DNA of 64,000 nucleotides from the NCBI GenBank assembly GCA_900467685.1, contig UBQX01000008.1, forward strand, positions 1-64,000, read 5' to 3'. Numbering within the stretch: position 1 is the first letter of the stretch; each line of letters begins with the position of its first letter. The stretch comes from Hyphomicrobiales bacterium (GTDB lineage Bacteria; Pseudomonadota; Alphaproteobacteria; Rhizobiales; Rhizobiaceae). Below are positions 1 through 64,000 of the stretch, in pieces. The position numbers and the translations under genes were made by a program. The notes under the pieces were generated by a model. It was not told where the DNA came from and ran no database searches. It saw nothing but the letters and a program-made list of their open reading frames with translations.

Positions 1-23
1 GAGGTTTACTTATTGCATAATCA

Positions 24-55
24 AAAAAGGCGGCCTCTCGCGGGGCCGCCTTTTT
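24..55 (-). terminator. Intrinsic terminator after the sugar-type ABC transporter genes
   Basis: A perfect inverted repeat (arms 24-35 and 44-55, 8-nt loop) has a GC core flanked by A and T runs, so it can terminate in both directions. It lies 19 bases beyond the stop codon of the minus-strand permease gene. Seen directly in the sequence. Confidence 0.85.
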
Positions 56-74
56 GCAGTCCGGGATCAGGCGA

Positions 75-896
75 TCAGTTGATACCCTTCGTCAGCCCCT
101 GCACGAAGTAACGATTGAGCACGAGGACGATGAGCACGATCGGTACGGTGGAGAAATGCGCGAGCGCGCCGAGCGTCCCCCAGGTGATGTCCTTGGTGCC
201 ATAGGCCGAGAGAAGCGCCACCGAGATCGGCTTGGAATCGAGCCGCGTCAGGAACATGGCGAAGAGGAAGTCGTTCCACGAGAAGAGAACGCAGAAGAGC
301 GCCGAGGCGATGATGCCGGAGCGCACGGCGGGCAGCGAGACCTTCCAGAACGCGCCAAACTGGCGGCAGCCATCCGTCAGCGCCGCCTCTTCCAGTTCCT
401 TCGGCAGGCCCCGGAAATAGGAGAACATCATCCAGCTCACAAAGGCCGTGTTGAGCACGCAGTTGATCAGCACGACGCTCATCCAGGAGCCGATCAGGCC
501 TATATCGCGCATCAGCAGATAGAACGGGATGAGCGCCGCGACAGCCGGCACCATGCGGATGGTCATGAAGAAATAGGCGACACCCATGGCGGCGGGATGG
601 CTGGAACGGGCCAGCGCATAGCCCGCCGGGACGCCGAGCATGAGCGACAGCACCATGGAGCCGCCGGCGATCAGCAGGCTCGATGTAACCAGGCTGCCGA
701 CATCGAAGATCTTGAGAGCATTGCGGAACTGGTCCAGCGTCGGCGTGAAGAAGAGATGCGGCGGGATGGAGAAGATCGCGTTCGACGGCTTGTAGGCCGT
801 CATCGCCAGCCACAGGAAGGGCAGGAGGAAGAAGGCCAGCGTCAACAGCAGGAAGCCGCGCCGGGCGGTATCAAAGGCAAGAGAGCGTGTCGTCAT
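75..896 (-). CDS. Carbohydrate-type ABC transporter permease (MalG/UgpE-like)
   Basis: Inner-membrane permease of a CUT1-type ABC importer, 273 residues, with about six membrane segments. The cytoplasmic EAA loop that docks on the ATPase is visible (EAALTDGCRQFG followed by LP). The ATG at 896 overlaps the stop of the upstream permease as ATGA, so the two are translationally coupled. The neighbours are a MalF-like permease and a family 1 binding protein. No ATP-binding gene lies beside them, so the ATPase must lie outside the window or be shared with another system. Substrate cannot be told from sequence. The family call is firm; the sugar assignment is family inference only. Confidence 0.9.
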   Translation of the reverse strand: MTTRSLAFDTARRGFLLLTLAFFLLPFLWLAMTAYKPSNAIFSIPPHLFFTPTLDQFRNALKIFDVGSLVTSSLLIAGGSMVLSLMLGVPAGYALARSSHPAAMGVAYFFMTIRMVPAVAALIPFYLLMRDIGLIGSWMSVVLINCVLNTAFVSWMMFSYFRGLPKELEEAALTDGCRQFGAFWKVSLPAVRSGIIASALFCVLFSWNDFLFAMFLTRLDSKPISVALLSAYGTKDITWGTLGALAHFSTVPIVLIVLVLNRYFVQGLTKGIN

Positions 897-1858
897 CGGC
901 CGTTCGCCTTCTTGTCGAAATGGCGGATCATGAAAATGAAGCAGGCGGCGATGATCGCGACGCACAGCAGCGCAATATTGGCAATGGCCGAGGCCTTGCC
1001 GATGTTGAAGAAGCTCAGGCCCTCCTTCACGGCATAGACCATCAGCGTGTTGGTGGAATTGCCAGGTCCCCCGCCGGTCGTCACGAAGACGCTGTCGAAG
1101 ACGCGGAAGGCATCGATGGTGCGCAGCGTCAGCGCCAGCATGACCGCCGGCAGCATCAGGGGTAGCGTGATGGAGCGGAAGGTGCGCAACGGCGTCGCGC
1201 CATCAACGGCGGCGGCCTCCAGCAGATCGCCCGGCAGTGCCTTGAGGCCGGCGAGCAGGATCAGCGCGACCAGCGGCGTCCATTCCCAGATATCGATGAA
1301 GATCAGCGTCGCCAGCGCTGTCGAGGGCGTTGCGAAGAGGCCGCGCGGGTCCGTGATGCCCCAATCGGCGAGATAGTAGCCGATCATGCCATAGTCGGCG
1401 AGCAGCAGGCCCTTGAAGATGAGGCCGACGACCAGCGGCGTGATGGTGACGGGAATGAGGATCAGCGTCAGGCAGACGCGGTTGAACCTGTCGTCACGCC
1501 AGAGCGCCAGGGCGATGAGGAAACCGAAGACCAGTTCGATGCCGACGGAAAAGACGGTGAAGATCACCGTGTTGGCGATCGCCCCGCGAAAATCGGCGTC
1601 CTGCAGCAGGTTCACATAGTTGTCGAGACCGACGAAATGCGTGCGCGCCGGTTTCAGCAGATTGTATTCGTAGAGGCTGTACCAGATGCCCTTGACCAGC
1701 GGGAACACGCCGAGTGCGATGACATAAGCCACCGCCGGCAGCGCCATGGCAAACAGGAAAAATTTCCGCCGCGTGGCGAAGGAGATGGAGGAGAGGCCCG
1801 CAGGCGCTCTGGCATCGGCTGTGCTGGACAGGGTCATCGCGGTATTCGTCATCACCAT
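893..1858 (-). CDS. Carbohydrate-type ABC transporter permease (MalF/UgpA-like)
   Basis: Second membrane subunit of the CUT1-type importer. An N-terminal cytoplasmic stretch is followed by a first membrane helix (FFLFAMALPAVAYVIALGVF) and then by the usual permease fold. The EAA loop reads LEAAAVDGATPLRTF, with LP further on. I chose the ATG at 1858; another ATG at 1852 and a TTG at 1909 are possible, and none has a clear Shine-Dalgarno sequence. The gene ends in a 4-base overlap with the next permease. A hairpin upstream separates it from the binding-protein gene. Confidence 0.88.
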   Translation of the reverse strand: MVMTNTAMTLSSTADARAPAGLSSISFATRRKFFLFAMALPAVAYVIALGVFPLVKGIWYSLYEYNLLKPARTHFVGLDNYVNLLQDADFRGAIANTVIFTVFSVGIELVFGFLIALALWRDDRFNRVCLTLILIPVTITPLVVGLIFKGLLLADYGMIGYYLADWGITDPRGLFATPSTALATLIFIDIWEWTPLVALILLAGLKALPGDLLEAAAVDGATPLRTFRSITLPLMLPAVMLALTLRTIDAFRVFDSVFVTTGGGPGNSTNTLMVYAVKEGLSFFNIGKASAIANIALLCVAIIAACFIFMIRHFDKKANGR

Positions 1859-1954
1859 GCGGCCGGTTCGTCGCGTTTCGATCTGAGAGGAAAAGGGCGT
1901 CGCGCGCAAACGAAATCTGGCGCGTCTACGCCGTGCGCGCCTCCTCCCGAAATG

Positions 1955-1990
1955 AAAAGGCCCGCCTCACGATATCCGTGAAACGGGCCT
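1955..1990 (-). terminator. Stem-loop with T tract between binding-protein and permease genes
   Basis: On the minus strand the arms AGGCCCG (1984-1990) and CGGGCCT (1958-1964) enclose a second small CACG/CGTG stem and are followed by four T residues. It sits just after the binding-protein stop codon. Such partial terminators commonly keep binding-protein mRNA more abundant than permease mRNA; that role is inferred. Confidence 0.6.
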
Positions 1991-2001
1991 CCGGGTGTTC
2001 C

Positions 2002-3285
2002 TTAGAACAGCTTGGCGGCGGCGGACTGGGCGGCGTCCAGTGCGGCCTTGGGCTCTGCCGTCCCGACGAGGACGGAGTTGACCGCCGTGCCGAGAATGTC
2101 CTGAATTTCCGGATATTCCGGGATACGCGGACGGTAGTCGCCATCGCCGTTTTCAAACACTTCGTTGAGAACCGGCAGGAACGGATACTTGGCGTTCAGG
2201 TCCTTGTCGGCCACTGTGCTCTTGCGGATATAGCTGCCGGCACCGGCGAGGTTCATTTCCTTCTGGATCGTCGGGCTCGTCACCCACTTGATGAAGGTCC
2301 AGGCGGCTTCCTTCTGCTTGTCCTTGGCATCGGCGTTGATGGCCATGCCCCAGCCGCCGATGCCATAGATCTTCGGAAGGCCCTTGCCGCGCGGAGCAAG
2401 GGCGATATCGACCTTGCCGACGACCTTGGAGGTCTTGGGATCATAGTAGCCTGGCGCACCGACCGACCAGGTCTGCATGGTGGCGGCGATGCCCTGGCGG
2501 AAGCTTTCCTCGCGTCCGCCCCAGTCATAGTCGGCGGCACCGGGAGGGGCTGCCTTCTTGAACAGGTCGCGATAGACCGTCAGGCTCTTGATATTGGCTT
2601 CGGAATTCAGCGCCGGCTTGCCGTCCTTGTCGAGGATGGCGCCGCCCATTTCGGCGTTATACTGCATCCAGTCCTGCGCCACCGCCGGGCCCTTCTGGCC
2701 GTTGGCGACGAAACCGTATTGCTTCTTGGCCGGATCGGTCAGCTTGTAGGCGGCAGCGACCAGATCTTCCATCGTTTCCGGCGCCTTCAGGCCGGCAGCG
2801 TCGAAGAGATCCTTGCGATAGGCCAGAACGTTAGCATAGCCCGCAAAGGGATAGGCGACCTGCTTGCCCTTGTAATTGCCGAGCGCTTCCATGAGCTTCG
2901 GATAGATATCAGCGGTGTCGAGATCCTTGGCGTCGCGCTTCATCATTTCGGTCAGGTCGACCGTGTAACCGTTGGCGGCGAACTGCCCGGCCCAGACGAT
3001 GTCCATGGTGATCAGGTCATAGCCGGCTGTCTTGCCGACGAAATCGGCGGTCGTCTTCGTCAACAGCGAGCCGTAGTCCATGATGTCGACCTTGAGCTCC
3101 GCGCCGGTCGCTTCCTTGAACTTCGGCGCGATCTGCGCCAGCACGGCCGAGAACTGATCGTTCATCGACGCAAGATTGAGCGTCACGCCCTCAAGCGGCT
3201 TGTCGGCCGCCTGAGCCATCCCGGCCATCAGCGCAACAGCGCAGACGGTGGCAAACTTCTGGAAATTCCCCTTCATGAAAGTCAT
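2002..3285 (-). CDS. Extracellular solute-binding protein, family 1
   Basis: Periplasmic receptor of the adjacent importer, 427 residues. A Sec signal peptide covers about residues 1-26 and ends in AQA. The rest has the family 1 layout (YDLITMDIVWAGQFAANG near residue 95, GGWGMAIN near 310, and WTFIKWVTSPTIQ). The ATG at 3285 has an AGGAG about 8 bases upstream, which fixes the start. It is the first gene of a binding protein-permease-permease unit, with a hairpin after its stop. Its own promoter should lie in 3286-3527. The ligand is unknown; nearby amidohydrolase and monooxygenase genes give no firm hint. Confidence 0.9.
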   Translation of the reverse strand: MTFMKGNFQKFATVCAVALMAGMAQAADKPLEGVTLNLASMNDQFSAVLAQIAPKFKEATGAELKVDIMDYGSLLTKTTADFVGKTAGYDLITMDIVWAGQFAANGYTVDLTEMMKRDAKDLDTADIYPKLMEALGNYKGKQVAYPFAGYANVLAYRKDLFDAAGLKAPETMEDLVAAAYKLTDPAKKQYGFVANGQKGPAVAQDWMQYNAEMGGAILDKDGKPALNSEANIKSLTVYRDLFKKAAPPGAADYDWGGREESFRQGIAATMQTWSVGAPGYYDPKTSKVVGKVDIALAPRGKGLPKIYGIGGWGMAINADAKDKQKEAAWTFIKWVTSPTIQKEMNLAGAGSYIRKSTVADKDLNAKYPFLPVLNEVFENGDGDYRPRIPEYPEIQDILGTAVNSVLVGTAEPKAALDAAQSAAAKLF

Positions 3286-3527
3286 TCGTTTTTCTCCTGT
3301 TCATGATCGATCGCCACTATACATCAAACAAAAACGCACTCAAGTGCACTTGACAAAAAAGTCTCTTCGACCTGAATATAACAAAACTGAACAATATCGC
3401 GCACGATTTGCTTGGTAACTGTGCAAACTGCCTTGTTTTTGCGCAGCTTTGTTGCTGCTCAATCGGTTCGCACGCGCATCGGACGTGACGCGGGCTTAGG
3501 CTCTAGGAAAAAGTGTCAGGATCGAAC
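3286..3527. promoter_or_regulatory. Divergent intergenic region with a 14-bp palindrome
   Basis: This AT-richer gap separates the binding-protein gene from the monooxygenase gene. It holds a perfect palindrome, TCAAGTGCACTTGA, at 3340-3353, a plausible operator for a dimeric regulator. No regulator gene is adjacent. I found no clearly spaced -35/-10 pair. The palindrome is seen; the operator role is inferred. Confidence 0.5.
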
Positions 3528-5006
3528 ATGAACATCGGCAGCAGTGCATCGCGACTGGAAGCGCTGGCGGCGCAACTCGCTGCCGAGATGGAAACGACAG
3601 AGGCTCTCGGCCGTGTCTGGGCTCAAGCGCCTTCGGCGGGACCATCCGGCGTTCCGAGATACAATATAGTCATCTGCGGCGCAGGCATGTCGGGGCTCGC
3701 TATCGCCTTCGGCCTCAAGCGGCGCGGCATTGACAGCGTGCTCGTCATCGACAAGGCCGAGAGAGGGCGCGAGGGTCCCTGGATCGGCTGCGCCCGCATG
3801 AAAACGCTGCGCTCACCGAAATACCTCGCAGGCCCGGATTTCGGGCTGCCGTCGCTGACGCCGCGCGCGTGGTTCGAAGCCGTCTACGGCAAGGACGCCT
3901 ATGAAAGCCTCGACAAGATGTCGCGACAGGACTGGATGGCCTATCTCGACTGGTATCGCGCCATCACGCAGCCCAATGTGCAGAATGAAACGAGCCTTGT
4001 CGGAATAGGATATGATACCGGATGGTTGCGGCTTGATCTTGAGGCGCAAGGCGAAGCCCGGCAGATCGAATGCCGCCGCCTGATCCTCGCAACGGGCATA
4101 GACGGCGGCGGCGCGCCGCTCATCCCCGACATGGTCCGCGCCCTTCCGAAAGACACCTGGACGCACAGCGCCGAGACCGCCGATGACAGCCATCTGAAGG
4201 ACCGCGACATCGCCATTCTGGGTTCGGCCACCTCAAGCTTCGACTGGGCGGTGACGGCGCTCGAGAAGGGCGCCAGAAGCGTGACCATGATCGGCCGCTC
4301 GCGCAATTTCGGGCGAACGGAAGTCCTGGCCTGGACGAACTTCCCCGGCTTCCTCGGCCACTTCCCCGAACTGCCGGACCTGAAAAAATGGCGCTATATC
4401 CGGCTCTACAATGCCTTCAAGATCCCGCCGACGCAGGATCAGTTCGACCGTGCTGTCTCCAATCCGCGCTTCACGATGGCGCTCGGCCACAAGATCCACG
4501 CGATCTCGCTGCGGGGTGGCCGCGTTGCGATCGAAAGCGAGGGAGGCACGGTGATGGCCGATCACCTCCTGCTCGGCACCGGGTACAAGATCGATTTTAC
4601 AATACGGCCTGAGCTGAAGGCGATCGCCCCGCATGTCGCCTTCTGGGCCGACCGCTTCACGCCGCCGGAAGGCGAGGCCTCGGCAGAGATTGCGGCGCAC
4701 CCCTATCTTGGACGCGGCTTTGAGCTGACGCCGAAGGACGCGGGGACCCATGACTGGCTGTCGCGCGTTCATCTCTTCAACTGCTCTGCCATCGCCAGCC
4801 TCGGTCCCATCAGCAACGGCGTCACGGGCATGAAATACGGTCTGCCGCGCATCGTCGAAGCCGTTGCCGGCTCGCTGTTTCATGAGGCGGCGGACGATTT
4901 TCTCAGTGACCTCGCCGCCTATCGGGAGCATCATTTCGATCCGCGCGGCCATGGCGAAGAGATTGAAGATAACAAAGAAAGGGACAGGAAGGAAATGTCA
5001 TCATGA
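3528..5006 (+). CDS. FAD/NAD(P)-binding oxidoreductase, flavin monooxygenase-like
   Basis: A 492-residue protein with two dinucleotide-binding sites: GAGMSG at about residues 51-56 for FAD and a second, weaker GSATSS at about 232-237, as in flavin-containing and Baeyer-Villiger-type monooxygenases. The two-site layout and length fit that broad class, but I do not see a canonical Baeyer-Villiger fingerprint. The ATG at 3528 has AGGA about 7 bases upstream; an in-frame GTG at 3513 is less likely. The stop overlaps the next start as ATGA, coupling it to the questin-oxidase-like gene, which suggests one oxidative pathway. Substrate unknown. Confidence 0.8.
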   Translation: MNIGSSASRLEALAAQLAAEMETTEALGRVWAQAPSAGPSGVPRYNIVICGAGMSGLAIAFGLKRRGIDSVLVIDKAERGREGPWIGCARMKTLRSPKYLAGPDFGLPSLTPRAWFEAVYGKDAYESLDKMSRQDWMAYLDWYRAITQPNVQNETSLVGIGYDTGWLRLDLEAQGEARQIECRRLILATGIDGGGAPLIPDMVRALPKDTWTHSAETADDSHLKDRDIAILGSATSSFDWAVTALEKGARSVTMIGRSRNFGRTEVLAWTNFPGFLGHFPELPDLKKWRYIRLYNAFKIPPTQDQFDRAVSNPRFTMALGHKIHAISLRGGRVAIESEGGTVMADHLLLGTGYKIDFTIRPELKAIAPHVAFWADRFTPPEGEASAEIAAHPYLGRGFELTPKDAGTHDWLSRVHLFNCSAIASLGPISNGVTGMKYGLPRIVEAVAGSLFHEAADDFLSDLAAYREHHFDPRGHGEEIEDNKERDRKEMSS

Positions 5007-6028
5007 CAACCGAAACAGCCGTCTCGCTGGATTTCGTTCTCGATAAGGCCCGCCGCGACAGCGTGGAATTTCCCTACCTGCTCGCCAATCACGTTCCGAT
5101 GGTTCTCATCGCGCTCGACCGCATGGGCGCGAGCCCCGAGCGCCTGGATGAATGGTACACGACCTATCGCAGGACGAACAAGCTTGTCGTCGCCCCCCCT
5201 CCAGTCGCGCGTATCGATCCCGCTCACTGGGACGCGGCGCTGGGGGACCGGACGCGGGAGACCGACTATCGACACTATTTCAACGGCGAGGTGGAACGTC
5301 TCGGCGTCGATGCGGCGATCCGGCAATATCTGCCCCGATTGACGCAGGGCGTGGCCGGCAGTGCGCTGCATCCCCTCATGCGGCTCGCCTATGCAGTTCT
5401 GAAGAACGACCAGAAGGAAGCGGGAACGGCGCTCGGCTACTGGGCCGCCTGCCATCTTCCGCTTCCGGGGCCGACGGGCAGAGCACCGGAAACGGACGAT
5501 CCCGCCGCCGTGCTGGCCGCCATGGATGGCGTGCCCGGAGCCCACGGCTACAAGCCGGAAACGGATCTTCTCTGGCACAATATCCGCGAAGTCGGCGCCC
5601 TGCCCGACTTCGCGCCGATCATCGACCGACTGCGTCTCGACGCGGAGACGCCGAAGCGCATGGCGCAGACGGCGCTGGCGGTCTTTGCCGCCACAATGGA
5701 TTTCTCGGCGCTGCATGCGGTGACCGGCCTGCACTGGGTGCGCCTCGTGGCCCCGCATGTCGATGATCCCTTGCCGCTCTACCGGGCCTTCTGGCAGGTG
5801 ATAGCCGCACTCGTGCCCAAGATCGGCTTTCCGGCGCTGCCGAGTGCAGAGGCGCTTCAGGCCATGCGCGAGACGCCGGCGCCCGACTGGGCCGAAATCC
5901 GTGCCGCCGCCATCACCTCAAACGACGAACACGACGTCAGCCTCGTCTTCTCCGCTTCGCAAGAGGAACTCGTCTGGCACGACCCGCTCTACCGGGTCGT
6001 CGCCGCGCGGCGTGTCCGGTTGATCTGA
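5003..6028 (+). CDS. Questin oxidase-like protein (DUF4243 family)
   Basis: A 341-residue soluble protein recognised as questin-oxidase-like from its opening region (ANHVPMVLIALDRMGASPE), the DYRHYF segment and the stretch HPLMRLAYAVLKND. Fungal members carry out oxidative ring opening of the anthraquinone questin; bacterial members are mostly uncharacterised. The start overlaps the upstream flavin monooxygenase gene by four bases. The two enzymes may act in sequence on one cyclic or aromatic substrate, which is inference. The family call rests on remembered sequence features, not on a search. The next gene is convergent. Confidence 0.7.
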   Translation: MTTETAVSLDFVLDKARRDSVEFPYLLANHVPMVLIALDRMGASPERLDEWYTTYRRTNKLVVAPPPVARIDPAHWDAALGDRTRETDYRHYFNGEVERLGVDAAIRQYLPRLTQGVAGSALHPLMRLAYAVLKNDQKEAGTALGYWAACHLPLPGPTGRAPETDDPAAVLAAMDGVPGAHGYKPETDLLWHNIREVGALPDFAPIIDRLRLDAETPKRMAQTALAVFAATMDFSALHAVTGLHWVRLVAPHVDDPLPLYRAFWQVIAALVPKIGFPALPSAEALQAMRETPAPDWAEIRAAAITSNDEHDVSLVFSASQEELVWHDPLYRVVAARRVRLI

Positions 6029-6046
6029 CAGCGGTTCAACCCGGCC

Positions 6047-7303
6047 TCATGACATTGGCGTCCGCCGGAAGATTTGCGTCCGGCCGTTGTCGAAGCTTTT
6101 CACACCGTCCTTCCATCCTGTGAGCACCCGCGCCACTTCGCGCACCGCCGCCCTGGCTCCGCCCGCCTCCAGCAGAACGATGGTGGCGGGCGCGCCTTCC
6201 GTCAGTCCATGGGTTACGCCCAATTGCCGCGCCGCGTTGGCCGTCACCATGTCGAAGACCTGTTCGACATCCTCGTCACGCGAAAGCTGCGCGACGTTGG
6301 CATAGAGATTGGCCATCCGGACCAGCGAGGCATCGCCGAAGGGCGTGAACGGGTTCATGACATTGTTGGTCGCAATCGACGTGACAACGCCGTGTCGAGC
6401 GAGACGATGGGCGGGCGCCACGCCGCGCGGCACCAGCTTGTCGCGGCCGCGCCCGTTGAGGAACAAATCGGTAGCGGGCAGGACAGTCAGAGCGATCCCC
6501 GCCCGCGCCAGCCTGCCGCCAATCGCCTCGACCTTTGACGGTGCCATGGCGGAGAGATTGGTGACATGGCCGATGGAGACCCTGCCCTGCCAGCCATGCC
6601 GCAGCGTCGCCTCGATAACTTCCGGCAGATCGGTGTGACGCGGATCGAGATCGAAATCCAGATGGAAATCGACCGCGACATCGTGCTTCACGGCTAGCTC
6701 GAAGATCATGTCGATATGCCGTTCCGGGTCCGGATCGGTATAGGGGCAACCACCGACGAGATCGGCGCCGTCCGTCAGCGCCGCGTCCAGCATCTGCAAG
6801 GTCGCCGGCTCGTTGGTCAGCCCTTCCTGCGCGAAGGCGCAGATCTCGATGTCGATGGCGAAAGCATAGTCCGCCTTGATGCGTTTGATCGCTTCGAAGG
6901 AACGGAAGCCGGCGCGCGGATCGATCTCAACGAAGGTCCGCATGCGCACCGTGCCGTGCGAGATCGCCTTTTCGACCACGCGAGCGGCGCGGGCATAGAC
7001 ATCTTCCGTCTCGAAGCCCGCCTTGGCGCGCGCCGTCTGCAGCACGGCCTCGGGCAGCGTGCCCTCGCAGATCGTGCAGCGATCGAGAATGCAGGCCTTG
7101 TCGAGGTGGATGTGGCTGTCAACGAAGCCGGCAAAGGCAAACGCCCCCTCCCCGTCATGCGTTTCGACAGCCTCGCAGCGGAGCGACTGCCACATCTTGC
7201 GGATGCGTCCGCCAGAGACGGCGATGTCGAGGAGCGGCCCGCCCTCCTCAGTCCGGACATTGCGGATCACGAGATCGAAAAGCTCGGTATCGTTCGTACT
7301 CAT
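6047..7303 (-). CDS. Amidohydrolase, cytosine-deaminase-like, with a substituted metal ligand
   Basis: A metal-dependent hydrolase of 418 residues in the CodA branch of the amidohydrolase superfamily. The first metal motif is HIH at residues 64-66 (VDSHIHLDKA). Later elements are FHLDFD and IGHVTN. Where E. coli CodA has its metal-binding Asp (GHDDVFDPWYPLG), this protein reads ATNNVMNPFTPFG, so the Asp becomes Asn at residue 313. The CodA proton-shuttle Glu region is also changed. It is therefore unlikely to be a plain cytosine deaminase. Its ATG overlaps the upstream gamma-glutamyltransferase-like stop (ATGA), making it the third gene of a coupled trio. Confidence 0.82.
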   Translation of the reverse strand: MSTNDTELFDLVIRNVRTEEGGPLLDIAVSGGRIRKMWQSLRCEAVETHDGEGAFAFAGFVDSHIHLDKACILDRCTICEGTLPEAVLQTARAKAGFETEDVYARAARVVEKAISHGTVRMRTFVEIDPRAGFRSFEAIKRIKADYAFAIDIEICAFAQEGLTNEPATLQMLDAALTDGADLVGGCPYTDPDPERHIDMIFELAVKHDVAVDFHLDFDLDPRHTDLPEVIEATLRHGWQGRVSIGHVTNLSAMAPSKVEAIGGRLARAGIALTVLPATDLFLNGRGRDKLVPRGVAPAHRLARHGVVTSIATNNVMNPFTPFGDASLVRMANLYANVAQLSRDEDVEQVFDMVTANAARQLGVTHGLTEGAPATIVLLEAGGARAAVREVARVLTGWKDGVKSFDNGRTQIFRRTPMS

Positions 7304-8877
7304 AGGCCGATCGCGCCCCCATCGCTGCGCGGATCATGCGCGCTTTCCATGGCGCCATCCGCGCCGATGCGGATGATGCCTGCCTGCCCGCCGAGCGGGC
7401 TGAGTGACGGAATGGTCGAGACTTCGTGCCCGCGCTCGGCGAGACCCGCAAGAACCTCCGCACCCGCATTCTCCTCGATCTTGAGGCTATCGCGGCTGTC
7501 GGAGAAGGTCTTTCCGAGCAGGAACCGCGGTTTGGCAAGCGCCGCCGCAGGATCGAGCCCGTGGTCGAGCAACAGGCTCAGGAGCAGCACCAGCGTCTGC
7601 GGCTGGCCGTCAGCACCCTGCGTGCCATAGACCAGATGCGGCCGGCCATCTTTCAGCGCAAGTCCCGGATTGAGCGTGTAGAAAGGCCGCTTGCCCGGCG
7701 CATAGCAGTTCGGGCTTTGCGGATCAGTGCTGAAGGCGGCACCCCTGTTCTGCCAGAGAATGCCGGTGTCGCCGGCGACAACGCCGCTGCCCCAATCGAA
7801 ATAGATGCTCTGCAGCAGCGAAACCGCGCGTCCTTTGCTGTCCACCGCCGCCAACAGCGAGGTATCGCCATCGCGATAGACATGCGGCCACGGCAGCGCC
7901 TTGTCTGTCGCGATGGCTTCCGCCTTCTCCCGGAGCCGCGCTGCGTTCAGGAGGCGATCTGCGACATTCGGCGCGAAGGCCGGATCGGCAATGCCGGCGC
8001 GGTCCAGAAACGCCTGTTTCACCGCCTCGACGAGAAGGTGATAATGCTTCGGATCGGCTGGCTTCGTCTCCTCGACCGCCAGAGAACGCAACACGCCCAT
8101 GATACCCAGCGTCGTCACCCCTTGCGTCGGCGGCGGGGGCGCGAGCAGTTCCACATCGCGATAGGCAAGCCTGAGCGGCTCGACCATTTCGGTGCGTGTC
8201 GCCGCCAGATCGGCGGCGGTCAGTGGCGAGCCCGCCTCGGTAAGGCCGCTAACGATGCGCTGCGCCAGTTCGCCCTCGTAGAAATCCCGCGCACCGCGTT
8301 CGGCGATGGACCTGAGGCTCGCCGCAAGCTGCGGCTGGCGCTGCACACCCTCGCGTTGGAAGAGCGTCGCAAAGCCCGGCCATGCGGCGATCTCTCCCGC
8401 CCGGAAATCATGCCAGAAACGCTGCGACGGGCTGACGGGGAAGCCCGTTTCAGCGATCTCGATCGCGTCGGCAAGGAGGTCGCCGAGGCTTTCGCGCCCG
8501 CCCCATTCGACCCTGGAGAAAGCAAGCAGCTTATCCCAGCTGTCGACCAGCGCCGCTGTCGTCAGCGTCGATTGCGGGCCGCGAACCGGGATCGTTCCTT
8601 CCGGTCGCGCATCAGCCGCCGCCTGCCCGATCCCGAGGAAGGTGCGAGCCTCTCCCTTCGCATCCGAAACCATCCAGACGGCATCGCCGCCGAGGCCGCA
8701 GAAATGCGGATAGGCGACAGCCAGCGCGGCCCCCGCCGCGACCAGCGCCTCGATGGCATTGCCGCCGCGCGCCAGAATTTTCGCGCCGGCTTCACTGGCG
8801 AGCCAGTGCGGGGTCGCGATCATCGCCTTCGTCGAGCGCGCATTGCCGCCGGCGGGCTGCCTCGAAAAGGACTGCAT
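7300..8877 (-). CDS. Gamma-glutamyltransferase family protein
   Basis: An N-terminal nucleophile hydrolase of 525 residues. The N terminus has the family pattern (ASEAGAKILARGGNAIEA, then a GGD motif), and the self-cleavage nucleophile appears to be Thr339 in GDTSLLAAVD. The C-terminal small subunit carries LNPGLALKDGRPHLVYGTQG and a typical HDPRSDGGAIGL end. I see no signal peptide, so it may be cytoplasmic, unlike classical periplasmic GGT. The start ATG at 8877 overlaps the upstream stop as TGATG; a longer upstream frame is a shadow. Sitting between two amidohydrolases suggests stepwise hydrolysis of an amide-containing compound, which is inferred. Confidence 0.85.
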   Translation of the reverse strand: MQSFSRQPAGGNARSTKAMIATPHWLASEAGAKILARGGNAIEALVAAGAALAVAYPHFCGLGGDAVWMVSDAKGEARTFLGIGQAAADARPEGTIPVRGPQSTLTTAALVDSWDKLLAFSRVEWGGRESLGDLLADAIEIAETGFPVSPSQRFWHDFRAGEIAAWPGFATLFQREGVQRQPQLAASLRSIAERGARDFYEGELAQRIVSGLTEAGSPLTAADLAATRTEMVEPLRLAYRDVELLAPPPPTQGVTTLGIMGVLRSLAVEETKPADPKHYHLLVEAVKQAFLDRAGIADPAFAPNVADRLLNAARLREKAEAIATDKALPWPHVYRDGDTSLLAAVDSKGRAVSLLQSIYFDWGSGVVAGDTGILWQNRGAAFSTDPQSPNCYAPGKRPFYTLNPGLALKDGRPHLVYGTQGADGQPQTLVLLLSLLLDHGLDPAAALAKPRFLLGKTFSDSRDSLKIEENAGAEVLAGLAERGHEVSTIPSLSPLGGQAGIIRIGADGAMESAHDPRSDGGAIGL

Positions 8878-10085
8878 CAGCGGATCACCGCGCCGTTTTC
8901 GGCAACCAGGCGCCCGCCCTTGAAGACCCGGCGCGGCTTCGGCACGCCGACGACCGCCTCCGGCACATGGGCCGCCGGCAGCGTCACGAAATCGGCTTTC
9001 GCGCCAACCGAAATGCCATAGCCTTCGAGCCGCAGCGCCTTTGCGCCACCTGCCGTGACCACATCGAAGGCGGAGGCGAGTTCGGCGTCGGTGAAGAAAC
9101 CGGAGCGGTAGGCGATGATCTCGGCCCGGCGCAACATGTCGCCATCGCCGAAGGGCCACCAGGAGTCGCGGATATTGTCGCTGCCGCTGAACACATTGAC
9201 ACCTTCGGCGCGGAGCAGCGCCACGGGCGGGAAATTATGATGGCCGGGCGCGTTGGTCATGATCGAAACGCCGCTGCGGGCAATCAGTCCTGCAATTTTC
9301 AGCGCCGCATCGCGCGGCAGATCGCCCAAACCATAGGCATGGCTCACCGAAACATGCCCCTGCATGCCCAGAGCAACCGTGCGAGCGCAGATCTCCTCGA
9401 TGGTCATCGCGCCAAGCTGGCTTCCATCGTGCAGATGGATATCGACGTCGACGCCATGCTTTTCGGCAACGCCGAACACGACATCGAGGTGGCCCTTGAT
9501 GTCACGGTCAAAGGAGAGCGGATCGAGCCCGCCGACGAGGTCCGCGCCGAGCCCGATGGCCTCATCGAGCAGGTCCGGTGTGCCAGGGCTTTTCAGGATG
9601 CCGCTCTGCGGAAAGGCGACGAGCTGGATATCGATGAGATCGCGATATTCCTCGCGCACCTTGAGGATGGTTTCCAGCGACTTCAGCCCGACCGAGCCAT
9701 CCACCATGACATGGCTGCGCATCTGCAGCGAACCGTTGGAGATGCAAAGATCGAGCTGGTTGCGGGCGCGCACCTCCATGGGCGCGGCCTGTGCCATGTT
9801 CTGCGCCTGGAAGGTCACGCGCTCGTGCACGTCGAAACCATCCGTGCAGGGTTTGTAGGGAATCCACTTGTCGCCCCAGAAGCTCGTGTCGAGATGGATA
9901 TGCCCTTCTACGAAGCTCGGAACGACAAGCGCGCCGGCAAGATCAACCGTCTCGTTCCCGACGCCCGAACCGGCTGGCACGATGGCTTTCATGCGCCCGT
10001 CGCGCACGATGATGTCGTTCAGCGTGCCGTTTTGCAGCAGCGCATTCTTGAAAAGCTTGTCCTGAAAGTTCACGGGGGCGTTCAC
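8877..10085 (-). CDS. Amidohydrolase, cytosine-deaminase-like
   Basis: First gene of the trio, 402 residues, from the CodA-like branch. The metal motif is HIH at residues 62-64 (VEGHIHLDTSFWGDKW). Further elements are IHLHDG, SHAYGLGD and GSDNIRDSWWPFGDG. Here the Asp expected to bind metal is kept (GSD), unlike in the paralogue at 6047-7303. The second His motif is followed by LHD rather than the CDE of E. coli CodA, so the substrate probably differs from cytosine. Its stop is coupled to the transferase start. The two amidohydrolases share the fold but are clearly divergent. Confidence 0.85.
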   Translation of the reverse strand: MNAPVNFQDKLFKNALLQNGTLNDIIVRDGRMKAIVPAGSGVGNETVDLAGALVVPSFVEGHIHLDTSFWGDKWIPYKPCTDGFDVHERVTFQAQNMAQAAPMEVRARNQLDLCISNGSLQMRSHVMVDGSVGLKSLETILKVREEYRDLIDIQLVAFPQSGILKSPGTPDLLDEAIGLGADLVGGLDPLSFDRDIKGHLDVVFGVAEKHGVDVDIHLHDGSQLGAMTIEEICARTVALGMQGHVSVSHAYGLGDLPRDAALKIAGLIARSGVSIMTNAPGHHNFPPVALLRAEGVNVFSGSDNIRDSWWPFGDGDMLRRAEIIAYRSGFFTDAELASAFDVVTAGGAKALRLEGYGISVGAKADFVTLPAAHVPEAVVGVPKPRRVFKGGRLVAENGAVIR

Positions 10086-10301
10086 TGGCTTTCATCCTCA
10101 TTCCGCCACCGGCCGAGGGGGCCGGCGGATGCACGGGTATCAAGCAATATTGATGCCAGTAGCGACGGCAAAGGACCAGAGCAAAAGCCCGGACACAGCG
10201 GCGCCTCTGCACCAGTTTTTCGCTGGCGAGAGGCGCGGCAGTAACAATCGTGGATCAGGCATCGATCAGGCGCGCGGCGACTTGACTGGCCGCGCCCGAC
10301 A
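10086..10301. promoter_or_regulatory. Upstream region of the amidohydrolase operon
   Basis: No gene fits here. The stretch should hold the promoter of the minus-strand trio. It contains ATCAA/TTGAT half-sites around a CAATATTG core (about 10140-10154) and a GCGCGGC/GCCGCGC inverted repeat at about 10272-10295 just after ribB. That repeat lacks a T run, so a terminator call is weak. Confidence 0.35.
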
Positions 10302-10958
10302 TCAGACGGCTTCGCGCATCGTTTCGTCGTTGGCGGAGGCCGCAATGAGGTTCTTCGCCTTGATATAGGCAACGAGATCCTCGATGGCGATCAGCTTGAG
10401 CCCGTGTTTTTCAGCGAAAATTTCGAGGTCCGGCAGACGCGCCATCGTGCCGTCATCCTTCGCGATTTCGCAGATGACGCCCGATGGCTTCAGGCCCGCA
10501 AGCTTGCAGAGATCGATCGCCGCTTCCGTATGGCCCGGACGGCGCAGAACGCCCTCGGGCACGGCGCGCAGCGGAAAAATGTGGCCGGGACGGGCAAAAT
10601 CATCCGGCTTTGCGGTCTCGTCCACCAGCGCCTGGATGGTCGCGGCGCGGTCGGCGGCAGAAATGCCGGTCGAGGTGCCGGGTATGTAGTCGACCGAGAC
10701 GGTGAAGGCCGTCTGCATCGATTCGGTGTTGCGCGGCACCATCGGCGGCAGTTCCAGCGCGTCGAGACGCTCGCCGGTCATCGGCACGCAGATGAGACCG
10801 CGTGCGTGGTTCATCATGAAGGCGATCTTCTCCGGCGTCGCATGTTCGGACGCGAAGACGATGTCGCCTTCGTTTTCACGGTCATGGTCGTCCACGACAA
10901 CGATCATCTCGCCGCGTGCGATGGCCGATACCGCCTCTTCGATCTTAGCAAAAGTCAT
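10302..10958 (-). CDS. ribB: 3,4-dihydroxy-2-butanone 4-phosphate synthase
   Basis: Converts ribulose 5-phosphate to 3,4-dihydroxy-2-butanone 4-phosphate and formate in riboflavin synthesis. It is a stand-alone 218-residue RibB, without the GTP cyclohydrolase II domain found in RibBA fusions. The acidic metal-binding motif [10 protein letters not shown] lies near the N terminus, followed by [21 protein letters not shown] and [11 protein letters not shown] come later. I chose the ATG at 10958, preceded by AAAGG; the TTG at 10973 is less likely. An FMN riboswitch lies upstream on the same strand, so the gene should be shut down when FMN is plentiful. Confidence 0.95.
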
Positions 10959-11083
10959 TTCAATGCCTTTCAAGGGTTATGCCGAAACCGGCAATCTCAA
11001 ACGATCCCTCTTTCGAGCGAACGTACGAATATCCCTTGGGCGAATAGCAACGGTCACACCCCGGCTGATAACAGCCAAAGGCT

Positions 11084-11233
11084 TCCGCGCGATCCTCTTC
11101 CATCCGGACTATACCGTCGGCTCCGGCATCTCACCGGATCTGCTGACCTTCCATCACAAGCGTCATGGAAGCGCTCGCGGGCTCCGGGATTTCTCCCGAT
11201 ACCGCCGGTGGGGAATTACACCCCGCCCTGAGA
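11084..11233 (-). promoter_or_regulatory. FMN riboswitch (RFN element)
   Basis: The minus strand carries the conserved blocks of the RFN aptamer in order: AGGGCGGGGTG near 11220-11235, CCCACCGGCGGTA, GAGCCCGCGAGCG, GGTCAGCAGATC, GGTGAGATGCCGGAGCCGAC, GGTATAGTCCGGATG and GAAGAGGA. It lies about 125 bases upstream of ribB. FMN binding is known to reduce expression of riboflavin genes; whether this one acts on transcription or translation is not clear from the roughly 110-base leader. Confidence 0.97.
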
Positions 11234-11241
11234 ACACCACA

Positions 11242-11271
11242 AAGATAAGACGGACTTATCGGCTTTTGCAA
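11242..11271 (-). promoter_or_regulatory. Possible sigma-70 promoter for ribB
   Basis: On the minus strand TTGCAA (11266-11271) and TATCTT (11242-11247) are 18 bases apart and sit just upstream of the riboswitch. Spacing and placement fit a housekeeping promoter, but the boxes are imperfect. Confidence 0.45.
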
Positions 11272-11355
11272 GTGCTCACGGCGGGTAAAATCGTTTCAGA
11301 CTTGAAATATGATGCTCAAAGACTGAACGCTCGGGCAAAATGTTGCCCGGCGTCC

Positions 11356-12642
11356 TCAGCGGGCAGCAGCCCGAACAGGCAGCGCATGCGTCACCGTTGC
11401 GCCAAATTCATAGTAGGCGGCACGCGCGGAGGCGAAACGCTCGCTGTGGCTCTGCACGGGTCTCACCGGCAAGGCGTCCGGATTGTTCTCCAGAAGCGCA
11501 ATCGCCGACTGAGTCCCGAACACCGTGCCCGGACCGATGCCCCGCCCGGAATAGCCGAAGCTTGCATAGGCGTTCGGACCGAAGGCGACAATCTTCGGGA
11601 CATGGTCGCTGGTCATGGCGATGCGGCCGCGCCAGCTATGCTCGAAGGGCAGATCGCCGATCTCCGGGAACAGCGCCTTGAGCTTGCGCCGCGCCCAACC
11701 GGTATGGAACGGGGCCCCCAGACCCTCGCTGTCACCCATGCCGCCGACGATCATGCGCCCTGCATGATCGGTGCGGAAGGAGGACATGACGAGAGCGGTG
11801 TCCCAGCAGCCCTCGCCCCCGGCAAGGATTTTCTCTCGCGCGGCAGCCGGCATGGGAACGGTGGCAAACTGGCAGTAGCCGACCGGAATGAATTCCGGCT
11901 TGAACGGCGTTTCGATGCCCAGATGATAGGCATTGGTGCCGATCAGCAGTGATTTGGCGGTCACGACACGACCGTTGCAGCTCGCGACCCAGCGGTCGCC
12001 TGCCCGCGCCAACGCCGTCACCCGCGAGCGCTCGAAAATGGCCGCGCCCGCAGCTTGTGCCGCACGGGCAAGGCCGCGCGCATAGGCCAGCGGCTGGATC
12101 GTGCCGGCGCGAGGATCGAAAAGCGCGCCCTTGTAGATATTTGTGCCCGTGCGTTTCGCAGCCTCGTCAGCGTCGAGCAATTGCAGCGGCGCACCGTGAC
12201 GATTGCCCTGACGGAAGCGCTCGGACAGGTCCTTGAAGCCCTCCTCGGAGTGGGCGAGATGCAGCGTGCCCTTTCGGGTTGCCTCGCACTCGATGCCCTC
12301 GCGCTCGATCAGACCGTAGACGCGGCCCGGCGCCTCGCCAAGGTCACGGATCAGGCGCGTCCCGTCCGCTTCGCCCATCTGTGAAATGATCTCGTCCGGC
12401 GGCAGCCAGAGGCCGGCATTTGCAAGGCCGACATTGCGGCCCGAGCCGCCATGACCGACAGTTTCGGCCTCCAGCAGGCAGACCGAAGCGCCGCGCCGCG
12501 CCGCTTCCAGTGCGGCCGAATTGCCGGTAAAGCCGCCGCCGATCACCAGGAGATCGACGGAGAGATCACGATCGAGCGGCGTGGCCGAGAAGGTTTCCCG
12601 GCTGCTCGCCCGCCACAGATTGGAACCGCGGTCAGATGTCAA
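11356..12642 (-). CDS. amaA: FAD-dependent amine oxidase, probable L-pipecolate oxidase (AmaA-like)
   Basis: A 428-residue DAO-fold flavoenzyme. The FAD-binding motif is GGGFTGNSAALEAARRG near residue 33, followed by a GGSGRNVGLANAG segment, and FGYSGRGIGPGTVFG near the C terminus, as in gamma-glutamylputrescine and pipecolate oxidases. It follows and overlaps an ALDH7-type gene by 11 bases, the arrangement known for Pseudomonas amaB-amaA, where the oxidase makes piperideine-6-carboxylate for the dehydrogenase. The start is a TTG preceded by AGGGAG; no ATG is available in range. A putrescine-type oxidase is the main alternative. Confidence 0.72.
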   Translation of the reverse strand: MTSDRGSNLWRASSRETFSATPLDRDLSVDLLVIGGGFTGNSAALEAARRGASVCLLEAETVGHGGSGRNVGLANAGLWLPPDEIISQMGEADGTRLIRDLGEAPGRVYGLIEREGIECEATRKGTLHLAHSEEGFKDLSERFRQGNRHGAPLQLLDADEAAKRTGTNIYKGALFDPRAGTIQPLAYARGLARAAQAAGAAIFERSRVTALARAGDRWVASCNGRVVTAKSLLIGTNAYHLGIETPFKPEFIPVGYCQFATVPMPAAAREKILAGGEGCWDTALVMSSFRTDHAGRMIVGGMGDSEGLGAPFHTGWARRKLKALFPEIGDLPFEHSWRGRIAMTSDHVPKIVAFGPNAYASFGYSGRGIGPGTVFGTQSAIALLENNPDALPVRPVQSHSERFASARAAYYEFGATVTHALPVRAAAR

Positions 12643-14131
12643 ATTTCACTCCCTGGGCCAGAGGCAGTTTGGAGGAATAGTTGATGGTCGAGGTCTGGCG
12701 GCGCATGTAGCCCTTCCAGGCATCGGAACCGGATTCGCGCCCGCCGCCGGTTTCCTTCTCGCCGCCGAAGGCCCCGCCGATTTCGGCACCCGAAGGGCCG
12801 ATATTGACGTTGGCAATGCCGCAATCGGAGCCGGAGGCCGACAGGAAGGTCTCGGCTTCGCGGATGTTGAGCGTGAAGATGCAGGACGAGAGGCCCTGCG
12901 GCACATCGTTCTGCAGCGCGATCGCCTCGTCCAGTTCGTCATAGGTCAGAACGTAGAGGATCGGCGCGAAGGTTTCCGTCTTCACGGTGGCCGACTGCGA
13001 CGGCATCTCGACCAGAGCCGGTGCGGCATAGGCACCTGCCGGAACGCCTGAAGTCACGACATCGCCACCATGAACCTTGCCGCCTTCGGCCTTGGCATTG
13101 GCAAGCGCCTTCTGCATCGCATCCATCGCGCCCTTGTCGACCAGCGGGCCGATGAGAACGCCGGCTTCGCGCGGATCGCCGATCTTCAGCGAGGAATAGG
13201 CCTTGGCGAGGCGCGCAACGAGATCGTCCTTGATCGAACGATGCACGATGAGGCGGCGCAGCGACGTGCAGCGCTGGCCGGCGGTGCCGACCGCCGAGAA
13301 CACGATGGCGCGCACCGCCATGTCGAGATCGGCGGACGGGGCCACGATCATCGCATTGTTACCGCCGAGTTCGAGAATCGGGCGGCCGAAGCGGGCCATG
13401 ACCTTCGGGCCGACGATATGGCCCATGCGGGTCGAGCCGGTGGCCGAGATGATCGGCACATCGCGCGAGGCAACCAGCGCCTCGCCGACATCCGCACCGC
13501 CGATGACGAGCTGGCAAAGGCCTTCGGGCGCATCGGAACCGAAACGCTCGATGGCGCGCATCATGATCTTGTGGGTGGCAATTGCCGTCAGCGGCGTCTT
13601 TTCGGACGGCTTCCAGATCACCGGATCGCCGCAGACGAGCGCCAGCGCCGCGTTCCAGCTCCAGACGGCCACGGGGAAGTTGAAGGCGGAGATGACGCCG
13701 CACGGACCCATCGGATGCCAGGTCTCGGTCATCTTGTGGCCGGGACGTTCGGACGCGATCGTGAGACCGTAAAGCTGGCGGGAAAGGCCGACCGCGAAGT
13801 CGCAGATGTCGATCATTTCCTGAACTTCGCCAAGGCCTTCCGAGGTGATCTTGCCAGCTTCAAGTGTTACGAGAGCGCCGAGTTCGGTCTTGGCGGCGCG
13901 CAGCTCTTCGCCGAGCAGGCGGACCAGTTCGCCGCGACGCGGCGCCGGCACATCGCGCCAGGCCTTGAAGGCGGCGACCGAACGGGCGATCACGTCCTTC
14001 ATGTCCTCGGCGCTCGTTTCATGCACGCGGGCGATTTCGGCACCGTCGATCGGCGAACGCACGGCGAGCGTACCGCCGGTCAGTTCCGCCGAGGTCAAAC
14101 CGCAAGCTTTCAGAATATCGTGATGCGTCAT
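12632..14131 (-). CDS. amaB: Aldehyde dehydrogenase, ALDH7/aminoadipate semialdehyde type (AmaB-like)
   Basis: An NAD-dependent aldehyde dehydrogenase of 499 residues. Catalytic Cys288 lies in GTAGQRCTSLRR and the activating Glu in LELGGNNAMIV. Both segments match the ALDH7 (antiquitin) group, which oxidises alpha-aminoadipate semialdehyde in lysine/pipecolate catabolism. The N-terminal coenzyme region has GPCGVISAFNFPVAVWSWN. It is first in a two-gene unit with the flavin oxidase, and a LysR gene diverges upstream. Motifs make the enzyme class firm; the substrate rests on the ALDH7 signature and gene context. Confidence 0.85.
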   Translation of the reverse strand: MTHHDILKACGLTSAELTGGTLAVRSPIDGAEIARVHETSAEDMKDVIARSVAAFKAWRDVPAPRRGELVRLLGEELRAAKTELGALVTLEAGKITSEGLGEVQEMIDICDFAVGLSRQLYGLTIASERPGHKMTETWHPMGPCGVISAFNFPVAVWSWNAALALVCGDPVIWKPSEKTPLTAIATHKIMMRAIERFGSDAPEGLCQLVIGGADVGEALVASRDVPIISATGSTRMGHIVGPKVMARFGRPILELGGNNAMIVAPSADLDMAVRAIVFSAVGTAGQRCTSLRRLIVHRSIKDDLVARLAKAYSSLKIGDPREAGVLIGPLVDKGAMDAMQKALANAKAEGGKVHGGDVVTSGVPAGAYAAPALVEMPSQSATVKTETFAPILYVLTYDELDEAIALQNDVPQGLSSCIFTLNIREAETFLSASGSDCGIANVNIGPSGAEIGGAFGGEKETGGGRESGSDAWKGYMRRQTSTINYSSKLPLAQGVKFDI

Positions 14132-14273
14132 CCGCTGTCTCCATTTATGCGCAACCGGCGGGCAATGAGGCCTCTATCCCTCGGTCGCATGATTTTCCAT
14201 TTTTGACAGGATAGCGTGAAGTCCTCTATGAAATGAGCGAAGAATTGGAACATTGGTTGGAGAATAAGTCACA

Positions 14274-15179
14274 ATGCTCGCCCCGCGACGCTTCCTCCCC
14301 TCGATCAGTTCGCTCCTCGCGCTGGAGGCGGTCGATCGCCTGGGCTCGGCGACGGCCGCGGCGGAGGAACTGTCGCTCACGCATTCCGCCGTCAGCCGGC
14401 AGCTGAAGGTGCTGGAGGAGCAAATCGGCGTGACGCTGCTGCGCCGGGTGGGCAAGGGCCTGGCGCTGACGCCGTCGGGCGCGGATTATGCGCGCTCCGT
14501 GCGCGACTGCCTCAACGATCTCGCCCGCGCCAGCCTCAAGATTCGCGCCGGCGGCACCCGCAGCAGCCTCAATCTCGCTGTACTTCCTGCGTTCGGCATG
14601 CACTGGCTCGCGCCGCGGCTGAAGGCGTTTTCGGCGCAATATCCGGATGTGACCGCCAACCTGACGACGCGACTCTCGCCCTTCGATTTCGCCCGCGAAA
14701 AGTTCGACGCGGCGATCCATTATGGCGGGCAGGACTGGCAAGGGGTCGACTATCTCGAACTGTCGCGCGAACGGGTCATCCCGGCGGCAAGTGCGGAACT
14801 TCTGGGCAGCGGTCGCAAGACGGCGGAGGAACTGCTTTCCATGCCGCTACTCCATCTCGAAAGCCGCCCCGGGGCATGGGAGGAATGGTTTGCGGCGCAA
14901 GGCTCCGAGGCGGACCGACTGCGCGGCATGCTCTTCGACCAGTTCACCGCGATGGCGGAAGCCGCCGCCCTGGGATTCGGCGTGGCGCTGCTGCCCGAAT
15001 ATCTGGCAGAGAGCGAATTCCGGCGCGGTCGCCTGCGCCCCGCCTTTCCAGACTACCTGCCGCTTGCAGGACGCTACTATCTCGTCTGGCCGAACAGCCA
15101 GCCGCCCAGCCGCCCGCTCGCATCGCTGATCGCCTTCCTGAGGGAGACAGAGGGCAAGGCTGTCACGGCACCTCGATGA
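14274..15179 (+). CDS. LysR-family transcriptional regulator (GcvA-like)
   Basis: A 301-residue regulator with an N-terminal winged helix-turn-helix (residues about 10-65, ATAAAEELSLTHSAVSRQLKVL) and a periplasmic-binding-protein-like effector domain. It diverges from the amaBA-like pair across 142 bases, the usual layout for a LysR activator of the neighbouring operon and of itself. Its 3' end overlaps the convergent response-regulator gene by 17 bases. The effector is unknown; a lysine or pipecolate intermediate is a reasonable guess. Confidence 0.92.
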   Translation: MLAPRRFLPSISSLLALEAVDRLGSATAAAEELSLTHSAVSRQLKVLEEQIGVTLLRRVGKGLALTPSGADYARSVRDCLNDLARASLKIRAGGTRSSLNLAVLPAFGMHWLAPRLKAFSAQYPDVTANLTTRLSPFDFAREKFDAAIHYGGQDWQGVDYLELSRERVIPAASAELLGSGRKTAEELLSMPLLHLESRPGAWEEWFAAQGSEADRLRGMLFDQFTAMAEAAALGFGVALLPEYLAESEFRRGRLRPAFPDYLPLAGRYYLVWPNSQPPSRPLASLIAFLRETEGKAVTAPR

Positions 15180-15600
15180 CGGAGAAGAACAGACCAAGCT
15201 GGCGGATGGCGTTGGCAAAGCCTTCGTAGTCGACCGGCTTGGTGATGTAGACATTCGCGCCGAGATCGTAGCAGCGCTGGATCTCGCGCGCATCGTCCGT
15301 CGTTGTCAGGATCACCACCGGCAGGCGCTTGGTGAAGGGGTTCTCCTTGATATGCTGCAGGATTTCCGTGCCCGACATGTCCGGCAGGTTCAAATCCAGC
15401 AGGATCAGGAGATAGCGGTCGGCCGAAACCGTGCCGCTCATGTCCTTGCCGAGAATGTATTCCAGCGCCGAGGTCCCGTTGGTAAACGGCACGATCTCGT
15501 TATGCACGCCGGCGCGGCGCACATTCTTTTCGATGAGGCGGGCATGACCCTCATCGTCCTCGATCATCACGATGGTGACTTCGCGACCATTGGCTTTCAT
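15163..15600 (-). CDS. Single-domain response regulator (Rcp1-like)
   Basis: A 145-residue receiver with no output domain. The acidic pair is at IEDDEGHA, the phospho-acceptor is Asp69 (LLDLNLPD), and the conserved Thr and Lys are in ILTTTDD and ITKPVD. The long loop before Asp69 and the final hydrophobic tail resemble regulators that partner phytochrome-type kinases. The start overlaps the stop of the upstream histidine kinase as ATGA, so this is probably its phosphorylation target. With no output domain it must act through protein contacts or pass on phosphate. Confidence 0.92.
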   Translation of the reverse strand: MKANGREVTIVMIEDDEGHARLIEKNVRRAGVHNEIVPFTNGTSALEYILGKDMSGTVSADRYLLILLDLNLPDMSGTEILQHIKENPFTKRLPVVILTTTDDAREIQRCYDLGANVYITKPVDYEGFANAIRQLGLFFSVIEVP

Positions 15601-17087
15601 GCAGACATACTCCTTAAAACCTGCGTGAGATCGGTGGGTGTGGTCAGGATGAAGGCCGACCCCTTCCCCGGCACCGAGCGGACATCAATTTCGCCGCCGA
15701 GATTGCGGGCGAGCGAGCGGACATGGGCAAGGCCGATGCCCTCACCCCTCTGATCCTGCGGACCGGCGCGGCGGAAAAGTTCGAAGACGCGTTCGAGATC
15801 GTCTTCCTCAATGCCGCGACCATTGTCCTCGACGATGATATCGACGAGGCGGCCGCGCCGCACCGCGTCGATCCTGATGCGCAACGCCCGATCGGCGCTT
15901 CTGTATTTGATGGCGTTATCGACGAGATTGGCAAGGATCTGTTCGATCGACATCCGGTCGCTGAAGAGCTTCAGAGACGACAGCGCCAGTTCCACCTCGC
16001 CTCCGACCTCGTCGATACGATGCTGCTGGCTGGCGACGACATTGGCCGCAATGTCCTTGATCTCAAGAGACTCGGGCTTGAGCTGGCGCCGGCCATCGCG
16101 CGAAATCTTGAGGATCGCATTGATCAGCCCGTCCATACGCGAGGTCGAGGAGCGAATGAAGCCCAGTGCCTCCGGCATGTCCTGCTCGACAGCCATGCGG
16201 GCATCCAGCACCTGCTGCTGCGAAATCGGCGCGCCGTCTGCCAGCACATAGGCGCTCACATCCTTGATCGACCGGTCTAGCTCGCTTGCGAAGCCCATGA
16301 TGTTGACGAGCGGCGCGCGCAGATCATGCGTCACGATATAGGCATAGCGCTGGATCTCCTGGTTCGCGCGGACCACGTCCTGCGTGCGTTCCTGGACGCG
16401 CATTTCCAGCTCTTCGTTCAGCTTCATCAACTCCCGTCGCGCCTGGGTCAGCGAACCGACATGGCGCATGATGATGTAGATGGCACCACCCAGAACCACC
16501 AGAATGGCGATGAAGGCCGCGATGATGATGAACTGCAGGCGACCGGATGTGGAATCATACTTGCTGACATTGTTTTTGATCGCGACATCAGACGCTCGGA
16601 TGATGGTCTGCATCTTGTCACGGATGGTCGTCATGAGGTCCTGGCCGGCCCCATCACTGACCGTCCGCCGCGCCGCCTGAAGGTCACCCTTCTGGGCCAC
16701 ATCGACGGTGGCCTCCATCTCCTTGAGCTTCTGCTCGATCAAACTGAAGAGCTGGGAGGTGTCATGCTCATGGCTCGGCAATGCGCTGATCGCATTGGTG
16801 AGCTTGGTCTCGGCTTGCGCAATTTGCGTGACCGCATCTTCATAAGGCTTCAGGAAAGCGGGATCCAGTGTCAGCAGATACCCGCGCTGCCCCGTCTCCG
16901 CGTCCTGCAGCAGACTGAAGAGGTCGACGGCGGCCGAACGCGCGACGCGCTCTGCGACGAGCCTGTTGAAGGTCGCCTGCGTCTGGGCAATCAGCACGAT
17001 GGCGGACAGGACGACCGACACCAGAAGCGCCGAGCCGCAGAAAAGCATGATCAGCGAATTTCTAACAAAAGGCCTGTTGATCGTCAT
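15597..17087 (-). CDS. CHASE3-domain sensor histidine kinase
   Basis: A 496-residue membrane kinase. One membrane helix (about 11-33) leads into a periplasmic CHASE3 sensor (DAETGQRGYLLTLDP motif), then a second helix (about 189-211), a coiled linker, a HisKA domain with His254 in THDLRAPLVNIMGF, and a HATPase domain with N box LVDNAIKYRS and DNGRGIEEDDLERVFELF. It is coupled to the single-domain regulator that follows. Upstream on the same strand lie an EcfG-type promoter and then a strong terminator, so expression may depend on readthrough. The signal sensed by CHASE3 domains is unknown. Confidence 0.93.
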   Translation of the reverse strand: MTINRPFVRNSLIMLFCGSALLVSVVLSAIVLIAQTQATFNRLVAERVARSAAVDLFSLLQDAETGQRGYLLTLDPAFLKPYEDAVTQIAQAETKLTNAISALPSHEHDTSQLFSLIEQKLKEMEATVDVAQKGDLQAARRTVSDGAGQDLMTTIRDKMQTIIRASDVAIKNNVSKYDSTSGRLQFIIIAAFIAILVVLGGAIYIIMRHVGSLTQARRELMKLNEELEMRVQERTQDVVRANQEIQRYAYIVTHDLRAPLVNIMGFASELDRSIKDVSAYVLADGAPISQQQVLDARMAVEQDMPEALGFIRSSTSRMDGLINAILKISRDGRRQLKPESLEIKDIAANVVASQQHRIDEVGGEVELALSSLKLFSDRMSIEQILANLVDNAIKYRSADRALRIRIDAVRRGRLVDIIVEDNGRGIEEDDLERVFELFRRAGPQDQRGEGIGLAHVRSLARNLGGEIDVRSVPGKGSAFILTTPTDLTQVLRSMSA

Positions 17088-17137
17088 GAGAGAACCGGCA
17101 GTCGTTTGAGATCAGGGCGCCAGGCGCGCAAGAACAG

Positions 17138-17165
17138 AAAAAGCCGCGCCTCGGAGAGGCGCGGC
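17138..17165 (-). terminator. Strong intrinsic terminator upstream of the CHASE3 kinase
   Basis: A perfect 10-bp stem (17143-17152 with 17156-17165, 3-nt loop) is followed on the minus strand by five T residues. It faces away from any minus-strand protein gene end, so it must terminate a non-coding transcript or a leader. Confidence 0.88.
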
Positions 17166-17306
17166 AGAGTTAGGCCGTCATGAGGGGACTTGGAAAGGGC
17201 GACGGCCATTTCGGGGGCTGAAAAACGCTTCAAATTACTTCACACACTCGAACTCAAGTCAGTCTGCTGAAGCCGGGGGGTCGGCGGCTCCGCATGGCAG
17301 GGTCGG
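17138..17306 (-). ncRNA. Candidate EcfG-dependent C-rich small RNA
   Basis: A minus-strand EcfG-type promoter (17313-17337) predicts a start near 17306, and a perfect intrinsic terminator follows about 165 bases later. The interval has no convincing ORF. It carries runs of C, and a GGCCGTC/GACGGCC stem (17201-17207 with 17173-17179) presents a CCCC-containing 21-nt loop. C-rich loops are typical of alphaproteobacterial small RNAs that pair with ribosome-binding sites, such as the sigma-T-dependent GsrN of Caulobacter. Alternatively it is an attenuated leader of the kinase mRNA. Inferred, not shown. Confidence 0.55.
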
Positions 17307-17312
17307 CGGAAA

Positions 17313-17337
17313 AACGCGCGACCGAAGCCAGAGTTCC
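17313..17337 (-). promoter_or_regulatory. EcfG-type promoter reading toward the small RNA and kinase
   Basis: On the minus strand GGAAC (17333-17337), 16 bases, then CGTT (17313-17316): an exact fit to the general stress sigma factor promoter. It lies back to back with the plus-strand site at 17382. Confidence 0.75.
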
Positions 17338-17381
17338 ATGCACTTGCAAAAAAACTTTTGAAAACCTTCAGCACCGGATTT

Positions 17382-17406
17382 GGAACTTTTCCGTTCGGCT
17401 CGCGTT
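17382..17406 (+). promoter_or_regulatory. EcfG-type promoter of the DUF883 gene
   Basis: GGAAC at 17382-17386, a 16-base spacer, then CGTT at 17403-17406, about 47 bases before the start codon at 17454. This matches the GGAAC-N16-CGTT pattern seen before nepR and phyR in this window. Confidence 0.85.
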
Positions 17407-17453
17407 GTTTGGCCGAACGTCAAACCCGGACAGAACAACCAAGGAGATGAATA

Positions 17454-17792
17454 ATGGCAACCCCGACATCGATCCTGAAGGATGCAGGCAAGGAAGCGCG
17501 CGCCAATGCCGGCGATCTGGAAGCCCGCGTCGAACAGTTGACGGCACAGCTGGCCGAACTCGCAAAAAGCGTTTCGGGCTATGGCAATGGCACGCTCGAC
17601 ACGCTGGCCTCGGAAGCCCGCCGTATGAAGGATGACGTCGCCGATCGTTCCGTCGCGATTGCGTCGGCGGCCAAGGACACTGTCATGGCTGCCGAAGGCG
17701 ACCTTGAACAGCGTATCCGCGAAAACCCGCTGACAGCCATCGGCGTTGCCGCCGGCATCGGCTTCCTGGCTGCCATCCTGACCCGCCGGTGA
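17454..17792 (+). CDS. DUF883/YqjD-ElaB-like membrane-anchored stress protein
   Basis: A 112-residue protein with an Ala-rich helical N-terminal part likely to form a coiled coil and one C-terminal membrane segment (TAIGVAAGIGFLAAILTRR). Known YqjD/ElaB proteins are stationary-phase inner-membrane proteins that bind ribosomes in E. coli. A clear AAGGAG precedes the ATG and an EcfG-type promoter lies upstream. The next gene, four bases downstream, encodes a membrane protein often found with this family. The function here is inferred from the family. Confidence 0.8.
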   Translation: MATPTSILKDAGKEARANAGDLEARVEQLTAQLAELAKSVSGYGNGTLDTLASEARRMKDDVADRSVAIASAAKDTVMAAEGDLEQRIRENPLTAIGVAAGIGFLAAILTRR

Positions 17793-17796
17793 GCCC

Positions 17797-18228
17797 GTGG
17801 ATTATCTGATCAGCCAGATCGCCCAGGCCGCTGCACGCGGCCTGGAGCCTTCCACCGGACGCATCCAGCGCAGCGTCGTCGGCGCGGCCATCATTGCGAT
17901 ATTTGCAGGCATAGCGCTGCTGTCACTTTTCGCGACCGGATGGTTTGCCGTTTATGAGCGCCAGGGGCCGGTGGTGGCAAGCGCCTACATGACGCTGGCA
18001 GCTGTCGTGCTCGCCTTGCTGGCTTGGGCCATCGTCGCGATCCTGAACAAGCGGGCGCAACGTCTGTGGGAAGAGGAGCGCCGACGTCAGGCACTTGCTT
18101 CGTCAGCCCGTAGCAGCGGAACCATGCTCGCCCTGACCGAACTGCCAGGGTTGATCAAGGCAAGCCCGGTGATCACGATGCTATCCGTCGCAGGCATCGC
18201 CTATGCACTGCTCAAGTCGCGACGCTGA
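17797..18228 (+). CDS. Phage-holin-family-like membrane protein (holin superfamily 6)
   Basis: A 143-residue protein with two strong membrane helices (about 28-48 and 65-87), a charged stretch with EEERRRQ after them, and a weaker C-terminal hydrophobic segment. This layout fits the group named after phage holins that is found next to DUF883 genes in many bacteria; no phage genes are present. The start is a GTG four bases after the DUF883 stop, so the pair is probably cotranscribed from the EcfG-type promoter. Function unknown. Confidence 0.7.
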   Translation: MDYLISQIAQAAARGLEPSTGRIQRSVVGAAIIAIFAGIALLSLFATGWFAVYERQGPVVASAYMTLAAVVLALLAWAIVAILNKRAQRLWEEERRRQALASSARSSGTMLALTELPGLIKASPVITMLSVAGIAYALLKSRR

Positions 18229-18322
18229 AAGACTGCGGCGGCGTGACCTCAGGGCGGCGACGCAGAAAAATTCGAGCTTATTCAAAACGTTCCGGATATT
18301 GGCAAAAAATTTCGCGTGCGAA

Positions 18323-18347
18323 GGAACCATATCGCTTTGCATCCGTT
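18323..18347 (+). promoter_or_regulatory. EcfG-type promoter of phyR
   Basis: GGAAC at 18323-18327, a 16-base spacer, CGTT at 18344-18347, about 40 bases before the phyR start. It implies positive feedback of the stress sigma factor on its own activator. Confidence 0.88.
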
Positions 18348-18387
18348 ATAGATCATCAGAGCAGTTTAGACTCCATGGAGTGACTAT

Positions 18388-19185
18388 ATGTCCTTGACCG
18401 CCCGTGTCGCGATCCACCTTCCTCTTCTGAGACGTTTTGCCCGTGCGGTGACCGGCTCGCAAACATCCGGCGATGCATATGTCGCGGCAATGCTGGAGTC
18501 CCTCATTGCGGATATTTCGATCATGCCGAAGGAAGATGACGACAAGGTCGCCGTCTACAAGCTGTTCATCAGCGTTTTCGACCGTCTCGACGTCACGCCG
18601 AAGCCGATCGACACGCCGTTCGCATGGGAAAAGCGTGCTGCGAACAACCTCCTGAACCTGCCGAAGCGGGAACGCATCGCGTTTCTTCTGATGGCGCTCG
18701 AGGGCTTTTCGAGTTCCGCCGCTGCAACGGTTCTCGACATCAGCGAGGCCGAATTCAGCCGCCTGATCGACGAAGCGACCCGACAGATTTCCGAGCAGGT
18801 CGTGACCGACGTCATGATCATCGAGGACGAGCCTCTGATTGCCCTCGACATCGAGCAGATGGTCGAGGAACTCGGCCACACGGTCACTGGCATCGCACGC
18901 ACGCACAGCGAAGCGATCAAGCTGTATTCCGAAACGAAGCCGAAGCTGGTGCTCGCAGACATCCAGCTCGCCGACGGCAGCTCGGGGATCGATGCCGTCA
19001 ACGACATTCTGAAGACCGACAGCAGCATTCCCGTCATCTTCATCACGGCTTTCCCGGAACGGCTGCTGACGGGCGAGCGACCGGAGCCGGCCTTCCTGGT
19101 GACCAAGCCTTTCAATCCCGACATGGTAAAGGCCTTGATCAGCCAGGCGCTGTTTTTCAATGAAAGACAGAAGGAAGCGGCCTGA
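18388..19185 (+). CDS. phyR: General stress response regulator PhyR
   Basis: A 265-residue anti-anti-sigma regulator with the diagnostic reversed order. An EcfG-like sigma domain without DNA-binding competence occupies residues about 1-125, and a receiver domain about 135-260. The phospho-acceptor is Asp191 (LADIQLADG), the acidic pair is IEDEP, and the switch Lys is in VTKPFNPD. On phosphorylation PhyR binds NepR and frees EcfG. The gene has its own EcfG-type promoter and is followed by an HWE-family kinase. nepR and ecfG lie about 5.3 kb downstream instead of adjacent. Confidence 0.96.
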   Translation: MSLTARVAIHLPLLRRFARAVTGSQTSGDAYVAAMLESLIADISIMPKEDDDKVAVYKLFISVFDRLDVTPKPIDTPFAWEKRAANNLLNLPKRERIAFLLMALEGFSSSAAATVLDISEAEFSRLIDEATRQISEQVVTDVMIIEDEPLIALDIEQMVEELGHTVTGIARTHSEAIKLYSETKPKLVLADIQLADGSSGIDAVNDILKTDSSIPVIFITAFPERLLTGERPEPAFLVTKPFNPDMVKALISQALFFNERQKEAA

Positions 19186-19231
19186 GGGTCGCAAGGGTTA
19201 TAAAAACAAGTAGAGACCTGTCGGTGCGGCG

Positions 19232-19248
19232 GGTGTCACCATGACACC
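19232..19248. other. Inverted repeat between phyR and the HWE kinase gene
   Basis: GGTGTCA, three bases, TGACACC, extended by GC-rich flanks that also partly pair. There is no T run, so it is either an operator or an mRNA hairpin between the two genes. No role can be assigned. Confidence 0.4.
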
Positions 19249-19276
19249 GCGCCGGCCGAAATCGGGGTACTGAATC

Positions 19277-20266
19277 GTGAAGCGCTTGTCATGGGTAGAG
19301 CCGGGAGAGATCGACGCGCTGGCGCGCGACTTCTTTATCCATGCACTGGTTGACATGGGCGCATGCTACATTCTCTACGACGAAAAGGGCCTGTGCATCT
19401 GTATTACCAGCCTGCCGCCACGCTGGCAGGGCAGATATACCGAACGTCCCACAGATATAGATCTGTTCGGTCCTGAGCTTGCCGCTCGCCTTATCGAAAT
19501 GCGCGCCCGGCTCGTCAATCCCGGCGACCATGCCGATCTCGAAATCGCCATAGCCGACGAGAATATCTATGAGTTCCGCAGCCACAAGGTCGCGATCCCC
19601 GGACAGGGAAACTACGTGATCATGTCGATTGCGGACCGCACCGAAGAACGGCAGCGGGCCAAGACGCTTCATTCCCTGCTCCTGGAAGTCAGCCATCGGT
19701 CGAAGAACCTGCTGGCCATCGTTCAGGGCATCGCATCGCACACAGCCCGCTTTACCGGCAATCTGGACGACTTCCTCGGAAAGTTCCGCGGGCGGCTCTA
19801 TGCCCTTGCGCAATCGCAGGATCTGGTAACCGCGTCGAGCTGGCGCGGCGCGGATTTCATGGAGCTGGCGCAGGCCCAGATCGGCCGCTACATCACCGGA
19901 AATCCCGATGCGATCACGCTGGAGAGCGATCCCATCAACCTGACCCCGAATGCGGCAACCCATCTCGGCCTTGCTCTGCATGAACTGGTGGTCAACGCCA
20001 TCACGAACAGCGATATCCTGTCACAGAAAAACTCGGTGCAGGTCCGCTGCCATCGTATTGATACGCCGGAAGGCCAGCGGATCAATTTTCGCTGGACGGA
20101 GCAATTGCGCCCGGACGTCGTCCAGCCTTCGGACTGGACGCAGCACTTTTCCAGCACGGTCCTGCAAAGGATCGTTCCGGCCGCACTGGGCGGATTTGCC
20201 GTCAACAGGGTCGAAGACCACAGTATCAGTTACGAACTGACATTTCCGCTCGAGGGCCGGGCCTAG
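19277..20266 (+). CDS. HWE-family histidine kinase next to phyR
   Basis: A 329-residue cytoplasmic kinase with no membrane segment. Residues about 20-125 look PAS-like (GACYILYDEKGLCIC). The phosphorylation box has His140 in EVSHRSKNLLAIVQGIASHTAR, and the N box reads LALHELVVNAITNS. The HWE-type WxE is present (FRWTEQ), but the usual GFG ATP-lid segment is replaced by HFSSTVLQRIVP, so ATP use may be altered. Start is a GTG. Kinases of this class feed phosphate to PhyR, and the position right after phyR supports that partner. No separate EcfG promoter was found. Confidence 0.85.
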   Translation: MKRLSWVEPGEIDALARDFFIHALVDMGACYILYDEKGLCICITSLPPRWQGRYTERPTDIDLFGPELAARLIEMRARLVNPGDHADLEIAIADENIYEFRSHKVAIPGQGNYVIMSIADRTEERQRAKTLHSLLLEVSHRSKNLLAIVQGIASHTARFTGNLDDFLGKFRGRLYALAQSQDLVTASSWRGADFMELAQAQIGRYITGNPDAITLESDPINLTPNAATHLGLALHELVVNAITNSDILSQKNSVQVRCHRIDTPEGQRINFRWTEQLRPDVVQPSDWTQHFSSTVLQRIVPAALGGFAVNRVEDHSISYELTFPLEGRA

Positions 20267-20349
20267 CCCACAAAAAGGCCGTACACCCCGAAGGGGCTCT
20301 CCTCGACCGTCCCATATGTTTCTGTCCAACCGTTGAAAGGCTGCGGCTG

Positions 20350-21348
20350 ATGAACCGTTTCACCTGCGAGAATTGCTCCTCCGTCGTCCATTTCGACAAT
20401 GTCTTGTGTCTGAGTTGCGGCTTTTCTCTCGGTTTCGAGAAGGCGGCGCTGACCATGCGCGCCTTCACCGAAACGCCGCCGGAAGGATTTGCGATCTGCG
20501 CCAATGCGTCTGCCTGCGGCTGCAACTGGCTTGCACCGGCGCAGGAGGGGCCGAGCTTCTGTTTTGCCTGTTCTCTCAACCAGATGGTCCCTGACCTTTC
20601 CAATCCGGCTCATGTCGAGCGCTGGACGAAGCTGGAGGCAGCCAAGCGACACTTCCTCTACGGCATCCTGAAGCTCGGCTTGCCGATCGTGACGCGCCAG
20701 GAAAATCCGGAGGAAGGCCTTGGCTTCGATCTCCTGGCCGACGCGCCGGATGTCGGCCATGTCATGACCGGGCACGAAAACGGCCTCATCACCATCAACA
20801 TTGCCGAGGCGAGCGCAGCCGAACGGGAGGCCGCGCGCGAGGCAATGGGTGAAGCGCTCCGCACGCTGATCGGCCATTACCGACACGAATCCGGCCACTA
20901 TTACTGGAACCTGCTCATACGCGACGGCGGTCGGCTCGAGGCCGCGCGCGCGGTCTTCGGCGACGAAACCGTGGACTATGGCGCGGCGCTGGAGGCCCAC
21001 TACGCGAACGGTGCGCCGCCCGACTGGCCGGAGAACTTCGTCAGCGCCTACGCTTCCAGTCATCCGTGGGAGGATTTCGCCGAAACCTGGGCGCATTATC
21101 TCCACATCGTCGACGGGCTGGAGACAGCTTATGCCTATCACGTGCAGGCGGAAAACGCCGATGGCCATTTCGTGCCCGGCGCCAACATTCCGATCGATCG
21201 CATCATCGCGGCCTGGGTCGAACTTACGATCGGCATCAATGCCATCAACCGGAGCCTCGGCCAGCCGGACCTCTATCCGTTCGTCTTTTCCGAGCGCGTG
21301 ATTGAAAAACTGGATTTCGTGCACCGCATGATTACAGCGAAACCCTGA
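20350..21348 (+). CDS. Putative zinc-binding metallopeptidase (DUF2248-like)
   Basis: A 332-residue soluble protein. The N terminus has a zinc-ribbon-like CENCSSVVHFDNVLCLSC pattern and a second Cys group (CGCNW and CFAC, about residues 56-75). The catalytic motif is HESGHYYW near residue 179, with a later conserved HPWEDFAETWAHYLHIVD. This combination marks the putative zinc-binding metallopeptidase family; the substrate is unknown. It sits between the HWE kinase and an EcfG-driven operon, without its own EcfG-type promoter. Confidence 0.85.
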   Translation: MNRFTCENCSSVVHFDNVLCLSCGFSLGFEKAALTMRAFTETPPEGFAICANASACGCNWLAPAQEGPSFCFACSLNQMVPDLSNPAHVERWTKLEAAKRHFLYGILKLGLPIVTRQENPEEGLGFDLLADAPDVGHVMTGHENGLITINIAEASAAEREAAREAMGEALRTLIGHYRHESGHYYWNLLIRDGGRLEAARAVFGDETVDYGAALEAHYANGAPPDWPENFVSAYASSHPWEDFAETWAHYLHIVDGLETAYAYHVQAENADGHFVPGANIPIDRIIAAWVELTIGINAINRSLGQPDLYPFVFSERVIEKLDFVHRMITAKP

Positions 21349-21353
21349 CATCT

Positions 21354-21378
21354 GGAACAAACTTCCGCCTTAAACGTT
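21354..21378 (+). promoter_or_regulatory. EcfG-type promoter of the small-protein/antiporter operon
   Basis: GGAAC at 21354-21358, a 16-base spacer, CGTT at 21375-21378, 27 bases before the ATG at 21406. Exact match to the pattern of the other sites in this island. Confidence 0.82.
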
Positions 21379-21405
21379 AAAGCAGCACAGACGTTGGAGG
21401 CGAAC

Positions 21406-21708
21406 ATGAGCAATGTCGCAGCAATTCTTGTTTTGGTGGCATGTCCTTTAAATTCAACGCATTGCATCCCGGAGCCGGTGCGCATCTCTACCTATGAGCG
21501 CGCGCACCAATGCGAGACGAGCATGCCCGGGGAAATACGCAGGCTGAAGACGCCGGGCATGCGGATTCTTGGCTCCTGCAACACGTTCGATGCGAGCCTC
21601 ATGGCCAAGATGAAGCCCATCGACGTCACGAACCGGATAGAGACGGCCAAGCCCAAGGCGGGTGACGATTCCCGCACCGCGGTGGGGTTTCAGGACAAGA
21701 TCAGATGA
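21406..21708 (+). CDS. Hypothetical small Cys-containing protein
   Basis: A 100-residue protein I do not recognise. It opens with a short hydrophobic stretch (AAILVLVAC) that could be a signal peptide, possibly with a lipoprotein Cys, followed by three more Cys residues. The ATG at 21406 has GGAGG six bases upstream; the earlier in-frame TTG at 21394 overlaps that site and is rejected. It is first in an EcfG-promoted unit that continues through a 60-residue membrane protein to the antiporter gene. Confidence 0.7.
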   Translation: MSNVAAILVLVACPLNSTHCIPEPVRISTYERAHQCETSMPGEIRRLKTPGMRILGSCNTFDASLMAKMKPIDVTNRIETAKPKAGDDSRTAVGFQDKIR

Positions 21709-21731
21709 CGCGCGAACCGGGGGAACCAGCC

Positions 21732-21914
21732 ATGCGCATCTATTGGGACACAAGCGACAGAGTTGAAGAAACCGCCGATTGGGCGGCGACGGCAGGCGAG
21801 CTCGAAGGCGGCCTGCCGCTGCATTCAGGGCGGGCCCTGACCTGGATTTCCGCCGCTCAGGCGATCATCCAGGTCTCGGGCCTGCTTTTCATCATCTACG
21901 CCTGCCTGCAATAA
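21732..21914 (+). CDS. Hypothetical small membrane protein
   Basis: About 60 residues with an acidic N-terminal half and one C-terminal membrane segment (QAIIQVSGLLFIIYACLQ). The ATG at 21732 has a strong GGGGGA eight bases upstream; an alternative ATG at 21705 would overlap the previous stop as ATGA and add nine residues. Not recognised. It lies between the Cys-containing protein and the antiporter in one probable operon, so an accessory role to the antiporter is possible but unproven. Confidence 0.6.
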   Translation: MRIYWDTSDRVEETADWAATAGELEGGLPLHSGRALTWISAAQAIIQVSGLLFIIYACLQ

Positions 21915-21941
21915 TCCTTCAGTAAATAGAGACAGTATCCC

Positions 21942-24146
21942 ATGCATGGTGCGGCGGCTCACTCAGAAGCGCTTTTTCTCTTTCAGATCGTTCTCCTCGT
22001 CGTCGTAGGCCGCCTTTTCGGCGAGTTGATGGTGCGCATTGGCCAGCCATCGATCATGGGCCAGATCATCGGCGGCATCCTCCTCGGACCCTCCGTGCTC
22101 GGCTATTTCGCGCCAGGCGTCGAAGCGGCCATCTTTCCGCAACTCGATGCCCAGAAGAGCATGACGGAAGCAGTGGCCCAGCTCGGCATCCTGTTCTTGC
22201 TGCTGCTGGCCGGCATGGAAACGGATCTCGGCCTTGCCATGCGGCTCCGGCGTTCGGCCGCCAGTATCTCGCTTGCAGGGATCGTCATTCCCTTCACCTG
22301 CGGCTTCATCCTCGGCGAAATGATGCCACAGCATCTCGTGCCCAATCCGGACCAGCGTATCGTAACCTCCCTCTTCATGGGTACGGCGCTCGCCATCTCG
22401 TCGGTGAAGATCGTCGCCACCGTCGTCAGGGAAATGGACTTCCTGCGCCGCAATATCGGACAGTTGATCGTCGCATCGGCAATTATCGATGACACGATCG
22501 GCTGGGTGGTGATCGCCTTCACCTTCAGCCTGGCAAAATCCGGAACAGTGGATCTCGCCTCCATCGGCACAAGCGTGTTTGGCACGCTGGTCTTCATGGT
22601 CGTGAGCTTCACCATCGGCCGCCGCCTGGTCTTCGAGATCATCCGGGTGACCAATGACAACTTCAAGAGTGACCTTCCCGTGTTGTCCGCCATCATCGCC
22701 ATCATGGGCGCAATGGCGATGATGACCGACATGATCGGGGTCCACACTGTTCTTGGTGCCTTCGTCGCCGGCATCCTCGTCGGGGAGTCCCCCATCCTCA
22801 CACGACAGATCGACACACAGCTGCGGGGGCTGACGACCGCACTGTTCATGCCCGTCTTCTTCGGCCTCACCGGGTTGAAAACCGATATCGGCGTGCTGTT
22901 CGAGCGCGACGCACTGCTTCTGACGCTTGGTCTCATCGTTGTCGCCAGCATCGGCAAGTTCGGCGGGGCCTTTGTGGGCGCGCGGCTGAGCGGGCTCACA
23001 CGGGCCGAAGCGCTGGCGCTGGGCTCGGGCATGAACGCGCGCGGCTCGACGGAAGTGATCATCGCGACTATCGGCCTGAGCGTCGGGGTTCTTAACGAGC
23101 AGCTGTTCTCTGCCATTGTGGCCATGGCGCTGGTGACGACCATGGCCATGCCGTCCATGCTGCGCTGGGCGCTCCGCCGCCTGCCCCTGCGCGAGGAGGA
23201 AGAAACCCGCCTGCTGAAGGAGGACTTCGAGGCCGCGAGTTTCCTCAACCGGTTCGAACGCCCGCTTCTGGCGGTCGATCTCTCAAGCGGCGGCGATCTG
23301 GCCGGACGACTTGCCGCCAGTTTCGCTCTGGCGCGCGGCACGCCGCTCACTGTCGTCAATGTACAAGAGGGCGATGAAAAGACCCCTTCGCCGCAAGCAG
23401 CGGAAGCTGACGCCGGCCAGGAGACACGGGAAAGGACCGAGGCATTCGCCACGCGCCTGCGCGAAAGCGCGGCCAAACCCAAGGCCGGTGACGACGAGGC
23501 GACGAAGGCCGAAAGCATTCACATCACCACGCGCCACCGTGATGGCGCGGAGGTGACCGACGTACTCAAGGAGAGCGAAGAAAAGGGTCACGACCTGCTC
23601 TTCGTGGGCGTCGATCCGGTCAGCTCGGAAAGTGGCGGCTTCTCGCGGCGCGTGTCGCGTCTCGTTTCTGCATTCGCCGGCACGGTCGCCATTGTGATTT
23701 CGCGCGAAGGGCGAACGCCGGTGGGCGACAACGACCTGCGGATCCTGATCCCCATCAGCGACACCGAGCGCTCCATCCGCGCGGTCGAATTCGGCTGCGC
23801 TCTCGCCCGTCCCGCCGGAGCGGCCGTATCGGTGATCTACATCCTGGAGCCCAACGAGGCGCAGCAGAGGCCGCGTTTCGGACGCGAGGAAAGTGGCCAC
23901 GCAGCCGCCTTCGAACGGATCGACGAAATCAGCAGCCAGACCGGCGTGAAGATTACCAAGACGCTTCAGGAAGGCAATTCCGCCGAAGTCGCGGTTCTCA
24001 GACATGCACGCCGCGGCCGGTATAATCTTCTCGTGGTCGGCGTGAGCCGGCGCACGGGCGAACGCCTGTCTTACGGGCGCATCGCGGATACTCTTCTCGA
24101 CACGGCCGACCGCTCGATCGTCTTCGTGGAAACCGAGCAGGCGTGA
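21942..24146 (+). CDS. Monovalent cation:proton antiporter (CPA2/Kef-type) with two C-terminal UspA domains
   Basis: A 734-residue protein. Residues about 1-410 form a CPA2 antiporter with roughly 12 membrane segments. It contains IIDDTIGWVVIAF, corresponding to the ion-binding Asp motif, and GSGMNARGSTEVIIATIGLS. Residues about 440-590 and 605-733 look like two universal-stress-protein domains (GVDPVSSES and LLVVGVSRRTGERLSYG). The family exchanges Na+ or K+ for protons. UspA tails are thought to bind nucleotides and regulate transport. It is last in the operon starting at the EcfG-type promoter at 21354, which suggests induction by osmotic or general stress. Confidence 0.9.
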   Translation: MHGAAAHSEALFLFQIVLLVVVGRLFGELMVRIGQPSIMGQIIGGILLGPSVLGYFAPGVEAAIFPQLDAQKSMTEAVAQLGILFLLLLAGMETDLGLAMRLRRSAASISLAGIVIPFTCGFILGEMMPQHLVPNPDQRIVTSLFMGTALAISSVKIVATVVREMDFLRRNIGQLIVASAIIDDTIGWVVIAFTFSLAKSGTVDLASIGTSVFGTLVFMVVSFTIGRRLVFEIIRVTNDNFKSDLPVLSAIIAIMGAMAMMTDMIGVHTVLGAFVAGILVGESPILTRQIDTQLRGLTTALFMPVFFGLTGLKTDIGVLFERDALLLTLGLIVVASIGKFGGAFVGARLSGLTRAEALALGSGMNARGSTEVIIATIGLSVGVLNEQLFSAIVAMALVTTMAMPSMLRWALRRLPLREEEETRLLKEDFEAASFLNRFERPLLAVDLSSGGDLAGRLAASFALARGTPLTVVNVQEGDEKTPSPQAAEADAGQETRERTEAFATRLRESAAKPKAGDDEATKAESIHITTRHRDGAEVTDVLKESEEKGHDLLFVGVDPVSSESGGFSRRVSRLVSAFAGTVAIVISREGRTPVGDNDLRILIPISDTERSIRAVEFGCALARPAGAAVSVIYILEPNEAQQRPRFGREESGHAAAFERIDEISSQTGVKITKTLQEGNSAEVAVLRHARRGRYNLLVVGVSRRTGERLSYGRIADTLLDTADRSIVFVETEQA

Positions 24147-24156
24147 GGCGGACATG

Positions 24157-24184
24157 AAAAAGCCCGGGACGAACCCGGGCTTTT
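24157..24184. terminator. Bidirectional terminator between antiporter and DUF1328 genes
   Basis: Arms AAAAAGCCCGGG (24157-24168) and CCCGGGCTTTT (24174-24184) with a 5-nt loop. It serves the antiporter operon on the plus strand and the DUF1328 gene on the minus strand. Confidence 0.88.
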
Positions 24185-24205
24185 CGAGGTTTCTATCCGG
24201 TTGCC

Positions 24206-24373
24206 TTAGGGCGCGCGGCGGAAGCCGCCGAAGACCAGCGAGGCAAGGAAGAGGATCAGGAATACGAAGAAAAGAATCTTGGCAATCCCGACCGAAGCGC
24301 CGGCAATACCACCGAAACCGAGAGCACCGGCGATGATGGCCACGACGAGGAAAAGAAGAGCGTAGTAAAGCAT
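24206..24373 (-). CDS. DUF1328 family small membrane protein
   Basis: A 55-residue protein almost entirely made of two membrane helices ([19 protein letters not shown] and [19 protein letters not shown]), matching the DUF1328/YtjA family. The ATG at 24373 has GGGAG upstream; longer in-frame starts are not supported. Its promoter fits the EcfG pattern and diverges from that of nepR-ecfG, so it is probably a general stress protein. Molecular function is unknown. Confidence 0.88.
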
Positions 24374-24402
24374 GTTATTTCTCCCTTGTTGTCGGGAAAC
24401 AT

Positions 24403-24427
24403 AACGTATCATTTGAAAAAGGGTTCC
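24403..24427 (-). promoter_or_regulatory. EcfG-type promoter of the DUF1328 gene
   Basis: On the minus strand GGAAC (24423-24427), 16 bases, CGTT (24403-24406), ending 30 bases before the ATG at 24373. It is divergent from the nepR promoter 58 bases away. Confidence 0.88.
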
Positions 24428-24485
24428 GTGCCGAGAAGCCATTTGCCCCGTCCTCGCGAAATGTGCGAAAATCGTGGCAAGAGAT

Positions 24486-24510
24486 GGAACTTTAGGCCCG
24501 CCCCTTCGTT
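24486..24510 (+). promoter_or_regulatory. EcfG-type promoter of nepR-ecfG (autoregulation)
   Basis: GGAAC at 24486-24490, 16 bases, CGTT at 24507-24510, about 30 bases before the nepR start. Autoregulation of nepR-ecfG from such a site is known in other alphaproteobacteria. Confidence 0.92.
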
Positions 24511-24540
24511 TACCGCCATATCATCCACTGATCGGTATTG

Positions 24541-24753
24541 ATGATGAACAACCCGAATGCTGAAAATTCAAAGAAACGACCCAATGGCGGACTGCCGCCG
24601 GCGGATGTCGTACAGGATGGGATCGCGCTGCGCCTGCGCGAGCTCTACTCCAATATCGAGAATGAAGGAATTCCGGATAACCTCCTTCATCTCCTCGAGA
24701 AACTGGACGAAGCCGAACGCGCCCAATCGGGCAAGCAGACGCCAGGGGTGTAA
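24541..24753 (+). CDS. nepR: Anti-sigma factor NepR
   Basis: A 70-residue anti-sigma factor that holds EcfG inactive until phosphorylated PhyR binds it. The recognisable core is the two-helix segment IALRLRELYSNIENEGIPDNLLHLLEKLDEA, split here by the conserved IP turn; the N and C ends are disordered, as usual. Two successive ATG codons (24541 and 24544) follow a TTG; I use the first ATG. It lies three bases before ecfG and shares its promoter, the standard arrangement. Confidence 0.93.
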   Translation: MMNNPNAENSKKRPNGGLPPADVVQDGIALRLRELYSNIENEGIPDNLLHLLEKLDEAERAQSGKQTPGV

Positions 24754-24756
24754 TTC

Positions 24757-25320
24757 ATGGCTGACACAGAGAGCCATCAGCTGCAATTCAAACGCGAGCT
24801 GTTGAAGACGCTGCCGAGCCTGCGTGCGTTCGCGATTTCGCTCACCGGAACCTATGACAAGGCGGATGACCTCGTGCAGGAGGCCGTCGTGCGCGCTTGG
24901 TCGCGCCAGGACAGTTTCGAGCTGGGCACCAACATGAAGGCCTGGCTTTTCACGATTCTGCGCAACGAATTCTACTCGCAGATGCGCAAGCGCGGCCGCG
25001 AGATTTCCGACGCCGAAGGCACATACACCGAGCAGATGTCGGTTCATCCCAACCAGATCGGTTCGCTCGACATGAAGGATTTCATGACGGCGCTGAACAA
25101 ACTGGCGGAAGACCAGCGCGAGGCGATCATCCTCGTCTGCGCTTCGGGCTTCTCGTACGAGGAAGCCGCCAATATCTGCGGCTGCGCTGTCGGCACGATC
25201 AAAAGCCGCATCAACCGCGCTCGCGGACGCCTGCAGGAATTGTTGGGGATTGATGGCGAGGGCGATTATGGTCCGGAACCGCATATCGCAGCAGTGCTCA
25301 GACACACAGTCTCGGCCTGA
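24757..25320 (+). CDS. ecfG: ECF sigma factor EcfG, general stress response
   Basis: A 187-residue ECF sigma factor of group 15. Region 2 (DKADDLVQEAVVRAWSRQDSF, about 32-52) binds the -10 element and core polymerase; region 4 (SYEEAANICGCAVGTIKSRINRARGRL, about 130-160) reads the GGAAC -35 element. S. meliloti calls its counterpart RpoE2. It is cotranscribed with nepR from an EcfG-type promoter. Seven matching promoter sites lie within 10 kb, so most neighbours are probably its targets. Confidence 0.95.
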   Translation: MADTESHQLQFKRELLKTLPSLRAFAISLTGTYDKADDLVQEAVVRAWSRQDSFELGTNMKAWLFTILRNEFYSQMRKRGREISDAEGTYTEQMSVHPNQIGSLDMKDFMTALNKLAEDQREAIILVCASGFSYEEAANICGCAVGTIKSRINRARGRLQELLGIDGEGDYGPEPHIAAVLRHTVSA

Positions 25321-25323
25321 AAT

Positions 25324-25695
25324 TCAGCCGAACTCTGCGGTCATCATGAGCTTTCCGACGACGCTGGTCACCTCGGCGTCGTTGAACGGCTTCCTGATCG
25401 TTGGAATCGCTGGAAACGCCTGCGCCAGATCCGCAAGATCGTTACGCGCCGTCAGGAAGACGACCTTGGCCCCAGCGTCTTGCGCAGCCCCGAGATACAG
25501 GGAATCCTCCGCCCGGTTACCGCTGAACTCGAGAACCACCAGCGCGAAAACCTTTTCCGCCAGAGCAGTCGACAACTGGTCGCGGCGGCAGATTTCTATC
25601 GTACAATCAAACGCTTCCGACAAAATTCGCTCGGCTTCGAGGGCAATGAAAATCTGGTCTTCGGCGATCAGGATCGCAGGACGGTTATCTTCCAT
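25324..25695 (-). CDS. Degenerate single-domain receiver protein beside ecfG
   Basis: A 123-residue receiver-fold protein convergent with ecfG, three bases away. The acidic pair (AEDQ, residues 11-13), the Thr (FLTARND, about 82) and the Lys (RKPFN, about 102) are kept, but the phospho-acceptor position reads LVVLEF, giving Glu56 instead of Asp. Glu can mimic phosphorylation, so the protein may be locked in an active state or simply not be phosphorylated. I chose the ATG at 25695; a TTG at 25731 is an alternative. A role in tuning PhyR signalling is plausible from position only. Confidence 0.8.
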   Translation of the reverse strand: MEDNRPAILIAEDQIFIALEAERILSEAFDCTIEICRRDQLSTALAEKVFALVVLEFSGNRAEDSLYLGAAQDAGAKVVFLTARNDLADLAQAFPAIPTIRKPFNDAEVTSVVGKLMMTAEFG

Positions 25696-25902
25696 GATGG
25701 ATGTGAACTCACCTGTTTCAATGCTCCTCAAGGAGCTCCACGGCGGCTGGGCCGCCCGAGTCGAACCAGCGTTTCTGGCGGCGAGTACCCTAATGCCCTC
25801 AAAACGGGTACGGCGTCATTTAAATAAGACATGTTTAGAATGACGATTTGCAAGTCCGGGTGAACCGCCTTGCCCGTCAAAGGAAAGTCAAAGGGTGTTC
25901 CA

Positions 25903-26652
25903 ATGGATACATCGGCCAGCCCCCCCATGATCAGATGCGACGCCTGCCTTCTGAGGCGGATGAACGGGTTTCGCTCCATGTCGACGGAGGAGGCCAAGCT
26001 CATCTCGGATTTCAAATCCGGAGAAATGCGCTGCGAAGCCGGCATGAACATCATCTCGGAAGGCGCGTTCAGCCCGCATCTTTACACCGTGCTAGAAGGC
26101 TGGGGCTTCCGTTACAAGTCGCTCGAGGACGGCCGCCGGCAGATCCTGAACTATCTCGTCCCTGGCGATCTCATCGGCTTGCAGGGCGCGCTTCTGCAGG
26201 AAATGGATCACAGCGTCGAAGCGCTTACGCCGATGCGGCTCTGCATCTTCGAGCGTAGCCGGTTTCTCACCATCTTCGAGAAATCCGCAACGCTTGCCTA
26301 TGATGTAACCTGGATTGCCTCCCGCGAGGAGCGTATCCTCGATGCTCACATGCTGAGCCTTGGCCAGCGCACGGCACTGGAGCGGGCTGCCTACCTCCTG
26401 GTCTTCCTCTATTTCCGCGGCCTGCGTTCCGGCCTTCTCGCGCCGCCGAATGCGCAGATACCGTTGAGCCAGAACCTGATCGCCGATACGCTTGGGCTAT
26501 CGCTCGTCCACACGAACAAGACCCTCAAGCGGCTGGCGCAGCGCAAGCTGATTGTCTGGCGCGGCCGCGCCTGCGAGATCCTCGACCCTGAGGGCTTATG
26601 CACCGTGGCGGAGTGGGAACCGCCGGCAGCAGCCCCTCGCCCGCTGATCTAA
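25903..26652 (+). CDS. Crp/Fnr-family transcriptional regulator
   Basis: A 249-residue regulator with an N-terminal cyclic-nucleotide-binding-like domain (residues about 35-150, including YLVPGDLIGLQGALL) and a C-terminal winged helix (SQNLIADTLGLSLVHTNKTLKRL, about 193-215). N-terminal Cys residues occur (CDACLLRR), but the spacing does not reproduce the four-Cys iron-sulfur motif of Fnr, so oxygen sensing is doubtful. The ATG at 25903 has AAGGGTG upstream. It stands alone between the receiver gene and the PRC-barrel gene. Its targets are unknown; the TTGCG boxes at the nos locus are a remote possibility. Confidence 0.9.
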   Translation: MDTSASPPMIRCDACLLRRMNGFRSMSTEEAKLISDFKSGEMRCEAGMNIISEGAFSPHLYTVLEGWGFRYKSLEDGRRQILNYLVPGDLIGLQGALLQEMDHSVEALTPMRLCIFERSRFLTIFEKSATLAYDVTWIASREERILDAHMLSLGQRTALERAAYLLVFLYFRGLRSGLLAPPNAQIPLSQNLIADTLGLSLVHTNKTLKRLAQRKLIVWRGRACEILDPEGLCTVAEWEPPAAAPRPLI

Positions 26653-26677
26653 CCTGGGTACTTTCCTTGAAAATTTC

Positions 26678-26702
26678 GGAACCACTTCCTTTTGCGGACG
26701 TT
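26678..26702 (+). promoter_or_regulatory. EcfG-type promoter of the PRC-barrel gene
   Basis: GGAAC at 26678-26682, 16 bases, CGTT at 26699-26702, about 74 bases before the start codon at 26776. Confidence 0.85.
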
Positions 26703-26775
26703 CCGTTGATGTGACCAGTCGGGCAGACAGCCTGTTTCCTGACCGGAACTACAACAAACGAAAAGGAGACATCCG

Positions 26776-27417
26776 ATGATCAAGACCCTGATTGCTTCGA
26801 CCTTTCTCGCGGCCTCCATCGCGGTCCCCGTCATGGCTGCCGACTCCGGCACGTCCGGCACCAACATGAACAAGACCGGTGCCGCCGGGACGACCAACAG
26901 TGGCGCAACGCCCACGACCACCGCTCCGGCAGCAACGACGACCGCTCCGGCCGCAGGCACGACCACGGCGCCGGCAGCAAGCACCACCACGGGCGCAGCT
27001 GGAACGGCTGCGGGTGCGGCGGGTACAGTCATGTACGGTCAGAATGTAGCCGCCTCGAATATCATTGGCGCCTCCGTGATGGATGCTACCAATAACAGCA
27101 TCGGTAAGATCGATGACCTCGTGCTGAGCGGTGAAGGCCAGGTGACCAACTACGTGGTCGACGTCGGTGGCTTCCTGGGAATCGGTTCCAAGCGCGTCGC
27201 CCTGACGCCGCAGGACGTGACCATCACGGCCGACGGAAACGGTAACCTGCAGGCCAAGACGCAGCTCACCAAGGACGCTCTGACCGCTCGTCCGGACTAC
27301 ACCAAGCCGGAAGTACCGGCCGCCAACAACAATGGCGCGGCCCCCGGTGCGGCAGGCACGACGGGCACCTCGGGTGGTGCCGCGGGCGGCACGACCGCAC
27401 CGGCTGCCAAGCCCTGA
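26776..27417 (+). CDS. Secreted PRC-barrel domain protein with low-complexity linkers
   Basis: A 213-residue exported protein. A Sec signal peptide covers about residues 1-21 (ending VMA). A Thr/Ala/Gly-rich linker with repeated TTTAPAA units follows (about 22-85). A PRC-barrel-like domain (about 90-170) includes GASVMDATNNSIGKIDDLVL and VGGFLGIGSKRVAL, and a second Gly/Ala/Thr-rich tail ends the protein. AAGGAG precedes the ATG. An EcfG-type promoter upstream and a terminator downstream make it a single-gene stress unit. PRC-barrel proteins of this type are common stress-induced periplasmic proteins; their activity is unknown. Confidence 0.85.
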   Translation: MIKTLIASTFLAASIAVPVMAADSGTSGTNMNKTGAAGTTNSGATPTTTAPAATTTAPAAGTTTAPAASTTTGAAGTAAGAAGTVMYGQNVAASNIIGASVMDATNNSIGKIDDLVLSGEGQVTNYVVDVGGFLGIGSKRVALTPQDVTITADGNGNLQAKTQLTKDALTARPDYTKPEVPAANNNGAAPGAAGTTGTSGGAAGGTTAPAAKP

Positions 27418-27424
27418 TGACATT

Positions 27425-27458
27425 CGGCCGTCGCTTTCGAGCGGCGGCCGTTTTTATT
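27425..27458 (+). terminator. Intrinsic terminator after the PRC-barrel gene
   Basis: An 11-bp stem with one G-T pair (27425-27435 with 27440-27450) around a TTCG tetraloop is followed by TTTTTATTT. It starts eight bases after the stop codon. Confidence 0.9.
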
Positions 27459-27498
27459 TCTGTACAATCCGGAAAACGGCTGCTCCAACCCTAGGCTT

Positions 27499-28545
27499 TC
27501 AGCCTTCCAGATGAACAAGAACCTCTGCAACGGTACCACGTTCTGTCGATGGGTACTGAATACCTTGCCCGATCGCATCCGCCATGGAGCGGACGATGCG
27601 GGTCCCAAGGCCGGTCTTGTGATTGCCGGGCTTCTTCTCGGAGGATGACGCAAGTCCCGCGCCGTCGTCTTCGACCGCCAGTCGGGCGCTGGTTTCATCG
27701 ACGCGTTTGAAAAACACGCGGATTTCACCCTCTTCTCCTTCGGCATACGCGTATTTGAGCGCATTGGTCGCAAGCTCGGTGACGATCATGCCGACCGAGA
27801 CAGCCTTGTCTGCGGGCAGCTCTATGTCGTCGAGATCGACGGAAATCTGCCGGCGCGACTCAGGTCCGCTGACCGTGTCCGAAAGATCGCCGACAAGCGC
27901 TCCGATATAGGGCTTCATGTCGACCGAACTGATCTTGTCGTTCGAATAAAGGCTGCGATGCATGGCCGCGATCGCCGAAATGCGGCTCTGGGTTTCCTGC
28001 AGAACCTGCCGCGTCTCCTCGTGCTGCGCCGAACCCGCCTGGAGGCGAAGAAGGCTCGTGACGAGTGCCAGGCTGTTGGCGACCCGATGATTCATTTCGG
28101 CCAGCAGCGCCTCGGCCCTTTCCTTCGCGCGGCGCGTTTCCTCATCCGCCTCTTCCTTCGCCTTGCGCAACCGCGCATTGGCGACGGTGTTCACCACGGC
28201 GTCGGACAGCAGCGAAAGAAAGTCTTCGCTCGCGTTCTTGATGACGTAGTCGGAAGCGCCGCTTTTCAGCGCTTCCACGGCAATTCGCGCCTCGCTGGAT
28301 CCCGTCACGTAGACGACCGGCGTGGAAATTCCCGCCTCGCGAAAACGCCGCAGGATGTCGAGCCCGGTCATGTTCGCGAGGTAATGGTCCAGCACCACGA
28401 CATCGAAGGTCTCGGACTGCAGCTTCTCTACCGCACGAGCCGGATCATGTTCATGAATCACGTCGTGGTTCGAGCGGCCCAGATTCCGCCTGACCAGGTG
28501 GGCGAGAGGAACGTCGTCGTCGATATAGAGTACGCGCGTGTCCAT
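27499..28545 (-). CDS. Receiver-HisKA_2 hybrid sensor kinase
   Basis: A 348-residue cytoplasmic protein. An N-terminal receiver (Asp53 in VVVLDHYLANMTG, acidic residues IDDD, Lys in VIKNAS) is joined by a charged coiled coil (about 125-150) to a HisKA_2/HWE-type kinase domain with His153 in EMNHRVANSLALVTSLLRLQ. The ATP-binding part has VTELATNALKYAY, DDGAGL and GLGTRIVRSM. Kinases of this type often act on PhyR-like regulators, and the location in the stress island fits, though a different partner is possible. No EcfG-type promoter was found upstream. Confidence 0.9.
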   Translation of the reverse strand: MDTRVLYIDDDVPLAHLVRRNLGRSNHDVIHEHDPARAVEKLQSETFDVVVLDHYLANMTGLDILRRFREAGISTPVVYVTGSSEARIAVEALKSGASDYVIKNASEDFLSLLSDAVVNTVANARLRKAKEEADEETRRAKERAEALLAEMNHRVANSLALVTSLLRLQAGSAQHEETRQVLQETQSRISAIAAMHRSLYSNDKISSVDMKPYIGALVGDLSDTVSGPESRRQISVDLDDIELPADKAVSVGMIVTELATNALKYAYAEGEEGEIRVFFKRVDETSARLAVEDDGAGLASSSEKKPGNHKTGLGTRIVRSMADAIGQGIQYPSTERGTVAEVLVHLEG

Positions 28546-28843
28546 ATAAACTCATCATGCTTCGGGAGTAGCGGGAGAACCTTCAACTTGAGCAGTGTTA
28601 TCGCGCTGCGAAATCCATGCAAAGTATAAAACGTAGCAAGCGCCAATTTTTCTCCGGATATCAGAAATTTAGTCGACCAACCTCAAGCACGGCGGAGGAC
28701 GCGGGCGGGGACTCGCTTTCCGTGTATGACGCCGTTCAAACCGCCCCTTCGAACAGCTTCATGCAAGCCTGCCTGAATAGGTTCTCGCCATGCTTGCTGA
28801 CAAATGACTTGTCGACGACGATGGATGAACACCGGGCAAAAGC
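28546..28843. other. Upstream region of the giant repeat gene; uncertain small ORF
   Basis: This divergent gap should hold promoters for the receiver-kinase gene and the giant repeat gene. No EcfG-type, sigma-54 or clear sigma-70 site was found. A 76-codon frame runs from ATG 28617 to 28847 and its stop overlaps the giant gene's ATG as ATGA. It has no recognisable domain or clear ribosome-binding site, so I do not call it as a gene, but coupled translation is possible. Confidence 0.4.
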
Positions 28844-31800
28844 ATGACCTCGACTGCATCTACCCTGACGGCCAACCAGATCAGAACCATGTCGACCGCG
28901 GCAATCGCGGCGTGGACGACGGAGGATGTCGCATCCCTGTCTTCGCAGCAGATCGGGTTTCTGTCGTCAGAGCAAATTGCTGCACTGGATACGGAAGACG
29001 TCAACGTACTCTCCTCGATCCAGTTGCGCGGCATCACCAACAGCGCCATCGTCGGCTTGAGCCTCGATCAGCTTGCCGTTCTGGACACGGCCGATATCGA
29101 GAGCCTGACTCAGGGCCAGGTGGCCTCTCTGACGACCCGGCAACTGGGCGCATTGACCACCGATCAGGTCGAGGCCTTCACGTCCAGCCAGGTTGCCGGA
29201 ATGAATTCGCGGCAGATCGCGGCGCTCACGCCCGATGACATCGCCGTCTTCTCCACCGCAGACATCGCCTCCATCTCCTGGACAGCCATCGGCGGCTTGA
29301 GCACGGAAGCGCTCGCGCGCCTCAGCGGCCCGCAGACTGCCGCGATTTCGACTGCCGCGCTTTCGGTCCTGACGTTCGACCAGCTCGCCGCCCTTTCAAC
29401 CGACCAGATCGCATCGCTGACGCCCATCCAGATGGGGTCGCTGAAGGCCACCCAGATCAACGTCCTCTCGGCGGATGCAATTGCAGCACTATCGACAGGC
29501 CAGGTGGCCGCGATCAGTACGCGCATGATCAGCGGCCTGACGTCCAATGTCCTGGCCGCATTGTCGACCGATCAGGTCGCCGCCCTGACGGTGCAGCAGG
29601 TCAAGCTTCTCAGCGCCGATCAGATAGGCGCGCTTGACAGTGACGATCTCGCCACCTTCTCCACCGACAAGATCTCCGCACTCTCGAGCCGGGCGCTGTC
29701 CGGCCTGTCTACGGGTGTGCTGGCGACGCTGAGTGGCGATCAGATTTCCGCCTTCGCTGCGTCTGCCATGGGCGGCTTGAGCGCGACCCAGATAGCCGCC
29801 CTGTCGGAAGACCAGGTGGCGAGCCTGTCTGCGCTGCAGGTAGGTGCAATGAATGCCGCCCAGATCGGTGCGCTGGATAGCGGCGACATCCAGCGGCTTT
29901 CCACCGACGAGATCGCCGCTCTCAATCCGGACGCCGTGTCGGGCCTCTCCTCGACGCTGATCGATGCGCTCACGACCGACCAGGTCGCCGCACTGTCGAC
30001 GGTGGCGATGACGCGTCTCAAGACAGACCAGATTGCGGCCTTCACCACCGCACAGGTCGTGGCCCTCTCCACGGATCAGATCTGGCGGCTGACGTCGATG
30101 CAGATCTCGGCGTTTTCTTCGACGCAGATCGAGGCCCTCGGCACGGCGCAGATCGCCGCGATCAGCGGAGCTGCCATTCCTGGGCTTTCTACAGGGCAGA
30201 TCCAGACGCTCTCCACGAGCCAGGTCGCAGCGTTCAACATGCTGCAGGTCCGCGGCCTCAGCGCCCGCCAGATCGCGGCCCTGGGTCCGGACGACGTTTC
30301 TGTCCTGTCCACCCAAACAATTTCGGCGCTGACGCCGGCCGGGATCTCCGGCATGACGACGGATTCGCTGGCTGCTCTTTCGACGGCGCAGATCGGCGCC
30401 CTTTCGCCGGCGGCCTTGCCCGGCCTGACGCAGGCGCAGATCACGGCGCTGACGTCGGAGCAGTTCGCAGCGCTTTCCGGAATGCAGCTCGCCGCGCTGA
30501 CCCGAAACCAGGTAGCCGCAATCGATGCGGAAGATCTCGCGTCGCTTACACCCGAGCGGATCGCTTCGCTCGGCACAAGTGCCGTCGGCGGCCTAACGAC
30601 CACGCAGATTTCGTCCCTCTCGACGCAGCAGATCTCGGCGCTCACCATCTACCAGCTCTCCAACCTGACATCGCTGCAAGTGTCGGTTCTCGGTCCGGAA
30701 GCGCTGAACTCGCTGGGCACGGCAAAAATATCCGCGCTTTCGAGCAACGCCATTCCCGGCCTGTCGACGGCTGCCCTTGCCGGACTGGATACGGACCAGA
30801 TTGCTGCATTGAGCACGCGCGCTGTGGCCGCCATGACCACGGCGCAGATATCCGCTCTGTCCGCGGAGCAGATCGGTGCATTGTCACCTACCCAGGTTTC
30901 CGTGCTTTCTTCGGCGCAATTGTCGGCCTTCGGGACGGATGACATTGCAGCGCTCTCGAAGGCGGATATCGCCGCACTTGCAAGCCAGAGCATCATGGGC
31001 CTTTCGACAACGGCCGTGGCTGCGATGACGGACGAGCAGGTCGCCGCTCTGAGCACGGGCGCCATCGCCCAGATGCTGGCAACGCAGGTCGCTGCGCTGA
31101 GCTCAGGTCAGGTTCACGCCCTGACCACCGCCCAGGTATCGGCGATCGCCAGCAGCCGAATTTCCGCGTTGACGACCGACAAGATCGCGATGCTCTCGAC
31201 CGACAAGATTGCCGTCTTGAGTGGCGCTGCAGTCTCTGGCCTGACAACCGATCAGCTTGCGGCCTTCTCCACCGCGCAGGTTCAGGCTTTGACGTCGCAG
31301 CAGGTCACGGCGCTTTCTTCCAGGCAGATCGGCGCAATTTCCTCAGACGGATTAGCAAGCTTCTCGACCGCCGACATCGGCGCTCTTCTTGCCGCCACAG
31401 CACGAGGACTGACAAGCGATCAGCTCGCAGCGCTTTCGTCCGACCAGATCGCAGCCCTGTCGACGGCTGCGGTTGCGGCCTTGCGGACTGACCAGATCAA
31501 CGCGCTTTCCAGCAGTCAGATCGAGGCCTTGACCGCAAGGCAGATCGCCGTGCTATCCACGGACCAGTTCGCAGCGCTCGAAGCAACCGATATCGCCACC
31601 TTCTCGACGGCCGATATCGCAGCCATCCCCACGGCCTCGATTGCACGTATCCCGGTGGACGCGATTGCCGCGCTGACGAGCGAGCAGATCGCGGCGATCA
31701 GCCAGGCGGCCATCTCCCGGCTGACGTCCGACCAGCTCGGCGCGCTGAGCACGGCCCAGGTCTCCGCGCTGACCACAGCCCAGCTCGTCATGCTGTCCTC

Positions 31801-34800
31801 CGCGCAAATCAAGGCATTCACGCTGGATGACATCGGCGTACTGTCCACCACGCAGCTGGCAGCCATCGGAACGCTCGCGATCAGCGGCCTGACATCCGAC
31901 CAGATTTCCGCCCTGACCAGCGAGCAGATCACCGCGCTGAGCTCGCGGCAGATCGCGGCGCTGACATCAACACAGGTGGCTGTGCTGAGCACCGACAGTC
32001 TGGCGCTCCTGTCCACGACCCAGATGGCCGCCTTGAGCCCGATCGGGCTAACCGGGCTTTCGAGCCGCCAGATTTCGTCGCTGACGACGGCGCAGGTCGA
32101 GGCATTCATTCCGACACAGATCGCGGCGCTGAGCTCTGCCCAGTTCGCGGCGCTGAACACGCAGGCGCTCGCAACCTTCTCCACCAAGGACATGGCTGCG
32201 ATCACGCCGGCTGCCATCACGGGGATCTCCACCGACGTTCTGGTTACCTTGTCCAGTGCGCAGGTTGCGGCCCTGAGCACGCTCGCCGTTGCGGGCCTGA
32301 CGACAGTTCAGGTCGATGCGCTGACCACCGATCAGCTTGCGATGCTCGGCACGCGCCACATCGCGGCCATGAATTCGGCGCAGGTCGCCGTCCTCACCTC
32401 CGGCGATCTTGCTGCACTTTCCACCGATCAGGTCGCTGCGATCAATTCCAAGGCCCTTTCGGGACTTTCGACGCGGCAGATTGTTGCCCTGACAACAGCG
32501 CAGATGGAGGCCCTGACACCAACACAGGTTGGCGCGCTCTCCTCCGATCAGCTTTCTGTCCTCAGTTCGGCGGCGCTCGCGACATTCTCCACCAAGGACA
32601 TGTCCTCGATCGCGTCGACGGCCATCGCCGGCATCGCGACGGATGTGCTCGCATCGCTTTCCACCGCCCAGATCGCAGCGATCAGCACCCGCAGCGTCGC
32701 CGCCTTGTCCACGCAACAGATCGACAGCCTGACCTCGGCAGGGATGGAAGCGCTGACATCCGCGCAGGTGGGGGCGCTCACCTCCTCGCAGCTCGCTGTT
32801 CTTGATGCCACCGACATCGCCACCTTCTCCACGAAGGACATTGCGGCTATCGGCTCGGATGCGATTTCGTCTCTTTCAACGGCGGCCATCGCCGGGCTGA
32901 CCACAACGCAGATCGCCTCGCTGAGCACCTTTGGCATTCAGGGGCTTTCGACGCGCCAGGTCGTCTCCCTGACCACCACCCAGATCCAGTCGATGACCGC
33001 AACGCAGTTTGCCGCCTTCACGTCGCGGCAGGTGTCCGTGCTGTCGACGGCGGTAATCGGCGCCCTTTCCACGGACCAGATTTCAGTTCTTTCCTCAGCG
33101 AGCGTTGCCGGTCTTTCGACCCAGCAACTGGCGGCGATGACCACCGTGCAGATGGCGGCGCTCAACCCCGACCAGATCGGCGCGCTGAACTCGACGCAGC
33201 TTTCGGTCATGGACACGGCAGATATTGCCACCTTCTCGTCCAAGGACATGGCCGCGATCAGTTCCACCGCGATCCGCGGCCTGACGACCGACGTAATCTC
33301 ACAGCTCACCACGGATCAGATCGCATTCCTGTCGACGGCCGGCATTTCGGGCCTCTCGACGCGCCAGATCGCGGCCCTGAACACCGCCCAGATCGAAGCG
33401 ATGACACCGATCCAGATTGCGGCGCTCAGTTCGTCGCAGCTCGCTGTCATGAGCTCGGACGCGCTCGCAACCTTCTCGACCTCCGACATCGCCTCGTTGA
33501 CCTCCGCCTCGATCGCCGGGCTTTCCACGGCCGTCGTCGAGACCTTGACCACCCGGCAGATCACCGCGATCAATTCGACCGCCATCGCGGGACTGACGAC
33601 GCAGCAGGTCAACGCGCTCAGCGCGACACAGGTCGCAGCCCTCACCAACAGCCAGCTCGGCGGCATGACGGCCGGCCAGATCACCGCGATCGGCGCAACC
33701 GACATCACGGCCCTGACGCCGGAGCAGATGGCGGCAATCAGCTCCGCCGGCATTGCCGGCCTGACCACGGCTCAGATCGCAGCACTCAGCACGGGACAGA
33801 TCAACGGGCTGACGACCCAGCAATACGCCGTGCTGACGTCGCGGCAGCTCTCGGCTTTCACGACCACCGTTATCGCGGCAATTGCGCTGGAGGACGTCGC
33901 GGCCATCAGTTCGGCGGGCATATCCGGTCTCAGCACGGCAGCGATCGCAGCCCTGTCTCAGGACCAGGCCGCCGCCATCAGCACGGCCGCCATCGCCGGG
34001 CTGACTTCCGCGCAGGTTGGCGCCTTCAGCAGCGCGCAGTTCCAGGCGATGTCCACTGCACAGTTCGCAGCCCTGAATGCGCGCCAGATCGATTCGCTCG
34101 GCACCGCTTCGGTTTCCTCGCTGACCGGCGAGCAGATTGCCTCGCTGACCACGGCCGTGATAGCCGGACTGACGACCGCGCAGGTCGCCGCGCTCACCAC
34201 CGTTCAGATCGCAGCCCTGACATCGGTTCAGATCGGCGCCTTGAGCTCCACGCAGGTCGCCGTGCTGCAAAGCGATGATTTCGCAGCGATCTCCACGGGT
34301 AACATCGCCGCACTGTCGTCGGCGGCGGTTGCCGGCATCCAGACCGGCATCCTTGCAACGCTTCCCACGGAGCAGATCGCGTCGATCAGCAGCGTCGCCC
34401 TGCCCGGACTGACAACCGCGCAGATCGCAACGCTGAGCACGAACCAGATCGCGGCGCTCACGACCGGACAGACCGCCGCGTTGACGTCGCGCCAGATTTC
34501 GGCGCTTTCGCTGGCGGATATCGCTGCCATGTCTTCGGGCCAGGTCGCGGCGCTGGCAACGGCCAGCATCAGCGGGCTGACCACCGACCAGATCGCTGGT
34601 CTCTCGACAGCCCAGGCCGAAGCCCTCACCTCCGCCCAAGTCGCAGCACTCAGCTCGCGCCAGATCGCTGCCATCGAGACACAGGATCTTGATACGTTCT
34701 CGACCGAAGATCTCGCCGCCATCAGTGCCAACGGGATCGCCGGGCTCTCGACCGCCATCGTTGCCACCCTGACGAACGACCAGATCGCAGCGTTGGGGGC

Positions 34801-36577
34801 AGCAGCCGTCGCAGCACTCTCGACGGCGCAGGTCGCAGCGATGACCAGCGACCAGTTCAATGCGCTGACGACAACGCAGATGGGGGCTCTGACGGCCAAG
34901 CAGATCTCCATTCTGCCGGCTGCCACGGTTGCCGGTTTGACGACGGCACAGACGGCCGCGCTTTCGACGTCGGCCATTTCCGGTCTTTCCACCGCGCAAG
35001 TGGCGGCCCTGACCGCAGACCAGGTCAATGCCCTGTCATCCGCCCAGATCAGTGCGCTGACATCCGACCAGCTGGCGGTCATCAGTCCGGCCAATTTCGA
35101 CCTGCTGACCACCGGCGATATTGCGGCCATCACGTCTGGAGCGATCCCCGGCCTGTCGACGTCCATCGTCGCATCGCTCACACGCGAGCAGATCGCCGCC
35201 ATCAGCGCCTCGGCAATCGCCGGAATGTCGACAGCCCAGATTGCCGCCTTGACGGTCGATCAGGCGGATGCGCTGACGAGCACGCAGATTGCGGCGCTGA
35301 GCTCGCGGCAGATCGCCGTCCTCGGCTCCGACGACCTCAATACCTTCACCCCTGCCGAAATGGCGGCAATCAGCGCCACCGGGATAGCAGGACTATCAAC
35401 CAGCGTTCTATCCTCGCTCTCCACCACCCAGATCGCGGCACTCAGCACCGCCGGCGTTTCGGGCATGACGACGGCGCAGATCGCAGCCTTTTCGACCGAC
35501 CAGATTCATGCGCTCGGCAATACGCAGATCGCAGCCCTCACATCCGATCAGGTCGCAGCGCTCAACTCCGCGAATATCAACGCGCTGACCACCGCGCAGA
35601 TCACGGCGCTGAGCGCCACCGGCGTTTCGGGCCTGACCAGCACGCAGCTTGCCGCCATGCGCGTCGAGCAATTCGAAGCGTTTTCGTCCACGCAGATTGC
35701 CGGCCTGACCTCGCAGGCACTGCTTGGCCTCACGACGGCCGACCTGCAGACGTTGTCGACCGGCGAACTCGCCTCGATCAGCTCGGCCGGTATTGCCGGC
35801 CTGCCGGCGGCCTACATCGCCTCGCTCTCGGCAGCCGAACTTGCCGCGCTCGGCACCAAGGGCGTCTCCGGCCTGACCTCGACGCAGGTTGCCGCCATGA
35901 GCCCGGCGCAGATCGATTCACTATCCACCGCACAGCTCGCGGCGCTGAGCGCCGACGGCCTTGCCGGCTTCTCGACAGCGGATTTTGCCGTCCTGAGCAA
36001 CACTGAAATCGGCCTCCTGAGCCCGTCGGCCTTCAAGGGGCTGTCCACCACCATCATCAGCGGCCTGACGACCGGCCAGATCGCCGGCCTTTCCACCAGC
36101 CAGGTGGGAGCCCTGACCTATAACCAGATCGTTGCGCTCGACACCGCGCAGGTTCTGGCGCTGACCACGACGCAACTCGGCGCGCTCAACGCCATCCAGG
36201 CCGCAGGCCTCGGCACAGACGACGTCGCGCTACTTTCGACCGAGGCAATCCAGTCCCTGACCAGCGGTGCGGTGTCCGGGCTCGGCACGCAAATCATTGC
36301 AGCCCTGACAACGGGACAGGCAGACGCCCTGACGTCGGGCCAGATCAGCGGCCTGACCTCGCAGCAAGTGGCGGCGCTGACACAGGATTCGCTCGCAACC
36401 TTCACTTCGGGTGAAATATCGGCCCTGAACTCAAGCGGCGTGAAGGGTCTTTCGACCGCCAGCATCAACGCGCTGACGAACGCACAGCTCGGCGCGCTGG
36501 TCGACACGCAGATGGGCAACCTAAACCCCGATCAGGTCGCCGCCGCGATCTCGGCCTATCTCAGCCGGAATTCATAA
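28844..36577 (+). CDS. Giant octapeptide-repeat protein (2577 residues), function unknown
   Basis: The whole protein is an array of about 322 octapeptides with the pattern [S/T]-[S/T]-x-[Q/D]-[I/V/L]-x-[A/G]-[L/I]. The frame was followed by eye for the first several dozen units and checked at the C terminus: 2577 is 322 x 8 + 1, and the last units are still in phase, so there is no net insertion or deletion. Composition is almost only A, S, T, L, I, V, Q, G and D, with essentially no Cys and few charged residues. There is no signal peptide, membrane helix or known domain; only the last dozen residues (AISAYLSRNS) deviate. Each unit has a Ser/Thr...Gln/Asp helix-capping pattern. It resembles an adhesin- or solenoid-like structural protein, but I assign no function. 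Confidence 0.85.
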   Translation: MTSTASTLTANQIRTMSTAAIAAWTTEDVASLSSQQIGFLSSEQIAALDTEDVNVLSSIQLRGITNSAIVGLSLDQLAVLDTADIESLTQGQVASLTTRQLGALTTDQVEAFTSSQVAGMNSRQIAALTPDDIAVFSTADIASISWTAIGGLSTEALARLSGPQTAAISTAALSVLTFDQLAALSTDQIASLTPIQMGSLKATQINVLSADAIAALSTGQVAAISTRMISGLTSNVLAALSTDQVAALTVQQVKLLSADQIGALDSDDLATFSTDKISALSSRALSGLSTGVLATLSGDQISAFAASAMGGLSATQIAALSEDQVASLSALQVGAMNAAQIGALDSGDIQRLSTDEIAALNPDAVSGLSSTLIDALTTDQVAALSTVAMTRLKTDQIAAFTTAQVVALSTDQIWRLTSMQISAFSSTQIEALGTAQIAAISGAAIPGLSTGQIQTLSTSQVAAFNMLQVRGLSARQIAALGPDDVSVLSTQTISALTPAGISGMTTDSLAALSTAQIGALSPAALPGLTQAQITALTSEQFAALSGMQLAALTRNQVAAIDAEDLASLTPERIASLGTSAVGGLTTTQISSLSTQQISALTIYQLSNLTSLQVSVLGPEALNSLGTAKISALSSNAIPGLSTAALAGLDTDQIAALSTRAVAAMTTAQISALSAEQIGALSPTQVSVLSSAQLSAFGTDDIAALSKADIAALASQSIMGLSTTAVAAMTDEQVAALSTGAIAQMLATQVAALSSGQVHALTTAQVSAIASSRISALTTDKIAMLSTDKIAVLSGAAVSGLTTDQLAAFSTAQVQALTSQQVTALSSRQIGAISSDGLASFSTADIGALLAATARGLTSDQLAALSSDQIAALSTAAVAALRTDQINALSSSQIEALTARQIAVLSTDQFAALEATDIATFSTADIAAIPTASIARIPVDAIAALTSEQIAAISQAAISRLTSDQLGALSTAQVSALTTAQLVMLSSAQIKAFTLDDIGVLSTTQLAAIGTLAISGLTSDQISALTSEQITALSSRQIAALTSTQVAVLSTDSLALLSTTQMAALSPIGLTGLSSRQISSLTTAQVEAFIPTQIAALSSAQFAALNTQALATFSTKDMAAITPAAITGISTDVLVTLSSAQVAALSTLAVAGLTTVQVDALTTDQLAMLGTRHIAAMNSAQVAVLTSGDLAALSTDQVAAINSKALSGLSTRQIVALTTAQMEALTPTQVGALSSDQLSVLSSAALATFSTKDMSSIASTAIAGIATDVLASLSTAQIAAISTRSVAALSTQQIDSLTSAGMEALTSAQVGALTSSQLAVLDATDIATFSTKDIAAIGSDAISSLSTAAIAGLTTTQIASLSTFGIQGLSTRQVVSLTTTQIQSMTATQFAAFTSRQVSVLSTAVIGALSTDQISVLSSASVAGLSTQQLAAMTTVQMAALNPDQIGALNSTQLSVMDTADIATFSSKDMAAISSTAIRGLTTDVISQLTTDQIAFLSTAGISGLSTRQIAALNTAQIEAMTPIQIAALSSSQLAVMSSDALATFSTSDIASLTSASIAGLSTAVVETLTTRQITAINSTAIAGLTTQQVNALSATQVAALTNSQLGGMTAGQITAIGATDITALTPEQMAAISSAGIAGLTTAQIAALSTGQINGLTTQQYAVLTSRQLSAFTTTVIAAIALEDVAAISSAGISGLSTAAIAALSQDQAAAISTAAIAGLTSAQVGAFSSAQFQAMSTAQFAALNARQIDSLGTASVSSLTGEQIASLTTAVIAGLTTAQVAALTTVQIAALTSVQIGALSSTQVAVLQSDDFAAISTGNIAALSSAAVAGIQTGILATLPTEQIASISSVALPGLTTAQIATLSTNQIAALTTGQTAALTSRQISALSLADIAAMSSGQVAALATASISGLTTDQIAGLSTAQAEALTSAQVAALSSRQIAAIETQDLDTFSTEDLAAISANGIAGLSTAIVATLTNDQIAALGAAAVAALSTAQVAAMTSDQFNALTTTQMGALTAKQISILPAATVAGLTTAQTAALSTSAISGLSTAQVAALTADQVNALSSAQISALTSDQLAVISPANFDLLTTGDIAAITSGAIPGLSTSIVASLTREQIAAISASAIAGMSTAQIAALTVDQADALTSTQIAALSSRQIAVLGSDDLNTFTPAEMAAISATGIAGLSTSVLSSLSTTQIAALSTAGVSGMTTAQIAAFSTDQIHALGNTQIAALTSDQVAALNSANINALTTAQITALSATGVSGLTSTQLAAMRVEQFEAFSSTQIAGLTSQALLGLTTADLQTLSTGELASISSAGIAGLPAAYIASLSAAELAALGTKGVSGLTSTQVAAMSPAQIDSLSTAQLAALSADGLAGFSTADFAVLSNTEIGLLSPSAFKGLSTTIISGLTTGQIAGLSTSQVGALTYNQIVALDTAQVLALTTTQLGALNAIQAAGLGTDDVALLSTEAIQSLTSGAVSGLGTQIIAALTTGQADALTSGQISGLTSQQVAALTQDSLATFTSGEISALNSSGVKGLSTASINALTNAQLGALVDTQMGNLNPDQVAAAISAYLSRNS
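28844..36577 (+). repeat. 24-bp coding tandem repeat, about 322 divergent copies
   Basis: The DNA of the giant gene is a 24-bp periodic array. Copies differ at many codon positions while the encoded pattern holds, so this is old and under protein-level selection, not a recent expansion. Octads with Asp at position 4 and Phe or Leu at the end (as in DLATF, DIATF) recur at spacings of 10 and 7 octads, giving a higher-order unit near 17 octads. Confidence 0.8.
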
Positions 36578-36612
36578 GACCGGAACTGCTCGGACTTCGC
36601 AGAACGCACAAA

Positions 36613-36635
36613 GCCGCCGAACATGTCTCGGCGGC
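36613..36635 (+). terminator. Probable terminator after the giant repeat gene
   Basis: An 8-bp stem GCCGCCGA/TCGGCGGC (36613-36620 with 36628-36635) is followed by a T-rich but interrupted tail. It lies 36 bases after the stop codon and could also serve the convergent putA. Confidence 0.6.
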
Positions 36636-36776
36636 CTTGTCCTTTTGTCTTTCCAGCGCGTTCCGGGAGGACAAGACAGGACAACCCGTCGCGACGCCCG
36701 CGTTCCACGCTCGAAGTTAGCTGACACGCAGAGCGTCGTGAGGCATTCCCGACGCTTATTCGTACTAGAATGCTAG

Positions 36777-39700
36777 TTAGCCAATCGCCATCAAACTGGC
36801 ATTCCCGCCCGCCGCGGCCGTATTGACCGAGGTGGAGACCTCTTCCAGCAGCCAATTGAGGCAAATCGCATCAGCATCAGACACAAGTTCCTCTGTCGTC
36901 GCCGCCTGAACCAGAACCAACGGACCTGAAAGAGCGGCAATCTTCTGGTTGACCCCCAGGACCCGCGCACCATCGCCTTCGATCAGCGCGCCGGCAAAGG
37001 GGCCGGCGGCGTTCCAGTCGAAGGCCCAGCCTATGCGCGAGGCAACTGCGGGCGGCAGATTGCCGAACTGCGCCTTGAGGCCAGAAGCCTCGTCGACAAT
37101 GGCCGAATTGCCCGATGCCAGAACGGCGGCAAGCTGCCGCTTCACACCATCAAGTGTCTGCGGCACAAGAAGAATCTTCCCACGCGGATGCAGCCCATAG
37201 ACGTTGCGCTCGCCGACCGGCCCCTGCAACTCGGCCGCAAGACCAAGTGCGGACCGCTCAGCCATTTCGCGCGCCGTTTCTGCACCCGCATGATCCTGCC
37301 GCTCGTCCAGCCAGCGCACGAAATCGCCAAGCGCCGGATCGGTATGGACCGAATGATGCTGCGGCGGCACGGGCGCCTTCTGCACCAGACGGCCCAGATA
37401 AAGCGGCCCGCCAGCCTTCGGGCCAGTGCCGGAAAGTCCTCGCCCACCAAAGGGCTGGACGCCGACGACGGCGCCAATGACATTGCGGTTCACGTAGATA
37501 TTGCCGACCCGGACACGGCTCGTCACATGCGCAATGGTCTCGTCGAGACGGGTATGCAGACCAAAGGTCAGGCCGTAGCCGGTGGCGTTGATCTCGTCGA
37601 TCAGCCGATCGAGATCGGCGCGGCGATATCGGATGACATGCAGAACGGGGCCGAAAACCTCGCGCTTCAGCTCCTTGAGAGACTTCATCTCGATGATCGT
37701 CGGCGCGACGAAGGTTCCCTTGCGCGCCTCTGCCGGTAGTGCCACCTGTTCAACACTGAGACCGAGCCCGCGCATGCGTTCGACATGCGCCTCGATGACG
37801 CCCTTGGCTTCACTATTGATAACCGGGCCGATATCCGTGCTGAGCTTGTCGGTGCGCCCGAGCGTCAGTTCCGCCAGCGCGCCTTTCAGCATATGCAGCA
37901 CGCGGTCGGCGACATCTTCTTGAAGGCACAGGATGCGAAGCGCCGAGCAGCGCTGGCCGGCGCTGTCGAAGGCGGATGCGATGACATCGCCCACAACCTG
38001 TTCGGCCAGCGCCGAGGAGTCCACGATCATCGCATTCTGCCCACCAGTTTCCGCAATCAGCGGGATCGGCTTGCCGCTGGCAGAAACACGCTCCGCAAGC
38101 TGCGCCTGAATGAGCCGCGCTACTTCCGTCGAGCCGGTGAACATGACGCCCGCCGTCTCGGGCGCCGCGACAAGCGCCGCGCCCACCCGGCCATCGCCGG
38201 GAACGAATTGCAGGGCAGCGCGCGGCACGCCCGCCTCGTGAAGGATCTTCACCGCTTCATGCGCGATGATCGGCGTTTCTTCCGCAGGCTTCGCGAGAAC
38301 GGGATTGCCGGCGACGAGTGCCGCGGCCACCTGTCCGGTGAAGATCGCCAGCGGGAAGTTCCACGGGCTGATGCAGACGACGGGGCCGAGAGGCGCATGC
38401 GACGCGCCGAGTGTCTTGCGGGCCTGATCGGCATAATAGCGCAGGAAGTCGATGGCCTCGCGCACCTCGCCAATGGCGTTGGCAGCCGACTTGCCGGCCT
38501 CGCGCATGGCGATCCCCATCAGCACCTCGATCTTGCCCTGCATGAGATCGGCGGCGCGATCCAGGCAGGCAGCGCGCTCGGCGGGCGCGGTCTGCGCCCA
38601 TGCGTCAGCATGATCTGCGGCAATGCTGACGAGACGGGCGGCTTCGCCTGCATCGAGTTCCGTCACCTGTCCGACCACATCGCTGTGATCGGCGGGGTTC
38701 AAGACCGGGCGGGTCTCGCCCGTCACATCGCCTTCCGCAACCAGCGGGCCGACAGCCCAACTGTGTGCGGCGCTTTCCTGCAGGACAGCCGCGAGTGAGG
38801 CCAATTGCGTCTCGTTGGAAAGATCCAGCCCCGCAGAATTCTTGCGTGCCGCGCCATAAATATTGGCCGGCAGCGCGATCTGCTCATGCGGCGCGCCAGG
38901 AATGGGCATGGCATCGACCACATCGACCGGATCGGTCACCAGTTCGGCCACCGAGACATTTTCGTCGGAGATGCGGTTGACGAAGGAGGAGTTCGCGCCG
39001 TTTTCGAGAAGGCGGCGAACGAGATAGGCGAGCAGCGTTTCATGCGTACCCACCGGCGCGTAGATGCGCGCCGGACGACCAAGCTTGCCCTTGCCGACGA
39101 CTTCTTCGTAAAGCGGTTCGCCCATGCCATGCAGGCACTGGAACTCATACTTGCCCGTTTCGAAATCCGGGCCAGCGAGATGATAGATCGTCGCCAGCGT
39201 CTGGGCATTATGCGTGGCAAATTGCGGGAAGACGGCATCCGGCGCGCCGAGCAGCTTGCGGGCGCAGGCTATGTAGGACACGTCGGTGTGGACCTTGCGG
39301 GTAAAGACGGGGAAGCCTTCGAGCCCGTCCAGCTGCGCGCGCTTGATTTCGGCGTCCCAATAGGCGCCCTTAACGAGGCGCACCATCATCCGGCGGCCGG
39401 ACCGGCGCGACAGGTCGATGATGTAATCGAGCACGAAGGGGCAGCGCTTGCCATAGGCCTGAACAACGAAGCCAAGGCCGTTCCAGCCCGCCAATGCCGG
39501 ATCGAGGCTCAGCGATTCCAACAGATCTAGCGAGAGTTCCAGCCGATCCGCCTCCTCCGCATCGATATTGAGGCCGATGTCGTAGCCCTTGGCGATCAGC
39601 GCCAGCGCGCGCACCTTGGGGAGCAGCTCACCCATCACCCGCTCTACCTTGGCGCGGACATAGCGCGGATGCAGCGCCGAAAGCTTGATGGAAATGCCCG

Positions 39701-40448
39701 GCCCGTCATAGATGCCGCGCCCTGCCGCCGCTTTGCCGATGGAGTGGATGGCGTTTTCATAGTCGCGATAGTAGCGCTCGGCATCCGCTGCCGTGGTCGC
39801 CGCCTCGCCCAGCATGTCGTAGGAGTAGCGGAAGCCCTGCGCTTCCATCTCGCGGGCGCGCTCCAGCGCCTCGTCGATGGTCTCGCCGGTGACGAACTGC
39901 TCGCCCATCATCCGCATGGCCATATCGACGCCACGGCGGATCACCGGTTCGCCGGCACGGGCGATGAGGCGGGTCAGTGCAGCAGACAGACGCCGGTCGC
40001 TGACGGTCGAAGTGAGCTTGCCGGTGACGACGAGGCCCCAGGTCGCGGCATTGACGAAGAGCGAGCGCCCGCCGCCGATATGCGATTTCCAGTCGCCGGT
40101 GGCGATCTTGTCGCGGATCAGCGCGTCGCGGGTGTCGGTGTCGGGGATGCGCAGCAGCGCTTCCGCCAGGCACATCAGCGCCACACCCTCCTGCGAGGAA
40201 AGCGAATATTCGTGCACCAGCCCCTCAACGCCGCTTCCCCGATGCTTGCCGCGCAACGCCTTGATCAGAGCCGTCGCCGTTTCGGCCACCTGCCCCTTCA
40301 TGGCTTCCGGCAATTTCGCGGCGGCGAGCAGCGGCTGCATGCACTCCACCTCCGGCCGGCGATAGGCGGCGGTGATGGCGGCGCGCAGCGCACTCTGCGG
40401 TCGGATGGCGGGGGCGAAAGCGGCAAAGGGCGATGGCGAAACGGGCAT
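36777..40448 (-). CDS. putA: Bifunctional proline dehydrogenase / P5C dehydrogenase PutA
   Basis: A 1223-residue enzyme oxidising proline to glutamate. The N-terminal arm and FAD-dependent proline dehydrogenase barrel (about 150-500, with SIKLSALHPRY and RLVKGAYWDAEIKRAQ) precede the aldehyde dehydrogenase domain (about 550-1000), whose Cys834 is in SAGQRCSALR, with the catalytic Glu in ETGGQNAMIV. A C-terminal ALDH-like extension follows. The ribbon-helix-helix domain of the E. coli protein is absent, so it cannot repress its own gene; in related bacteria the Lrp-type PutR does this, and such a gene diverges upstream here. Confidence 0.97.
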   Translation of the reverse strand: MPVSPSPFAAFAPAIRPQSALRAAITAAYRRPEVECMQPLLAAAKLPEAMKGQVAETATALIKALRGKHRGSGVEGLVHEYSLSSQEGVALMCLAEALLRIPDTDTRDALIRDKIATGDWKSHIGGGRSLFVNAATWGLVVTGKLTSTVSDRRLSAALTRLIARAGEPVIRRGVDMAMRMMGEQFVTGETIDEALERAREMEAQGFRYSYDMLGEAATTAADAERYYRDYENAIHSIGKAAAGRGIYDGPGISIKLSALHPRYVRAKVERVMGELLPKVRALALIAKGYDIGLNIDAEEADRLELSLDLLESLSLDPALAGWNGLGFVVQAYGKRCPFVLDYIIDLSRRSGRRMMVRLVKGAYWDAEIKRAQLDGLEGFPVFTRKVHTDVSYIACARKLLGAPDAVFPQFATHNAQTLATIYHLAGPDFETGKYEFQCLHGMGEPLYEEVVGKGKLGRPARIYAPVGTHETLLAYLVRRLLENGANSSFVNRISDENVSVAELVTDPVDVVDAMPIPGAPHEQIALPANIYGAARKNSAGLDLSNETQLASLAAVLQESAAHSWAVGPLVAEGDVTGETRPVLNPADHSDVVGQVTELDAGEAARLVSIAADHADAWAQTAPAERAACLDRAADLMQGKIEVLMGIAMREAGKSAANAIGEVREAIDFLRYYADQARKTLGASHAPLGPVVCISPWNFPLAIFTGQVAAALVAGNPVLAKPAEETPIIAHEAVKILHEAGVPRAALQFVPGDGRVGAALVAAPETAGVMFTGSTEVARLIQAQLAERVSASGKPIPLIAETGGQNAMIVDSSALAEQVVGDVIASAFDSAGQRCSALRILCLQEDVADRVLHMLKGALAELTLGRTDKLSTDIGPVINSEAKGVIEAHVERMRGLGLSVEQVALPAEARKGTFVAPTIIEMKSLKELKREVFGPVLHVIRYRRADLDRLIDEINATGYGLTFGLHTRLDETIAHVTSRVRVGNIYVNRNVIGAVVGVQPFGGRGLSGTGPKAGGPLYLGRLVQKAPVPPQHHSVHTDPALGDFVRWLDERQDHAGAETAREMAERSALGLAAELQGPVGERNVYGLHPRGKILLVPQTLDGVKRQLAAVLASGNSAIVDEASGLKAQFGNLPPAVASRIGWAFDWNAAGPFAGALIEGDGARVLGVNQKIAALSGPLVLVQAATTEELVSDADAICLNWLLEEVSTSVNTAAAGGNASLMAIG

Positions 40449-40618
40449 GGTGATCCTTCCTCGAACGATCAGCGGAAAGGCAGTTTCAGGGCGATGGTTT
40501 CACGGCTCGGCGAGCCTTGCAAGACCATCCCGGTCAACCACATTGACTCCGCAGGACAGACCTCGCTGATAGCATGGCGCCGCTTGATTAAGCGGACCAA
40601 AGAAGGCTATCATTCCAG

Positions 40619-41125
40619 GTGATTTCTCCAAATATTTCGGATTTCACGCGCATGAAGCCTAGAGAAGACGCCTCCTATGGTGATCTTGACAAGATTGATC
40701 TGAAAATCCTCGAGATTGTCGCGGATGACGGGCGCATCTCGATCACCGATCTTTCTAGCGCCGTCGGCCTCTCCAAGACACCCTGCCAGCTTCGGCTCAA
40801 GCGTCTCGTGTCGGAAGGCTATATCGATGGCTTCCGGGCAGTCATCAACCCACAGAAAATGGGCCTCGATCATATCGCCTTTGCCGAGGTGAAGCTGACC
40901 AATACGAGCGAGGAAGCGCTGCGGAGTTTCAACGAGGCGGTGAAGAAAATCCGCGAGGTGGAGGAATGCCACATGATCGCCGGTCGCTTCGATTATCTCC
41001 TGAAAGTCCGCACCCGCGACATCGGCCGCTATCGCCGCGTTCTCGGGGAACTCATCTCTACATTGCCCTATGTCGCCAGCACCTCGACCAATGTGACGAT
41101 GGAGGCGGTCAAGGAAAGCTGGTGA
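40619..41125 (+). CDS. putR: Lrp/AsnC-family regulator, probable PutR
   Basis: A 168-residue regulator with an N-terminal helix-turn-helix (about 22-70, ISITDLSSAVGLSKTPCQLRLKRL) and a C-terminal RAM/AsnC ligand-binding domain (about 85-160, including VEECHMIAGRFDYLLKVRTRD). It diverges from putA over 170 bases; PutR is the known proline-responsive activator of putA in Agrobacterium and relatives. The GTG start at 40619 has AAGAAGG about 11 bases upstream; an ATG at 40652 is possible, without a visible ribosome-binding site. Confidence 0.88.
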   Translation: MISPNISDFTRMKPREDASYGDLDKIDLKILEIVADDGRISITDLSSAVGLSKTPCQLRLKRLVSEGYIDGFRAVINPQKMGLDHIAFAEVKLTNTSEEALRSFNEAVKKIREVEECHMIAGRFDYLLKVRTRDIGRYRRVLGELISTLPYVASTSTNVTMEAVKESW

Positions 41126-41268
41126 GTGCAATAGCTATCGTCTCCAATTCGCGAACGCACTGAACGCATCGTTCACCGTCTCAAACGCGACTTTGAACCC
41201 GAGACACATTATGTAGGGTGCAACACCAGTCCGCTTCGGACTCAAGAATTTGTGAAGGACCCTGTCCC

Positions 41269-42291
41269 ATGAAGAAAATCGGATTCCTCTCCTTCGGCCA
41301 TTGGACGCCCTCGCCGCAATCGGGGACGCGTTCGGCCGCTGATACTCTTCTCCAGTCCATCGACCTTGCGGTGGCCGCTGAAGAGCTTGGCGCGGATGGC
41401 GCCTATTTCCGCGTCCACCATTTCGCCCGCCAGCTTGCCTCCCCCTTCCCGCTTCTGGCGGCTGTCGGCGCACGCACCAAGTCGATCGAGATCGGCACGG
41501 GCGTCATCGACATGCGTTATGAAAACCCGCTCTACATGGCGGAAGACGCCGGCGCTGCCGACCTCATTTCCGGTGGCCGTCTGCAGCTCGGCATCAGTCG
41601 CGGATCGCCCGAACAGGTCATCGAGGGCTGGCGCTATTTCGGCTATCAGCCAGACGAAGGCCAGACGGATGCGGATATGGGCCGCCAGCATGCGGAAGTC
41701 TTCCTCGAAGTGCTGAAGGGTGAAGGCTTCGCCCAGCCAAACCCGCGACCGATGTTCCCCAACCCGCCCGGCCTGCTGCGTCTCGAGCCGCATTCGGAAG
41801 GCCTGCGCGAGCGTATCTGGTGGGGCGCCGGTTCCAACGCGACCGCCGTCTGGGCCGCCAAGCTCGGCATGAACCTGCAAAGCTCGACGCTGAAGAACGA
41901 CGAGACGGGCGAGCCCTTCCATGTCCAGCAGGCCAAGCAGATCCGCGCCTATCGCGAGGCCTGGAAGGAAGCCGGCCACACCCGCACGCCGCGCGTCTCC
42001 GTCAGCCGCTCGATCTTCGCGCTGACCGACGACCGCGACCGCGCCTATTTCGGCCGCGGCGGCAAGGAACAGGATTCGGTCGGCTATATCGACGATAGCA
42101 CGCGAGCGATCTTCGGCCGCTCCTATGCCGCTGAGCCGGACGCGCTGATCAAGGAACTGGCCGCCGACGAGGGCATTGCGGAAGCCGATACGCTGCTGCT
42201 GACCGTGCCGAACCAGTTGGGCGTCGACTATAATGCCCATGTGATCGAGTCGATCCTCAAGCACGTCGCCCCGGCCCTCGGCTGGCGATAA
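41269..42291 (+). CDS. LLM-class flavin-dependent oxidoreductase
   Basis: A 340-residue bacterial-luciferase-like TIM-barrel enzyme that would use reduced FMN to oxidise a substrate. Typical segments are LAVAAEELGADGAYFRVHHF near residue 30, IGTGVIDMRYENPLYMAEDAGAADLISGGRLQLGISRGSPE near 80-120, and the C-terminal VPNQLGVDYNAHVIESIL. The ATG at 41269 follows GAAGGA. It stands alone between putR and a convergent gene. The substrate is unknown. A short FMN reductase partner is not adjacent. Confidence 0.9.
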   Translation: MKKIGFLSFGHWTPSPQSGTRSAADTLLQSIDLAVAAEELGADGAYFRVHHFARQLASPFPLLAAVGARTKSIEIGTGVIDMRYENPLYMAEDAGAADLISGGRLQLGISRGSPEQVIEGWRYFGYQPDEGQTDADMGRQHAEVFLEVLKGEGFAQPNPRPMFPNPPGLLRLEPHSEGLRERIWWGAGSNATAVWAAKLGMNLQSSTLKNDETGEPFHVQQAKQIRAYREAWKEAGHTRTPRVSVSRSIFALTDDRDRAYFGRGGKEQDSVGYIDDSTRAIFGRSYAAEPDALIKELAADEGIAEADTLLLTVPNQLGVDYNAHVIESILKHVAPALGWR

Positions 42292-42303
42292 CCAAATAAG
42301 ATA

Positions 42304-42330
42304 GGCCGCGCGGCAATCGCCAGCGCGGCC
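42304..42330. terminator. Probable hairpin terminator between convergent genes
   Basis: An 8-bp GGCCGCGC/GCGCGGCC stem with an 11-nt loop lies between the LLM oxidoreductase and the SRPBCC gene. T runs on both sides are weak. Confidence 0.55.
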
Positions 42331-42356
42331 TCTTGATGTCTGGGTTCCTGTTCCGG

Positions 42357-42836
42357 TCAGCGGTCCAGCCAGGCCGCCAGCTTGTCGAGCGTCTGCTGGC
42401 CATAGACCACCGCCCCGAAGCCGATGACGAACTTGCGGCGCTCCACCGTCGGATGCAGCTGGCGCATCGTCAGCACCGTCTTGCCATCCGACTGCTCATC
42501 GAAGGTGACCGTCACGCGGAAGCGATCCGGGTCATTGGGGTCTTCCCCGCCATGATCCATGACAAGGCGCTCGTTCGGCACAATCTTCAGAAAACGGATG
42601 AGATTGGGAAAGCGCTGCGCCTTGCCCTCAAACGTGCCGACCATGTCGAAGCGCCAGATCCCGCCTTCGCGGATATCGGCCTCATGCGTTTCGATGCTCA
42701 AGCCCGAAGGACCATACCAGACCGACAGTGCCGCCGGGTCCGTCCAGGCGGCAAAGACCTTGTCGCGCGGATGATTCAGCACCCGCACCAGCACGATTTC
42801 GCGGTCGAGCGACCACGTTTCCAATGGATCAGACAT
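42357..42836 (-). CDS. SRPBCC/AHSA1-domain protein
   Basis: A 159-residue START-like hydrophobic-pocket protein. The AHSA1-type pattern is clear: VLNHPRDKVFAAWTDPAALSVWYGP near the N terminus, then GGIWRFDMVG and LTMRQLHPT. Its start lies one base after the stop of the ArsR regulator, so the two form an operon. ArsR-SRPBCC pairs are widespread in bacteria; their ligands are mostly unknown. Confidence 0.92.
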   Translation of the reverse strand: MSDPLETWSLDREIVLVRVLNHPRDKVFAAWTDPAALSVWYGPSGLSIETHEADIREGGIWRFDMVGTFEGKAQRFPNLIRFLKIVPNERLVMDHGGEDPNDPDRFRVTVTFDEQSDGKTVLTMRQLHPTVERRKFVIGFGAVVYGQQTLDKLAAWLDR

Positions 42837-42837
42837 T

Positions 42838-43176
42838 TCATTTCTCTCCCTTTTGATTGTTGTTCAGATAGGCGTCCAGGCGATCCAGCCGCGCCGACCA
42901 GCGCTCCCGCTCCGCCATCATCCAGTCCGCAGCCTCATCGAACCGCTGCGGCACCAGCCGGCACCACCGGCTGCGCCCCCGCTTTTCGCTGGCAATCAGC
43001 CCGCAGTCTTCCAGCACCTTCAGATGCTGGGTGAAGGAGGGCAGCGCCATGTCGAAAGGCTCGGCTAGCGCCGTGACAGGCAGTTCCCCCTCCACGAGAC
43101 GTGAGACGACAGCCCGGCGCGTGGGGTCGCTAAGGGCGTGGAAGGCAAGATCGAGGGTGTTTTGAAAGTTAGGCAT
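42838..43176 (-). CDS. ArsR-family transcriptional regulator
   Basis: A 112-residue winged-helix regulator (FHALSDPTRRAVVSRLVEGELPVTALAEPFDMALPSFTQHLKVLEDCGLIASEKRGR). The metal-binding Cys pair of classical ArsR/SmtB proteins is missing, so it probably responds to an organic signal or oxidant. The ATG at 43176 lies inside the palindrome AGGCATATGCCT, and a second related palindrome lies 49 bp upstream; both are good candidate self-operators. It precedes the SRPBCC gene in an operon. Confidence 0.92.
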   Translation of the reverse strand: MPNFQNTLDLAFHALSDPTRRAVVSRLVEGELPVTALAEPFDMALPSFTQHLKVLEDCGLIASEKRGRSRWCRLVPQRFDEAADWMMAERERWSARLDRLDAYLNNNQKGEK

Positions 43177-43182
43177 ATGCCT
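43171..43182. promoter_or_regulatory. Candidate ArsR operator 1
   Basis: A perfect 12-bp palindrome, AGGCATATGCCT, overlaps the arsR-type start codon. It shares its arms with the second palindrome 49 bp away. Confidence 0.6.
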
Positions 43183-43215
43183 TACTAAGCCACACCGCTT
43201 CATGAGTCAAATCTT

Positions 43216-43235
43216 ATTTAGGCAAATACCTAAAT
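43216..43235. promoter_or_regulatory. Candidate ArsR operator 2
   Basis: ATTTAGG, six bases, CCTAAAT: the core AGGCAAATACCT differs from operator 1 at two of 12 positions. Position upstream of the ArsR gene suggests it overlaps the promoter. Confidence 0.6.
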
Positions 43236-43380
43236 GTCTCAACCCACACCTCAACCGTGATTAAAAATTAAGCTCGTGACTAGCCAGACATCAAAACAGG
43301 CACTGCGTGCCCGACAAACAGTCACGAGTTTACTGGCACAGGGCTTGCTTGCCTCAGAGGTAATAACTGGAGAATTGCGT

Positions 43381-43683
43381 TTGGCGACCTATCTGCCGTT
43401 TCTATGCATTGCGATCGCACTGAGCTGGCAGGCTTTTGCCTCCGCCTACCGTCAGCACGATGCGCTTTCGCGCGGCGAGCTTGCGACAGCGGCCATCGGT
43501 TCAAGCATATTTCTCGGCGCGATGGCGATGCTTTTCATCGACGGAAGCCTGCTCGTCGGCGCGCTACTCTTCGCCGGCGGCATGGCGATCGCATTGCTGG
43601 CAAACCGTTGGCTGATGTCGCGCTGGTCGCTTCTGGCCGCGGCCACGAGTTTCGGCTCTTATCTCATCGGTGCGGCGCATTGA
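43381..43683 (+). CDS. Hypothetical four-helix membrane protein upstream of nasT
   Basis: About 100 residues forming four membrane segments (near residues 3-18, 37-52, 54-73 and 78-95). I place the start at TTG 43381, which has GGAG eight bases upstream; a GTG at 43276 would add 35 polar residues and lacks a ribosome-binding site. Its TGA overlaps the TTG of nasT, so the two genes are coupled. Not recognised; a link to nitrate or nitrogen sensing is suggested only by position. Confidence 0.55.
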   Translation: MATYLPFLCIAIALSWQAFASAYRQHDALSRGELATAAIGSSIFLGAMAMLFIDGSLLVGALLFAGGMAIALLANRWLMSRWSLLAAATSFGSYLIGAAH

Positions 43684-44279
43684 GCAGATCGAAGATCACC
43701 GCAGACCTGACGATCCTGGTGATCGACGAGAACGCCATCCGCGCCTCGATCATCGAGGAAGGGCTGGCCGAGGCCGGCCATAGCAACGTCACCGTGATTC
43801 ATGAAGTAAATGGCGTCGCGCGGCTCATCGAGACGCTGCAGCCCGACGTCATCATCATCGATATCGAAAGCCCCAATCGCGACATGATGGAGCATATGTT
43901 CCAGCTGACGCGAAGCGTCTCGCGCCCGATTGCCATGTTCGTCGACCGCTCCGACACCGCCTCCATCGAGGCGGCCGTCGATGCGGGTGTGTCGGCTTAT
44001 ATTGTCGACGGGCTGAAGAAGGAGCGGGTGAAGCCGATCCTCGACATGGCGGTGAGCCGCTTCAATGCCTTCAGCCGCCTGCAGCGCGAACTGGTCGAGG
44101 CGCGCAATGCGCTGGAAGAGCGCAAGATCATCGAGCGCGCCAAGGGTATCCTGATGAAGATGCGGGGCCTGAGCGAAGAAGAGGCGTTTGCGCTGCTGCG
44201 GCAGTCCGCCATGAACGAAAAGAAGAAGATCGCCGACATTGCCCAGAGCGTCGTGACGGCAGCAGGGCTGCTGCTGTGA
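43680..44279 (+). CDS. nasT: ANTAR-domain response regulator NasT, RNA antiterminator
   Basis: A 199-residue regulator. The N-terminal receiver (ILVIDENAIRASIIEEGL; IIIDIESPNRD with the acceptor Asp) is followed by a helical linker and the RNA-binding ANTAR domain (about 140-195, EERKIIERAKGILMKMRGLSEEEAFALLRQSAM). NasT is known to bind leader RNA and prevent termination upstream of nitrate assimilation genes, restrained by NasS without nitrate. Start is a TTG at 43680 overlapping the previous stop. A suitable RNA target lies at 45751-45794 before nrtA. Confidence 0.93.
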   Translation: MSRSKITADLTILVIDENAIRASIIEEGLAEAGHSNVTVIHEVNGVARLIETLQPDVIIIDIESPNRDMMEHMFQLTRSVSRPIAMFVDRSDTASIEAAVDAGVSAYIVDGLKKERVKPILDMAVSRFNAFSRLQRELVEARNALEERKIIERAKGILMKMRGLSEEEAFALLRQSAMNEKKKIADIAQSVVTAAGLLL

Positions 44280-44306
44280 TGGGTAACGCGAGCGGGAGAA
44301 ACGGCC

Positions 44307-45575
44307 ATGAGTGAGATGTTTTCCATGAGCGCCATCGAGTCCGCCGCCGCACCGCCGCTCGTCAGTCGCGAGCAGAAGAATTTGCGCGCCGGCTTCATCC
44401 CGCTGATGGACGCCTCGATCCTGATCGTTGCGAAAGAACTCGGCCATGCCGACAAGGAAGGCCTGCGGCTCGATCTGGTCCGCGACGTCTCCTGGGCCAA
44501 TGTGCGTGACCGCCTCGCCTTCCGGCAATTCGACATCGCCCATATGCTCTCGCCCATGCCGGTCGCATCGATGCTGGGGCTTGGCTCGAACCCCTCGCCC
44601 ACCATCACGCCCTTCTCGCTGGGTCGCGGCGGCAATGCGATCACGCTGTCGGCGCGCATTTTCGAGCGGATGCAGGCGCTCACCGGCCTGCCCGACGACG
44701 CCAGCGCGCTCGCCAATGCGCAGGCGCTGGCGGCGGTTCTCCTCGACATGCGTGCCAAGGGCGAAGCTGCGCCGACGCTTGGCATGACCTATCCGTTCTC
44801 CTCGCATAATTACGAGTTCCGCTACTGGCTCGCCGGCGGCGGCATCGATCCGGACCGCGATGTGAAGCTCGTGGTCGTGCCGCCGCCGCTGACCTCCGAT
44901 GCGCTGGCGGCGGGCGCCATCGACGGCTTCTGCGTCGGCGCACCGTGGAACATGGTGGCCTCCGAGCGCGGCACCGGTCGTATCGTCGCGGCCAAGCAGG
45001 ATATCTGGCCGCTGGCGCCGGAAAAGGTGATCGGGATGCGTCCCGAATGGGCAGAGACCAATGCCGAGACGGTGTCGCGCCTCATCATCGCCCTCGACCG
45101 CGCTGCACGCTGGTGCGACGAGCCGGGCAATCACGATCAGCTTGCCGAGATCCTCAGTTCCGCACCCTATATCCAGGCGCCCCGCGACATCATCCGCCGC
45201 GTCCTCAATGGTGAATTCAACCTCGACGCCCAGGGCAACAAGCGGATCATCCCGGATTACTTCCTCTTCCATCGCGGCGCGGCGAACTATCCGCGTCCCG
45301 AACAGGCGCTCTGGATCTACAGCCAGATGATGCGCTGGGGGCAGGCAGGCTTTTCGGACGAGAACCGCGCCCGCGCCGAAAGCGCCTATCGGCCGGACCT
45401 CTATCGCAATGCGCTGGGCGCCGAGGCCTCCCTTCCCGACCCGGCGGAAGAAGCGGCCATGCTCTCGGAATTCATGGACGGACAGGTCTTCGACCCCACG
45501 CAAATGCAGGACTATGTGGCGCGCTTTCCGGTCAAGACCGAAGCCGCTCCGTCCCTTTCTGCGCACGACGCCTAA
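44307..45575 (+). CDS. nasS: NasS-like cytoplasmic nitrate sensor (NrtA homologue)
   Basis: A 422-residue protein homologous to the nitrate-binding NrtA/CmpA family but without a signal peptide, which is what separates the sensor NasS from transport receptors. Family elements are RAGFIPLMDASILIVAKELG, AHMLSPMPVASMLGLG, YPFSSHNYEFRYWLAGGGIDPD, and FCVGAPWN. It follows nasT by 27 bases with GGGAGA before the ATG. NasS binds NasT when nitrate is absent and releases it when nitrate binds. Confidence 0.92.
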   Translation: MSEMFSMSAIESAAAPPLVSREQKNLRAGFIPLMDASILIVAKELGHADKEGLRLDLVRDVSWANVRDRLAFRQFDIAHMLSPMPVASMLGLGSNPSPTITPFSLGRGGNAITLSARIFERMQALTGLPDDASALANAQALAAVLLDMRAKGEAAPTLGMTYPFSSHNYEFRYWLAGGGIDPDRDVKLVVVPPPLTSDALAAGAIDGFCVGAPWNMVASERGTGRIVAAKQDIWPLAPEKVIGMRPEWAETNAETVSRLIIALDRAARWCDEPGNHDQLAEILSSAPYIQAPRDIIRRVLNGEFNLDAQGNKRIIPDYFLFHRGAANYPRPEQALWIYSQMMRWGQAGFSDENRARAESAYRPDLYRNALGAEASLPDPAEEAAMLSEFMDGQVFDPTQMQDYVARFPVKTEAAPSLSAHDA

Positions 45576-45722
45576 TCACGCTGCATTGCACAAAAAACGC
45601 GCAAGATGATTTCATTGCTGAATTTATAGTCGCCAAGCGCCGACATTCGTCAGATGAGGCTACGACAGCGCAAAGCGGAAAAGGCTCGAGAATTCAGCGA
45701 GATGGCGCTCCGTCCATCAAAC

Positions 45723-45738
45723 TGGCACGCCGCTTGCT
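45723..45738 (+). promoter_or_regulatory. Sigma-54 promoter of the nitrate assimilation operon
   Basis: TGGCAC (45723-45728), five bases, TTGCT (45734-45738), matching the sigma-54 consensus TGGCAC-N5-TTGCW. It implies nitrogen control through an NtrC-type activator, upstream of the RNA leader. Confidence 0.9.
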
Positions 45739-45750
45739 TTTCTAAACACA

Positions 45751-45794
45751 TCCGGTCAACGGCGACCGGACACAAGAGCGCCTGAAGCGCGCTC
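45751..45794 (+). promoter_or_regulatory. ANTAR-type leader hairpins (probable NasT target)
   Basis: The first hairpin is a perfect 7-bp stem (45751-45757 with 45764-45770) with hexaloop AACGGC, which has the A1 and G4 loop residues of the known ANTAR motif. A second stem, GAGCGC/GCGCTC (45776-45781 with 45789-45794), follows with a loop of seven by my reading instead of six. An intrinsic terminator lies right after. The tandem-hairpin-then-terminator layout is the known NasT/NasR antitermination design. Confidence 0.78.
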
Positions 45795-45807
45795 ACCAAA
45801 GACATCG

Positions 45808-45880
45808 ACGTCGCTTGGTTCTGCACACGGGAACACCTCCATCCCGTTGTCGCAAAAACCAGCGACGTTTTTTGTTTTTC
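45808..45880 (+). terminator. Leader terminator upstream of nrtA
   Basis: ACGTCGC-T-TGGTT (45808-45820) pairs with AACCAGCGACGT (45857-45868) with one bulged base, around an inner CGGGA/TCCCG hairpin, and ends in TTTTTTGTTTTT. It lies before the first gene, so transcription must read through it. It is the expected target of NasT antitermination. Confidence 0.9.
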
Positions 45881-45917
45881 CGCATCTCCGTCACATCACC
45901 AGAGGGACACAAAGCAA

Positions 45918-47216
45918 ATGACGAAGACGACAGGAACAGGTATCGGCCGCCGCGATCTCTTGAAGGTCACGTCCGCAGCAGCGCTGATCAGCGCGGTCAA
46001 AATGGCATTTCCTTCCGGCGCGTTCGCGCAGTCCGCCGGCCCCGAAGTCAAGGGCGTCAAGCTCGGCTATATCGCGCTGACTGACGCGGCCCCGCTGCTG
46101 ATTGCAAAGGAAAAGGGCATCTTCGACAAGTACGGCCTCACCGAAGTCGAGGTCATCAAGCAGGCTTCCTGGGGTGCGACGCGCGACAATCTCGTGCTCG
46201 GCGGTGCGGCGAACGGCATCGATGGCGCGCATATCCTCACCCCCATGCCTTACCTCATCTCCACTGGCAAGGTGACGCAGAACAACGTGCCCGTGCCGAT
46301 GTCGATCCTCGCGCGCCTCAATCTTGACAGCCAGGGCATTTCGGTCGCGCAGGAATATGCCTCGACCGGCGTTCAGCTCGACGCGTCCAAGCTGAAGGAC
46401 GTATTCGCCGCCAAGAAGGCGAAGGGCGGCGAGGTCAAGGTCGCCATGACGTTCCCTGGCGGCACGCATGACCTCTGGATCCGCTACTGGCTCGCCGCCG
46501 GCGGCATCGATCCGGACAAGGACGTCTCCACCATCGTCGTGCCGCCGCCGCAGATGGTCGCCAACATGAAGGTCGGCTCCATGGACGCCTTCTGCGTGGG
46601 CGAACCGTGGAACGAGCAGCTCGTCAACCAGGGCATCGGCTTCACCGCCTGTACGACCGGCGAAATGTGGAAGGGCCATCCCGAAAAGGCGCTGGGTCTG
46701 CGCACCGACTGGATCGAAAAGAACCCCAATGCTGCCAAGGCGCTGATGATGGCAGTCATGGAAGCCCAGATCTGGGCCGACAGCATGGACAACAAGGAAG
46801 AGATGGCAACGATCCTCGGCAAGCGCCAATGGTTCAACGTGCCGCCGAAGGATGTCGCCGGCCGTCTCAAGGGCACAATCAACTATGGCAACGGTCGCGT
46901 CGCCGAAAAGACCGGGCTGGAGATGAAGTTCTGGAAGGACCACGCGTCCTATCCGTTCAAGAGCCACGACGCCTGGTTCCTCACCGAGAATATCCGCTGG
47001 GGCAAGTTTGCACCCGACACGGACATCAAGGCGCTGGTCGACAAGGTGAACCGCGAGGACATTTGGCGCGCCGCCGCCAAGGATCTGGGCGTTGCCGCTG
47101 CCGACATTCCGGCCTCCACGTCGCGCGGCAAGGAGACCTTCTTCGACGGCAAGGTCTTCGACCCCGAAAATCCCAAGGCCTATCTCGACAGCCTGAAGAT
47201 CAAGGCGATGGCCTGA
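45918..47216 (+). CDS. nrtA: Nitrate ABC transporter substrate-binding protein
   Basis: A 432-residue periplasmic nitrate receptor. The N terminus has a twin-arginine signal (GRRDLLKVTSAAALISAVKMA, cleavage near AFAQ). Family segments are VKLGYIALTDAAPLLIAKEKGIFDKYGL, AHILTPMPYLISTG, HDLWIRYWLAAGGIDPDKDV and FCVGEPWNEQL. It is the first structural gene behind the sigma-54 promoter and NasT-controlled terminator. The permease and ATPase genes follow. The close paralogue without a signal peptide is nasS. Confidence 0.95.
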   Translation: MTKTTGTGIGRRDLLKVTSAAALISAVKMAFPSGAFAQSAGPEVKGVKLGYIALTDAAPLLIAKEKGIFDKYGLTEVEVIKQASWGATRDNLVLGGAANGIDGAHILTPMPYLISTGKVTQNNVPVPMSILARLNLDSQGISVAQEYASTGVQLDASKLKDVFAAKKAKGGEVKVAMTFPGGTHDLWIRYWLAAGGIDPDKDVSTIVVPPPQMVANMKVGSMDAFCVGEPWNEQLVNQGIGFTACTTGEMWKGHPEKALGLRTDWIEKNPNAAKALMMAVMEAQIWADSMDNKEEMATILGKRQWFNVPPKDVAGRLKGTINYGNGRVAEKTGLEMKFWKDHASYPFKSHDAWFLTENIRWGKFAPDTDIKALVDKVNREDIWRAAAKDLGVAAADIPASTSRGKETFFDGKVFDPENPKAYLDSLKIKAMA

Positions 47217-47299
47217 CGGCCGCGTCGCCCCGCCCGCTCCTTTCCCCTCGTGGCGGGCGGGGCCCTCACCCGAACAGAAGACGAAACAGGAAGAACCCC

Positions 47300-48199
47300 A
47301 TGACCGCAACTGCCCGCAAGGCCCAACCCGTGTCCGAGGCTACGCCTTTGACAGAGCCAGTGACCAAGACGGCGACGGTCGTCGCGCTACCGAAGCCCAT
47401 GCGCAGCACGTTCCGTCCGCAAGCCATTCTGGCCGCAGCCGCGCGCAACATCGTTCCGCCGCTGATCGTCGTGTTGCTGATCCTGGCGGTCTGGGAGATC
47501 GCCTGTTCTCATCCGGGCGCCAGCCTGCCGGCGCCCTCGCAGATCTGGACGGACAGCGCCGACCTCATCTCCTCGCCCTTCTTCAACAACGGGCCGCAGG
47601 ATATCGGCCTTGCCTGGCGCGTGCTGATCTCGCTGGAGCGCGTCGCCATAGGCTTCGGCCTGGCCGCCTTTGTCGGCGTCATTCTGGGCGCGGTCGTCGG
47701 CCAGTCGGTCTGGGCGATGCGCGGGCTCGATCCGATCTTCCAGGTGCTGCGCACCGTGCCGCCGCTCGCCTGGCTGCCGCTGTCGCTCGCTGCCTTCCGC
47801 GACAGCAACCCGTCCGCCATTTTCGTGATCTTCATCACCTCGATCTGGCCGGTCATCATCAACACGGCCGTCGGCGTGCGCAACATTCCCGATGACTATC
47901 GCAACATCGCCCGCGTGCTGCGCCTCAACCATCTGGAATTCTTCTTCCGCATCATGATCCCGGCCGCAGCGCCCTACATTTTCACCGGCCTGCGCATCGG
48001 CGTCGGTCTCTCCTGGCTGGCAATCGTGGCGGCTGAAATGCTGACCGGCGGCGTCGGCATCGGCTTCTTCATCTGGGATGCGTGGAACTCGTCGCGCCTC
48101 TCCGACATCATCGTGGCGCTCGTCTATATCGGCGTCACCGGCTTCATCCTCGACAAGCTCGTTGCCTTTGTCGGGACCATCGTCACGCGCAGCAATTGA
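47300..48199 (+). CDS. nrtB: Nitrate ABC transporter permease
   Basis: A 299-residue inner-membrane permease of the NrtB/SsuC group. A long N-terminal cytoplasmic tail (about 1-45) is followed by six membrane segments (first near LIVVLLILAVWEIAC). The EAA-loop region reads NIARVLRLNHLEFFFRIMIPAAAPYI. The ATG at 47300 follows an AGGAAG; frames extending upstream are shadows of nrtA. It supplies the channel for nitrate import with NrtA and the ATPase encoded next. Confidence 0.95.
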   Translation: MTATARKAQPVSEATPLTEPVTKTATVVALPKPMRSTFRPQAILAAAARNIVPPLIVVLLILAVWEIACSHPGASLPAPSQIWTDSADLISSPFFNNGPQDIGLAWRVLISLERVAIGFGLAAFVGVILGAVVGQSVWAMRGLDPIFQVLRTVPPLAWLPLSLAAFRDSNPSAIFVIFITSIWPVIINTAVGVRNIPDDYRNIARVLRLNHLEFFFRIMIPAAAPYIFTGLRIGVGLSWLAIVAAEMLTGGVGIGFFIWDAWNSSRLSDIIVALVYIGVTGFILDKLVAFVGTIVTRSN

Positions 48200-48210
48200 G
48201 GGAGGCCATC

Positions 48211-49008
48211 ATGACGAGCTATCTGAAAATCGACCATATCGACAAGAGCTTCGAGCGCGGCGGCGTCCGCACGGATGTCCTGAAAGACGTTTCCCTGACC
48301 ATCGAAAAGGGCGAATTCGTCTCCATCATCGGTCATTCCGGCTGCGGGAAGTCGACGCTCCTGAACCTCATCGCCGGCCTCACGCGCGTCACCTCCGGCG
48401 CGATCCTGCTGGGCAATACGGAAGTCAATGCGCCGGGTCCGGAGCGCGCCGTCGTCTTCCAGAACCACTCGCTGCTCCCCTGGTTGACCGTCTACGAGAA
48501 CGTCAATCTCGCCGTCTCCAAGGTGTTTTCCGGCCGCAAGAGCAAGGCCGAAAAGCATGACTGGGTGATGCACAATCTCGATCTCGTGCAGATGGCCCAC
48601 GCCAAGGACAAGCGCCCCGCCGAAATTTCCGGCGGCATGAAGCAGCGCGTCGGCATTGCCCGCGCGCTCGCCATGGAGCCGAAAATCCTGCTGCTCGACG
48701 AGCCCTTTGGCGCGCTCGATGCGCTGACCCGCGCCCATCTGCAGGACGCGGTGATGGAAATCCATGCGCGCCTCGGCAACACGATGATCATGATCACGCA
48801 TGACGTGGACGAGGCCGTGCTGCTCTCCGACCGTATCGTGATGATGACCAACGGCCCGGCCGCCCGCATCGGCGAAGTTCTCGACGTCCCGATCCCGCGT
48901 CCGCGCGACCGCATCGCGCTTTCCGCCGACCGCACTTACCTGAAATCCCGCGAAGCCGTGCTGAAGTTCCTCTACGAACGCCACCGCTTCGTCGAAGCCG
49001 CGGAGTAA
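48211..49008 (+). CDS. nrtD: Nitrate ABC transporter ATP-binding protein (NrtD-type)
   Basis: A 265-residue ABC ATPase. Walker A is GHSGCGKST near residue 42, the signature motif is ISGGMKQRVGIARAL, Walker B is ILLLDEPFGALD, and the switch His is in MITHDVDEAV. It lacks the NrtA-like C-terminal fusion of cyanobacterial NrtC, so it is NrtD-like. The ATG at 48211 has a GGGAGG nine bases upstream. It completes the importer and is followed by nirB after six bases. Confidence 0.94.
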   Translation: MTSYLKIDHIDKSFERGGVRTDVLKDVSLTIEKGEFVSIIGHSGCGKSTLLNLIAGLTRVTSGAILLGNTEVNAPGPERAVVFQNHSLLPWLTVYENVNLAVSKVFSGRKSKAEKHDWVMHNLDLVQMAHAKDKRPAEISGGMKQRVGIARALAMEPKILLLDEPFGALDALTRAHLQDAVMEIHARLGNTMIMITHDVDEAVLLSDRIVMMTNGPAARIGEVLDVPIPRPRDRIALSADRTYLKSREAVLKFLYERHRFVEAAE

Positions 49009-49013
49009 ACACC

Positions 49014-51464
49014 ATGGCCCAGAAACTCGTCATCATCGGCAACGGCATGGCCCCCGGCCGCATGCTGGAGCATCTGTTCGAACAGGCCCCCGGCCTCTAC
49101 GACGTCACGATCTTCAACGCCGAGCCGCGCGTCAATTACGACCGCATCATGCTCTCGCCGGTTCTCTCGGGCGAAAAGACGTTCGAGGACATCATCATCC
49201 ATGGCGACGGCTGGTATATCGAAAACAACGTGACCCTCTACAAGGGCCACCGCATTGTCGAGATCGACCGCAACGCCCGCACCGTCACCTCCGACCATGG
49301 CGTGACGGAAAGCTATGACAAGCTGGTGATCGCCACCGGCTCGGTTCCCTTCATCATCCCGGTTCCGGGCAAGGACCTGCCGGGCGTCATCACCTATCGC
49401 GACCTTGATGATGTCGACGCCATGTTGCTCGCCGCCCAATCGCGTGAAAAGGCCATCGTTATAGGCGGCGGCCTGCTCGGGTTGGAAGCCGCCGCAGGTC
49501 TGGCGCTGCGCGGCATGGATGTGACCGTGCTGCATGTCATGCCGACACTGATGGAGCGCCAGCTCGATCCCGCCGCCGGCTATCTCCTGCAGAAGGCCGT
49601 CGAAGAGCGCGGCATCAAGGTCATCACCAAGGCCAACACCAAGCGCATCATCGGCACGGATCGCGTCGAGGGCATCGAACTCGACAACGGCACGATCATT
49701 CCGGCGACGCTCGTGGTGATGGCTGTCGGCATCCGGCCGAATGCGGGTCTTGCCAAGGAGGCCGGCCTTGCCGTCAATCGCGGCATCGTGGTCGATGCCG
49801 GCATGCAGACCTCGGACGGTGATATTCTCGCGGTCGGCGAATGCGCCGAAGTGGACGGCATGGTCTACGGCCTCGTCGCGCCGCTCTATGAAATGGCCCG
49901 CGTGGCCGCCGCGCATCTCGCCGGCGACACGAAACCGGCGTTTGTCCATTCCGACACGCCGACCAAGCTGAAGGTGACGGGCATCAACCTGTTTTCTCTC
50001 GGAGATTTCGCCGATGGCGAGGACCGCGAGGAGATTGTGCTGCGCGATGCCACCGCCGGCATCTACAAGCGCGTTGTCATCAAGGACAACCGCATCATCG
50101 GCACGGTTCTCTATGGCGAGACCTCGGACGGCGCCTGGTTCAACGATCTGAAGAAGAAGGGCACCGACATTTCCGCCATGCGCGACACGCTGATCTTCGG
50201 CCAGTCGTTCCAGGGGGGCGCCCCGCTGGACCCTATGGCGGCCGTTGCAGCCTTGCCGGATGATGCGGAAATCTGCGGCTGCAACGGCGTATGCAAGGGC
50301 AAGATCACCTCGACCATCACAGCCAAGGGCCTGACGACGCTGGACGGCGTCCGCGCCCATACGAAGGCGTCTGCCTCCTGTGGTAGCTGCACCGGCCTTG
50401 TCGAGCAGCTGATGTCGCTGACACTCGGGGATTCGTACAACCCCGCCGCCGTCACGCCCATGTGCACCTGCACCGAGCTCGGCCACGACGACGTGCGCCG
50501 CCTGATCAAGGCCAAGGGGCTGAAGACCATTCCCGCCGTCATGCAGGAACTGGAATGGAAGACCTCCTGCGGCTGCGCCAAATGCCGCCCGGCGCTCAAC
50601 TATTATCTCGTCTGCGACTGGCCGGACGAATATGCCGACGACTACCAGTCGCGCTATATCAACGAGCGCGTTCACGCCAATATCCAGAAGGACGGCACCT
50701 ATTCGGTCGTGCCGCGCATCTGGGGCGGCGTGACGAATGCGGCGGAGCTTCGCGCCATTGCCGATGTGGTCGACAAGTTCGAAATCCCCATGGTGAAGGT
50801 CACCGGCGGCCAGCGCATCGACCTGCTGGGCGTCGAAAAGGAAGACCTGCCCGCCGTCTGGGCCGATCTCGGCAAGGCGGGCTTCATCTCCGGCCAGGCC
50901 TATGCCAAGGGCCTGCGTACGGTCAAAACCTGTGTCGGTTCCGACTGGTGCCGTTTCGGCACGCAGGATTCGACCGGGCTCGGCATCCGCATCGAGAAGT
51001 TCATGTGGGGCTCCTGGACCCCGGCCAAGCTCAAGCTTGCCGTGTCGGGGTGTCCGCGGAACTGCGCGGAAGCGACCTGCAAGGATATCGGCGTCATCTG
51101 CGTGGATTCCGGCTTTGAAATCCACTTTGCGGGCGCGGCTGGTCTCGACATCAAGGGCACCGATGTTCTTGGCCTCGTGAAGACCGAGGACGAGGCGCTG
51201 GAGCATATCGTGGCGCTCACCCAGATGTATCGCGAGCAGGCCCGCTATCTGGAGCGCATCTACAAATGGGCCAAGCGCATCGGCCATGACGAGATCCGCC
51301 GGCAGATCATGGAGGATGGCGACAAACGCCGCGCCTATTACGAGCGCTTCGTCTTCTCCCAGAAATTCGCCCAGGTCGACCCCTGGTCGGAGCGTGTCTC
51401 CGGCAAGGACAAGCATGAATTCAAGCCGATGGCGACCGTCGGCTTCCATCAGGCAGCGGAGTGA
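49014..51464 (+). CDS. nirB: NADH-dependent nitrite reductase, large subunit
   Basis: An 816-residue cytoplasmic enzyme reducing nitrite to ammonium. The order is: FAD/NADH-binding domain (about 1-310, IIGNGMAPGRML and VIGGGLLGLEAAAGLALRG), two BFD-like iron-sulfur segments with paired Cys (CGCNGVCKGKI and CGSC; then CTC, CGCAKCRPALNYY), and the siroheme-[4Fe-4S] domain (about 550-770). That last domain has KTCVGSDWCRFG and CPRNCAEATCKDIG, carrying the cluster cysteines. It needs siroheme from the cysG product encoded in the same operon. nirD follows after four bases. Confidence 0.97.
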   Translation: MAQKLVIIGNGMAPGRMLEHLFEQAPGLYDVTIFNAEPRVNYDRIMLSPVLSGEKTFEDIIIHGDGWYIENNVTLYKGHRIVEIDRNARTVTSDHGVTESYDKLVIATGSVPFIIPVPGKDLPGVITYRDLDDVDAMLLAAQSREKAIVIGGGLLGLEAAAGLALRGMDVTVLHVMPTLMERQLDPAAGYLLQKAVEERGIKVITKANTKRIIGTDRVEGIELDNGTIIPATLVVMAVGIRPNAGLAKEAGLAVNRGIVVDAGMQTSDGDILAVGECAEVDGMVYGLVAPLYEMARVAAAHLAGDTKPAFVHSDTPTKLKVTGINLFSLGDFADGEDREEIVLRDATAGIYKRVVIKDNRIIGTVLYGETSDGAWFNDLKKKGTDISAMRDTLIFGQSFQGGAPLDPMAAVAALPDDAEICGCNGVCKGKITSTITAKGLTTLDGVRAHTKASASCGSCTGLVEQLMSLTLGDSYNPAAVTPMCTCTELGHDDVRRLIKAKGLKTIPAVMQELEWKTSCGCAKCRPALNYYLVCDWPDEYADDYQSRYINERVHANIQKDGTYSVVPRIWGGVTNAAELRAIADVVDKFEIPMVKVTGGQRIDLLGVEKEDLPAVWADLGKAGFISGQAYAKGLRTVKTCVGSDWCRFGTQDSTGLGIRIEKFMWGSWTPAKLKLAVSGCPRNCAEATCKDIGVICVDSGFEIHFAGAAGLDIKGTDVLGLVKTEDEALEHIVALTQMYREQARYLERIYKWAKRIGHDEIRRQIMEDGDKRRAYYERFVFSQKFAQVDPWSERVSGKDKHEFKPMATVGFHQAAE

Positions 51465-51468
51465 GATC

Positions 51469-51807
51469 ATGGACCACAACTGGATCGCCATCGGCCATAT
51501 CGACGACATCCCTCTGCGCGGCGCGCGCTGCGTGAAGACGCCGGACGGCAAGATCGCCGTCTTCCGCACCGCCGAAAACGAGGTCTTCGCCATTGAGGAC
51601 CAGTGCCCGCACAAGGGCGGACCGCTGAGCCAGGGCATCGTCCACGGCAAGGCCGTGACCTGCCCCCTGCACAACTTCGTCATCTCGCTGGAAAGCGGAC
51701 AGGCGCTGGGGGCGGATGAGGGCGAGGTGCGAACCATTCCGGTGCGCAATATCGACGGGCAACTGTCGATCGCGCTGCGGGCGGCGGCATTGGTCGCGGC
51801 GGAGTGA
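51469..51807 (+). CDS. nirD: NADH-dependent nitrite reductase, small subunit
   Basis: A 112-residue Rieske-fold subunit of the assimilatory nitrite reductase. The cluster motif is kept: CPHKGGPLSQG and CPLHNFVISL, giving the two Cys and two His of a true Rieske centre; E. coli-type NirD proteins lack these. The ATG at 51469 lies four bases after the nirB stop. A palindromic repeat separates it from nasA. Confidence 0.96.
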   Translation: MDHNWIAIGHIDDIPLRGARCVKTPDGKIAVFRTAENEVFAIEDQCPHKGGPLSQGIVHGKAVTCPLHNFVISLESGQALGADEGEVRTIPVRNIDGQLSIALRAAALVAAE

Positions 51808-51831
51808 GGGGGATGCGCATGGCGGTTGGCA

Positions 51832-52013
51832 TACCCCCCTCTGTCCTGCCGGACATCTCCCCCTCAAGGGGGGAGAGTGGATGGAGCGCTCGCCCCGCTT
51901 CCTCGTTGACCTATACGTCCTTGGCGATGGTCTTCATGGCTTGGCAGGACGGCCACTCCGGGTCACTCTCCCCCCTTGAGGGGGAGATGTCAGCAAAGCT
52001 GAAAGAGAGGGGT
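51832..52013. repeat. Rhizobial palindromic intergenic repeat element
   Basis: A perfect 28-bp inverted repeat (51852-51879 with 51964-51991) flanks an 84-bp centre, and the outer ends (TACCCC and GGGGTA) also match. Each arm contains its own CTCCCC/GGGGAG hairpin. The arm sequence is of the type scattered between genes in rhizobial genomes. It splits nirD from nasA and may affect mRNA processing. Confidence 0.82.
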
Positions 52014-52041
52014 AAACGCTGCACACTCCGGAGCAACGCTT

Positions 52042-54699
52042 ATGCCCACTGAAACCCGCACCACCTGCCCCTATTGCGGCGTCGGCTGCGGCGTGATTGC
52101 TCGTGTCGAGGACGATGGCCGGGTGAGCGTCAAGGGCGATCCCGACCATCCGGCCAATTTCGGCCGGCTCTGTTCCAAGGGCTCGGCGCTAGCCGAAACG
52201 CTCGATCTGGAAGGCCGCGTTTTGGCCCCGCAAGTCAACGGGCAAGCGGCAAGCTGGGACGTAGCGCTCGATCTCGTGGCGCAGCGTTTCCGCGAAACCA
52301 TTGCCGCGCATGGGCCGGATTCGGTCGCCTTCTATCTCTCCGGGCAATTGCTAACGGAGGATTATTATGTCGCCAACAAGCTGATGAAGGGCTTCATCGG
52401 CTCGGCCAATATCGACACGAATTCAAGGCTTTGCATGGCCTCGTCCGTCGCCGGCCACAAGCGCGCCTTCGGGTCCGACACCGTGCCGGGATGCTACGAG
52501 GATCTGGAGCTTGCCGATCTGGTGGTGCTGACGGGCTCCAACACCGCCTGGTGCCATCCCGTGCTTTATCAACGTCTGGCCGCCGCCAAGGCGAGCCGGC
52601 CGGCGATGAAGATCGTCGTTATCGATCCCCGCCGCACCGCCACCTGCGATATTGCCGATCTGCATCTGCCAGTGCGGGCCGATGGCGACGTGGCGCTGTT
52701 CAACGGGCTCTTCCATCATCTGGTCGATACCGGCCGGGTGGATGAGGCCTTCGTCGGCGAACACACGAGCGGTTTCAGCGAGGCGCTGATGGCTGCTGCG
52801 CGGCTTGGCATGGCCGAGCTTTCGGAGGCGAGCGGCCTTTCCGGTATGGCGCTGCGCCAGTTCTTCCGGCTGTTTGCTGAGACGGAAAAGGTCGTCACCT
52901 GCTACAGCCAGGGCGTCAACCAGTCGGCGGTCGGCACGGACAAGGTCAATGCCATCCTCAATTGCCACCTCGCCACCGGCCGCATCGGCAGGCCCGGCAT
53001 GGGGCCGTTTTCGCTGACCGGCCAGCCCAATGCCATGGGCGGGCGCGAGGTGGGCGGCCTTGCCAACATGCTCGCAGCCCATATGGAACTCGGCAATGCC
53101 GCGCATCGCGACACCGTCCAGCGCTTCTGGAATGCGCCGGTCGTCGCCGACAGGCCGGGCCTGAAGGCCGTCGACATGTTCGAGGCGGTGGCGACTGGGC
53201 GGATCAAGGCGATCTGGATCATGTCCACCAACCCCGTCGTCTCCATGCCGGATGCGGATGCCGTGCGCGATGCGCTGAAGGCCTGCCCCTTCGTCGTCGT
53301 CTCCGACATTCAGGCCGAGACGGATACGGCGCGGCTCGCCCATGTCCTTCTGCCCGCCACCGGCTGGGGCGAGAAATCCGGCACCGTCACCAATTCCGAG
53401 CGCCGCATCTCCCGCCAGCGGCCCTTCCTGCCCGCCCCCGGCGAGGCCCGGCCGGACTGGTGGCAGATGGCGGAAGTCGGAAAGCGCATGGGCTTCGCGC
53501 AAGACTTCGATTTCGCCTCGCCGGCGGAGATATTCGCCGAACATGCAGCCCTCTCCGCCTTCGAGAACGAGGGCGTCCGCGATTTCGATATCGGCGCTCA
53601 TGCGGAAATCAACGCCGCAGGTTATGACGCCCTCATCCCCTTCCAGTGGCCGCAGCCGGCGGGTGCGCCCTCGCGCAAGCGCTTCTTCGGAGATGGCCGC
53701 TTCTATCATCCGGACGGCAAGGCACGGTTCGTGCCGATCACGCCGCCGGCTCCTGCAGCGCGCGACGTTGCCTTCCCCTTCACGCTGAACACCGGCCGCG
53801 TCCGCGACCATTGGCACACCATGACCCGCACCGCGAAGAGCGCCCGGCTCTCCGCCCATATCGCCGAACCCTTCTGCGAAATCCACCCGCAGGACGCGCG
53901 GACGCTGGGTGTTGCGGATGCCGACCTTGTGACACTCGCGTCTCCTTCCGGCCACGCGGTCATCGTCCGCGCGCTGCTGACAGAGCGGCAGGCGCGGGGC
54001 GCGGTTTTTGTGCCGATGCATTGGACCGGCGAGACGGCCGCCGCCGCGCGGGTCGATACACTTGTGCCCGGCCGGGTCGATCCCATCTCCGGCCAGCCGG
54101 CGCTCAAGCAGGCTGCCGCCTCGGTCGCCCGCTATGCGCCCGCCGCCCACGGCTTTCTGGTCTCGCAGGCAAAGCCGAAGGCGCTGCCCTTCTCCTACTG
54201 GGCCACGGCCAAGACAGAGGGCGGTTATCGTCTGGAGTTTGCTGGCGACGTTCCAGCCGAGGGCTGGGAGGAATGGCTGCGCGCCACGCTGGAGATCAAA
54301 GGCGAAGTGACCTTCTCCGGCTATGCAGATGCGCAGAACGGCGATCACCGCCTCCTCGCCTTCGACGGCGACCGGCTTCTGGCCGCGCTTTATGTCTCCC
54401 GCGGCCCGGTGGCCGTGTCGCGGCAATGGGCGGTGGAGCAATTGACGGCCAGCCACCCGGACCCGTCCGCCCGCTTCCTGCTGGTCGCGGGGCGGCCTGC
54501 ACCGGGGCGACCGGACAAGGGGGCGATCGTCTGCTCCTGCTTCTCGGTCGGCGTCAACGAAATCGCCTGCGCGGTGCGCGAAGGCTGCTGGTCGGTCGAG
54601 AAGGTCGGCGCGCAATTGAATGCAGGCACGAATTGCGGCTCCTGCCGCCCCGAAATCAGGAGGATCATCGATGCGACGCAAATCCTTGCCGCCGAGTGA
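52042..54699 (+). CDS. nasA: Assimilatory nitrate reductase, catalytic subunit
   Basis: An 885-residue molybdopterin enzyme reducing nitrate to nitrite in the cytoplasm. The N-terminal [4Fe-4S] motif is CPYCGVGCGVIARV, followed by C at NFGRLCSKG. The molybdopterin domains extend to about 700, with QGVNQSAVGTDKVNAI and GQPNAMGGREVGGLANML typical of NasA. A C-terminal BFD-like [2Fe-2S] domain (IVCSCFSVG, CGSCRPEIRRI) is fused, probably as the electron entry point. GGAG precedes the ATG. Its end overlaps cysG by 29 bases. Confidence 0.96.
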   Translation: MPTETRTTCPYCGVGCGVIARVEDDGRVSVKGDPDHPANFGRLCSKGSALAETLDLEGRVLAPQVNGQAASWDVALDLVAQRFRETIAAHGPDSVAFYLSGQLLTEDYYVANKLMKGFIGSANIDTNSRLCMASSVAGHKRAFGSDTVPGCYEDLELADLVVLTGSNTAWCHPVLYQRLAAAKASRPAMKIVVIDPRRTATCDIADLHLPVRADGDVALFNGLFHHLVDTGRVDEAFVGEHTSGFSEALMAAARLGMAELSEASGLSGMALRQFFRLFAETEKVVTCYSQGVNQSAVGTDKVNAILNCHLATGRIGRPGMGPFSLTGQPNAMGGREVGGLANMLAAHMELGNAAHRDTVQRFWNAPVVADRPGLKAVDMFEAVATGRIKAIWIMSTNPVVSMPDADAVRDALKACPFVVVSDIQAETDTARLAHVLLPATGWGEKSGTVTNSERRISRQRPFLPAPGEARPDWWQMAEVGKRMGFAQDFDFASPAEIFAEHAALSAFENEGVRDFDIGAHAEINAAGYDALIPFQWPQPAGAPSRKRFFGDGRFYHPDGKARFVPITPPAPAARDVAFPFTLNTGRVRDHWHTMTRTAKSARLSAHIAEPFCEIHPQDARTLGVADADLVTLASPSGHAVIVRALLTERQARGAVFVPMHWTGETAAAARVDTLVPGRVDPISGQPALKQAAASVARYAPAAHGFLVSQAKPKALPFSYWATAKTEGGYRLEFAGDVPAEGWEEWLRATLEIKGEVTFSGYADAQNGDHRLLAFDGDRLLAALYVSRGPVAVSRQWAVEQLTASHPDPSARFLLVAGRPAPGRPDKGAIVCSCFSVGVNEIACAVREGCWSVEKVGAQLNAGTNCGSCRPEIRRIIDATQILAAE

Positions 54700-56143
54700 C
54701 AGTGCCGAACGCATCGCGCCGCTCGCCAAGCTGCCGGTCTTCTGGTCGCTGAACGACAAGCGCGTCGTTGTGGCCGGCGGCTCGGATGCCGCCGCCTGGA
54801 AGGCCGAACTGCTCGCCGCCTGCGGCGCAAAGGTCGATGTCTATTGCGAGCCGCAGGATGTGCGCGAAACCATGCAGGCGCTGATTGCCGAGGGGAAGGT
54901 TTCTCTGAAACCACAGCCCTGGGCGATCAACGTCTTCGAAGGCGCGAGCCTTGCCCTTGCGGATTGCGAGGGGGAGGACGAGGCTCGCGCCTTCTTCTGT
55001 TCGGCCCGCGCGGCGGGTGTTCCGGTCAATGTCATCGACAAGCCGACGTTTTGCCAGTTCCAGTTCGGCTCCATCGTCAACCGCTCGCCGGTCATTGTCT
55101 CGATCTCCACGGATGGGGCTGCACCGATCCTCGCGCAGGCCATCCGCCAGCGGATCGAAACCCTTCTGCCTCCGGCGCTGAAGGACTGGGCGCAGCTTGC
55201 CCGGCAGGTGCGCGAGGCGGTCAATCTGCGCCTTGCGCCCGGCCAGCCGCGCCGCAAATTCTGGGAGAGCTTTGTCGATCGCTGCATGGGCTCGAACCGG
55301 CTGCCGGCAGACAACGAAGCGGAAGACCTGCTGAATACTGCCGAGCGCATCGCCGCAGCCCCCGCCGCCGGCTCCGTGACGCTGGTCGGTGCAGGACCGG
55401 GCGATGCGGAACTTCTGACGCTCAAAGCCATGCGTGCGCTGCAGGCCGCCGATGTCATCCTCTTCGACGATCTGGTCTCACGGGAGGTGCTAGAACTCGC
55501 GCGGCGCGAGGCCAAGCGCTTACTCGTCGGCAAGCGCGGTGGGCGCGAGAGCTGCAAGCAGGACGACATCAACGACATGATGGTGCGTTTCGCCCAGGCG
55601 GGCAAACGCGTGGTCCGCCTCAAATCCGGCGACCCGATGATCTTCGGCCGCGCCGGCGAGGAAATCGCGCGGCTTCAGGCGGAAGGGATTGCGGTCGATA
55701 TCGTGCCCGGCATCACCTCCGCGTCTGCCATGGCAGCGCGGCTCAAGACATCGCTGACCCATCGCGATCATGCCCAGCAAGTGCGCTTCGTCACCGGCCA
55801 TTCGCGCCATTCCGATCTGCCGGCAACGCTCGATTGGACCTCTCTCGCCGCGCCGAGCCAGACGACCATCTTCTACATGGGCGGTCGGATGGCAGGGCGG
55901 ATCGAGCAACGGCTTCGCGACGCGGGCATGTCGGCAGAGACGCCAGTAGCGGTGATGTCCGCCGTCAGCCGCAGCAACGAACGGCGCTGGTGCGGCCCGC
56001 TTCATGCGCTGGCCGATGCCATTGAGGAGATCGGCACGGACGAACCTGTCCTGATCGGCATCGGCGATGTCTTTGCGCAAGGTGCGAAAATCCTTGAGCA
56101 ATATGGCCCGCAGGCCCCGCCGGAAACGGTCGCAGCCGCTTAG
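54671..56143 (+). CDS. cysG: Siroheme synthase CysG (trifunctional)
   Basis: A 490-residue enzyme making siroheme from uroporphyrinogen III. The N-terminal precorrin-2 dehydrogenase/ferrochelatase domain (about 20-220, VVVAGGSDAAAWKAELLAACGA) is fused to a C-terminal SAM-dependent uroporphyrinogen methyltransferase (about 235-480, VGAGPGDAELLTLKAMRALQAADVILFDDLVS, and VRLKSGDPMIFGRAGEE). The ATG at 54671 has an AGGAGG seven bases upstream inside the end of nasA, giving a 29-base overlap. It ends the nitrate operon and supplies the NirB cofactor. Confidence 0.95.
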   Translation: MRRKSLPPSDSAERIAPLAKLPVFWSLNDKRVVVAGGSDAAAWKAELLAACGAKVDVYCEPQDVRETMQALIAEGKVSLKPQPWAINVFEGASLALADCEGEDEARAFFCSARAAGVPVNVIDKPTFCQFQFGSIVNRSPVIVSISTDGAAPILAQAIRQRIETLLPPALKDWAQLARQVREAVNLRLAPGQPRRKFWESFVDRCMGSNRLPADNEAEDLLNTAERIAAAPAAGSVTLVGAGPGDAELLTLKAMRALQAADVILFDDLVSREVLELARREAKRLLVGKRGGRESCKQDDINDMMVRFAQAGKRVVRLKSGDPMIFGRAGEEIARLQAEGIAVDIVPGITSASAMAARLKTSLTHRDHAQQVRFVTGHSRHSDLPATLDWTSLAAPSQTTIFYMGGRMAGRIEQRLRDAGMSAETPVAVMSAVSRSNERRWCGPLHALADAIEEIGTDEPVLIGIGDVFAQGAKILEQYGPQAPPETVAAA

Positions 56144-56173
56144 GCCGCAACCGCGTGAGCGTTGCCGCAACCG

Positions 56174-57355
56174 TCACGGCTTGCGGCGCGTGAACAGCTT
56201 TGGCGCGAAGGCGGTGGCGAAGCCGATGAAGGCGAGCGCCCAGAAGAGGCCCGAGGCGAGGATCAGCGGCGTGAAATGCATCCAGTCGAAGGTGGCGCAG
56301 AGCCGCAGGAGCGCAGCCAGCACCGCCGCGACATAGACCGCCTTCATGACATGGCTCATCACCAGCGCATGTCCGGTATGGCCGAGCGAGGCGCGGGTCA
56401 TGACGGCGAGCGTCATCGTCCCGATGGCCCCTGCCCCGAAGGCATGAAGTCCGGCTGCAGGCAGCACGAGATCGGGACGAAGTGCAGCCATTCCCGACAG
56501 CATGAAGCCCGCCGGCACGAAGAGATAGGAGACATGCAGCACGAGTACCAGCGGCTCGCGCCATGTCCGGTCACCGGCCCAGCGGGCAAGGCGAACGAGA
56601 TGCAGCACTCCGGCGAACATCATCGCAATGCCGGCCACGGCTGAGGCCGGAACCGCCACCCAGGCGGCGAAGGCCACCGCGCTCGCCCCCACGGTCGCTG
56701 CATCGTAGCGGCCGAAGGCGGCCGGCAGGCGACCCGGCTTTTCGCGCGCCAGCCAGTTGCGGGTGAAGCTCGGAATGATGCGTCCGCCGATCAGGATGAT
56801 GAGCATGACGGACGCGGCGACCGCCAGCCGCCGCGCATAGTCGCTCGTGCCGCTGAAATAGGCCTCTGCATGGAAGAGGACGTTGGCAAAGAGCAGGACA
56901 GTGAGCGGGATCAGCACTTTCAGGTTCCGCCAGTTCTTGCCCGCCACGATTTCGTTCGCCGTCACGCCGGCGACCGCCAGCAGGAACAGGCAATCGAGCA
57001 CGCCCGCGGCTATGGGACCGATGATCCCTGAGAACAGCACCGCGACCCGCCCGATCATCCAAAGCACGACCAGTACGCCGAGCGGCCGCCCCTGAACCGG
57101 AAGCCGCCCGGTCCAGTTGGGTACCGCCGTCAGCAGGAAGCCGGTGACCACCGCTGGCAGGAAGCCGAACAGCATCTCGTGGATATGCCAGTCCACTGGA
57201 TCGACGGCCGTCAACAGCCTCAATTGCCCGAAGACCATTGGCAGCCAGAGAAGGATGGCAAGGCCGGCATAGAGACCGCCGAGGAAGAAGAAGGGGCGGA
57301 ATCCGTAGGACAGGATTGCCGGCCCCGCATAGGTTTTCAGTCTCGGCACGGGCAT
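56174..57355 (-). CDS. nnrS: NnrS family haem-copper membrane protein
   Basis: A 393-residue inner-membrane protein with about 12 membrane segments. The family's His-rich features are visible (DWHIHEMLFGFLPAVVTGFLLTAVPNWTG near the N terminus). NnrS proteins accompany denitrification genes and relieve nitrosative stress. It is convergent with cysG and downstream of a DUF2249 gene. The TTGCG-type boxes in the divergent nos intergenic region suggest it is induced by nitric oxide or low oxygen. Confidence 0.95.
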   Translation of the reverse strand: MPVPRLKTYAGPAILSYGFRPFFFLGGLYAGLAILLWLPMVFGQLRLLTAVDPVDWHIHEMLFGFLPAVVTGFLLTAVPNWTGRLPVQGRPLGVLVVLWMIGRVAVLFSGIIGPIAAGVLDCLFLLAVAGVTANEIVAGKNWRNLKVLIPLTVLLFANVLFHAEAYFSGTSDYARRLAVAASVMLIILIGGRIIPSFTRNWLAREKPGRLPAAFGRYDAATVGASAVAFAAWVAVPASAVAGIAMMFAGVLHLVRLARWAGDRTWREPLVLVLHVSYLFVPAGFMLSGMAALRPDLVLPAAGLHAFGAGAIGTMTLAVMTRASLGHTGHALVMSHVMKAVYVAAVLAALLRLCATFDWMHFTPLILASGLFWALAFIGFATAFAPKLFTRRKP

Positions 57356-57379
57356 GGCCGGCCTCCTTTCGACGGTTGT

Positions 57380-57652
57380 TCAATGCTCGGCGCAGGTGCA
57401 GCCGGAATGGGGAAGTCTGCGAATCTCCGCGCGCCAGACATCCGGCCCCTCTTCCAGCGCCAGCCACTCGAACATCCCGGAAAAGTGGAGCGCAATGTGC
57501 CGGCGCAACGGGACCGGGTCGTGATCGCTGACCAGCAGCATCCCCGTCTTCGGCGTCAGCGCCTCCAGCATCGCGAAAATCTTCGGGTGGCGTTCCTGCG
57601 GTGGCAGCAACCGCACGTCAATGGTGGGCAGATCGGTCAGCGTTTCGCTCAT
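57380..57652 (-). CDS. DUF2249 domain protein
   Basis: A 90-residue protein of the DUF2249 family, recognised from IDVRLLPPQERHPKIFAMLEAL and LLVSDHDPVPLRRHIA. It ends in a Cys/His-containing tail (HSGCTCAEH). Such genes are common beside denitrification and nnrS genes; the role is unknown, possibly in cofactor or metal handling. It starts 98 bases from a perfect TTGCG-CGCAA box and lies upstream of nnrS, probably in one operon. Confidence 0.9.
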   Translation of the reverse strand: MSETLTDLPTIDVRLLPPQERHPKIFAMLEALTPKTGMLLVSDHDPVPLRRHIALHFSGMFEWLALEEGPDVWRAEIRRLPHSGCTCAEH

Positions 57653-57750
57653 GGGATTCGAATCCTCTGCAGCCCTTGCAAATCAGGGTTTTTCGCGCGG
57701 CCGGCCGCATCGCCGCGACCTGAAAACTAGGCCTCTGCGAACATGTCAAT

Positions 57751-57764
57751 TTGCGCAAACGCAA
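57751..57764. promoter_or_regulatory. NnrR-type box upstream of the DUF2249-nnrS genes
   Basis: TTGCG-CAAA-CGCAA is a perfect palindrome with the half-sites of NnrR/Crp-Fnr denitrification regulators. Its distance to the DUF2249 start (about 100 bases) allows an activator position for that promoter. Confidence 0.82.
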
Positions 57765-57828
57765 AGAAAACAGCGGTCTAGCCAGATCTGGCTATCAGGC
57801 GGCCCCATCAGCCCTTTCTCGGTTTTGA

Positions 57829-57842
57829 TTGCGATATCGCAA
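57829..57842. promoter_or_regulatory. NnrR-type box upstream of nosR
   Basis: TTGCG-ATAT-CGCAA, a perfect palindrome 64 bases before the nosR ATG. It has the same half-sites as the box at 57751, suggesting one regulator controls both divergent operons. Confidence 0.85.
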
Positions 57843-57905
57843 ACTCGTCCGAGCCGTCCCCGCTAGTTTCCGCTCGAAACGTTGATATCAAGCGGGAAGA
57901 CAGAC

Positions 57906-60194
57906 ATGCCCCTCGGCTTCAAGGACTGGTGCAAGGATTTCATCGCGGCAAGCCTCGTGGCGCTCGCGGCGATGGTCTTCGCATTCGTCCTCACCGACAC
58001 CGCTGACGCAGCACCGCTCGTCAGCGAATTCCTCGACAAGGCGAAGCCCTCGGATCTCGTTCCGGGCGCCGATAGCTATGGCCCGATGAGCGACAAGGCG
58101 CCGGTCGTCGCGGCCATGAAGGACGGCAAACGCATCGGCTGGATCTTCCTGACCTCCGATTTCGTGCCCACCGCCGGCTATTCCGGCAAGCCGATCCATA
58201 TCCTTGCCGGCATCTCGGACGAGGCCGTCATCACCGGCGTCCGCCTCATGCAGCATCACGAACCCATCGTGCTGATCGGCATTCCGGAAGCCCGCATCAA
58301 GGCCGTGACCGAGAAATTTGCCGGCCTCGACCTCAAGAAGGAGGCCGTGTCGCAAGGCTCGGCGCATGATCCGGATATCGTCTCGGGCGCGACCGTCACC
58401 ATCATGATCATCGACGATTCCATCGTCCGCGCCGGCATCAAGGTGGCCAAGGCCCTGTCGCTCGGCGGCCTGTCGCCCGAAAGCCAGCTCGCCTCGGCCA
58501 AGCGCCAGATGGACCGGACGAAGGATCAGGTGACGGACTGGGAGACGCTCGCCGGCGAGGGCTCTATCCGTCACTTCACCCTCGATGTCGACCAGATCAA
58601 TGCCGACTTCAAAGGCCTTGGCGACCCGCGCTCGGAAGAGCATGTCGAGCCCGGCCCCGGCAACGAAGCCTATATCGATCTCTGGGTGGCGCTGGTCAGC
58701 CAGCCCTCGATCGGCAAGAGCCTGCTCGGCGACAACGGCTTCCGCAATCTGCAGGCCGCGCTGAAGGAAGGCGATGAAGCCATTCTCGTTGCCGGCAATG
58801 GCCGCTGGTCGTTCAAGGGCTCGGGCTATGTCCGCGGCGGCATTTTCGACCGCATCCAGGTCATCCAGGGCGAGATCTCGAACCGCTTCCACGACCGCGA
58901 TCATCTCCGCATGAACCAGATTGCCGCCGATGGCGCACCGGCGATGAAGGAGGCCGACCTCTTCATCATCCGCAAGGCCTCGGGCTTCGATCCGGCCGAA
59001 CCCTTCCGCCTGCAGATGCTGGTCCAGCGCCCGGTCGGCGCCATCGACAAGCTCTTCCGCAATTACGAACTCTCCTACGACCTGCCCAAGCCCTATCTCG
59101 CAGCCGTAACCCCTCAAGCTCCGGCAGCAAGCCCGACCGTGTCCACGGAGGGCCCCGACAGCGCCGCGACGATCCGCAACGCCCTCTGGACGAAGATCTG
59201 GCAGGCGAAGAAGGGAGAAGTCGCGGTGCTGGCGGCGGGGTTGGCCGGTCTCACCCTCATCTTCTTCTTCCAGACCTTTGCCACCTGCAACGAGCGCGTC
59301 TTCTCGATCATCCGCACGTGCTTCCTCGTCTTCACGCTGGTCTTCATCGGCTGGTATGCGAATGCGCAGCTCTCGGTGGTCAATGTTCTGGCCGTCATTT
59401 CGGCGCTGTTCAGCAATTTCCGCTGGGAAACCTTCCTGATGGATCCGCTGATCTTCATCATGTGGTTCGCCGTGGCGGCAGCCCTCCTCTTCTGGGCACG
59501 GGGCGCCTATTGCGGCTGGCTCTGCCCCTTCGGCGCGCTGCAGGAACTGTCGAACAAGATCGCCCGCCTGTTCCGCGTGCCGCAGATTGCCCTTCCCTGG
59601 GGTCTGCATGAGCGCCTGTGGCCGATCAAGTACATCATCTTCCTCGGCCTCTTCGGAATGTCGCTCTACTCGTTCGACATGGCGGAGCACTATGCCGAGA
59701 TCGAGCCCTTCAAGACGGCGATCATCCTGAAGTTCAGCCGGCCCTGGCCCTATGTTCTCTTCGCGCTGGCCATGCTCGCCCCCGGCCTGTTCATCGAACG
59801 CTTCTACTGCCGCTATGTCTGCCCGCTCGGCGGGGGGCTCGCGATCCCGGCGCGGCTGCACATGTTCCGCTGGCTCAAGCGCTACAAGGAATGCGGCAAC
59901 CCCTGCCAGGTCTGCGCCAAGGAATGCCCGGTGCAGGCGATCCATCCGACGGGTGAGATCAACCCCAACGAATGCATCTCCTGCCTGCACTGCCAGGTCC
60001 TCTACCAGCACACATCCAAGTGCCCCGTCGTCGTCGGCAAGATCAAGAAGCGCGAGCGCTTCGAGCGCCAGACGGGCATCGCACCCTCAACCGGCAACAC
60101 GCCGAAAGTCGACGGTCAGCCGAAGGTCAATTTCAAATCCCATCCAGCGGCGGGGGACACCGCCGGGATGGCTAACCAAGGAGCAGTCCAATGA
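57906..60194 (+). CDS. nosR: NosR, membrane flavin/iron-sulfur protein for N2O reduction
   Basis: A 762-residue membrane protein needed for nosZ expression and electron supply. A signal/anchor helix is followed by a periplasmic FMN-binding domain (about 75-190, with the flavin attachment stretch SGATVTIM), about five membrane segments (about 430-650, with [12 protein letters not shown] and [12 protein letters not shown]), and a cytoplasmic C terminus with two [4Fe-4S] motifs ([13 protein letters not shown] and CISCLHCQ). The ATG at 57906 follows GGGAAG; the TTG at 57882 is less likely. It overlaps nosZ by four bases. Confidence 0.97.
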
Positions 60195-62086
60195 GTGACA
60201 ACAAGATTTCACGCCGAGGCCTTCTCGGCTCGACGGCAGGCGGCGCGGCATTTGCCGGGGCCCTGCTGGCCGGCGGGGCCGAAGGCCTCATCCCGCGGCG
60301 CGCAGCCGCCGCCAACGGCGCCTATCACGAGATCCATCCCGGTGAACTCGACGAGTACTATGGCTTCTGGTCGAGCGGCCAGGCCGGCGAAATCCGCATC
60401 ATGGGCGTGCCCTCTATGCGCGAGCTGATGCGCATTCCGGTCTTCAACCGCTGCTCGGCCACCGGCTGGGGCGAAACGAACGAGAGCCTGAAGATCCTGA
60501 CGGAGAACCTTCTGCCGGAGACCAAGGAATTCCTCGCCAAGCGCGGCATGAAGACCTACCAGAACGGTGACCTGCACCACCCGCACATGTCCTTCAACAA
60601 GGGCACCTATGACGGGCGCTACCTCTTCGCCAACGACAAGGCCAACACCCGCGTTGCCCGCGTCCGCTGCGACATCATGAAGGTCGACAAGGTCATCGAA
60701 ATCCCGAACACCAGCGACATCCACGGCCTGCGTCCGCAGAAGTGGCCGCGCACGGGCTATGTCTTCGCCAATGGCGAACACCGCATCCCGCTGCCGAACG
60801 ATGGTATCGTTCTAGACGATCCGAAGAAGTATCACGCGATCTTCACCGCCATTGACGGCGACACGATGAACATTGCCTGGCAGGTGATCGTCGACGGCAA
60901 CCTCGACAATTGCGACACGGACTATGAGGGCAAATATGCCTTCTCGACCTGCTACAATTCGGAAGAGGGCGTGACGCTCGCCGAAATGACCGCCAGCCCG
61001 ATGGACTGGGTCGTCGTGTTCGACATCGCGCGCATCGAAGCCGGCATCAAGAAGGGCGACTTCAAGGAGTATAACGGCGTCAAGGTTCTCGACGGCCGCC
61101 ATGGCTCGCCCTACACCCGCTATATCCCGGTGCCGAACTCGCCGCATGGCTGCAACATGGCCCCGGACAAGATCCACCTGTGCCTCAACGGCAAGCTGTC
61201 GCCGACCGTCACCGTCGTCGACGTGCGCAAGCTCGAAGCCGTCTTCAATGGTGCGGAGCCCCGCAGCGCCGTGGTGGCCGAACCGCAGCTGGGCCTCGGC
61301 CCGTTGCACACCGCCTTCGACGGCAAGGGCAACGCCTATACGACGCTCTTCCTCGACAGCCAGATGGTGAAGTGGAACATCGACAAGGCCGTTCGCGCCT
61401 TTGCCGGTGAGAAGGTCGATCCGATCATCCAGAAGATCGACGTCCAGTATCAGCCGGGTCATAACCACTCGACCATGGGCGAAACGCTCGAAGCCGATGG
61501 CAAATACTTGATCTCGCTCAACAAGTTCTCCAAGGACCGCTTCCTGAACGTCGGTCCGCTGAAGCCGGAGAATGACCAGCTGATCGACATTGCCGGCGAC
61601 AGCATGAAGATCGTGCATGACGGCCCGACCTTTGCCGAGCCGCATGATTGCATTCTCGTGCGCGCCGATATCGTCAACCCGGTCAGCGTCTACAAGCGCG
61701 ACGATCCGATGTGGGCCGATGCCCGCGCCCAGGCCAAGGCCGACGGCGTCGATCTCGACTATGCCGCCGACGTCATCCGCGACGGCAACAAGGTGCGCGT
61801 GTACATGCACTCGGTCGCCCCGCAGTTCAGCCTCGAGAAGTTCGACGTCAACCAGGGTGAGGAGGTGACGATCACCATCACCAACATGGACGACGTGGAC
61901 GATCTCACCCACGGCTTCACGCTCGGCAACCATGGCATCGCCATGGAAATCGGCCCGCAGGCGACCGCTTCGGTCACCTTCACCGCCGACCGGCCCGGCG
62001 TGCACTGGTTCTATTGCCAGTGGTTCTGCCATGCGCTGCACATGGAAATGCGCGGCCGCATGTTCGTGCATCCGAAGAAGGCCTGA
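60191..62086 (+). CDS. nosZ: Nitrous-oxide reductase NosZ (clade I)
   Basis: A 631-residue periplasmic multicopper enzyme reducing N2O to N2. A twin-arginine signal ([14 protein letters not shown]) marks Tat export of the folded protein, as in clade I enzymes. The seven-bladed propeller that holds the CuZ site (DLHHPHMS near residue 120 and PHGCNM near 320) is followed by the cupredoxin-type CuA domain, with Cys-x3-Cys, His and Met ligands in [12 protein letters not shown]. Its ATG overlaps the nosR stop. nosD follows after four bases. Confidence 0.97.
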
Positions 62087-62090
62087 GGCC

Positions 62091-63374
62091 ATGAGCAAGC
62101 GCGCCGTTTTCCTCACCCTGTTGCTGGCTTCCGCCTCGTCGCACCCTGTGACCGGCGCGGAAACAACAGTCCGTGCGGAACCCGGCGCGCTTGTCGCCGC
62201 GCTGAAGGCGGCAGCGCCCGGCGACACGATCCGGCTCGGCATGGGCGACCATGCCGGGCCGGTCGACATCGACAAGCCGCTGACCGTTCTGGGCGACGGC
62301 AAGGCCCGTATCCTCGGCAATGGCCTGGGCTCGGTCGTCACCATCAAGGCCGCAGGCGTCACGATCGAAGGCGTCAGCGTCGAAGGCTCGGGCGGCAAGC
62401 TCGACCAACTCGACGCCGGCATCAAGGTCGTCGTGGGCGCCGACAAGGCGCGCCTGATCGGCAATCGCCTGACCGGCAATCTGATCGGCATCGACATGCA
62501 GGGCGGCAAGGACGCGCTCGTTGAGAACAACAAGATCGCCAACCGCACCGACCTGCACCGCGCCGAACGCGGCCCCGGCATCTATGTGTGGAATTCGCCG
62601 GGTATTACCGTCGCCGGCAACGAGATCAGCGGCGGCAATGACGGCATTTTCATCACCACCTCGCATCACGCGACCTATCGCGACAACCGGATGCATGACG
62701 TCCGTTTCGCCATTCATTCCATGTATGCCAATGACATCAAGGTCTTCGGCAATCGCTCGACCGGCAACGACATGGGCTATGCCTTCATGTATTCGCGCCA
62801 GGTGCAGGCCACGAACAACCTGTCGGACGGCGACCGGACGCATGGCATTTTCCTGAACTATGTCACCGACGCCAAGCTCGCCCATAACGACATCCGCCAC
62901 GGCGGCGAGAAGTGCCTCTTCGTCTACAATGTGAACAAGGCAGCGATCTCGGCCAACCGCTTCGAAGGCTGCGACATCGGCGTGCATTTCACCGGCGGCT
63001 CCGAGAATGTCACCATGACCGGTAACGCCTTCCTGCATGACCGCACCGAGGTCAAATATGTCGGTTCGCGCTGGCTCGAATGGAGCCTCAAGGGCCGCGG
63101 CAACTATTGGGCCGGGCATGTCGCCTTCGACGTCAACCGCGACGGCATCGCCGACAGCCCTTACCGCCCGAACGATTCCATCGACCGCATGACCTGGAGC
63201 CAGCCGACGAGCCGGCTGCTGCTCGGCTCGCCCGCAGTCCAGATGATCCGCTGGGCGCAATCGCGCTTTCCGGGCCTACTGCCCGGCGGCGTCATCGACA
63301 GCCATCCGCTGATGAGCCCTGCGGGCAGCGGCCTCGATACCCCCGAACTCGCAACGAAAGGCGGCACACAATGA
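62091..63374 (+). CDS. nosD: NosD, copper-site assembly protein
   Basis: A 427-residue periplasmic protein needed to mature the CuZ site of NosZ. A Sec signal peptide covers about residues 1-24 (ending TGA). The rest is a right-handed beta-helix of CASH repeats (for example NRLTGNLIGIDMQGG and NEISGGNDGIFITTS). It works with the NosFY ABC transporter. The ATG at 62091 lies four bases after the nosZ stop, and its TGA overlaps the nosF ATG. Confidence 0.95.
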   Translation: MSKRAVFLTLLLASASSHPVTGAETTVRAEPGALVAALKAAAPGDTIRLGMGDHAGPVDIDKPLTVLGDGKARILGNGLGSVVTIKAAGVTIEGVSVEGSGGKLDQLDAGIKVVVGADKARLIGNRLTGNLIGIDMQGGKDALVENNKIANRTDLHRAERGPGIYVWNSPGITVAGNEISGGNDGIFITTSHHATYRDNRMHDVRFAIHSMYANDIKVFGNRSTGNDMGYAFMYSRQVQATNNLSDGDRTHGIFLNYVTDAKLAHNDIRHGGEKCLFVYNVNKAAISANRFEGCDIGVHFTGGSENVTMTGNAFLHDRTEVKYVGSRWLEWSLKGRGNYWAGHVAFDVNRDGIADSPYRPNDSIDRMTWSQPTSRLLLGSPAVQMIRWAQSRFPGLLPGGVIDSHPLMSPAGSGLDTPELATKGGTQ

Positions 63375-64000
63375 CCGCAGGGACCCCCATTCTTCAGATC
63401 GAAGGCGTCGGCGTCACCTTCGCCGACCTGAAGGCGCTGCAGGATGTCAGCTTCGACGTCGCACCCGGAGAGAAGCTCGCTCTGCTCGGCCATAACGGGG
63501 CCGGCAAGTCTACGCTCTTCAAATGCGTCCTCGGTTTCCTCAAGCCCGCTGCTGGCCGGATCACGGTCGCCGGCGATGCGCCGGGCTCCGACCACGCCCG
63601 CCGCTCAGTGAGCTATCTGCCCGAGCAGGTCGCCTTTCCGCGCATGCTGACCGGCATCGAGATCATCACCTATTTCGCCAAGCTGAAATCGGTGGACCCG
63701 AAAGAGGCGCTGCCGCTTCTCGACCTCGTCGGCCTTTCGCAGGCCGGCCGCCGCCGCGTTGGCGATTATTCCAAGGGCATGCGCCAGCGGCTGGGCCTTG
63801 CCCAGGCGCTGATCGGCAAGCCCGACCTGCTGCTGCTCGACGAACCGACCAGCGGGCTCGACCCCGTCTCGCGCCGCGAGTTCTACGAGATCATCGATCG
63901 CGTGGCGCAGGAGGGTGCCGCCGTGCTCCTCTCCTCCCATGCGCTGACCGAAGTGGAAGGCCATGTCGACCGCATCGCCATTCTCTCGAAAGGCCGGCTG
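63371..64000 (+). CDS. nosF: NosF, ABC transporter ATPase (partial, runs off the window)
   Basis: The first 210 codons of the ATP-binding subunit of the NosFY transporter for NosZ copper-site assembly. Walker A is GHNGAGKST near residue 40, the signature reads YSKGMRQRLGLAQAL, Walker B is LLLLDEPTSGLD, and the switch His is in SSHALTEVE. The ATG overlaps the nosD stop as ATGA. The reading frame is open to the end of the sequence, so the stop and probably nosY and nosL lie beyond. Confidence 0.94.
   Translation, partial: MTAGTPILQIEGVGVTFADLKALQDVSFDVAPGEKLALLGHNGAGKSTLFKCVLGFLKPAAGRITVAGDAPGSDHARRSVSYLPEQVAFPRMLTGIEIITYFAKLKSVDPKEALPLLDLVGLSQAGRRRVGDYSKGMRQRLGLAQALIGKPDLLLLDEPTSGLDPVSRREFYEIIDRVAQEGAAVLLSSHALTEVEGHVDRIAILSKGRL

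Follow-up and report, generated by a model that had tools for sequence, protein, structure and literature searches.

An ALTTAQ-repeat gene of 322 octads in a Rhizobiaceae bacterium: a coherent superperiod and an association with GT41 glycosyltransferases

The window, that is, the whole stretch of 64,000 nucleotides analysed here, carries an ALTTAQ-repeat gene at 28844-36577 on the forward strand. Its single frame is free of stops and encodes 2577 residues, in which translation, Pfam and spectral analysis reveal 322 octads with a superperiod of 3.388 octads (about 95 turns). Residues 1-288 (28844-29707, forward strand) comprise the conserved N-terminal start (MTSTASTLTANQIRTM...) and the first 36 octads, while residues 2290-2577 (35711-36574, forward strand) comprise the C-terminal octads and a cap. 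This cap (36479-36571, forward strand) is predicted to form two longer helices (257-270 and 273-287 of the model), ends in QMGNLNPDQVAAAISAYLSRN and sits within the most conserved block of the protein according to block-wise conservation. A terminator-like hairpin lies 3' of the gene (36613-36635, forward strand; one found versus a mean of 0.4 in shuffles). The upstream neighbour, a response regulator/HWE-type histidine kinase (27499-28545, reverse strand), and the downstream neighbour, proline utilisation A (putA; 36777-40448, reverse strand), have no evident role in the system; both flank the ALTTAQ gene likewise in all four other gene-bearing genomes of the genus. Elsewhere in the window, a PhyR-type regulator lies beside an HWE kinase (18388-20266) and NMT1-like ABC transport genes lie beside a nitrite/sulfite reductase-type gene (44307-51464). 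The host is a soil bacterium.

The octads keep one register from residue 1 through to the C-terminus, following the consensus [S/T][S/T]x[Q]I[A][A]L. Of the 322 octads, 319 have L/I/F/M at position 8 and 311 have I/V/L/M/F at position 5, Gln occupies position 4 in 175, and Ser or Thr is present at position 1 in 255 of 323 and at position 2 in 232 of 322. The self-identity of the protein is 0.31 at lag 8 versus 0.045-0.10 at lags 1-7. Translation, position counts and lag identity thus agree with a preliminary description of this DNA, which had reported 2577 residues built of in-register octads from start to end. Ser and Thr make up 26% of the 2577 residues; Cys is absent, and Lys and Trp occur only 18 and 3 times, respectively.

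That description had recognised no known domain in the protein. This did not hold, since Pfam PF20080 (ALTTAQ_rpt) matches it with 1300.3 bits over 103 stretches, the curated cut-off being 26.4 bits; NCBIfam gave no match. The description had also contrasted its proposal of a new repeat with a match to a characterised family: a Pfam family does match, but no paper describing ALTTAQ/PF20080, or the related HeliScrew4, was found in the literature searched. Likewise, the superperiod, the turn-wise change of length and the glycosyltransferase partner presented below are absent from any paper found on PF20080. Judged by its sequence, the window protein is a member of a named Pfam family that lacks a description in the literature found. 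HeliScrew4 (PDB 9zem) came from the PDB chain search, with an ungapped alignment over 110 residues (E 2.8e-18). It has the same octads and differs in being a short chain of 120 residues; from its name alone, our guess is that it is a designed protein. It was absent among the listed fold-search matches of our models.

Three other Pfam models, Sigma70_r4_2 (76.3 bits), CAAP1 (62.9 bits) and LRR_EndoS (48.5 bits), scored above their cut-offs and were taken as cross-matches of the repeat, because no stretch or only one passes alone. A leucine-rich repeat was rejected on structural grounds as well: LRR_EndoS exceeds its cut-off of 27.9 bits, yet there is no strand in either modelled end. The window protein had no match among 50,697 phage records, and a phage origin was rejected on that basis. 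A Methylobacterium protein of 15,831 residues was set aside, as it is described with other domains in the consulted part of its source (PMC2680597).

A scan of named genomes returned 161 related loci, 80 of which were kept as the homologue set; judged by record title, most belong to Rhizobium, to other genera of Rhizobiaceae or to a "Rhizobiales bacterium", and one to Xanthobacter. A further 58 plasmid records matched, including Cereibacter, Pseudomonas, Thioclava, Rhodovastum and Niveispirillum. A Spiroplasma plasmid (CP117533.1), whose host is far from the others, matched weakly at 24.5% identity. Counting the genome of the window, ALTTAQ matches were present in 10 of 41 relatives and in five of the six genomes of the genus, the sixth lacking the gene. 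Within the family, 17 of 121 genomes had matches at E 1e-8, and "ALTTAQ-negative" below means none at this threshold, which misses weaker ones such as that of genome G024. In a second class of homologues (loci L074, L081, L088, L092-L095, L109 and others), a Ser/Thr/Asp-rich linker replaces the last octads; these proteins retain a final motif such as DVASIISSYLAV, possibly an export signal.

All five gene-bearing genomes of the genus encode exactly 2577 residues, aligned without gaps at 71-84% identity, and we therefore consider this length conserved. Comparing four orthologues (window, L054-L056) codon by codon without gaps gave dN/dS of 0.105-0.20 in all six pairs, which indicates purifying selection and is in line with the earlier proposal that selection acts on the protein. 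Octad position 4 is the most conserved between orthologues: it is invariant in 264 of 322 octads over five genomes, and its pN is 0.028 between the window and L054. Substitutions of Ser or Thr retain the hydroxyl at rates of 63% (position 1) and 55% (position 2), versus 30% at position 3, 3% at position 6 and 31% at position 7. A role as helix N-cap may by itself explain the retention at position 1, though not at position 2; as a sign of glycosylation, hydroxyl retention at the start of the octad is suggestive only.

The genus has a second ALTTAQ gene (L040), made of regular 136-residue units that are 75% identical at that lag in both protein and DNA. In the genome of the window, the assembly has apparently broken this second gene within an array of 408-base repeats (end of contig C15 and start of C27; L009 and L010), and in the relative G001 it has an open frame of 2403 codons.

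The preliminary description had treated the octads as equivalent, which they are not: a second period, of 3.388 octads, spans the whole protein. The spectrum of octad features peaks at frequencies of 0.1142, 0.2952 and 0.4098 per octad with powers of 5.5-6.0, whereas the highest power in 100 shuffles of octad order was 2.16. All three peaks are harmonics of a single period, 3.388 octads or 27.10 residues, which is equal in both halves of the protein and in five proteins of the genus, and which corresponds to 95.1 turns over 322 octads. Sorting the octads by phase showed that one side of the screw is richer in Ala4 and Gly7 and another in Asp4 and Phe8, the rest having Gln4. Six more ALTTAQ genes have periods of 27.1-27.4 residues. 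Across the 80 homologues the best period is 26.8-27.3 residues, from a search limited to 0.27-0.32 per octad; peak power ranges from 1.8 to 12.9, strong in many and weak in some, the weakest rows being no evidence. In one homologue (L048) the summed-harmonic fit gave 3.008, with single peaks as usual. Many homologues have in-register scores of 0.3-0.6, reflecting indels inside octads or non-octad stretches. A simple tandem duplication of 17 octads was rejected as the origin of this period: it would give a frequency of 0.2941 against the 0.2952 found, and the DNA of the window gene is 54% self-identical at lag 408 versus 75% in the array of L040.

Taken alone, the spectrum is compatible with 3.39, 2.44 or 8.7 octads per turn. 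Covariation was computed from the first 300 residues of 80 sequences (effective number 54) and, having no shuffle control, is read for direction only; its mean values (x1000) at separations of 1 to 10 octads are 7.6, 4.2, 8.7, 6.0, 1.6, -0.1, 3.2, -0.3, 0.4 and 3.5. There are local maxima at separations 3, 7 and 10, and values at 1 and 2 are high too. These maxima fit 3.39 octads per turn, and the absence of a rise at separation 5 is unlike what 2.44 would give.

The lengths of the homologues follow the same period. Relative to the window protein they differ, among others, by -61, -34, -27, -17, -10, +7 and +24 octads, which correspond to -18.0, -10.0, -8.0, -5.0, -2.95, +2.07 and +7.08 turns, respectively. 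The sample was the 80 homologues, 73 of which have a plausible intact start; the 58 rows with the C-terminal motif (window counted) have 29 distinct lengths, of which 13 were dropped for end differences and the 16 whole-octad lengths were tested. Five of these 16 (-128, -118, -111, -94 and -23 octads) are 0.18-0.26 of a turn away from a whole number. The test gave an R of 0.785, reached by none of 20,000 random draws, though the rows are related and this is no strict probability. The lengths thus differ mostly by near-whole turns.

AlphaFold2 models built with homologue alignments reached a pLDDT of 94.4 for the first 288 residues and 94.7 for the last 288. In both ends the helices are mostly of 4-6 residues and follow the octad step, with no strand; in the C-terminal model, one 12-residue helix (41-52) crosses octads and two longer helices form the cap. 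A chain of very short helices had been suggested from the repeat pattern, and the models bear this out. The window protein is very probably a helical screw, and a value of 3.39 octads per turn fits as its superhelix parameter as far as the sequence analyses go. In Foldseek searches, mesothelin (7ued, 8cx3) ranked first for both models (E 3.5e-5 and 9.6e-5), with TM of 0.37 or less; VIA Z of the fold matches was 8.3 or less, a range common for helical repeats. In the part of PMC10035497 consulted, mesothelin is described as a right-handed solenoid whose nine layers comprise 24 short helices. Any likeness would lie in the coil of short helices, and the match is weak. Mesothelin differs in being an animal protein with disulphides and N-glycans, in its chains of 245-288 residues and in an identity of only 13-17% (full-length rows).

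Family-41 glycosyltransferases (GT41) are the O-GlcNAc-transferase family. In the genome of the window, 76 bases separate the second ALTTAQ gene, itself interrupted by contig ends, from a following gene with TPR and Glyco_transf_41 matches (L010:985-3150; PF13844, E 3e-74), which a UDP-galactopyranose mutase gene overlaps by 4 bases. In this GT41 the TPR matches stay under the Pfam cut-offs; those of the relatives' GT41 enzymes exceed them. The cognate TPR + GT41 enzyme is thus encoded in the same genome as the window gene, beside which neither GT41 nor mutase was found. Genes for GT41 enzymes 60-72% identical to this copy lie in the flanks of 50 of the 80 homologues, and mutase genes in 36, always with GT41; the flanks are of 10 kb at most and partly filled by the ALTTAQ gene, so both are undercounts. 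The genomes of the remaining 30 homologues all encode a GT41 elsewhere, at 60-95% identity; in eight of these 30 rows there is one stop in the aligned stretch (open frames are still 693-741), and one lies in two frames. A 417-423-residue Methyltransf_FA protein adjoins GT41 in some loci (L116:8358-9626, L161:4759-6012).

Among the 121 genomes of the family, GT41 is present in 12, all with ALTTAQ genes (12 of 18 versus 0 of 103, p 1.6e-12). The cognate enzyme is missing from six ALTTAQ-bearing genomes: five (G024, G051, G055, G082 and G125) have no GT41 match at E 1e-5, and G123 has a single one at 35% identity. In the regions read of these genomes we found no recurrent partner; the few shared families did not recur. 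Among the 41 relatives, sorted by eye from match ranges, the GT41 shape of the cognate subfamily is present in 9 of the 10 ALTTAQ-positive genomes and in none of the 31 others, other GT41 genes occurring in both groups. In G004, the orthologue of the window gene is the only ALTTAQ gene found (82 matches, all within it), and GT41 and mutase, 85-88% identical, lie apart from it. Retention of both in this genome is the strongest individual hint at the window protein being a client of the enzyme. The recurring glycosyltransferase points to a glycoprotein; the window protein is probably a client of GT41, and the linked mutase lets us guess at galactofuranose as the sugar of the glycan.

No secretion genes had been noted next to the gene. 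At the locus of the window gene this stands, both among the 20 neighbouring ORFs scanned and by tblastn with type I secretion proteins, but it fails for the family. Outside Rhizobiaceae, a full-length ABC transporter and HlyD are encoded at six of the nine loci read (a subset of such records, with two each from Cereibacter and Pseudomonas), and GT41 at seven, none being nearby in Thioclava and Polaromonas. Pfam confirms the GT41s of L158, L159, L160 and L163 and the transporters of L158 and L159. In Niveispirillum, two GT41 genes, HlyD and ABC genes adjoin the ALTTAQ gene, and in Rhizobium cremeum (L066) genes for ABC, HlyD, GT41, mutase and ALTTAQ stand in a row on one strand. L066 is the only one of the 80 homologue loci with the ABC + HlyD pair, none being found in the flanks of the other 79. 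In six genomes of the genus, including the one without ALTTAQ, the best identities to the L066 transporter are 57, 54, 39, 31, 29 and 30%; the transporter is thus patchy in the genus, and the window member may be exported by a type I route or by another.

Type I substrates have no N-terminal signal peptide, and some lack RTX repeats. Pfam found no HemolysinCabind match, and hence no RTX repeats, in the window protein. Two Pseudomonas ALTTAQ proteins have a non-octad C-terminal tail, which we take to resemble the tails of type I adhesins; NCBIfam does not name the tail, nor does Pfam name that of L159. On balance, we lean slightly towards export of the window protein, and an adhesive, mucin-like or matrix role is conceivable, if somewhat short of an even chance. 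In the genome of the window, about 5 kb separate the start of the second ALTTAQ gene from an ABC exporter-like gene (ABC_membrane + ABC_tran, L009:5358-7211), and a similar one lies near GT41 in G004 (L144); no HlyD match was found beside either. In Cereibacter, a Calx-beta + RTX protein (L158:13762-16851) is encoded beside the ALTTAQ, GT41 and secretion genes and is likely a second type I substrate.

What we computed (the repeat, the superperiod, the fold predicted for both ends, and the linkage and co-occurrence of genes) is most simply accounted for, in our view, by a screw-like rod that is O-glycosylated in the cytoplasm by its own GT41 and then exported to act at the surface or in the matrix; we give this reading as a whole about an even chance. 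From these data we infer that the window protein is a substrate of the enzyme, which sugar it receives, that this member is exported and that it acts at the surface. The protein would be a single-chain, all-helical superhelical rod, in which each octad would form one short helix with a Ser/Thr N-cap, hydrophobic positions 5 and 8 and a conserved, mostly Gln, position 4. At about 3.39 octads per turn, the 322 octads would amount to about 95 turns with a cap at either terminus, and the rod would measure roughly 0.1 micrometre, assuming a rise of about 1 nm per turn. The Ser/Thr residues at helix starts would be O-glycosylated in the cytoplasm by the dedicated TPR + GT41 enzyme, with galactofuranose in the glycan as the linked UDP-galactopyranose mutase suggests, and the glycosylated rod would be exported to the cell surface or matrix, by type I secretion in several relatives.

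HMW1C and HMW1A provide a known case of a GT41 enzyme encoded with a large exported protein, as we propose for ALTTAQ; they differ in N-linked glycosylation, two-partner secretion and a beta-helical substrate. For the enzyme logic, the precedent is FlmG of Caulobacter, a TPR + glycosyltransferase protein which, in the part of PMC7591256 consulted, glycosylates flagellins in the cytoplasm before their export. The TPR part of GT41 may recognise the solenoid as that of FlmG recognises flagellins. The likeness, drawn from that description, is a TPR + glycosyltransferase enzyme acting in the cytoplasm on proteins exported later; according to the same source, the FlmG substrates are flagellins and the sugar is pseudaminic acid, whereas the sugar gene linked to ALTTAQ is UDP-galactopyranose mutase.

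Other explanations accommodate parts of these data. A giant solenoid that stays in the cytoplasm as a scaffold or binding surface, tuned there by GT41 as by eukaryotic OGT and never exported, would agree with the lack of a signal peptide or membrane segment by eye, with the 79 of 80 homologue loci without the ABC + HlyD pair in their flanks and with the poor conservation of the L066 kind of transporter in the genus. However, the missing signal peptide is uninformative, given that type I substrates have none N-terminally; full-length type I secretion genes accompany the gene at most of the loci read outside Rhizobiaceae, and the near-absence of Cys, Lys and Trp over 2577 residues would be unusual for such a protein. 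We regard this explanation as unlikely, if still worth keeping in mind. GT41 and mutase could instead act on an envelope polysaccharide or another protein, their linkage reflecting a shared surface function. UDP-galactofuranose is commonly used in polysaccharides, and at one Rhizobium locus the neighbours include other glycosyltransferases and polysaccharide genes, but GT41 was found only with ALTTAQ genes in the family genomes, and TPR + glycosyltransferase is a protein-glycosylating architecture by the precedent of FlmG (PMC7591256, consulted part); we consider this explanation improbable.

The same precedent (PMC7591256, same part) would suit a flagellum-associated glycoprotein exported by the flagellar route. 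An FlgE-like gene lies within 4.5 kb of the ALTTAQ gene at 7 of the 80 loci (L059, L060, L061, L076, L119, L085 and L111), five of which have FlgK, FlgL-like and FlbT genes (one representative per cluster scanned), and flagellar export genes lie near the Rhodovastum copy. The seven loci nevertheless seem to fall into two sets of relatives, no gene of the FlgE cluster was present at the other 73, and outside Rhizobiaceae a link to export is provided more widely by type I secretion genes, so that we hold a flagellar role to be very unlikely. Plasmid records label relatives "ICE nucleation protein" or "heme utilization protein"; with no ice-nucleation, haemagglutinin or RTX model among the Pfam matches and no strand in the predicted ends, we rejected ice nucleation, heme utilisation and an RTX-type protein, to which we attach a barely appreciable probability. 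The regular 136-residue array of the L040-type gene indicates that expansion does happen, and yet neutral tandem expansion without function is the least credible explanation of all, in view of the exact length in five genomes of the genus at 71-84% identity, the low dN/dS and a superperiod coherent over 322 octads.

The observations new here are the coherent 3.388-octad period, the association with GT41 and the type I secretion genes at six of nine loci outside Rhizobiaceae. A Pfam family for which no paper was found gains from them a predicted fold and, from sequence alone, a numerical parameter of 27.1 residues per turn, and the naming of a specific enzyme partner makes its function testable. 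The results also suggest treating annotations of relatives as "ice nucleation protein", "heme utilization protein" and the like with distrust. Tentatively, and at rather less than an even chance, we propose a new class of bacterial surface fibre, a glycosylated screw rod of about 95 turns that would combine a solenoid, a GT41 with its sugar supply and a type I exporter, and whose length would evolve mainly by whole turns. If this is true, mucin-like helical rods would join the O-glycosylated exported proteins of bacteria, and the design of helical repeat proteins would gain a very long template from nature.
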